Origin: an uncultured Porphyromonadaceae bacterium
GTDB taxonomy: Bacteria; Bacteroidota; Bacteroidia; Bacteroidales; Muribaculaceae
Assembly: GCA_947175605.1 (NCBI GenBank)
Contig: CAMWNH010000020.1
Location: 1-32,743 of the forward strand
Reading direction: 5' to 3'
Length of the DNA stretch: 32,743 nt
Both the position numbers and the translations under genes were made by a program. Shown in pieces: positions 1 through 32,743 of this stretch; position 1 is the first letter of the stretch; each line of letters starts with the position of its first letter. The notes beneath the pieces are model-generated. The model was given only the letters and a program-made list of their open reading frames with translations, did no database searches and was not told where the DNA came from.

Positions 1-54
1 CCTGTAACCTTCTGATCCGTAGTCAGATGCTCTATTCAGTTGAGCTAAGGAGCC
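1..54 (-). tRNA. tRNA-Arg(ACG), partial at window edge
   Basis: This is the 5' part of a tRNA read on the minus strand: acceptor 5' arm, D arm, anticodon arm and the start of the T arm. It is identical base for base to the matching part of the complete tRNA at 91-164. The anticodon loop gives ACG, an arginine tRNA whose A34 would be deaminated to inosine. The 3' end lies outside the window. Confidence 0.93.
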
Positions 55-90
55 GGATGCAAGCGCATGTGCGGCTTGGCGGTTTTTTTG

Positions 91-164
91 TGACTCCTAC
101 AGGATTCAAACCTGTAACCTTCTGATCCGTAGTCAGATGCTCTATTCAGTTGAGCTAAGGAGCC
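91..164 (-). tRNA. tRNA-Arg(ACG)
   Basis: This is a complete 74-nt cloverleaf on the minus strand. The acceptor arms GGCTCCT and AGGAGTC pair with one G-U and are followed by discriminator A. The anticodon stem TCTGA/TCAGA closes loop CTACGGA, anticodon ACG. The T stem ACAGG/CCTGT closes loop TTTGAAT. No CCA is encoded. Position 56 is U instead of the near-invariant C, and D-loop position 19 is A instead of G, so the usual G19-C56 tertiary pair would become A19-U56. A second identical copy lies 110 bp downstream in the same orientation, and both share a GTGCGGCTT motif 5' of the gene, which suggests tandem duplication. Confidence 0.96.
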
Positions 165-200
165 GTTCCGTTGCCGTGCGGCTTTTTGCGTTTGCGAGTG

Positions 201-232
201 CAAAGTTAATGCCTTTTTTTTAATTACGCAAA
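201..232 (-). promoter_or_regulatory. Bacteroides-type promoter for the tRNA-Arg pair
   Basis: On the minus strand TAACTTTG (201-208) matches the -7 consensus TAnnTTTG, and TTTG (229-232) lies 20 bp upstream as a -33 element. It faces the tRNA genes and would start transcription about 30 bp before the complete tRNA. Confidence 0.7.
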
Positions 233-261
233 TGTTTCAGAAAAAATTTCAAAATATTTCT

Positions 262-269
262 TAACTTTG
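262..269 (+). promoter_or_regulatory. -7 box directly before first glycosyltransferase
   Basis: TAACTTTG matches TAnnTTTG and ends four bases before the GTG start at 274. No good -33 TTTG is seen at the expected distance, but the upstream DNA is very AT-rich. The implied start of transcription is at or next to the GTG, so the message would be leaderless or the box is not a promoter. Confidence 0.5.
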
Positions 270-273
270 CCAT

Positions 274-1191
274 GTGAATACAGATGCAGGGCTACTTACA
301 GTTGTGGTGCCGGTTTATAATCGGGCCTCGCTGCTTGCGGAGCTGCTGGAAAGTATTCGCAGGCAGGATGTGCGCGGGTTTGAACTCATTGTGGTGGATA
401 ATGGATCGACTGATGAGTCTCTGGAAGTCGCACGGGCGTGGGCTGCCGCGAATGCCGACATACGCACAAGGGTAGTGGAGGAGCATCGTCGCGGTGGAGC
501 TGCCGCGCGGGCGCGAGGCCTCGATGAAGTTCGCACGGACTGGACTCTGTTTTTTGATTCGGACGATCTGATGTTGCCCACCCATATCGGCCGAGTGTTG
601 GAAGCAATCGCATTGCATCCGGATGTCAGTCTGATTGGTTGGCCAGTGCGCGTTGCAGGCGGTATTGTAAACTCGTATCCTTTCGCTGCGCCTGTGACAT
701 TCTGGGATAATGTGATAAACGGAATGCTGGCTACGCAGAGATATTGCGCGCGCACCGACCTGTTCCGACGAGCCGGTAACTGGAATCCTCATATTGGCCT
801 GTGGGATGATATCGAGTTGGGGGTTAGGCTGCTGAATCTTGGTCCGCGAATATTGAGAATGGACGGCCCCCCCGGGGTGGTGGTGCGTTTCGGTGGTAGC
901 GGCATTACGGGCGACACATATACAAGCCGCCTCGAACGCATGGAACCCGCCTTGCAGGAGATGGAGCGCACGCTGCCCTCGCGCTTCCGTTTTCTGACGG
1001 ATATCAAGCGTGCGCAGATCTACGGAGGGGCGGCCCGCGAGGGAAATGAAAATGCAAGCATCCTGCAGAAGGAGCTCCTCGGGCGCACGCGTGGAATCCT
1101 GCACCGTATGGGCTTGAAGATTATTTACACGGCAGTACTAAAGGGAATTCGAGGAAGTTATCTTGTTTTCAAGCCATTTTATGACCGTTAG
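274..1191 (+). CDS. Family 2 (GT-A) glycosyltransferase, copy 1
   Basis: This 305-residue protein is predicted to transfer a sugar from a nucleotide-sugar donor at the cytoplasmic face of the membrane, probably for a surface polysaccharide; donor and acceptor are unknown. The nucleotide-binding start is VVVPVYNRASLL (10-21), followed by VVDNGSTD (40-47) and the metal-binding DSDD (95-98); WDDIE (177-181) is a likely acceptor or base region. There is no signal peptide or clear membrane segment. GTG at 274 is chosen because the GT-A fold begins about 10 residues later and the next gene has the same arrangement. The next gene is a diverged tandem copy of nearly equal length. The overlapping ATG at 272 is followed at once by TGA and cannot be the start. 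Confidence 0.88.
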   Translation: MNTDAGLLTVVVPVYNRASLLAELLESIRRQDVRGFELIVVDNGSTDESLEVARAWAAANADIRTRVVEEHRRGGAAARARGLDEVRTDWTLFFDSDDLMLPTHIGRVLEAIALHPDVSLIGWPVRVAGGIVNSYPFAAPVTFWDNVINGMLATQRYCARTDLFRRAGNWNPHIGLWDDIELGVRLLNLGPRILRMDGPPGVVVRFGGSGITGDTYTSRLERMEPALQEMERTLPSRFRFLTDIKRAQIYGGAAREGNENASILQKELLGRTRGILHRMGLKIIYTAVLKGIRGSYLVFKPFYDR

Positions 1192-1213
1192 TGGGGGGGT
1201 GAGAAATTATTTG

Positions 1214-1221
1214 TATATTTG
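1214..1221 (+). promoter_or_regulatory. -7 box directly before second glycosyltransferase
   Basis: TATATTTG matches TAnnTTTG and ends four bases before GTG 1226, the same spacing as at the upstream paralogue. No convincing -33 element is present. Conservation of box, spacing and GTG in both copies argues that it matters, or that it was copied in the duplication. Confidence 0.45.
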
Positions 1222-1225
1222 CGCA

Positions 1226-2140
1226 GTGAAATACGAGAGTGAACATCTTCTAACGGTTGTGGTGCCGGTTTATAACCGGGCCTCGTTGTTAGTGGAGTTT
1301 CTCGAAAGTCTTGGAGCGCAAGATTCCCGAGGTTTCGAGCTGATTGTGGTGGACAATGCATCTACAGACAATTCACACGAGGTAGCCGAGACATGGGCGA
1401 AGTCGAATCCCGATATTCCCACCCGCGTAATCACGGAGACGCGTCGAGGTGGAGCTGCCGCACGAGCACGAGGGCTGGATGAAGTACGCACGGAGTGGAC
1501 TCTCTTTTTCGATTCAGACGACATCATGTTGCCGGCCCACATAGGCAGAGTGCTCGCGGCAATAGCTTCTGACCCGGAAACGGATGTGTGGGGGTGGAAT
1601 GTGGGTATGCAAGGCTATATCCGGGCTAAGGGAGTGTTCGCAGCCAAAGCGTCTCACTGGACGAATATGATGAACGGGCAGTTCGCCACTCAGCGATATT
1701 GCGCCCGCACAGAGATCTTCCGTAAGGCCGGAAATTGGAATCCGGCCATTGGTCTTTGGGATGATATAGAGCTCGGTACGAGGATACTTAAACAGAAGCC
1801 CCGTGTAGGAAAAATCAAGGGAGAACCGACGGTGCAGGTGCGCTTCAATGCAGACAGCATTACGGGCACATGGAGCAGTCAGCTGCATCGAATAGAGCCC
1901 GCATTGTCTGAAATCGAAAAGTCGCTCGACGGCCGTCAGCTCCTGATGACCGACATACGGCGGGCGCAGACATATGCGCTTGCCGCACGCGAGGGAGCTT
2001 CGGAGGCAAAGAGTATGCAGGAGGAGTTGATGAGGCGCACTCCCGACCGCTTCCATCGGCTGGCTCTGATGTATATTTACGAGACTGTGCGGCGTGGTAT
2101 CCGTGGCACATATCTGTTATTACGACCATTTTGCAGCTGA
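1226..2140 (+). CDS. Family 2 (GT-A) glycosyltransferase, copy 2
   Basis: This 304-residue paralogue of the preceding gene shares long stretches, including VVVPVYNRASLL, RRGGAAARARGLDEVRT and FFDSDD (DSDD at 96-99), and the C-terminal layout WDDIELG. The central part, roughly residues 115-150 and 185-215, differs most, which suggests a different acceptor or sugar. GTG 1226 is chosen because it gives almost the same length as copy 1 and the same N-terminus; a longer reading frame open from TTG 1163 would overlap copy 1. The stop overlaps the ATG of the next gene by one base, so the two are probably translationally coupled. Confidence 0.87.
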   Translation: MKYESEHLLTVVVPVYNRASLLVEFLESLGAQDSRGFELIVVDNASTDNSHEVAETWAKSNPDIPTRVITETRRGGAAARARGLDEVRTEWTLFFDSDDIMLPAHIGRVLAAIASDPETDVWGWNVGMQGYIRAKGVFAAKASHWTNMMNGQFATQRYCARTEIFRKAGNWNPAIGLWDDIELGTRILKQKPRVGKIKGEPTVQVRFNADSITGTWSSQLHRIEPALSEIEKSLDGRQLLMTDIRRAQTYALAAREGASEAKSMQEELMRRTPDRFHRLALMYIYETVRRGIRGTYLLLRPFCS

Positions 2141-3309
2141 TGAGAAAGTTATTGTACATATCACTGACAGTGATACTTGTGGCGCTTGCGGCAGCGTGCG
2201 ACAGGTCTGCGACTCCGAATTTCGGAGGCATGACGCAGGCGTTGGACTCGCTTTTCGAACCGCTTTTCCCGGCTGATGCGCCGGGTGCTATCGTGCTTGT
2301 GGAGAAGGACGGACGCATAGTCTATGACCGCGGTTTCGGGCTCGCGCGTCTTGATTCGCTTCGGGCTCCGATGACTGATTCGACAGTCTTGTGCATCGCA
2401 TCCGTGTCAAAACAGTTCGCGGCCACCGCCATCATGATGCTTCAGGAGCGAGGTCTGCTTTCGGTGAATGATACCCTCACTAAGTATTTCCCGCAGTACC
2501 CGGATTCGATTTTTGGCCGCATAACCATCGCGCATCTGCTTAGTCATACATCGGGGCTGCCTGACGCGCGGCCTCGAACACCGGCCGAATGGCAGAAGTA
2601 CACAGCCTGGCATCGCGGCCCGTTTGCGGATCTTGACTCGTTCAAGCGCTGTGCGCTCTGGGAGGAGTCGTGTGCGTTTTTCGAAAGACTCGACAGCGTG
2701 GCCTTCCTGCCCGGCGAAAAGTATGAGTATCAGAATCCGACATTCCAGTTGCTTCTGCCAATAATAGAGCAGACAACGGGGCGCGACTTCGACAGCTGGA
2801 TGGCGGAAAATATATTCGGGCCGGCCGGAATGGACCGTACGGCATACTTCCATGAAGGCTATGAGCCTGCAAATATGGCCCACGGATATATCTTCGGACG
2901 CAAAGGCTGGGAGGAGAACGACTTCGGCGAGGCTAATTTCTTTCCGACAAAGTCCGATGGCGCGCTATACACCACGGCGCTTGATTTTCTGCGTTGGGGT
3001 CATGCGCTTTATGGCAACAGGCTGATGAGCTCGGAATCGCGCCGGGAAGCGCATACCTCACGGATTACAACGGATCTGCCCTACACGGGTTATGGTTACG
3101 GATTTTTTATCGAAGAGCGTCCGGGATTGCCCCGGAAGGTGTTCCATACGGGCGATAACGGCGGCTTCCTGCTTTATGAAGGGCGCTTTGAGACGGATTC
3201 GTTGTTCTATCTCGTTTTTGCCACACATCCCGAGTGGCCGCGTGAAGCGACTGCGGATAAGATGGATAGCATATTTATCGCCAACGGATTGCTGCATAAA
3301 GTTCCCTGA
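2140..3309 (+). CDS. Serine hydrolase of the class C beta-lactamase / DD-peptidase fold, lipoprotein
   Basis: This 389-residue protein has a type II signal peptide (MRKLLYISL start, hydrophobic core, cysteine after LAAA at residue 20), so it is probably a lipid-anchored envelope protein. The fold's three active-site motifs are visible: SVSK (88-91, nucleophile and lysine), YQN (197-199) and HTG (336-338); HLLSHTSGLPD is also typical. Members of the family (beta-lactamase, PF00144) include esterases, DD-peptidases and true beta-lactamases, and the sequence alone does not separate them. ATG 2140 overlaps the previous stop. Its place inside a glycosyltransferase cluster suggests cell-wall or polysaccharide deacylation rather than drug resistance, which is inference. 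Confidence 0.88.
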   Translation: MRKLLYISLTVILVALAAACDRSATPNFGGMTQALDSLFEPLFPADAPGAIVLVEKDGRIVYDRGFGLARLDSLRAPMTDSTVLCIASVSKQFAATAIMMLQERGLLSVNDTLTKYFPQYPDSIFGRITIAHLLSHTSGLPDARPRTPAEWQKYTAWHRGPFADLDSFKRCALWEESCAFFERLDSVAFLPGEKYEYQNPTFQLLLPIIEQTTGRDFDSWMAENIFGPAGMDRTAYFHEGYEPANMAHGYIFGRKGWEENDFGEANFFPTKSDGALYTTALDFLRWGHALYGNRLMSSESRREAHTSRITTDLPYTGYGYGFFIEERPGLPRKVFHTGDNGGFLLYEGRFETDSLFYLVFATHPEWPREATADKMDSIFIANGLLHKVP

Positions 3310-3313
3310 CGCC

Positions 3314-4126
3314 ATGCCAAAGCTGGAAGTGCTTGTATCGACCTTCGGGGCTGCCGGGCTCCGCCGCATGCTCGAGAGCGATCCTCCGCATGTGGAGGGC
3401 GTGCGCTATCTGGTTTGCTGCCAGAATCCCTCGGGCGAGGATGTGCTTCCGGCTGCAGAGGCCCTGCACTCGCGTGGAGACACGGATGTGCTGTTTTTCA
3501 AGGACCGCGGACTTTCGCGCAACCGCAACCATTCGCTTGATATGTCGGCGGCTCCATACTTGCTGATAATGGATGATGACGTCAGGCTCGAGGCCTCCGG
3601 CCTTGAGGAGATAATACGTTGTTTCGACGAGCGTCCGGATCTTGATTTTATGGCGTTGAGGGTTGAGACGGGCGACCGAGGCCGACGAGCTTTCCCGCCA
3701 TCGGGACATAAGCTCCACAGGCCATGGCGCTGTTATCACACTATTTCATTCGAAATCGCCCTTCGCCGGAGTTCGGTGGAGGCCGGACATTTCCGATTCA
3801 GCATACTGGCCGGAATCGGGGCTCCGAGGCTTGGCAGTGGAGAAGAAGAGTTGTTTCTGCATCGCATGTCGAAGGCCGGACTCCATGGCGAATATCTTGA
3901 TATTCAGCTGGGCGTGCATCCGGCGCCCACGACATCCGATCGTTCGGCCTTGCTCCCGGAGGTTGTTCGCGCCAAGGGAGCTGTGATGCGGGTGTTGCGG
4001 GGCCCCCTGCGCGCGCTTCTGCGCTTGCCCTTGGAGGCCAAACGCTCTAAAATGCCATTTTTTAAAGCCTTGCGGCATCTTGTCGAGGGTTATGTCTATT
4101 CTATAAAACACCGCCGTGAGCTATGA
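3314..4126 (+). CDS. Family 2-like (GT-A) glycosyltransferase
   Basis: The protein has 270 residues. It shows a GT-A layout: a short N-terminal strand (KLEVLVSTF), the RGLSRNRNHSL segment (65-75) that resembles the G-x-S-x-x-RN motif of family 2 enzymes, and the metal-binding MDDDV (86-90). Further on, GSGEEELFLHRM resembles the ED acceptor region. The C-terminal 50 residues are basic and may touch the membrane. The gene begins four bases after the previous stop and overlaps the next gene by four bases (ATGA), so it belongs to the same operon. A longer frame open from 3092 lies inside the hydrolase gene, and ATG 3314 is clearly the better start. It is not closely related to the two upstream GT-A copies. 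Donor and product are unknown. Confidence 0.8.
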   Translation: MPKLEVLVSTFGAAGLRRMLESDPPHVEGVRYLVCCQNPSGEDVLPAAEALHSRGDTDVLFFKDRGLSRNRNHSLDMSAAPYLLIMDDDVRLEASGLEEIIRCFDERPDLDFMALRVETGDRGRRAFPPSGHKLHRPWRCYHTISFEIALRRSSVEAGHFRFSILAGIGAPRLGSGEEELFLHRMSKAGLHGEYLDIQLGVHPAPTTSDRSALLPEVVRAKGAVMRVLRGPLRALLRLPLEAKRSKMPFFKALRHLVEGYVYSIKHRREL

Positions 4127-5238
4127 AGATTCTGCTTCTTGGTGATGCAAGTAATTATCATCGTGCGCTTTCGGTCGGATTGGTGCGACGCGGACACAGC
4201 GTGACGCTCGCATCCGACGGCAGCAGATGGATGGGCACGGAGCGTGATATCGATGTTTCACGTCCGAATTTTTCAGGGCCTTTGGGTGGTGCAGCTTTTG
4301 TATTGAAATTCAGGAACTTATTGCGGCGGGAGTTTCGTGGCTACGATGTCGTGCAGCTTGCGGCGCCTACTTTCGCCACCTTGCGGCCTTCGCGACTCCG
4401 CCCGATTTTCAACGAGTTGCGTCGCCGGAACGGATCCGTTTTTCTTACGGCTCTCGGCACGGACAGCCTGTACGTGAAGACCCTGACAGGGCCGACCCCG
4501 CCTCTGAGGTATTCGGAGTGGCATCTCGGAGACGGAGCGGTTGGGGCGATGTCGGAAGAGGCGCGTAGGGCGTGGCTCGAGCCTAAGTTGAGTGAATATA
4601 CTGATTTTGTGTACGATAGTGTGGACGGAGTCGTGTCCGCTTTGTATGAGTATCATGCTGTTGTGTCGGCTGCGCGTCCGGATGTGCCGCTCGCATATGG
4701 CGGTATTCCCATTGATTTACAGTCGCTTCCTGCGAAAGCCGAACGCCAGTCCGGGCCTTTGCGGATATATGCGGCCGCGCATCTTGGCCGCGAGCGCGAG
4801 AAGGGCGCGGATGTGCTCTTCCCCATTGTGCGTGAGTTTGCGGCAGCCCATCCGGGGCGGGTTGAGATCGTGGAGCCGCCGAATATGCCGTACCGGGAAT
4901 TCCTGAATTTTCTTGGAGGAGTGGATGTGCTTGTGGATCAGCTCTACAGCTACACACCCGCCACGTCGGCATTGCTGGCAATGGCTATGGGGGCCGTGGC
5001 AGTGACAGGTGGAGAGCCGGAATACGCGGAATTCATTGGGGAGAAGGAAGCATTGCCGCTCATTAATGTGTCGCCTTACGAACCGCAGGCCCTTGGCGAC
5101 AGTCTCGGGCTACTTCTGAAGAACCGCGAGTTGCTTGCTGACACCGGACACAGGGCGGCGGAATTTGTGGCGCGCCATAATTCGGCCGATGTAGTCGCTG
5201 CCAGGTTTGAGGATTTTTGGCAGAGAAGAATGAAATGA
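4123..5238 (+). CDS. GT-B (family 4/1-like) glycosyltransferase
   Basis: This 371-residue protein has the two-domain GT-B layout. The N-terminal Rossmann part starts MKILLLGDASNYHRALSVGL with the usual acceptor-side loop. The C-terminal donor domain carries IYAAAHLGREREKGADVL, then VDVLVDQLYSYTPATSALLAMAMGAVAVTGGEPEY, which matches the nucleotide-sugar pocket and the E-x7-E-like region of retaining family 4 enzymes. There is no signal peptide. ATG overlaps the stop of the previous gene (ATGA). It is the last glycosyltransferase of the cluster and overlaps the TonB receptor gene. No flippase, polymerase or sugar-nucleotide synthesis gene is in the window, so the product cannot be named. Confidence 0.82.
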   Translation: MKILLLGDASNYHRALSVGLVRRGHSVTLASDGSRWMGTERDIDVSRPNFSGPLGGAAFVLKFRNLLRREFRGYDVVQLAAPTFATLRPSRLRPIFNELRRRNGSVFLTALGTDSLYVKTLTGPTPPLRYSEWHLGDGAVGAMSEEARRAWLEPKLSEYTDFVYDSVDGVVSALYEYHAVVSAARPDVPLAYGGIPIDLQSLPAKAERQSGPLRIYAAAHLGREREKGADVLFPIVREFAAAHPGRVEIVEPPNMPYREFLNFLGGVDVLVDQLYSYTPATSALLAMAMGAVAVTGGEPEYAEFIGEKEALPLINVSPYEPQALGDSLGLLLKNRELLADTGHRAAEFVARHNSADVVAARFEDFWQRRMK

Positions 5239-5247
5239 CTAACTTTG
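5216..5247 (+). promoter_or_regulatory. Promoter in the end of the GT-B gene
   Basis: TTTG (5216-5219), a 20-bp spacer and TAACTTTG (5240-5247) give a near-ideal Bacteroides-type promoter. It lies across the stop of the glycosyltransferase gene and the first codons of the annotated receptor gene. An in-frame GTG follows the -7 box at 5253. This promoter would let the receptor be expressed separately from the glycosyltransferases, starting from that GTG. Confidence 0.55.
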
Positions 5248-7493
5248 CAGTTGTGAAGAGTAGAAATTTTATTCTCGGACTGCTACTTGCAGGTTTTCTG
5301 CCGGTTTATGGTGCGGAGTATGGCGACAGTGTGCGCGAGGCGCACAAGTTGCGCGAGATAGAAGTGATAGGCATGAAAACGGACCCGGCATCGGCGTCCG
5401 TCGACGGCCCGCGCACCGCCATCTCGGGTGCGGAGGTGCGTCGTCTGGGTATTGTTGCTGTGAAAGGGGTGGGGGAGATAGCCCCCAATATCTACATGCC
5501 GGATTACGGGTCGCGCATGACCTCGTCGATATATTCGCGAGGACTGGGTGCGCGTATGGATCAGCCTGTCGTGGGTCTTAGCGTCGATAACATTCCGTAT
5601 CTCAACAAGGATGCATACGATTTCTCGTTCACTGATATAGAGCGGATCGAGGTTCTGCGCGGAGCGAGAGCGCTGCTCAATGGCCGAAACACGATGGGCG
5701 GGCAGATCAATGTCTATACGCTTTCGCCCTTGCGCACCAAGGGGTTGAGGGCGACGGCGGAGTACGGCACGGCGAATTCCGCACGGGTGTCGGCCGGATA
5801 TTATGATTTTGTATCGCCCACGGTGGCGATGGGATTTACCGCAGGCTGGGGCCGTACGGACGGCTTCTACACCAACGAACTTACAGGCGACAAGACCGGC
5901 GCCGAGAATCAGGCTTCGGCGCGATGGAAGACAGTCTGGCGACCGAACGCCGCGCTTGCGCTGACGAATACAGCGGTGTTCGGGCATACGCGCCAGAAGG
6001 GTTATCCTTATGCTCCCGTCGAGACTGGCATAGTGGCCTACAACGACACATGCGCCTACCGGCGGACGACTTTCGCCGACGGTATCACCGTGGCATGGGC
6101 GGGCAAGAGAGTGGTGGTGACATCGAATACTTCTGTGCAGTACATGGATGCACGCATGGATCTCGATCAGGATTTCACGCCGGCTGAGATGTTCACTCTC
6201 ACGCAGGCATCGAGGGAGTGGACTGTGACTGAGGACCTTTTCACGCGAGGCTCGCGGGGCAAGTATTCCTGGCTCGGGGGTGTGTTCGCCTTCTACCGGA
6301 GCACGGACATGGACGCTCCCGTTACGTTCAAAAACGACGGCGTGGCCACGCTTATAGAGCATAACCGCAATCAGGCCAATCCGATATACCCTATTTCCTG
6401 GGATACGAGAAAGTTCACCCTCGGCAGTGTTTTCGACATGTCTGCCGGCGGTGTGGCGCTTTACCACGAGAGTGCGCTGCGACTTGGAAATTGGACGCTT
6501 CAGGCGGGATTGCGACTTGACTATGAGCATACTACGCTTGCCTATAACAGTCGATGCAATACCGGCTACACGACCTGGCATGTGCTTCCCGACGGCTCGC
6601 GTGAGGTCTACAGTCATACGCCAATCAATATCGATGACGGGTCGGGCCTGGCGCACGACTATCTCGAGTTGCTGCCCAAGTTTTCGGCGCAGTTCGCTTT
6701 CGCAGCCGAGCACGAGGCTTTTGCCTCCGTGTCGAGAGCGTATAAGGCCGGAGGATATAACACGCAGATGTTCAGTGATGTACTGCAACAGCGCATAATG
6801 GAGGTGATGGGAATGGCGCAGCTCTACACGCTTGAGGATATCGTGAGTTACGCGCCTGAGACGAGCATGAACTACGAGCTCGGCGTGCGTGGCGGGATGC
6901 CCGACGGACGCCTGAAGGCTGAATTGACGGCTTTCTACATCGACTGCCGGAATCAGCAGCTGACGGTCTTCCCTCCCGGGTCGGTCACGGGCCGAATAAT
7001 GACGAACGCAGGCCGCACACGATCGTACGGTGTCGAGCTTACCGCATCGTGGCGCCCGTGCGACAATCTGATGCTGCGCGGCTCGTACGGATACACGGAC
7101 GCTACATTCCGAAAGTACAACGACGGGCGCACGGATTACCGTGGTAAATACGTGCCTTATGCGCCGTCGCATACCTTGTTTGCCGAATGCAATCTGAATA
7201 TGCCCGCGTGGCGGTTTCTGGGCGTGACTCCGGGGGCGGATGTGTCGGTGCGCGGTGTCGGACGAATATACTGGAATGAATCCAACACGCTTAGCCAGCC
7301 TTTCTATGCGCAGCTGGCTGCGTCGGTCAATTTCACGGCTGACAAGTGGAGCCTGCGACTGTGGGCGAGGAATCTCACGGGGACGGATTACGATGTTTTC
7401 TACTTCATGAGCATGGGCAATGGATTCGTGCAGAAAGGGCGTCCGAGAGAGCTCGGACTGACCTTGCGCGTAAATGTTAATTTGCGACGTTAA
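5235..7493 (+). CDS. TonB-dependent outer-membrane receptor
   Basis: The protein has 752 residues from ATG 5235 (ATGA overlap with the upstream stop) or 746 from GTG 5253, where the signal peptide would read MKSRNFILGLLLAG with cleavage near VYGA. The plug domain follows directly (VRRLGIVAVKGVGEIAPNIYM, SIYSRGLGARMDQPVVGLSV, DIERIEVLRGARALLNGR, MGGQINVYT), then a long beta barrel ending in aromatic-rich strands (LWARNLTGTDYDVFYFM). It lacks the N-terminal carboxypeptidase-like domain of SusC-type receptors, so it resembles siderophore, cobalamin or metal receptors more than glycan ones. No SusD follows; the next gene is a lipoprotein of unknown family. The ligand is unknown. The better start is unclear because of the embedded promoter. 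Confidence 0.92.
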   Translation: MTNFAVVKSRNFILGLLLAGFLPVYGAEYGDSVREAHKLREIEVIGMKTDPASASVDGPRTAISGAEVRRLGIVAVKGVGEIAPNIYMPDYGSRMTSSIYSRGLGARMDQPVVGLSVDNIPYLNKDAYDFSFTDIERIEVLRGARALLNGRNTMGGQINVYTLSPLRTKGLRATAEYGTANSARVSAGYYDFVSPTVAMGFTAGWGRTDGFYTNELTGDKTGAENQASARWKTVWRPNAALALTNTAVFGHTRQKGYPYAPVETGIVAYNDTCAYRRTTFADGITVAWAGKRVVVTSNTSVQYMDARMDLDQDFTPAEMFTLTQASREWTVTEDLFTRGSRGKYSWLGGVFAFYRSTDMDAPVTFKNDGVATLIEHNRNQANPIYPISWDTRKFTLGSVFDMSAGGVALYHESALRLGNWTLQAGLRLDYEHTTLAYNSRCNTGYTTWHVLPDGSREVYSHTPINIDDGSGLAHDYLELLPKFSAQFAFAAEHEAFASVSRAYKAGGYNTQMFSDVLQQRIMEVMGMAQLYTLEDIVSYAPETSMNYELGVRGGMPDGRLKAELTAFYIDCRNQQLTVFPPGSVTGRIMTNAGRTRSYGVELTASWRPCDNLMLRGSYGYTDATFRKYNDGRTDYRGKYVPYAPSHTLFAECNLNMPAWRFLGVTPGADVSVRGVGRIYWNESNTLSQPFYAQLAASVNFTADKWSLRLWARNLTGTDYDVFYFMSMGNGFVQKGRPRELGLTLRVNVNLRR

Positions 7494-7502
7494 CATTTTT
7501 TG

Positions 7503-7535
7503 TTGAAGAGTTTACGGCTTTTTGTATTACCTTTG
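7503..7535 (+). promoter_or_regulatory. Promoter before the lipoprotein gene
   Basis: TACCTTTG (7528-7535) fits TAnnTTTG. A T-rich stretch with TTG (7503-7505) lies 22 bp upstream, a slightly long spacer. Transcription would begin about 25 bases before ATG 7566. Confidence 0.5.
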
Positions 7536-7565
7536 CGTCTCAAACAAAACACACAAGCAAATACG

Positions 7566-8423
7566 ATGAACAAGAAAAACATTCTGGCAGGAGTATTCGG
7601 TGCGGCCATGTGCCTCGCGCTGGGTTCCTGCGTCAATAACAACGGCTCGAACGACCAGCGTCTTTACTATCCGCTGTCGAACTGCTTTGCTATCGTGACG
7701 GACATGAGCGACGGCTCGATGAAGGCGATCAAGGGCGTGAACTATAATCTCGATCTGAACATAACGAAGAGTACGGCAGAAGTGGGCATTACCGGTCTGG
7801 AACTGCCCGACGGTGCAAAATATCCCGGAATCGACCTGTCGGGACTGCGTGTGGCTACGGATAAAAACTGGACGGTCGTGACGGCGGCCAATCCCGGTGT
7901 CGAGGTTGCGGGTTTCGGTGTCAAGCCCACATTCAGCACCTTCAAGCTTCAGATTCTGGACCGTGTGGTGGGTCAGGCATATGTTCCCTCGCTTGCCATT
8001 TCCTATGATATGAACGAGCACTACCATGTGTTCTCCTCGCTTTCCGGGCAGATCGTTACCGGCACGAGCGTGGCTACGGCGCAGAATGGCAGTGAGTTTG
8101 AAAACAATTCGGCTCTGATCGGGCTGTCTTTCGATGTGGAGACTATGAAGGTGATCATCGAGCTGCCCGCATCGCAGTTCGCAGCCGGGATGCCTGCGCA
8201 GAATATCGTTTTCAAGGATGTGCCCTTCATTATTTCGCGCAACGGCATCGCCAACATCAGCGTAGACAATCTTACGCCCTTCATCGGCGAAACGCCTTAT
8301 CCGAACTTCCCCATTACGAACCTTCAGGGCGTATATGATTTCGTGGGCGGACTGACGCTGAACTTCACCTGCACGTTGGGTCCGGCTCCGTACGATGTGG
8401 TTATCACTGCCAAGCAGAGCTGA
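7566..8423 (+). CDS. Lipoprotein of unknown function
   Basis: This 285-residue protein has a clear type II signal peptide: MNKKN, a hydrophobic core, then lipobox LGSC with lipidated Cys22, followed by an Asn/Ser-rich linker (VNNNGSNDQ). The rest is rich in predicted beta strands, with no cysteine cluster or enzyme motif I can recognise, and resembles the beta-sandwich surface lipoproteins common in Bacteroidales. ATG 7566 is chosen because it starts the signal peptide; a frame open further upstream has no support. It follows a TonB-dependent receptor by 72 bp and may be its surface partner, though it has its own promoter-like sequence. I do not recognise the family. Confidence 0.82.
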   Translation: MNKKNILAGVFGAAMCLALGSCVNNNGSNDQRLYYPLSNCFAIVTDMSDGSMKAIKGVNYNLDLNITKSTAEVGITGLELPDGAKYPGIDLSGLRVATDKNWTVVTAANPGVEVAGFGVKPTFSTFKLQILDRVVGQAYVPSLAISYDMNEHYHVFSSLSGQIVTGTSVATAQNGSEFENNSALIGLSFDVETMKVIIELPASQFAAGMPAQNIVFKDVPFIISRNGIANISVDNLTPFIGETPYPNFPITNLQGVYDFVGGLTLNFTCTLGPAPYDVVITAKQS

Positions 8424-8456
8424 GAAGCATAGGTGATTTAATCTAAAATCATAGCA

Positions 8457-10031
8457 ATGACAAAGAAAGCGCTTATCGCAAATGTTGTGTTTGCGGTGGC
8501 GCTTTTTGTCGGTTTTCTGGCCATGCCTCCGATGGCCGATGATTTATGGTTCTCAACGGACATATATCAGGCCGGGCTTGAGGGTGGTTCTGTTTTTGAT
8601 TCCGCACTTGAGACTGTGCGGAATCATTATATCGGGGACAACGGGCGTGTGGCGAACGTGTTGTTCGCTCTTTCACTCCTCTTGCCTGAATGGGTAGGTA
8701 ATGCCTGCGCCATAATCGCATTTTCGATGGCCTTGTTTCTAGCTTACAGGCTTGTGAGCCGTGGTTCGAAAATGAGAACGGGATTGGTGTCCACGGCCCT
8801 AATGCTTTTCGGCGTGGCGTATGCGTTGCCTTGGTACGACTATATGTATCTGGAATGCTATCAGTTTAATTATGTTATTGCGACCGGGCTGTGTACGTGG
8901 GTGTGCTATGTTTTCCTCAATGCCAAGGCTGCATACGGTGGGCTCGCCACGGTTGCGGTCTTTTTTCTCTCTGCGGTTTGCGGCGGCTGGCATGAGGGAT
9001 TCAGTGTGCCGTTGGTGTGCGGAATTGTTGCCGTGATGCTTCTGTACCCCGAGTTCCGGAAGAAAAAGCAGATTGCGATATTGGCCGGACTGATATGCGG
9101 TATCGTATGGATAGTGCTTTGTCCTTCGACATTTTCGCGTCTTGGAGCGGGCGGTGGAGACGGACATAGGATTTTGTCGGTTATAATTCTTCATCCTGCT
9201 TTTGCGCTGATGGTCCTGACAAGTGCCATGGCGGCATTTTCGAACAAGGGTAGGGAGCTGTTGCGGAATCCGCTCACGGTGCTTTTCGGTGTGAGTGCGA
9301 TGGCGTCTATGGCCGTGCATATAGCGAGTGTGACCGCGCCGCGAGCCGGCTGGTGGTGTGAGTTCGCATCGGTTGTCGTGGTGGTGTTCTATGCAAATGC
9401 TTATTTCCGTGCATTCGGAAGGGCTGCAAAGATTGCAGCTGTGTTGGCTCTCGGGATTGTGTATGCGAAGCTGATTGTTTGCGATGTGCAGGCATTTGAA
9501 TACCGGGAGCAGTATTCGCGCTATGTCGGGGATTATCTGGAGTCGGAGGACGGCACGGTTTATCTGGATTTTACGCCGGAGTATTCCTCGCCGGTCATAG
9601 CATGGATGGCACCGACGTATCATGTATATTATGATTGGTTTCACCGGGTGATGTTTGCCGGCTGCTATGGCAATGAAGATAAGCTCCCGTCCGTGATTCC
9701 GTCTTCGATTCGGGAGGTGCGGTTCGGGGATGCTCCAAGGCTTGAATCGGATATCGATATCCGCAAGTACGGTGACTTTTATTTCTGCCGAGAGGAGGAG
9801 TTGTCGGAAATTGCGGGTGGCCGCTTGGATAAATCCGGAGAAGTGTTGGCGACCCTTCGTATGGGGCCGGTGACAAGACACGGGGTCAGGGTATTCTATT
9901 TTCTTTACGAGAATGTCCATGGCGAGAAATTGGCTCTATTGTTGCCGTGGCGTATATTTCCCCTGTCGCCGATATTTTCGATAGAGTCGATGGAGATGAA
10001 GACGGACGATGGTGTTGCCGTCGGAGGCTGA
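8457..10031 (+). CDS. Polytopic membrane protein, GT-C-like (DUF6056-like), paralogue 1
   Basis: The protein has 524 residues, with about 9-10 hydrophobic segments in the first 350 and a C-terminal soluble part of about 170. After the first membrane helix comes ADDLW (Asp28-Asp29), the position of the catalytic acidic pair in GT-C glycosyltransferases. Other marks shared with the two paralogues at 28943 and 30675 are NGRVAN (62-67), PWYD (125-128), FNYV (137-140) and WHEG (178-181). The family resembles what I remember as DUF6056; a lipid-linked sugar transferase role is inference. It starts 33 bp after the lipoprotein stop and precedes the nuo promoter. Confidence 0.8.
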   Translation: MTKKALIANVVFAVALFVGFLAMPPMADDLWFSTDIYQAGLEGGSVFDSALETVRNHYIGDNGRVANVLFALSLLLPEWVGNACAIIAFSMALFLAYRLVSRGSKMRTGLVSTALMLFGVAYALPWYDYMYLECYQFNYVIATGLCTWVCYVFLNAKAAYGGLATVAVFFLSAVCGGWHEGFSVPLVCGIVAVMLLYPEFRKKKQIAILAGLICGIVWIVLCPSTFSRLGAGGGDGHRILSVIILHPAFALMVLTSAMAAFSNKGRELLRNPLTVLFGVSAMASMAVHIASVTAPRAGWWCEFASVVVVVFYANAYFRAFGRAAKIAAVLALGIVYAKLIVCDVQAFEYREQYSRYVGDYLESEDGTVYLDFTPEYSSPVIAWMAPTYHVYYDWFHRVMFAGCYGNEDKLPSVIPSSIREVRFGDAPRLESDIDIRKYGDFYFCREEELSEIAGGRLDKSGEVLATLRMGPVTRHGVRVFYFLYENVHGEKLALLLPWRIFPLSPIFSIESMEMKTDDGVAVGG

Positions 10032-10058
10032 AGTCGATGCCGGGGCGTGATTTCAGCG

Positions 10059-10083
10059 AACTTGAAAAAGTTTAAGTTTTTTT
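10059..10083 (+). terminator. Weak terminator-like hairpin before nuoA
   Basis: AACTT and AAGTT form a five-pair stem around a GAAA loop, followed by TAAG and seven T. The stem is short and AT-rich, so termination would be inefficient at best. Confidence 0.3.
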
Positions 10084-10114
10084 GTGTTATAGTGGGAAAA
10101 TTTTGTTACCTTTG
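10081..10114 (+). promoter_or_regulatory. Promoter of the nuo-atp-nuo operon
   Basis: TACCTTTG (10107-10114) fits the -7 consensus, and TTTG (10081-10084) lies 22 bp upstream in a T-rich stretch. It is the only good promoter I find before or within the following 18 genes. The start of transcription would be near 10119-10121, giving a leader of about 120 nt. Confidence 0.6.
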
Positions 10115-10119
10115 TGGCA

Positions 10120-10242
10120 CGAAAAGCGGCGAAAGCTGCTATTTCAGACAGAATCTCTGAGGCAACGCAGTGCGTAACAGCTCTTTGCGCGGCCGTTTGA
10201 GGTGTATAGACCGAAAAAATCATAAAATCCTCATAAACCACA
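10120..10242 (+). promoter_or_regulatory. Structured 5' leader of nuoA
   Basis: About five bases after the predicted transcription start is a hairpin with AGCGGC and GCTGCT arms around a GAAA tetraloop (10125-10140). Smaller stems follow (CAGA/TCTG, ACGC/GCGT). There is no obvious short ORF or terminator. A 5'-terminal hairpin can protect a long message from decay, which is an inference here. Confidence 0.4.
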
Positions 10243-10620
10243 ATGTTATTAGGCATATTTGGAATTACGAACAACGGGCTGCTGGCGCTGACGGCGCTTC
10301 TGACCGGCGTGGCGCTTGTGGCGCTTGCGTTATGGATGGCCGGGCTACTGTCGCCCCGCTCGTTCAACCCACAGAAAGGCGAGGCCTACGAGTGCGGTAT
10401 CCCCACCCGCGGCGAGAGCATGGCACAGTTCAAGATCGGCTATTATCTCTTCGCCATTCTCTTCCTGATGTTTGATGTTGAAACCGTGTTTCTCTTCCCC
10501 TGGGCTGTTCGCATGCGCGAACTCGGCGTCAACGGGCTTCTGAGCATCGCGGTATTTTTTGGTGTCTTGGTGCTGGGCCTTGTCTATGCCTGGCGGAAAG
10601 GAGCTCTGGAATGGAAGTAA
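10243..10620 (+). CDS. nuoA: NADH-quinone oxidoreductase subunit A
   Basis: This 125-residue membrane subunit of respiratory complex I has three predicted helices. The family signature KGEAYECGIPTRG sits in the first loop and is followed by FKIGYYLFAILFLMFDVETVFLFPWAV, the conserved helix with the acidic residues. It is part of the Q-module/membrane-arm junction beside NuoH. It is first in the operon after a leader of about 120 nt, and its end overlaps the nuoB start by ten bases. The length is close to the family norm. Confidence 0.96.
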   Translation: MLLGIFGITNNGLLALTALLTGVALVALALWMAGLLSPRSFNPQKGEAYECGIPTRGESMAQFKIGYYLFAILFLMFDVETVFLFPWAVRMRELGVNGLLSIAVFFGVLVLGLVYAWRKGALEWK

Positions 10621-11219
10621 CAACCAAGAGCATGCCCTATGAGGCATGGAAGGATAACGAATATATCGAGTCGCTGGTCAAGGAGCTTCAGGAGAACGGC
10701 ACGAATGTTGTTGTCGGAGCGTTTGACAAGCTCATCAACTGGGGCCGTTCGAATTCTGTATGGCCTCTGACGTTCGCCACCAGCTGCTGCGGCATTGAGT
10801 TCGTATCGCTGGGTGCAGCGCGTTTCGATATGGCCCGTTTCGGCTGGGAAGTGGCACGTTCGTCGCCCCGTCAGGCGGACTTCATGATGGTTGCCGGAAC
10901 GATCGTCAACCGTATGGTGCCTGTGTTCCGACGTCTTTACGATCAGCTTGCCGAGCCCAAGTACGTGATTGCGTGCGGCGGCTGCGCTATTTCCGGCGGC
11001 CCGTTCCGCAAGAGCTATCATGTGGCCAAGGGTATCGAGGATATCGTGCCTGTGGATGTTTTTGTTCCCGGCTGTCCTCCGCGCCCCGAGGCAATGATTT
11101 ACGGCATAATGCAGCTATCGCGCAAGATGAAGGTCGAGAAGTTCTTCGGCGGCGTGAACCGTAAGGAGAAGCAGGAGAAGTTTCTGGCGGAGCACCCGGT
11201 GCCGGGCGTGAATGACTGA
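10611..11219 (+). CDS. nuoB: NADH-quinone oxidoreductase subunit B
   Basis: This 202-residue peripheral-arm subunit holds iron-sulfur cluster N2, which passes electrons to quinone. The four N2 ligands are visible: the adjacent cysteines of ATSCCG (59 and 60), Cys125 in CGGCAISGG and Cys155 in VPGCPPRPE. The segment FGWEVARSSPRQADFMMVAG is typical. It starts within the last codons of nuoA, so translation is probably coupled. A gap of 57 bp to nuoCD has no promoter or terminator that I can see. Confidence 0.97.
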   Translation: MEVTTKSMPYEAWKDNEYIESLVKELQENGTNVVVGAFDKLINWGRSNSVWPLTFATSCCGIEFVSLGAARFDMARFGWEVARSSPRQADFMMVAGTIVNRMVPVFRRLYDQLAEPKYVIACGGCAISGGPFRKSYHVAKGIEDIVPVDVFVPGCPPRPEAMIYGIMQLSRKMKVEKFFGGVNRKEKQEKFLAEHPVPGVND

Positions 11220-11276
11220 CGCGCGTGCTTCTGAAGACAAAACTATAATATCCAAGAAATATATCACATACAAAAT

Positions 11277-12908
11277 ATGGCAACTATCACCGAAAAGATA
11301 GCCAAGCTGTTCCCGCAGGTCGGCGTTGCGACAGTCGACGGGATTCCTCAGTTTACAGTGGAGGATAAGGACTGGCACGCTGTGGCCGAGGCATTGCGCC
11401 ACGACCCCGAGCTTGCAATGGACTATCTCGTAACGATTGTGGGCATGGACTGGACCGAGACACTGGGATGTATCTACTACCTGGAGTCGACGGCCAATCA
11501 CGCGCTGTGCTCGGTAAAGGTAACGACGGCAGACCGCGAAAATCCCATGCTTCACTCCGTGGAGGACATCTGGCATGTGGCCGGTCTTTACGAACGTGAG
11601 GTCTACGATTTCTTCGGCATCATATTCATCGGCAATCCCGATATGCGCCGTCTCTTCCTGAGCATCGACTGGAAGGGCTATCCTCTGCGCAAGGACTATG
11701 ACGAGGATCCGGCCCTGAATCCGATCTCGATCGAGAGCGAGCGTCAGAGCGACACGACTGACACATATGTCGAGATGCCTGACGGCAAGATCGAGAAGAA
11801 GACTGTGGAGATTTTCGGGAAGGACGATTTTGTTGTGAACATCGGTCCGCAGCACCCCGCCACGCACGGTGTGCTCCGCTTCCGCACGGCAGTGGACGGC
11901 GAGACCATCAAGAAGATCGACGTCTACATGGGCTATATCCACCGCGGCGTGGAGAAGCTTTGCGAGTCGCTCAACTATCCTCAGACGCTCCACTATTTCG
12001 ACCGTCTGGACTATTTCTCGGGCCATCACTACCACCACTGCGTGTGCAACCTGATCGAGCGTGCCGCCGGCATCGAGATCTCGCGCCGCGCCAAGGTGAT
12101 CCGCGTGATGATGGACGAGCTGGGCCGCATAGCATCGCACTGTCTGTTCATGGGCACGTTCTGCATGGACCTCGGTGCGACGACGATGCTGTTCTACACG
12201 CTGCGTGTGCGTGAGCAGATACTTGACATCATGGACAAGACCTGCGGCGCCCGCATGAGTTTCAATTATGAATGTATCGGCGGTCTGATGGCTGATATCG
12301 CCCCTGACTTCGTTCAGGACGTGAAGGCTCTGCTTGCCGTGCTTCCCGCCAACCTGAAGGAATACGATAAGATCTTCACGGGCAATGTCATCGCCAAGAA
12401 CCGTATGGAAGGCGTGGGCTATATCTCGAAGGAGGATGCCGTGGCCTACGGCGTGACGGGCCCCTCGGGCCGCGCTTCGGGCTGGGCCTGCGACGTACGC
12501 AAGACGCATCCCTACAGCATCTATCCGGAACTCGATTTCGAGCAGGTTGTTGCCACCGAGGGCGACTCGATGGCCCGCTTCAAGGTGCGCATGCGCGAAA
12601 TCGAGGAGTCGGCCAAGATTCTCGCGCAGCTCGTGGACAATATTCCCGAAGGCGAATATTGCGTGAAGGTGCCCAAGGTGCTGAAGCTTCCTGTGGGCTC
12701 GTGGTTCGAGATGGTGGAAGGTTGCCGCGGCACATTCGCCGTATATCTCGAGAGCGACGGCCAGACGAAACCTTACCGCATGAAAATCGTGCCTCCGTGT
12801 CTGCCGCTGGCTGCGGCCGTCGACTACATGACGGAAGGCCAGAAAATTGCCGACCTCATCACGATCGGCGGCTCGCTGGACTACATCGTGCCCGATATGG
12901 ACCGCTAA
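11277..12908 (+). CDS. nuoCD: NADH-quinone oxidoreductase fused subunits C and D
   Basis: This 543-residue fusion combines two peripheral-arm subunits of complex I. The C part (about 1-150) carries WHVAGLYEREVYDFFGI and GYPLRKDYDED. The D part (about 185-543) carries NIGPQHPATHGVLR, GYIHRGVEK and the helix with ELGRIASH, which line the quinone pocket with NuoB. C/D fusions also occur in enterobacteria; this one is shorter than the roughly 600 residues there, mainly in the linker. Stop to nuoH start is 52 bp. In the usual order nuoE, F and G would follow, but they are absent. Confidence 0.97.
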   Translation: MATITEKIAKLFPQVGVATVDGIPQFTVEDKDWHAVAEALRHDPELAMDYLVTIVGMDWTETLGCIYYLESTANHALCSVKVTTADRENPMLHSVEDIWHVAGLYEREVYDFFGIIFIGNPDMRRLFLSIDWKGYPLRKDYDEDPALNPISIESERQSDTTDTYVEMPDGKIEKKTVEIFGKDDFVVNIGPQHPATHGVLRFRTAVDGETIKKIDVYMGYIHRGVEKLCESLNYPQTLHYFDRLDYFSGHHYHHCVCNLIERAAGIEISRRAKVIRVMMDELGRIASHCLFMGTFCMDLGATTMLFYTLRVREQILDIMDKTCGARMSFNYECIGGLMADIAPDFVQDVKALLAVLPANLKEYDKIFTGNVIAKNRMEGVGYISKEDAVAYGVTGPSGRASGWACDVRKTHPYSIYPELDFEQVVATEGDSMARFKVRMREIEESAKILAQLVDNIPEGEYCVKVPKVLKLPVGSWFEMVEGCRGTFAVYLESDGQTKPYRMKIVPPCLPLAAAVDYMTEGQKIADLITIGGSLDYIVPDMDR

Positions 12909-12960
12909 GCGTGCAAGGCTAAAACAATAACTCGAAACAAAGAACCACATCATACGCATC

Positions 12961-14037
12961 ATGCAAGATTTATCTTTCATCACCGACTGGATACACAATA
13001 CCCTCCGGTCTTTTCTGCCCGGCTGGGCCACGGTGACGGTCGAATGTCTGTTCATAGGAGTGGGGCTACTGCTGGTCTACGCGCTGCTGGCCCTGTTCTA
13101 CATCTACTACGAGCGCAAGATCTGCGCGGCTTTCCAGTGCCGTCTGGGCCCGAACCGCGTGGGTCCGTGGGGTCTTCTGCAGAGCTTCGCCGATATGTTC
13201 AAGATGCTTATCAAGGAGCTCATCAGTCTGAATCATGTCGATAAGTTCCTTTTTGCGCTTGCACCTTATCTGGTGATCATCGCGTCCATGATGGCATTTG
13301 CCGTTCTGCCCTGGGGCAACGGTCTGCAGGTCGTGGACTTCAATATCGGCATTTTCTTCCTGATAGCCGTTTCGAGCATCGGTGTGCTGGGCATACTTCT
13401 GGCCGGCTGGTCGTCGAACAACAAGTTCACGCTGATCGGTTCACTCCGTTCGGGCGCGCAGATGGTGAGCTATGAAATCTCCATCGGTCTGACGGTGGTG
13501 ACGATGGTATGCCTTTCGGGCACCATGAGCGTGGGCGGCATCGTTCAGGAGCAGAGCGATCTCTGGTTCATCTTCAAGGGTCATGTGCCTGCGCTGATCG
13601 CATTTGTGGTGTATATGATCGCCGGTACGGCTGAAACCAACCGCGGCCCGTTCGACCTTCCCGAGGCAGAGTCGGAGCTGACGGCCGGCTACCACACGGA
13701 GTATTCGGGCATGCACTTCGGCTTCTTCTATCTGGCCGAGTACCTGAACCTGTTCATCGTGTCGGGCGTTGCGTCGCTTCTTTTCTTAGGCGGCTGGATG
13801 CCACTGCACATTCCCGGCTGGGAGGCTTTCAACCACATAATGGACTACATTCCGTCGGTTGTATGGTTCATCGGCAAGGCTGTGTTCCTGAGCTTCATCA
13901 TCATCTGGTTCAAGTGGACCTTCCCGCGTCTGCGAATCGACCAGCTTCTGAGTCTTGAATGGAAGTATCTGATGCCTATCAGCCTCGTGAACCTGGTGCT
14001 GATGGTGCTGATCATCACTTTCGGCTGGCACTTCTAA
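12961..14037 (+). CDS. nuoH: NADH-quinone oxidoreductase subunit H
   Basis: This 358-residue membrane subunit (about eight helices) forms the quinone entry channel and links the redox arm to the pumping arm. Signatures are [21 protein letters not shown] (51-71) and [16 protein letters not shown] (225-240), the acidic loop conserved in the family. The length is slightly above the usual 320-340. It is the last nuo gene before the ATP synthase block: atpD begins 74 bp later, and that gap shows no TAnnTTTG box and no terminator hairpin. In most operons nuoI comes next; here it is 7.1 kb away. Confidence 0.97.
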
Positions 14038-14066
14038 TCAGACTGCCCGACAGAATAAAAAATTAG

Positions 14067-15614
<1,548 letters not shown>

Positions 15615-15675
15615 GCCGGGCTGCGACAAAGGAAGAGTAAAAACAAAAGAACGCAAGCAACACAGGAAACGAGAG

Positions 15676-15912
15676 ATGACATTACGACTAATATCCGCCG
15701 AGGCCGTGTTATTCGACGGCGAAATCAAGAGTGTGACGCTTCCGGGCGCGCTGGGCGCGTTTCAGGTGCTCAAGAACCACGCCTCGCTGATTTCGACGCT
15801 GACGGCGGGCACCGTGCGCTATACGGACCCCTCGGGCGAGGAGCACAGCGCGGAGATCACGGGCGGTCTGGTGGACGTGGATTCGAATGTAGTTTCCGTG
15901 TGTGTTTACTGA
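15676..15912 (+). CDS. atpC: F1Fo ATP synthase subunit epsilon, short form
   Basis: This 78-residue central-stalk protein links gamma to the c ring. The N-terminal beta-sandwich is complete (LRLISAEAVLFDGEIKSVTLPG, GAFQVLKNHASLISTL, GGLVDVDSNVVSVCV), but the C-terminal pair of helices found in E. coli (about 139 residues in all) is missing. In E. coli those helices inhibit ATP hydrolysis, so this enzyme should lack that brake, or use another. The gene ends cleanly 18 bp before atpB, so this is not a frameshifted remnant within the visible sequence. Short epsilon is, as far as I recall, usual in Bacteroidota. Confidence 0.92.
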   Translation: MTLRLISAEAVLFDGEIKSVTLPGALGAFQVLKNHASLISTLTAGTVRYTDPSGEEHSAEITGGLVDVDSNVVSVCVY

Positions 15913-15930
15913 TAAAAAGGGATATCCCGG

Positions 15931-17049
15931 ATGAAAAAGCTAATCATATTCCTGACGGTGGTTGCGGCGCTGCTGATCCCTGTGACAGCCAGTGCGGAGG
16001 GCGAGCACTCTGAGGGCGGTCTGGACCCCAAGGAAATAATCTTCGAGCACCTGGGCGATGCCTATGGCTGGGAGGTTCCGTTTGACCATCATCACCGCAT
16101 TCCGCTTCCTGTAATAGTGTGGGCTCACGACGGCTTCCATTGCTTCTCGTCGAGCCACATCACCGGCGGGGAGACATATGTGGATGCAGGCACGGAGTTC
16201 AAGCTCGCGGGCATTGACTCGCCTTACAAGGGCAAGGTCGTAGAGATCGTGGACGGCAAGGAGCATCGCCCGCTGGACATCTCTATAACGAAGAATGTAT
16301 GTGCGGTGTGGATTACGGTGATTCTGGTGATCGGTCTGATGCTGTGGCTCGCATCGTTCCTGCGGAAGCATCCCTACAAGGCACCGCGCAAGGGTCTGGG
16401 CGGCCTGGAGGTGTGCGTGACCTTTATCTATGACGGCGTGATCAAGTCGATCTTAGGTCCGGACGCGCGTCGCTTCGCGCCGTATCTGATGACGGTTTTC
16501 TTCTTCATCCTGTTTATGAATCTTCTGGGCCTGGCCGTGGTTTTCCCCGGCGGCGCCAACCTTACGGGTAACATAGCCGTGACACTGGTGCTGTCGATAA
16601 TCACGTTCCTGGTGACGAATATTTTTGCGAACCGCCACTACTGGAAGGAAATCTTCTGGCCTGACGTGCCTCTGTGGCTGAAGTTCCCGCTGCCGATCAT
16701 GCCTGCGATCGAGGTTTTCGGCATGTTCACGAAGCCGGCTGCACTGACGGTGCGTCTGTTTGCAAATATGATGGGCGGCCACATGATCGTGCTTGTGCTG
16801 ACGCTTCTAATCTTCATTTTCTCGGCTGTGAACCCCGTGGCGGGTGGCTTTACGACGGTAGTTTCCGTCGGATTCTCGATCTTCATGCTGTTGATAGACG
16901 TACTTGTGAGCTTCATTCAGGCTTATGTGTTCACGATGCTGTCGACGATCTTCATCTCTCTGGCGCAGGAGAAGCCTCACGAGGCCCACAAGAAGGGCGA
17001 GAGCGAGGCTCACGTGATAGGCGAGGAAATCAAGGATGCGCTTGTATGA
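15931..17049 (+). CDS. atpB: F1Fo ATP synthase subunit a with N-terminal extension
   Basis: This 372-residue membrane stator subunit forms the ion half-channels. The essential arginine is Arg275 in ALTVRLFANMMGGHM. The core has about five to six helices in residues 125-355. Before it comes a signal-like helix (MKKLIIFLTVVAALLIPVTASA) and a soluble stretch of roughly 100 residues (22-125) with a His-rich patch DHHHR (52-56), so the chain is about 100 residues longer than E. coli AtpB (271). The extension would lie on the periplasmic side and its role is unknown. The C-terminus is charged (HEAHKKGESEAH). No atpI-like gene lies between atpC and this gene. Confidence 0.96.
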   Translation: MKKLIIFLTVVAALLIPVTASAEGEHSEGGLDPKEIIFEHLGDAYGWEVPFDHHHRIPLPVIVWAHDGFHCFSSSHITGGETYVDAGTEFKLAGIDSPYKGKVVEIVDGKEHRPLDISITKNVCAVWITVILVIGLMLWLASFLRKHPYKAPRKGLGGLEVCVTFIYDGVIKSILGPDARRFAPYLMTVFFFILFMNLLGLAVVFPGGANLTGNIAVTLVLSIITFLVTNIFANRHYWKEIFWPDVPLWLKFPLPIMPAIEVFGMFTKPAALTVRLFANMMGGHMIVLVLTLLIFIFSAVNPVAGGFTTVVSVGFSIFMLLIDVLVSFIQAYVFTMLSTIFISLAQEKPHEAHKKGESEAHVIGEEIKDALV

Positions 17050-17085
17050 TAATAAAGTAAAAATAAACAAAATAACCCCAACTAA

Positions 17086-17340
<255 letters not shown>

Positions 17341-17359
17341 AGGACGCTTACGGGCACGG

Positions 17360-17394
17360 GCTGCGTGCGGATTGCGGAAACATCCGCACGCGGC
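17360..17394 (+). other. Strong RNA hairpin between atpE and atpF
   Basis: A 13-pair stem (17360-17372 with 17382-17394, one T-G pair, the rest Watson-Crick) closes a 9-base loop, 20 bp after the atpE stop. No T-run follows, so it is not a standard terminator. Such a hairpin could block 3' exonucleases and raise the amount of upstream message, which would help make extra subunit c; this role is inferred. It is the most stable hairpin I noticed in the gaps inside the operon. Confidence 0.65.
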
Positions 17395-17455
17395 GCCGAC
17401 CCGAAAACATCTCTCTCCCACCATTTACCCACCACCTAACCCCCAACCGTAAAGA

Positions 17456-17953
17456 ATGGAACTATTCACTCCGGATTTCGGCTTGATATTCTGGATGTTC
17501 GTGGCCTTCGGCGTGCTTTTCTTAGTGCTCTGGCGCTTTGCGTGGCCCATGATACTGAAAAGTGTGGACGAGCGTGCCGACCTTATCGACAAGGGCGTGC
17601 AGTATGCTCAGAATGCCAAGGAGCAGCTTGAGAACGCCAACCGCGAGGCTCAGGGCTACATCGAGCAGGCGCGCCACAAGGAGGCTGATATCCTGCGCGA
17701 GGCCGACAAGATGCGCACACAAATCATCGAGGAGGCCCGAGTGGCTGCTCAGGCAGAGGCGCAGAAGGTAATGGACGCCGCCAAGGTGCAGATAGCTCAG
17801 CAGCAAAAGCAGGCGGAGGCACAATTCCGCAATCAGGTGAGCGATTTCGCGCTGCAGATTGCCGACAAGGTGGTGCGCGGCCAGATGGCAGACGCGGGAC
17901 GCCAGCAGGCGCTGGTGGACAGTCTGCTCACGGAAATAGAACATAAAAACTGA
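17456..17953 (+). CDS. atpF: F1Fo ATP synthase subunit b
   Basis: This 165-residue peripheral-stalk subunit has one N-terminal membrane helix (LIFWMFVAFGVLFLVLWRFAW, about 10-30), followed by a long charged helix rich in Ala, Glu, Gln and Lys that should form a coiled-coil dimer (about 40-140), typical of the family. The length matches the usual 155-170. The gap of 115 bp before it is the longest inside the operon and holds the hairpin described above. The gap to atpH is 11 bp. Confidence 0.95.
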   Translation: MELFTPDFGLIFWMFVAFGVLFLVLWRFAWPMILKSVDERADLIDKGVQYAQNAKEQLENANREAQGYIEQARHKEADILREADKMRTQIIEEARVAAQAEAQKVMDAAKVQIAQQQKQAEAQFRNQVSDFALQIADKVVRGQMADAGRQQALVDSLLTEIEHKN

Positions 17954-17964
17954 ATCAGGGAATC

Positions 17965-18519
17965 ATGGACCAAGGCTTAATCCCCCGCAGGTATGCGAAG
18001 GCGCTCCTGGAGACGGCCGATGAGCGCGGCGTGTCGGAGGCTCTTTACGGGCAGATGACAAGGCTGAACGAGTCGTTCGAGACGGAGCCGGCTCTGGGCA
18101 AGGCAATCTCGAATCCGTTTGTGAGCACGTCCGACAAGACGGCACTACTTGAGACGGCCTCGGGTGTGAAGCCGGACGACAAGGATGCGGCGACATTCGC
18201 GGATTTCGTGAAGCTGCTCGTGCAGAACAGCCGTATCGACCTGATGCGTGAGATCACGCTGGCCTATGTGGACCTGTACAGACGCGAGAATAATATAGTG
18301 CGTGTGGAGGTGACGAGCGCGGCCCCACTGGAGGAGTCGGCTCGTAAGCGCCTGCGTGCGATAATCGAAAGCAAACTCCCGTCCGACGGCAAGATCGAGC
18401 TGGAGGAGCACACGGACCCGTCGCTGATCGGCGGATTTGTGGTGAACATCAACAACGAGCGCCTGGATGCTTCGCTCAAGAACGAACTTGAGCAGCTCCG
18501 CCTCAACCTACTAAAGTAA
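17965..18519 (+). CDS. atpH: F1Fo ATP synthase subunit delta
   Basis: This 184-residue protein (OSCP family) joins the top of F1 to the b stalk. It shows the helical N-terminal domain starting PRRYAKALLETADERG, the middle NSRIDLMREI, and the C-terminal signature LIGGFVVNINNERLDASLKNELEQLR that is diagnostic for the family. The length is normal (about 180). It begins 11 bp after atpF and is followed by a 69-bp spacer before atpA with no promoter box. Confidence 0.95.
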   Translation: MDQGLIPRRYAKALLETADERGVSEALYGQMTRLNESFETEPALGKAISNPFVSTSDKTALLETASGVKPDDKDAATFADFVKLLVQNSRIDLMREITLAYVDLYRRENNIVRVEVTSAAPLEESARKRLRAIIESKLPSDGKIELEEHTDPSLIGGFVVNINNERLDASLKNELEQLRLNLLK

Positions 18520-18588
18520 AACCAACCAAACCAACCCCAAGGGCGAGGGCCGTCAGAGGTTTCTCAAGCCCGAAACAACATAACGATA

Positions 18589-20169
<1,581 letters not shown>

Positions 20170-20222
20170 AAGCAAGCAGAGATAACGAAAACGTAAACCA
20201 ACATCAGCACAAGAGACAATAG

Positions 20223-21113
20223 ATGGCAACCTTACGGGAACTAAAGGGACGCATAGGCTCGGTGAAGTCTTCGGAGAAAATCACGGGCGCGATGAAGATG
20301 ATTTCGTCGGCCAAGATGCATAAGGCCGAGGGCATCCTGCGCCGGCTCACGCCTTTCCGCGACTGCGTGCAGACCATAATCGGGAATCTGCTGGGCTCGG
20401 ATGCGGCAGTGAGCTCGCCTCTGACCACGGCGCACGCCACGACGTCGAAGGTTGCGCTTGTCGTATTCGGCAGTGACGACGGCTTGTGCGGCGGCTACAA
20501 CGTGAATATGTTCAAGTTCGCGCTTGGACGCATAGCGGAGCTGCGAGAGAAGTACGGCCGGGATGTGCGCATCACGATTGTGCCCGTGGGCCGCAAGCTG
20601 ACGCGAATGTTCCATGCATACGAGGCGAAGACGGGCGCTGTGAGCGTGTCGGAGACCGAGGGCGTGGATTCGAAGTCGGAGGGAGTTCCGGTGAAGGATT
20701 TCGGCCGGAAATTCGAGAGCGAATATCTGGGCGGAGAGACGGATCTGGTGGAGCTCGTGTATATGCGCTATTATTCGGCGGGCCGCCAGCGCGCAACGTG
20801 CGAGGATTATCTGCCGGTATCGGCACAGACGCTTCAGGGCGAGGCCAAGGGCACGGGGCGTCCGTGTCTGTTCGAGCCGGATGCGATGACGGTGTTCGGG
20901 ACGGTGATCCCGATGTATCTGCTGTCGAAGATGCAGGAGGCCTTCGGGCATAACCGGGCATCGGAACAGGCAGCGCGCGTGATGGCGATGCAGAGTGCGA
21001 ACGACAATGCGCAGAAGCTGCTGGAACAGCTGCAGCTTGAGTATAACAAGCTGCGTCAGCAGGGCATCACGACGGAGCTTCTGGATATCGTGGGCGGTCA
21101 GGCACGCGACTGA
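20223..21113 (+). CDS. atpG: F1Fo ATP synthase subunit gamma
   Basis: This 296-residue rotor shaft of F1 has the N-terminal helix ATLRELKGRIGSVKSSEKITGAMKMISSAKMHKAE and the C-terminal helix SANDNAQKLLEQLQLEYNKLRQQGITTELLDIVGG, which form the coiled coil inside the alpha-beta ring. The middle globular part carries VVFGSDDGLCGGYN. It closes the atp block. The gap to nuoI is only 35 bp, purine-rich, with no hairpin or promoter, so transcription should run straight into the second nuo block. Confidence 0.96.
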   Translation: MATLRELKGRIGSVKSSEKITGAMKMISSAKMHKAEGILRRLTPFRDCVQTIIGNLLGSDAAVSSPLTTAHATTSKVALVVFGSDDGLCGGYNVNMFKFALGRIAELREKYGRDVRITIVPVGRKLTRMFHAYEAKTGAVSVSETEGVDSKSEGVPVKDFGRKFESEYLGGETDLVELVYMRYYSAGRQRATCEDYLPVSAQTLQGEAKGTGRPCLFEPDAMTVFGTVIPMYLLSKMQEAFGHNRASEQAARVMAMQSANDNAQKLLEQLQLEYNKLRQQGITTELLDIVGGQARD

Positions 21114-21148
21114 TAAAGGAAAAAACAAGAAAAGAAAAATAAGCAACA

Positions 21149-21781
21149 ATGGGTAGTGTAAAAGATTATTTCTCCTCCTTAGGGACCGGCATCGTGAGCC
21201 TTCTGAAGGGCATGCAGGTTACGGGTAAGGAATTTATAACCCCCAAGATCACGGAGTGCTATCCGGAGAACCGCGAGACGCACAAGGTTGCGGATCGCTT
21301 CCGCGCGGAACTGCATTTCATCTATGACGCCGAAGGCAACCATAAGTGTATAGCATGCGGAAGCTGCGAGCGCGCGTGTCCGAACGGGACGATTTCTCTG
21401 GAGACGAAGATGGTGGACACTCCTGCCGGAACGAAAAAGAAGAAGCTGGACAAGTATTTTTACGATCTGGGGAGCTGCACGTTCTGTCAGATGTGTGTGA
21501 CGGTGTGTCCGACTCACGCCATAGATTTCGACAATGATTTCGAGCAGGCCGTGTTCACGCGTTCGAAGCTTGTGAAGCAGCTGAACTATCTCCCCGAGAA
21601 GGAGGAGCCGGCTCCGACCCCCGAAGAGCTTGCGAAGGCAGCAGCCGAGCGCGAGGCCAAAATCGCGGCTGCGAAGGCCAAGGCTGCGGCAATGAAGGCC
21701 GCGAAGGAGGCAGAGGCTGCCGCTGCGGCTAAGACCGAAGCCGGCGCCCCTGAGGCACCGATGGCAGAGGGACAGGCATAA
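21149..21781 (+). CDS. nuoI: NADH-quinone oxidoreductase subunit I with Ala/Lys/Glu-rich tail
   Basis: This 210-residue ferredoxin-like subunit carries clusters N6a and N6b on the electron path to N2. Cluster motifs are CIACGSCERAC (Cys67, 70, 73, 77) and CTFCQMCVTVC (Cys110, 113, 116, 120), each followed by Pro. After about residue 151 comes a tail of nearly 60 residues, low in complexity and made of Ala, Lys, Glu and Pro (EEPAPTPEELAKAAAEREAK and on), likely a charged helix. Family members I know are about 150-180 residues, so the tail is an extension of unknown role. It restarts the nuo order directly after atpG. Confidence 0.96.
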   Translation: MGSVKDYFSSLGTGIVSLLKGMQVTGKEFITPKITECYPENRETHKVADRFRAELHFIYDAEGNHKCIACGSCERACPNGTISLETKMVDTPAGTKKKKLDKYFYDLGSCTFCQMCVTVCPTHAIDFDNDFEQAVFTRSKLVKQLNYLPEKEEPAPTPEELAKAAAEREAKIAAAKAKAAAMKAAKEAEAAAAAKTEAGAPEAPMAEGQA

Positions 21782-21808
21782 ACGAGAGAAAATAAATAAA
21801 CCAACATA

Positions 21809-22321
21809 ATGGAATCTGTAGGAAGTATCATTCTTTATTGTGTCGTCGCACTGTCGATGATAATCTTCTCGGTACTGGCCGTGACCACGCGGAAAATTCT
21901 GCGTGCCGCGACTTACCTGCTGTTCACGCTTTTTGCCGCCGCCGTGGTGTACTTCATGCTGGACTATGAGTTCCTCGGCGCGGTGCAGATAGCTGTGTAT
22001 GCGGGCGGTATCGTGGTGCTGTTCGTGTTCTCGATTCTGCTGACAAGCCGCCCGGGGGACAACTCGGAGCGTCTGACGTCGCGGTCGAAGGTTCTTGGCC
22101 TGATAGGCGCACTGGCAATGCTGGGCGTGTCGGGCTGGGCACTACTGGGCCGCTGTGCGGACTTCGCGAAGCTGCCGGAGATGAAGTATGTGACGATGGA
22201 TGCCATCGGTACGGCACTGATGGGAACCGGCGAGAACCAGTATCTGCTGCCTTTCGAGGCTGTGTCTGTGCTTCTGCTGGCATGTATAATCGGCGGTGTT
22301 GTCATCGCACGTAAACGTTAA
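21809..22321 (+). CDS. nuoJ: NADH-quinone oxidoreductase subunit J
   Basis: This 170-residue membrane-arm subunit has five predicted helices. Conserved features are the first helix running into RKILRAATYLLFTLFAAAVVYF and the segment GAVQIAVYAGGIVVLFVFSILLTS, the helix that contains the pi bulge in known structures. The gap from nuoI is 27 bp and to nuoK 10 bp, consistent with the usual I-J-K order. Confidence 0.95.
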   Translation: MESVGSIILYCVVALSMIIFSVLAVTTRKILRAATYLLFTLFAAAVVYFMLDYEFLGAVQIAVYAGGIVVLFVFSILLTSRPGDNSERLTSRSKVLGLIGALAMLGVSGWALLGRCADFAKLPEMKYVTMDAIGTALMGTGENQYLLPFEAVSVLLLACIIGGVVIARKR

Positions 22322-22331
22322 GGATTACACC

Positions 22332-22643
22332 ATGGAATTTACAGCAATCTATTACCTGATTCCGGCGCTGATAATGTTCTGTGCCGGCGTGTACGGGTTC
22401 ATCACCCGTAAGAATATGATAGCGATGCTGATCTCGCTGGAGCTGATGCTCAATGCGGTCGACATCAATTTCGTGGTCTTCAATCGCTTCCTCTTCCCGG
22501 AGGCAATGGAGGGTATGTTCTTCACGCTGTTCGCCATAGCGATAGCGGCAGCCGAGACAGCTCTCGCGATAGCCATCATCATCAACATCTACCGCTCGAA
22601 CAAGAGTGTGGATGTGCGCACCCTAAACGAAATGAAATTCTAA
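22332..22643 (+). CDS. nuoK: NADH-quinone oxidoreductase subunit K
   Basis: This 103-residue subunit with three membrane helices is related to MrpC antiporter subunits. The two key glutamates are visible: Glu37 in LISLELMLNAVDINF and Glu75 in AIAAAETALAIAI. The reading frame is open from 22296, which would overlap nuoJ, but ATG 22332 gives the standard length and N-terminus. The stop lies six bases before nuoL. Confidence 0.95.
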   Translation: MEFTAIYYLIPALIMFCAGVYGFITRKNMIAMLISLELMLNAVDINFVVFNRFLFPEAMEGMFFTLFAIAIAAAETALAIAIIINIYRSNKSVDVRTLNEMKF

Positions 22644-22649
22644 GGCCCT

Positions 22650-24581
22650 ATGGAATCGACATTACCAATTCTTATTCTTGCCATACCGCTGGCGATGTTC
22701 CTGATTCTGGGCATCGCGGGATGCAAGATGAGCCATAAGCTTGCAGCCGCGCTGGGCATTGCGGGCATGGGCACGACGCTTGTGCTCTCATATATCACGG
22801 CTCTCACTTACTTTTTCGCACCTGAATTCACGGGCGCCGACGGCCTGCGCGAGCAGCTGACGGTGTTCAACTGGGAGTGGCTTGCCTTCACGAAGAATCT
22901 CGTGATAAGCCTCGGCTTCTTCCTTGATCCGATCTCGGCCATGATGCTGATCGTGATCACGACGATCTCGTTTATGGTCCATCTGTACAGTCTGGGCTAC
23001 ATGGAGGGCGAACGCGGCTTCCAGCGCTATTATGCGTTCCTGTCGCTGTTCAGCTTCTCGATGCTCGGTCTGGTCGTGGCCACGAATATTTTCCAGATGT
23101 ATATTTTCTGGGAGCTCGTGGGCGCGTCGTCGTATCTTCTGATCGGCTTCTACTATCGTCTGCACTCGGCTGTTGCGGCATCGAAGAAGGCGTTTATCGT
23201 TACGCGTTTCGCCGACCTGGGCTTCCTGATCGGTATTCTTGTTTTGTCGTACTACACGCAGACATTTGATTTCGTGAAGATGACTTCGGATCCGTCGTGG
23301 GTTCTTGAGTCGACCGGAGGCGCGACTTTCATGGGCGCTTCCGTGCTGACCTGGGCTCTGGTGCTGATCTTCACTGGCGGTATGGGTAAGTCGGCTATGA
23401 TGCCTCTGCACATCTGGCTTCCGGACGCCATGGAAGGCCCGACGCCTGTTTCGGCGCTGATCCATGCTGCAACGATGGTCGTGGCAGGTGTGTTCCTGGT
23501 GGCACGTATGTTCCCGGTATATATGCTTGAAGGTTCTGCAACGATGATAATCGTGGTTGTTGGCGCCCTGACGGCGTTCTATGCAGCTATGGTTGCCTGC
23601 GCGCAGATTGACATCAAGCGTATCCTGGCATTCTCGACCATTTCGCAGATCGCGTTCATGATGGTTGCGCTGGGTGTAGCTTCCGCCGGCCACGGCGAGG
23701 TGTCGCACCACGGCCTTGGCTACATGGCATCGATGTTCCATCTGTTCACGCACGCAATGTTCAAGGCTCTGCTCTTCCTGGGAGCGGGCGCGCTGATCCA
23801 TGCCGTTCATTCGAACAATTATACGGCCATGGGCGGCCTGCGCAAGTATATGCCCATCACTCACTGGACGTTCCTTATCGGCTGTCTTGCCATCGCAGGT
23901 ATCCCTCCCTTCTCGGGCTTCTTCTCGAAGGACGAGATTCTGGCTGCCTGCTATGCGTGGAGCCCCTACATCGGAGTATGGATGAGCATGGTGGCTGCCC
24001 TGACGGCGTTCTACATGTTCCGCATGTACTATCTGATATTCTGGTGGAACGAACCTCACTACCATCACGCTCCGCATGATGCGCCCGTGAGCATGAGCAT
24101 TCCTCTGATTTTCCTCGCAGCCGTGAGCTGTGTGGCCGGCTTCATTCCCTTCGGTCATTTCGTGACGTGGAACCGTATGCCTTATGACATCCACATCGAG
24201 CTGCCCGTGGCTATTTCGAGCGTGGTTATCGCATTAGTGGCCATCGCCATCGCGCGCCACATGTATATTAAGGAGAATCCTCTGCCTGCCAAGATGAAGG
24301 CTGCCCTGCCTCGTCTCTGGGACTGGTGTCACCACCGTTTCTACTGGGACGAGCTGTATCAGTTCATCACGCACAGAATCATATTCAACGGCATCTGCCG
24401 TCCGCTGGCCTGGTTCGACCGCCATATCATCGATGGCACGATGGATTCGTTCGCCACGGTTACGAACAAGGCATCGGATGCTATCCGTCCCCTGCAGTCG
24501 GGTCAGGTTCAGATGTATGTATGGTATTATCTGATCGGCGCACTTCTGCTTGCAGGTGTAACAGCCGTGTGTGTACTGTAA
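22650..24581 (+). CDS. nuoL: NADH-quinone oxidoreductase subunit L
   Basis: This 643-residue antiporter-like subunit is the distal proton pump, with the long lateral helix at its C-terminus. The pump residues Glu155 (MYIFWELVGASSYLLIGFYY) and Lys247 (GGMGKSAMMPLHIWLPDAMEGPTP) are present, as are HAATMVVAGVFLVARMFP and KRILAFSTISQIAFM. The family length is about 600-650. A His-rich loop NEPHYHHAPHDAP interrupts helices near residues 466-478; that is common in NuoL. The gap to nuoM is 41 bp. Confidence 0.97.
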   Translation: MESTLPILILAIPLAMFLILGIAGCKMSHKLAAALGIAGMGTTLVLSYITALTYFFAPEFTGADGLREQLTVFNWEWLAFTKNLVISLGFFLDPISAMMLIVITTISFMVHLYSLGYMEGERGFQRYYAFLSLFSFSMLGLVVATNIFQMYIFWELVGASSYLLIGFYYRLHSAVAASKKAFIVTRFADLGFLIGILVLSYYTQTFDFVKMTSDPSWVLESTGGATFMGASVLTWALVLIFTGGMGKSAMMPLHIWLPDAMEGPTPVSALIHAATMVVAGVFLVARMFPVYMLEGSATMIIVVVGALTAFYAAMVACAQIDIKRILAFSTISQIAFMMVALGVASAGHGEVSHHGLGYMASMFHLFTHAMFKALLFLGAGALIHAVHSNNYTAMGGLRKYMPITHWTFLIGCLAIAGIPPFSGFFSKDEILAACYAWSPYIGVWMSMVAALTAFYMFRMYYLIFWWNEPHYHHAPHDAPVSMSIPLIFLAAVSCVAGFIPFGHFVTWNRMPYDIHIELPVAISSVVIALVAIAIARHMYIKENPLPAKMKAALPRLWDWCHHRFYWDELYQFITHRIIFNGICRPLAWFDRHIIDGTMDSFATVTNKASDAIRPLQSGQVQMYVWYYLIGALLLAGVTAVCVL

Positions 24582-24622
24582 ATGAGCAAACGGAGCAAAT
24601 AAACCCTTAAAAAGTCATTACG

Positions 24623-26128
24623 ATGTTTTCCAATATATTGATTTATTTTGTGGTGATTCCGCTGGTGATGCTTGGCGGACTTGCCCTTTGCCAGAATATC
24701 CGTCAGATCCGGGCGGTGGCAGTGACAGGCTCGCTGGCGCTGATAGGTCTTTCGGCTTACGTGCTTGCGGAGTATCTGGGCATGCGCGCAGCGGGCAACG
24801 AAGACCCGATGGTTTTCGTTGACAGCTGGATGTGGTTCGCACCGCTGAACATCCACCTTGCAGTGGGCGTGGACGGTATTTCGATAGCCATGCTGATTCT
24901 TTCGTCGATCATCGTTTTCGCGGGCTCTTTCGCGTCGTGGGAGATCAAGGATCCGAAGGCGTTCTTCCTTTGGCTGATCCTGCTGTCGACGGGTGTGTTC
25001 GGCTTCTTTATCTCGATAGATCTCTTCACGATGTTCATGTTCTATGAGGTGGCCCTTATCCCGATGTATCTTCTTATCGGTGTGTGGGGTTCGGGCAACA
25101 AGAACTATTCGGCCATGAAGCTCACGCTGATGCTGATGGGCGGATCGGCGTTCCTGATGCTTGGCCTCATCGGTATTTACTACCACTCGGCTCCCGAGGG
25201 CGGACAGCTGACATGGAATATTCTGGAGATTGCACGCAACGGTTCGATCGACCATGGCTGGCAGACGTTCCTGTTCCCGATGACGTTCGTGGGCTTCGGT
25301 GTTCTGGGAGCAATGTTCCCGTTCCACACGTGGTCGCCCGACGGTCATGCTTCGGCGCCGACGGCAGTGTCGATGCTTCATGCCGGTGTGCTGATGAAGC
25401 TTGGCGGCTACGGCTGTTTCCGTGTTGCTATCTATCTGATGCCACAGGCTGCACACGAGCTTTCGTGGATATTCCTGATCCTGACCGGTATCTCGGTTGT
25501 TTACGGTGCGTTCTGCGCATGCGTGAAGACGGATCTGAAGTATATCAACGCATATTCGTCGGTGTCGCACTGCGGCCTGGTGCTGTTCGCTATCCTGATG
25601 CTGAATGAGACGGCTATGACGGGTGCTATCATGCAGATGCTCTCGCACGGCCTGATGACGGCACTGTTCTTCGCTCTGATCGGTATGATTTACGGACGTA
25701 CACATACCCGCGAAATCACGCAGATGGGCGGTATGATGCAGATCATGCCTTATCTGTCGGTGTGCTACGTTATCGCCGGTATGGCGTCGCTGGGTCTCCC
25801 CGGTCTTAGCGGTTTCGTTTCGGAGATGACGATATTCGTCGGTTCGTTCCAGCATTCGGATATGTTCCACCGCGTGTTCACCATCGCAGCCTGCTGCTCG
25901 ATCGTGATTACGGCCGTGTACATCCTGCGTGTCGTGGGCAAGCTGCTGTTCGGCCCGGTTTACGACGAGCACCATCTGTCGCTGACTGACGCAACGTGGT
26001 GGGAACGCCTGTCGACGGTGACGCTGATCATCAGCGTTGCTGCCATCGGCTGCTTCCCCAACTTCTTCAATCACCTGATTAATTTCACTTTCAAGCCGGC
26101 GATCTTCGCTGTCCTTGGCCTGAACTAA
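24623..26128 (+). CDS. nuoM: NADH-quinone oxidoreductase subunit M
   Basis: This 501-residue antiporter-like pumping subunit has about 14 helices. Glu142 in FTMFMFYEVALIPMYLLIG is the conserved helix-5 glutamate. FPFHTWSPDGHASAPTAVSMLHAGVLMKLGGYG and DLKYINAYSSVSHCGLV are family signatures. The gap to nuoN is 15 bp. No internal promoter was noticed. Confidence 0.97.
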   Translation: MFSNILIYFVVIPLVMLGGLALCQNIRQIRAVAVTGSLALIGLSAYVLAEYLGMRAAGNEDPMVFVDSWMWFAPLNIHLAVGVDGISIAMLILSSIIVFAGSFASWEIKDPKAFFLWLILLSTGVFGFFISIDLFTMFMFYEVALIPMYLLIGVWGSGNKNYSAMKLTLMLMGGSAFLMLGLIGIYYHSAPEGGQLTWNILEIARNGSIDHGWQTFLFPMTFVGFGVLGAMFPFHTWSPDGHASAPTAVSMLHAGVLMKLGGYGCFRVAIYLMPQAAHELSWIFLILTGISVVYGAFCACVKTDLKYINAYSSVSHCGLVLFAILMLNETAMTGAIMQMLSHGLMTALFFALIGMIYGRTHTREITQMGGMMQIMPYLSVCYVIAGMASLGLPGLSGFVSEMTIFVGSFQHSDMFHRVFTIAACCSIVITAVYILRVVGKLLFGPVYDEHHLSLTDATWWERLSTVTLIISVAAIGCFPNFFNHLINFTFKPAIFAVLGLN

Positions 26129-26143
26129 GCAAATAGTGTTGCA

Positions 26144-27619
26144 ATGGATTACTCGCAATTTCTAACAATGAAACAGGAACTCGGCCTGCTGGTCGTTTTT
26201 CTCCTGGTATTTCTTTATGACACGTTCATGCCGGGCCGCACGCAGAAGGCTCTCCCGGCAGTGACGACTGTGCTGATGCTTCTTCTGACGGTTGCAGGTT
26301 TCTGCCCCTGCGTGCTGGGCACGTGTGGCGAGACCGTGGCCTTCTCGGGAATGTATGAGACGTCGCCCGTGATCTGCGCAATCAAGAATATCCTGAACAT
26401 AGGCGTTGTGATTGTTCTGCTTCAGAGCATCCAGTGGGCCAACAGCGACGGCATGCGCATGCGCCGCGGCGAGTTCTACGAGCTGCTGCTCGTGACGCTG
26501 TTCGGTATGTATCTGATGATTTCGTCGCGCCACTTCCTGATGTTCATCATCGGCCTTGAAAGTGCATCGCTTCCTCTTGCAGCTATGACTGCCCTGAACA
26601 AGGACAGCCATGAGAGCCACGAGGCTGCCGGCAAGTATATCCTGACGGCTGTGTTCTCGTCGGCTATCTTCATGATGGGCCTGTCGTTTGTCTACGGTCT
26701 TTGCGGCTCGCTCTATTTCTCGAATATCTATGTGAGCGTTGCATCGGAGATGAATCTGATGCTCGTATGCGCTGTGGCGTTTGTCATCGCGGGTATCGGT
26801 TTCAAGCTCTCGCTCGTGCCTTTCCACCTATGGACGGCTGATGTATATCAGGGCGCTCCTACGTCCGTGACGTCTTACCTGTCCGTTATTTCCAAGGGAG
26901 CTACGGCTTTCGCCTTCATGGCGGTGCTTGCTCAGGTGTTCGGCACGGTGTACTCTCAGATCTGGGAGTGGATGCTCTATGCGCTGATTATCCTTACGAT
27001 CACGGTAGGCAACCTGTTCGCAATCCGTCAGCGCAACATGAAGCGCTTTCTGGCGTTCTCGTCGGTGTCGCAGGCCGGTTACATCATGCTCGGCATCATT
27101 GCCTATAATGCTATGGGTGTTGCAGCCATGATGTACTACATTCTGGTATATATCTTCTCGAATCTGGCGGCCTTCGGCGTGATCGGAGCTATCGAGAATG
27201 CAACGGGGCGTGTGTCGATGGATGATTACCGCGGACTCCACAAGACGAATCCCCGTCTTTCGTTCGCTATGATGCTTGCGATGTTCTCGCTTGCAGGTAT
27301 CCCTCCGTTCGCCGGGTTCTTCTCGAAGTTCTTCATCTTTACGGGTGCGCTGAATCAGGGTTCGATTGCAATCTATGTGCTGGTGCTGATCGCCCTTATC
27401 AATACGATCATTTCGCTTTACTACTATCTGCTGGTGGTTAAAGCGATGTATATCAGCGATGAGGATTGTGTGATACCGACATTCCGTTCGGCTTGCTCGG
27501 AGCGCCTGGGTCTGTGGATCACCGTGGGCGGCATCATCTTCCTCGGTCTTGTAAGCTGCATCTACAGCGGTCTGCTGAACATGATGGCTGATTCCGCTCT
27601 CAGCATCTTCTTCATTTAA
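26144..27619 (+). CDS. nuoN: NADH-quinone oxidoreductase subunit N
   Basis: This 491-residue antiporter-like pumping subunit is closest to the quinone site and last in the operon. Glu139 in FLMFIIGLESASLPLAAM is the helix-5 glutamate. LVPFHLWTADVYQGAPTSVTSYLSVISKGA and KRFLAFSSVSQAGYIMLG are diagnostic of NuoN. The length is normal (about 480). It ends 20 bp before a strong terminator hairpin. Confidence 0.97.
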   Translation: MDYSQFLTMKQELGLLVVFLLVFLYDTFMPGRTQKALPAVTTVLMLLLTVAGFCPCVLGTCGETVAFSGMYETSPVICAIKNILNIGVVIVLLQSIQWANSDGMRMRRGEFYELLLVTLFGMYLMISSRHFLMFIIGLESASLPLAAMTALNKDSHESHEAAGKYILTAVFSSAIFMMGLSFVYGLCGSLYFSNIYVSVASEMNLMLVCAVAFVIAGIGFKLSLVPFHLWTADVYQGAPTSVTSYLSVISKGATAFAFMAVLAQVFGTVYSQIWEWMLYALIILTITVGNLFAIRQRNMKRFLAFSSVSQAGYIMLGIIAYNAMGVAAMMYYILVYIFSNLAAFGVIGAIENATGRVSMDDYRGLHKTNPRLSFAMMLAMFSLAGIPPFAGFFSKFFIFTGALNQGSIAIYVLVLIALINTIISLYYYLLVVKAMYISDEDCVIPTFRSACSERLGLWITVGGIIFLGLVSCIYSGLLNMMADSALSIFFI

Positions 27620-27639
27620 GATTCCGAAATAACCATTAC

Positions 27640-27678
27640 AGCGCCGGACTCCCTATTCGGGGATGTCCGGCGCTACGT
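27640..27678 (+). terminator. Terminator of the nuo-atp-nuo operon
   Basis: A perfect 10-pair stem (27640-27649 with 27665-27674), with an inner CCC/GGG stem, is followed by ACGTTTT. The T-run is short, so release may be partial, but this is the only strong terminator-like hairpin after the 18 genes. Confidence 0.75.
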
Positions 27679-27752
27679 TTTCGGGAGGGGGCTGAGCAAA
27701 GTGGGGCGTGAATTCGTTTATTTATGGAAGACGCTACTAAAATGAAACAATT

Positions 27753-28112
27753 ATGAATGTAGAAGATCTGAGAAACTATTGTCTGTCTCTTCCCGGGGTG
27801 CTGGAGAATCGCCCTTGGACGGAGCCGCAGTATGAGATATTGATTACCTTTACGGTCGGGGATAAATGGTTCTGTCTGTTTAATCCTGAAGAAAAGTTCG
27901 TGGATGTAAAGTGTAATCCGGAGGTAACCGTGGAAATGCAGTCGCAGTATGAAGGAGCTTTCCCTGCATGGCACATGAATAAGGAGCATTGGCTGGGTGT
28001 GCGTCTTGAGTCGGATGTTCCTGATGAGCAAATCAGGGCTCTGATTGATGCCGGATACAAGCTGGTTGTGGCGGGTCTCTCGAAGAAGAGAAAAGAGGAG
28101 TCGGGCCTTTAG
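27753..28112 (+). CDS. MmcQ/YjbR-family protein
   Basis: This 119-residue protein belongs to the YjbR (CyaY-like fold) family, seen from the start NVEDLRNYCLSLPGVLENRPWT, the middle KWFCLFNPEEKFVDVKCNPE and the end WLGVRLESDVPDEQIRALIDAGYKLV. The fold is that of DNA-binding-like MmcQ proteins, but the molecular role of the family is not settled. It is cytosolic, with no membrane segment. It follows the terminator by 74 bp, and I see no clear TAnnTTTG box before it. The next gene starts 29 bp later. Confidence 0.85.
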   Translation: MNVEDLRNYCLSLPGVLENRPWTEPQYEILITFTVGDKWFCLFNPEEKFVDVKCNPEVTVEMQSQYEGAFPAWHMNKEHWLGVRLESDVPDEQIRALIDAGYKLVVAGLSKKRKEESGL

Positions 28113-28141
28113 ATCGGTGTTTCATCTTTAATTGTCACGGG

Positions 28142-28609
28142 ATGAAAGAATACGAGAGCTTGGACGACCGGCAATGCGGGAAGGAACTGTCGACGATAGA
28201 CTTTCTGCACAGGTATGCCATGGCGATAGATCATGCGCTGCTGTGGATAGCGGCGCTTAGTTTTGCGGCTTTTTTCCATCTGGAGCCCGCTTTCAGCAAG
28301 GCGCAGGCATTGCTGTTCTCAACGCTTGTTGCTTACGGGGCATATTTATGCGAGAGCGGGCTGGAGACATTGAAGACGGTTGTTGCGTCGCCTATGTATG
28401 ATTTCGATTACCGGAGAGCCGGCTTGTGGAAATGGATCGGGCTGAATATTTTGGTGAACGTGGCATTGTCAATTCTATTTCTGATGAGTCCGTCGTGGGT
28501 CTATTTAATGCTTATAATACTTACTGCCGGATGGCAGAAATATATGGACGGCCGTATTCCTCCTCGCTTGGAGGCAAGTAGAACTGCAATTAATATCCGT
28601 GGCTTATGA
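28142..28609 (+). CDS. Small membrane protein of unknown function
   Basis: The protein has 155 residues with about four hydrophobic stretches (roughly 28-46, 54-72, 97-116 and 117-133), after a charged cytosolic start (MKEYESLDDRQCGKELSTID). The last 25 residues are polar. No catalytic or metal-binding motif is visible and I do not recognise the family. It lies 29 bp after the YjbR-like gene and overlaps the next small gene by ATGA, so the three probably form one transcript. Confidence 0.7.
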   Translation: MKEYESLDDRQCGKELSTIDFLHRYAMAIDHALLWIAALSFAAFFHLEPAFSKAQALLFSTLVAYGAYLCESGLETLKTVVASPMYDFDYRRAGLWKWIGLNILVNVALSILFLMSPSWVYLMLIILTAGWQKYMDGRIPPRLEASRTAINIRGL

Positions 28610-28761
28610 ATATATCTCCGTTGATTCCATTGTGCGCCGGCATCGTCGCATTAGTTTTGTTTGTAGCAGTCTTTGTTTTCTCGGCGATTGTGAACGCACG
28701 GTGCCGTAAGCGTATCCGTGGGGTGTACGGAAGCAAGGATGCTTCGAAAGGGCTGAGCTGA
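28606..28761 (+). CDS. 51-residue single-pass membrane protein
   Basis: This short ORF starts at an ATG that overlaps the stop of the upstream gene (ATGA). It encodes MNISPLIPLCAG, then one strong hydrophobic helix (about 11-29), then a basic segment ARCRKRIRGVYG that would anchor it with the C-terminus in the cytosol. The overlap, the positive-inside layout and the clean stop support a real gene; I know no homologue. It may be a partner of the upstream 155-residue membrane protein. Confidence 0.6.
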   Translation: MNISPLIPLCAGIVALVLFVAVFVFSAIVNARCRKRIRGVYGSKDASKGLS

Positions 28762-28791
28762 AGAAGCGACTGATGGCGATGAAAGAAATTT

Positions 28792-28822
28792 TTTGAATTA
28801 TGATTAGAAATTAGTAACTTTG
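28792..28822 (+). promoter_or_regulatory. Strong promoter before leader and GT-C-like pair
   Basis: TTTG (28792-28795), a 19-bp spacer and TAACTTTG (28815-28822) match the Bacteroides-type consensus in full. Transcription would start near 28827-28829. Confidence 0.75.
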
Positions 28823-28824
28823 CA

Positions 28825-28869
28825 ATGCCGAAGGGCCACGAGGCTCTTTGGTATAGTATTTGTAATTAG
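28825..28869 (+). CDS. Possible 14-codon leader peptide
   Basis: An ATG three bases after the -7 box opens MPKGHEALWYSICN and stops at TAG. The ORF spans the first hairpin of the leader, so its translation could affect folding. The ATG may lie at or just upstream of the transcription start, so it may not be translated at all. There is no run of one amino acid that would point to a sensing role. Confidence 0.25.
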   Translation: MPKGHEALWYSICN

Positions 28870-28915
28870 ATTGTAGATTGTTAGAGGGTCCTGTCGTGAG
28901 ATATGGCCCTTTTTT
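28829..28915 (+). promoter_or_regulatory. Attenuator-like leader or short terminated RNA
   Basis: The first hairpin pairs AAGGGCC (28831-28837) with GGCTCTT (28842-28848) around loop ACGA. The second pairs AGGGTC (28885-28890) with GGCCCT (28905-28910) and runs into six T, a standard terminator. The 5' arm of hairpin one is also perfectly complementary to GGCCCTT at the terminator's 3' arm, so the two structures compete. This is either an attenuator for the gene at 28943 or a small RNA of about 90 nt. The ligand or signal is unknown. Confidence 0.5.
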
Positions 28916-28916
28916 G

Positions 28917-28924
28917 TATCTTTG
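28917..28924 (+). promoter_or_regulatory. -7 box directly before GT-C-like paralogue 2
   Basis: TATCTTTG fits TAnnTTTG, just after the T-run of the terminator, and would give a leader of about 15 nt. I see no -33 element at the right distance, so this is a weak candidate for a private promoter. Confidence 0.35.
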
Positions 28925-28942
28925 CAGAGTATAAGACCAGAG

Positions 28943-30628
28943 ATGATGGAAGAATCGAAACTGACATACGGGCGTGTGTTTTATATCCTTGTGCTTGCCG
29001 TGACCTTTGCGGCTGCATTAGGATGGCAGATTTCGGCGCCTGTGTGCAGCGATGATTGGGTGTATTCTCTAGCTGCCCCGGAAGGGGGGTATAGCGATGA
29101 GGGATTCTGGAATGCCGAGGGGGAAGCATACCGAACTGCGGGTCAGGTTTGGGAAAGCGTGGTGGGACATGCGAGGCTGTCGAACGCGAGGCTGACTAAT
29201 CTGATCTATATTCCTGTTCAGCTCGTTCCGCATGCGGTTCTGAAAGTGATATGCGGACTTTTGGTGTGGATGATGTTTGCGGGGATGTATGTGTTGTCCG
29301 TGCCTAAGGGTTCGCGAGCGAGGGGGGGATTGCTTATGGTGGCTGTAGCTGCGTTTTGGACTGTTTTCCCGTGGTATGATTCGATGCAGTCGTCGGATTT
29401 TATATTCAACTATCCGCTCGTGACAGTGGTGATGCTCGTGTGGTTGAGCTGCTATCTGCGGATGGATGGAGCGGGGCTGAGGCGGCGTGTGCTTTTTGCT
29501 GGTTTCACTTTCGTGGTCTCGCTGTTTCATGAGGGGTTCACGATTCCCATGGGTTTCTTTGTGTTCACGTCTGCGATATGCGGAGGTAAGGAACTGCGCA
29601 AGTACCGACTGTGTCTGTGTGCGCTGATGATTGTTGCCGTGGGGCTGATGGCTTCGATGGGTACGGGTGAACGTGTGGGTATGCTTAGGTTTTCTCTTGC
29701 GGACATGGGGCGCTTTTTGCGTTGGTCGTGGCTGAAGATATTGTTTGATACGTTGCCGTGTATTATTGCATTGGCTGCGATTGTGGGCGTCCGTTTTTTT
29801 GCAAGGCGTATTCCCCGGGAGGAGTTCCGGCGTTTTTTATGGCCATGCGCAGGGGCCATTGTCGGGGGTATTCTTATGTGTATGGTATTGCAGTTCTTTT
29901 CGCGTGCTGTATGGGGTGCTGATGTGTTCGCTTTTCTCGTGATCATGAGACTTTGCAGCTACCTGCGGGTACGTGGAGAGCTACTGCGCGGTGCGATCAA
30001 GGCGGTGGGGGTGCTGTTTATATGTGCATACGTAGCATGGACCTACGAGCTTGTGCGCTGGCAGAAACTTTCGGCGGCGGGACAGGAAAGTCTTGTTGCG
30101 GCTGTGTCGCCACGTGGGAGTCTCGGATGCGATGTGGCATATGCGTCGCTGGTGCATGCCGATGATATTCCGTTCTATCTGCTGGATATTCCTGTGCCGG
30201 TTGAGGAGGTGATGAGTTTCAATAACCGTACGTTCGCCAAGTATTGGACACGTCGCGGTGTGCCTGCGCTTCTGGTGCTTCCGGAAAGTATGAAGGGGCT
30301 TGATCCAGACAGCATCATGCCTATTGCGGGCAACGCCCGATTCAGAGGTGTTTATCCCTATCTGTTTATGGACAGGCCGTATAAGGGTCATATAGCGGTG
30401 AAGGCGGGAGTGTTCCGGAAAGGGTGCAATCCTGTGATGAAACTCGTAGCGGAGCTTAAGCCGTTGTTGTTCGGGGGGGAAGAGGGCACAGCTCATCCAT
30501 ACGTCGAGACTAAGGAAGTGATGATGCCGGATTCGAGCGTATGGTATATGATATTGCCGGAATGCGGACCGCGGACATTCAGGTATCGTGAAATTATGAG
30601 AATTGATACGATAGATGGAGGGAAGTAG
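28943..30628 (+). CDS. Polytopic membrane protein, GT-C-like (DUF6056-like), paralogue 2
   Basis: The protein has 561 residues from ATG 28943 (a second ATG follows at 28946; the frame is open from a TTG at 28922 inside the -7 box). It has about ten membrane segments and a C-terminal soluble part. Shared marks are SDDW (36-39) after the first helix, NARLTN (81-86), PWYD (143-146), FNYP and FHEG (195-198). A C-terminal stretch with IPFYLLDIPVPVEEV, KYWTRRGVPALLVLPESMKG and GNARFRGVYPYLFMDRPYKG aligns with paralogue 3. A GT-C role on a lipid-linked sugar is inferred. It overlaps or abuts paralogue 3. Confidence 0.8.
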   Translation: MMEESKLTYGRVFYILVLAVTFAAALGWQISAPVCSDDWVYSLAAPEGGYSDEGFWNAEGEAYRTAGQVWESVVGHARLSNARLTNLIYIPVQLVPHAVLKVICGLLVWMMFAGMYVLSVPKGSRARGGLLMVAVAAFWTVFPWYDSMQSSDFIFNYPLVTVVMLVWLSCYLRMDGAGLRRRVLFAGFTFVVSLFHEGFTIPMGFFVFTSAICGGKELRKYRLCLCALMIVAVGLMASMGTGERVGMLRFSLADMGRFLRWSWLKILFDTLPCIIALAAIVGVRFFARRIPREEFRRFLWPCAGAIVGGILMCMVLQFFSRAVWGADVFAFLVIMRLCSYLRVRGELLRGAIKAVGVLFICAYVAWTYELVRWQKLSAAGQESLVAAVSPRGSLGCDVAYASLVHADDIPFYLLDIPVPVEEVMSFNNRTFAKYWTRRGVPALLVLPESMKGLDPDSIMPIAGNARFRGVYPYLFMDRPYKGHIAVKAGVFRKGCNPVMKLVAELKPLLFGGEEGTAHPYVETKEVMMPDSSVWYMILPECGPRTFRYREIMRIDTIDGGK

Positions 30629-30674
30629 TCGTTTTTGGGGCTATGATGAGGCGACCCGCTGTGGAGGGCGTGCG

Positions 30675-32330
30675 ATGCGCGCAGTTACGGTCGTGCTGAT
30701 CGGTATTACATTGATCGGGGCTATATGGTGGCAGTTGTTATGCTATCCAATAAGCGACGATTATCTGTATCGTCTTGTGCCTCCGGAGGATACGTGTGAT
30801 ATGACAGCCATGGACGAGTGGATGCCTATGGCCGGAGAAATATCCTCGGCAGGTGATTATTTCCGGGCCGTGGAAGTGAATTTCCGAGCCTATAACGGAC
30901 GGCTGGCGAATTTTGCTTACATGTTGGTTTCGAACTGGCCGCTGATGATGAACAAGTTGCTTTGCGGGCTCTCGATATTTCTGATGTTTTATCTGCTTTT
31001 GCGGATGGGTCTGCCCGGAAAGGGACGCCTTACGCCGTGGTATGTGGCTCTGGGTGTGGCTTTGCTGTGGATCGTGTTTCCGTGGAACGACGGGATGCAG
31101 TCTTCGGCTTTCATATTCAATTATGTTGTGTCCAGTGTAATGCTCTTGGGCTTTATGCTGTTATACAGGCGTTTTGACTCATTCGGTCCGGGCGGTAAGT
31201 GGGCCATGGCGTTTTTTGCTTTCGCAATGGGATGGGTTCACGAGGGTTTCGCTATATGTCTGGGCGCGTATTTGGTCGGCTATGGTATTGTATCGCGATC
31301 GTGGGATAGATGGCATTGGCTATTACTCATAGCGGGTGGGGCGGGCTTGTCGCTGATCTTGCTTTCGGCTGTGCACGCGCGCTTTGATTCATGGACAGAG
31401 ACCCGAGAACTGAACATTTATTCTCTGCGTGCTGATCTGGTATTTATCAGTGGTGTGCTCTTTCCTGTGTTTCTCGGCATACTGTGCGTGTGGTTTATGT
31501 TTCGACGTTTCGCCGGGGATGCGTGTCGGATTCAGCGTGCGGAGCTGGCGGGATTTTTGCTTGCTATGACGGCGGGGATATGTATGTGTCTGGTGCTGGG
31601 TATTTACAGGCGTGTGCGGTGGCCGGCGGATGTGTTTGTCGTGCTTATTCTGCTTCGAGGCAGTGCCTTGTGGTTGCCTGGAGATGGGCGTGGAGTAGGG
31701 CGCCGTGTGCTGACGGGATGTTGTGCTTTGTTTGCCGCATTGTATGCCGTGTGGTTCGGAGGAGTTCTCGGGTGGCAGAATCGCATACGGCATCTGTGTG
31801 TCGAGGCGGAGAATATGGTGTGGCCGAGGTATTCTACGAATTCTGGCGTGCTGTATGCCCCCTTGATCGCAGAAACGGATGTGCCGTGGTTTTATCTGGG
31901 ATTGCCTTATCCGGTGTATTCGTCGTATTATTTCAGTGATTTCTTCGGGGCTTACTGGACGGGGAATTTGGATTTGGCCTTTGTCCCCGAGAAATTTAAA
32001 GGAAGGAGTTTCTGCGAGCTTCCGGCCGTGCCCGGCAATGCGGGTGTGCGAGGTGAGTATCCTTGGTTCTATATCGACAGGAAGTATGATGGGCTTTATG
32101 AGGTTCTCGGTGAGGAGCTCGATTTTTGGGAGGCGCCGGGACCATGGGCTGTTGACAAGGTGAAGGGTACCATGCTTGGGCGCACTGATCTTGTGCATCC
32201 ATTGGCGCAGCTGACGCCTGTGAATGTGAATGAGGCGGATACGATGTATCGTGTGTACTTTAGATTGCCCTATAGTTTTTTGCGCCGGAGGATTCTTAGG
32301 GTTGATACGCTTGATATGAGTGGGGAATGA
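30675..32330 (+). CDS. Polytopic membrane protein, GT-C-like (DUF6056-like), paralogue 3
   Basis: The protein has 551 residues from ATG 30675, which puts the SDDY acidic pair at 28-29, exactly as in paralogue 1. An in-frame ATG at 30615 would add 20 polar residues and overlap the previous gene by 14 bases; it cannot be excluded. Marks are NGRLAN (74-79), PWND (136-139), FNYV and VHEG (188-191). The C-terminal half has VPWFYLGLPYPVY, AYWTGNLDLAFVPEKFKG and GNAGVRGEYPWFYIDRKYDG, matching paralogue 2. It is likely cotranscribed with paralogue 2. Substrate unknown. Confidence 0.8.
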   Translation: MRAVTVVLIGITLIGAIWWQLLCYPISDDYLYRLVPPEDTCDMTAMDEWMPMAGEISSAGDYFRAVEVNFRAYNGRLANFAYMLVSNWPLMMNKLLCGLSIFLMFYLLLRMGLPGKGRLTPWYVALGVALLWIVFPWNDGMQSSAFIFNYVVSSVMLLGFMLLYRRFDSFGPGGKWAMAFFAFAMGWVHEGFAICLGAYLVGYGIVSRSWDRWHWLLLIAGGAGLSLILLSAVHARFDSWTETRELNIYSLRADLVFISGVLFPVFLGILCVWFMFRRFAGDACRIQRAELAGFLLAMTAGICMCLVLGIYRRVRWPADVFVVLILLRGSALWLPGDGRGVGRRVLTGCCALFAALYAVWFGGVLGWQNRIRHLCVEAENMVWPRYSTNSGVLYAPLIAETDVPWFYLGLPYPVYSSYYFSDFFGAYWTGNLDLAFVPEKFKGRSFCELPAVPGNAGVRGEYPWFYIDRKYDGLYEVLGEELDFWEAPGPWAVDKVKGTMLGRTDLVHPLAQLTPVNVNEADTMYRVYFRLPYSFLRRRILRVDTLDMSGE

Positions 32331-32396
32331 GAGGTATCTTGCAGTCAGACACTCTGATAAAGAGTTGCAGGGTGGAAAATTGTTCACTTTTGAAGT

Positions 32397-32415
32397 GTTA
32401 AATAAATGTTAAATA
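32397..32415 (+). repeat. Direct repeat in AT-rich upstream element
   Basis: GTTAAATA occurs at 32397-32404 and 32408-32415, exactly 11 bp apart (about one helical turn), in a very AT-rich stretch just upstream of the promoter at 32427. The position fits an UP-like element or an activator site. The gap from the stop at 32330 to here has a small ACTCT/AGAGT hairpin without a T-run and nothing else I can name. Confidence 0.45.
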
Positions 32416-32426
32416 TTGAAATTTAC

Positions 32427-32457
32427 TTGCATTGGGGCGAAAGTTGGCGTAACTTTG
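32427..32457 (+). promoter_or_regulatory. Strong promoter for the structured leader at the window end
   Basis: TTG (32427-32429), a 20-bp spacer and TAACTTTG (32450-32457) fit the Bacteroides-type promoter, with AT-rich repeats upstream. Transcription would start near 32462. Confidence 0.65.
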
Positions 32458-32462
32458 CACTC

Positions 32463-32743
32463 GCTTTCGGGCGGTAAGCACCGAGGGCCGATGTAAAAGA
32501 GAACATTGAAACGATTACAATAGGAAAGACTAAGAGTAGTACAAGAGCAAACGCAAGCGCCCTGTCCGCAGCGGCAGGGAGGAGCGGCGAAGTCTCAAGT
32601 CAATTTTTTCCAGCACAGCTCAATAAAGCGATTGTCATCCCGCGAAGGAACGATTCGGATGCTACTTGTGAAGGCAACAAAACAAACAGAATTTGTCTTG
32701 CCTGATTTTTTTTGAAGAAAAAAGAACAAGATAAACAACAACG
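32463..32743 (+). ncRNA. Structured leader or noncoding RNA, runs off the window
   Basis: About 280 nt without a plausible ORF. It holds a seven-pair hairpin CCCTGTC/GGCAGGG (loop CGCAGC) enclosed by AGACT/AGTCT, a second stem ATCC/GGAT, and a terminator-like hairpin at 32672-32713. After that the sequence is purine-rich and runs to the window end. It could be the leader of an rRNA operon (long leader, strong promoter, last bases resembling those before 16S genes in this group), an attenuated mRNA leader, or a free small RNA. I cannot decide without the next bases. Confidence 0.4.
32672..32713 (+). terminator. Terminator-like hairpin inside the leader
   Basis: AGGCAA (32672-32677) pairs with TTGCCT (32698-32703), extended inward by CAAA/TTTG past a two-base bulge, then GA and eight T. 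It looks like a rho-independent terminator about 30 bases before the window end. Confidence 0.5.

Follow-up and report, generated by a model that had tools for sequence, protein, structure and literature searches.

The window, i.e. the whole 32,743-nucleotide stretch of DNA that was analysed (positions 1-32743 of contig C20), comes from a 2.24-Mb genome in 99 contigs that is 98% complete. It carries 18 genes, all on the plus strand, in the order nuoA-B-CD-H, atpD-C-B-E-F-H-A-G, nuoI-J-K-L-M-N. Subunits were identified by comparing the window ORFs with NCBIfam profiles, and ORF coordinates and profiles agree with the first-pass annotation as to gene set, gene order and the 74- and 35-bp junctions. 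The features are as follows (assigned by NCBIfam profile where no other evidence is given):

10081-10114, plus strand, putative promoter for the entire cluster: TTTG 10081-10084, 22 bases, -7 box TACCTTTG 10107-10114
10243-10620, plus strand, nuoA
10611-11219, plus strand, nuoB
11277-12908, plus strand, nuoCD (C and D fused)
12961-14037, plus strand, nuoH
14038-14111, plus strand, first junction, nuoH-atpD, 74 bp (nuoH stop 14037, atpD ATG 14112)
14112-15614, plus strand, atpD, F1 beta (TIGR01039, E=1.1e-232)
15676-15912, plus strand, atpC, F1 epsilon
15931-17049, plus strand, atpB, Fo a
17101-17340, plus strand, atpE, Fo c, proton-type by motif (profile and sequence)
17456-17953, plus strand, atpF, Fo b
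17965-18519, plus strand, atpH, F1 delta
18589-20169, plus strand, atpA, F1 alpha (TIGR00962, E=8.7e-226)
20223-21113, plus strand, atpG, F1 gamma
21114-21148, plus strand, second junction, atpG-nuoI, 35 bp (atpG stop 21113, nuoI ATG 21149)
21149-21781, plus strand, nuoI
21809-22321, plus strand, nuoJ
22296-22643, plus strand, nuoK (ORF start GTG 22296; likelier start ATG 22332)
22650-24581, plus strand, nuoL
24623-26128, plus strand, nuoM
26144-27619, plus strand, nuoN
27640-27678, plus strand, probable terminator, a GC-rich inverted repeat after nuoN read from the sequence, with a short T-run

Several subunits, among them NuoA, NuoI, NuoJ and AtpC, fall under every listed curated cut-off; the top-scoring families of these below-cut-off subunits still all carry the expected subunit name. 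The cluster thus encodes all eight subunits of an F-type ATP synthase (alpha, beta, gamma, delta, epsilon, a, b and c) and a complete 11-subunit NDH-1 (NuoA, B, C, D, H, I, J, K, L, M and N).

Type of complex I and comparison with known operons

The complex I encoded here does not fit the 14-subunit NADH-oxidising NDH-1: no NuoF was found in the 98% complete genome, its single PF01512 match being RnfC, and NuoE and NuoG are not among the genes of the cluster. NqrF and an rnf operon are also encoded in this genome, and for both reasons it is uncertain whether "the ion pump and its main consumer" describes the cluster. Na+-type c subunits are marked by Gln in helix 1 and Ser/Thr after the Glu of helix 2; AtpE of the window contains GIGIGKIG and ALVEGVALF and by this motif is predicted to be proton-type. 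The physiology that suggests itself is that a proton-pumping complex I without the NADH module would feed a proton-type ATP synthase. The "fixed stoichiometry" proposed in the first-pass annotation is unsupported, since one shared message does not confer it and each ATP synthase requires some ten or more copies of the c subunit.

Complex I and ATP synthase normally have separate loci and separate control. In some Bacilli atp and nuo may be adjacent; no report of such adjacency was found in the open-licence literature. As far as the available text of PMC7002350 goes, the nuo genes of B. fragilis form an operon of their own (BF638R_0850-0841) for an 11-subunit enzyme without nuoE, F and G, like the window in its missing NuoF but undivided, whereas nuo of the window is divided by atp between nuoH and nuoI. 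The F-type atp genes of Bacteroides and Prevotella, in the portion of PMC5709465 available, have the order beta-epsilon-a-c-b-delta-alpha-gamma, i.e. the same eight genes in the same order on a single strand as in the window, in a transcription unit of atp genes rather than inside nuo. A cluster combining nuo and atp is not described in the accessible parts of PMC7002350, PMC5709465, PMC7561548, PMC7366714, PMC4154653 and PMC7143216, nor was a description found in the portions available of other open-licence literature; PMC12632263 makes no mention of nuo, NQR, ATP synthase or complex I.

Conservation and origin of the nested arrangement

Both adjacencies, for which the first-pass annotation had proposed a search of related Bacteroidales, were found and are widespread over seven families. 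Among 92 loci, with only contigs reaching far enough being assessable, atpD comes next after nuoH in all 89 assessable cases and nuoI next after atpG in all 66, across gaps that never exceed 187 bp (medians 46 and 48 bp, respectively); these loci are relatives and hence not independent rows. In an order-wide sample of 393 genomes (E up to 1e-50), AtpG and NuoI matches are adjacent on the same strand in 34 genomes of families f1, f22, f28, f58, f65, f84 and f103. The 99 contigs of the window's genome might invite the suspicion that the nested order is an assembly artefact at both junctions, but the identical order appears in other assemblies, including those of the cultured Muribaculaceae Duncaniella muris DSM 103720 (L057) and Paramuribaculum intestinale DSM 100749 (L064), and G303 and G272, genomes that each consist of one contig, also have the AtpG-NuoI adjacency. 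The same order across other assemblies excludes a join error, and the probability left to an artefact is practically nil.

Among 26 genomes searched with AtpA, all 12 nested ones have one strong match, located in the cluster. Genome G066 is the third without an F-type AtpA match. A suggested link between nesting and the lack of a V-type ATPase was set aside, as several non-nested genomes, like the 12 nested ones, have no hits with V-type-looking frames (judged by frame length).

The nuo tree contains a single change of state to nested (SH-aLRT 100), and a marker tree of eight informational proteins places the nested genomes in one group (100/100), with long branches for G044, G123 and G125 and a weak deep order; the atp tree unites the nested group at just 93/93. 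Earlier trees were discarded: a first nuo tree, in which nuoL paralogues stood in for nuoM and nuoN at cut-off loci, had no single nested group, while an RpoB-only tree (wrong ORF for G143) and an earlier marker tree (antisense ORFs among the markers) each showed one. Full support for one origin in two trees points to a single old insertion. The direction is given by the loci outside the nested group, where nuoH is followed by nuoI, as had been claimed, in all 29 fetched loci from 25 other families. In the nuo tree a single branch parts the nested clade from the rest, which does not by itself fix a direction, and the nested order could in principle be ancestral, nuo and atp having parted in other lineages. 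This is very improbable in view of the adjoining nuoH and nuoI in those 25 families and of the finding of no nuoH-atpD adjacency in 100 genomes across the phylum that have both positions listed. The atp operon therefore entered nuo between nuoH and nuoI once, before the split of the seven families, and this favors an inserted atp operon over a nuo operon split around it.

The closest relatives of the inserted operon found outside the nested group are the atp operons of family f100, sister to nested atp with 100/100 support in the atp tree (e.g. G136). In f100 (G136, G411) the two operons are separate, unlike the window, with nuoH followed by nuoI, and lie convergently about 11 and 33 kb apart. 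Of eight separate atp loci examined in the order, six have a small ORF between atpC and atpB; it is absent both in G136 and, differing from those six loci, in the window. Other genes place f100 elsewhere: the marker tree rejects a grouping of f100 with the nested genomes (AU p=0.0013). The AU test for the atp tree, which first omitted G044, a genome that the atp tree keeps within the group, gave p 7e-106 when redone with G044 included. Because its closest kin are placed elsewhere by other genes, the inserted atp operon probably moved laterally, and a lateral history in common with the f100 operon is inferred; hidden duplication and loss is the alternative. A simple vertical intermediate with neighbouring operons, for which G136 was considered, was rejected, since the marker tree parts G136 from the nested clade; the nuo tree groups it with G059 and the atp tree puts it beside the nested clade.

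Transcription signals and shared expression

The promoter claimed at 10081-10114 agrees with the Bacteroidota consensus, and of 81 nested loci scanned for a TAnnTTTG box within 300 bp upstream of nuoA, 77 have this -7 box where chance would give 12.4. The window and all 69 named loci carry the box, versus 7 of the 11 remaining nested loci (8 of 11 with an alternative start placement), so that the front promoter is less clear beyond Muribaculaceae. The terminator claimed at 27640-27678 stands as a probable one by its GC-rich inverted repeat, with the reservation that its T-run is short and the terminator scan did not list it. E. coli-type promoter matches (16 in the window vs 11.1 in shuffles) were set aside, this consensus saying little for Bacteroidota; the same applies to the scan for terminator-like sites (24 vs 15.7), and neither scan of the window gave a match inside either junction.

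The absence of such signals from the junctions, as originally read in the window, holds across relatives. A scan that reached 100 bp into nuoH or atpG found the -7 box at 3 of 89 nuoH-atpD junctions (6.2 by chance) and at 1 of 66 atpG-nuoI junctions (1.7 by chance), and terminator-like sites occur at 0 of 89 and 1 of 66, respectively, compared with 5 of 12 loci after nuoN. Separate atp operons have the box upstream of atpD in 9 of 11 loci. The two without it are both from f100 (G136, G411), the closest kin of the insert, and loss of the atp box may for this reason have preceded nesting rather than resulted from it.

With genes on one strand, short gaps, a promoter in front and a terminator behind, the last two being consensus signals only and weaker beyond Muribaculaceae, co-transcription of all 18 genes is likely. 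Expression could be split by a promoter of other than TAnnTTTG type, by a promoter more than 100 bp inside nuoH or atpG, or by mRNA processing. The genes might also be mere neighbours, with separate starts for atp and for the nuo genes behind it, so that two or three transcripts are made and control is not shared. ATP synthase is usually made at a high level. The nuo operon of B. fragilis, in contrast, is reportedly poorly expressed in rich medium (PMC7002350, from the text available), and the motif may miss the promoters of the two of three f100 atp operons that lack a -7 box in 300 bp. Separate transcripts are nevertheless unlikely given junction boxes at or below chance, a box that is seen both at the front and before most separate atp operons, the near absence of terminator-like sites, and gaps that are short in all assessable loci.

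We therefore favor, as quite probable, a single insertion of atp into nuo in an ancestor of the seven families with all 18 genes on one message. In this reading, an ancestor shared by seven family-level lineages, including Muribaculaceae, would have gained a complete F-type atp operon in a single event, at the boundary of nuoH and nuoI in its 11-subunit complex I operon; a promoter belonging to the inserted operon would no longer be recognisable at that site, transcription would probably run from the promoter upstream of nuoA to a point past nuoN, and ATP synthase would then be produced only while complex I is transcribed. The fuller account, that a laterally shared atp operon landed in complex I, lost its own promoter and in seven families has since depended wholly on the complex I message for its expression, is tentative, its chances being somewhat less than even. 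Compatible with the single insertion, and at only a little under an even chance, is a neutral fusion in which a chance rearrangement was kept since atp was left promoterless, at no bioenergetic benefit. Promoter loss alone would lock the arrangement in, the f100 operons lie near each other yet are not nested, and deletion of nuo in B. fragilis did not significantly reduce NADH:quinone activity or colonisation (PMC7002350, available portion). Nothing directly contrary to neutrality was found; nesting in 34 genomes suits a neutral and a beneficial fusion alike.

Muribaculaceae are a major family of the mouse gut, and the lineage that includes them appears to have fused expression of complex I and ATP synthase, once. 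If so, ATP synthase could not be made without transcribing a non-NADH complex I, and one 17-kb message would set the level of the entire proton circuit. The lineage would then offer a natural experiment on operon fusion, i.e. on what a common promoter brings to a pump and the enzyme using its gradient, and a hint of a physiological link between ATP synthesis and the poorly understood 11-subunit complex I. The nested gene order is in addition a character marking a clade of gut Bacteroidales. At one nested locus (L078) nuoI is followed by unrelated genes; thus the 3' part of the cluster can detach.

The nested cluster and its spread

Between positions 10243 and 27619 the window holds 18 genes, all on the plus strand by ORF calls, in the order nuoA-B-CD-H, atpD-C-B-E-F-H-A-G, nuoI-J-K-L-M-N, whose products in an NCBIfam scan are parts of complex I (C and D fused, without NuoEFG) and eight F-type ATP synthase subunits. 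The junctions measure 74 bp (nuoH-atpD) and 35 bp (atpG-nuoI); gene content, order and junction lengths are thus as the first-pass annotation described them. G+C is similar in the nuo and atp parts (0.555 vs 0.583). One DUF6056 protein lies on either side of the cluster (8457-10031 and 28922-30628), and 5' of it are glycosyltransferases, a Pfam Beta-lactamase-family protein and a TonB-dependent receptor; the minus strand carries a tRNA-Arg at 90-164 and a tRNA truncated by the window edge at 1-54.

A search of relatives for both adjacencies, proposed in that annotation, found them in every locus of the closest kin whose contig extends far enough. The 92 loci compared, no two with identical nuoH, were the window, the best 80 named loci from among 363 relatives, and 11 loci from nested genomes. 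Chosen as the NuoH matches nearest the window, the named loci represent mainly Muribaculaceae, including Duncaniella muris DSM 103720 and Paramuribaculum intestinale DSM 100749; the closest NuoH among named genomes (96% identical) is from an uncultured MAG filed under Porphyromonadaceae. The host of the window is probably a member of Muribaculaceae. atpD follows nuoH in 89/92 loci, and in the other three (L054, L083, L084) the contig ends at most 113 bp past nuoH or with nuoH still open. nuoI follows atpG in 66 of the 68 loci that extend to atpG, the other two ending inside that gene. In a Candidatus Amulumruptor MAG (L078 18524-21074) the nested cluster ends after nuoI; nuoJ to nuoN are absent from the next 1.8 kb, where the following genes read as a lipoprotein-like and an L,D-transpeptidase-like ORF.

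An order-wide NuoH search matched 79 of 148 genomes; apart from the window, 58 matches were strong, with E values of 1.1e-129 or below. Gene order was read in 40 of these 58: 11 loci are nested, in seven families (f1, f22, f28, f58, f65, f84, f103), and in the remaining 29, which come from 25 families, nuoI is the next gene after nuoH. AtpG and NuoI searches of a larger set of 393 genomes, at E up to 1e-50, found matches in 45 and 42 genomes, respectively. When paired by eye, the two genes adjoin on one strand in 34/393 genomes, all within the same seven families, a count in which the threshold could miss more divergent cases and seven-family members without matches are not listed; nesting may have been lost or reversed within these families. 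In NuoH and AtpD searches across 198 genomes of the phylum, the genes adjoined in none of the 100, besides the window's, for which both positions were listed, the closest pair having starts 12.7 kb apart. A second manner of splitting nuo is seen in family f30 (L127, L129), where nuoA to nuoL are in order and nuoM and nuoN are absent from the next 11 kb though the contigs continue.

Origin of the nesting and source of the atp operon

Of the 45 rows in a tree of concatenated Nuo proteins, the 17 nested ones form a single group (SH-aLRT 100), with one change of state. The nested genomes are also one group (100/100) in a marker tree of eight informational proteins, read as NusG, RplJ, RplL, RpoB, RpoC, EF-Tu, RplK and RplA (25 genomes, 11 nested; family f84 absent, the rpoB search of its genome having given no match). 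The first-pass annotation had allowed either insertion of atp at the nuoH/nuoI junction or a splitting of nuo around atp. Since nuoH adjoins nuoI in the 25 other families and the nested group is single, gene order and phylogeny indicate the former: the atp operon was inserted into nuo in a single event.

In the atp tree, where 10 of the 24 rows are non-nested, the nested group has support of 93/93, and its closest relative, on a long stem, is the atp operon of G136 (100/100), a genome of f100, a family of the same order with separate nuo and atp operons. Grouping G136 with the nested clade is rejected on the marker tree (AU p=0.0013). On the atp data two kinds of tree are rejected: those in which the nested rows are joined by six other genomes but not by G136 (p 7e-106), and those that place G136 with its nuo-tree relatives G059, G185 and G044 (p 2.6e-6). 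An ORF of 119-141 aa separates atpC from atpB in 6/8 separate atp loci examined, G136 and G044 being without it:

L155 3836-4258, small membrane-protein-like ORF, atpC-atpB
L157 6012-6437, the same
L163 3950-4351, the same
three more loci, the same

None of five scanned had a Pfam match above cut-off. The nested atpC-atpB gap (median 11 bp, maximum 162, 75 loci) leaves no space for such an ORF. Together, the tree, the AU rejections and the missing ORF point to a history shared by the nested and f100 atp operons apart from the others, which lateral transfer, in either direction, would most simply explain. Within f100 the nuo and atp operons are convergent and ~11 kb apart in G136, convergent and ~33 kb apart in the one-contig genome G411, and on different contigs in G301; the nearness may be chance. 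In an AtpA search of 26 genomes, three non-nested ones (G066, G093, G143) gave no strong F-type match and only weak matches, and on frame lengths several relatives apparently have both F-type and V-type enzymes.

Promoter and terminator signals

Bacteroidota primary promoters carry TAnnTTTG at -7 and TTTG near -33 (PMC7366714). Signals were scored as consensus matches in related genomes, with chance values at nuoA from shuffles. Upstream of nuoA, 77/81 loci have a -7 box within 300 bp vs 12.4 expected, namely the window, 69/69 named loci and 7/11 of the loci from nested genomes (8/11 with an alternative start placement); in 39/81 the box is joined by TTTG or TTG at a suitable distance. By the same consensus matching, relatives agree with the first-pass annotation that the junctions lack promoter and terminator signals: -7 boxes occur in 3/89 nuoH-atpD junctions, taken with the final 100 bp of nuoH (6.2 expected), and in 1/66 atpG-nuoI junctions (1.7 expected), and none of the remaining internal gaps exceeds chance; terminator-like sites number 0/89 and 1/66 at the two junctions and 5/12 after nuoN.

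Separate atpD genes have the box in 9/11 cases (chance 0.17-0.32 each). The two without it are G136 and G411, the third f100 genome, G301, having one; with these closest atp kin mostly boxless, the atp promoter may have been lost before nesting. Boxes precede nuoA in 10/28 non-nested operons (chance 5.0), so that a stronger front nuo promoter may have been gained in Muribaculaceae, or the distant families may use a different one.

A probable common message and its bioenergetic setting

Complex I and ATP synthase are most likely both made from a single long message that runs from the putative promoter (10081-10114) to ~27678. The fixed stoichiometry earlier proposed is not implied by a shared message. 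The nuo and atp operons are each known, and their fusion is, as far as searched, a new arrangement, a literature search having found no description of it; it is notable for its age, single origin and retention in the genomes found, not as a new machine.

The sole Complex1_51K match in the window's genome is RnfC, not NuoF. Complex I of B. fragilis, of the same kind in being without NuoEFG, showed no NADH activity and has no known donor (PMC7002350). The c subunit (AtpE) was read against the familiar Na+-type motif, which is absent from its sequence; its best structural matches include both proton-type and sodium-type rings, and the synthase is likely proton-coupled. NqrF is found in the genome, and NQR is usually a sodium pump. 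If this reading is right, complex I and the synthase would have an ion and a switch in common, with NQR controlled apart. An rnf operon is also present (G000:C5, L192 797-5672; RnfB, C, E and A matched in NCBIfam), and with NqrF and complex I makes three candidate ion pumps.
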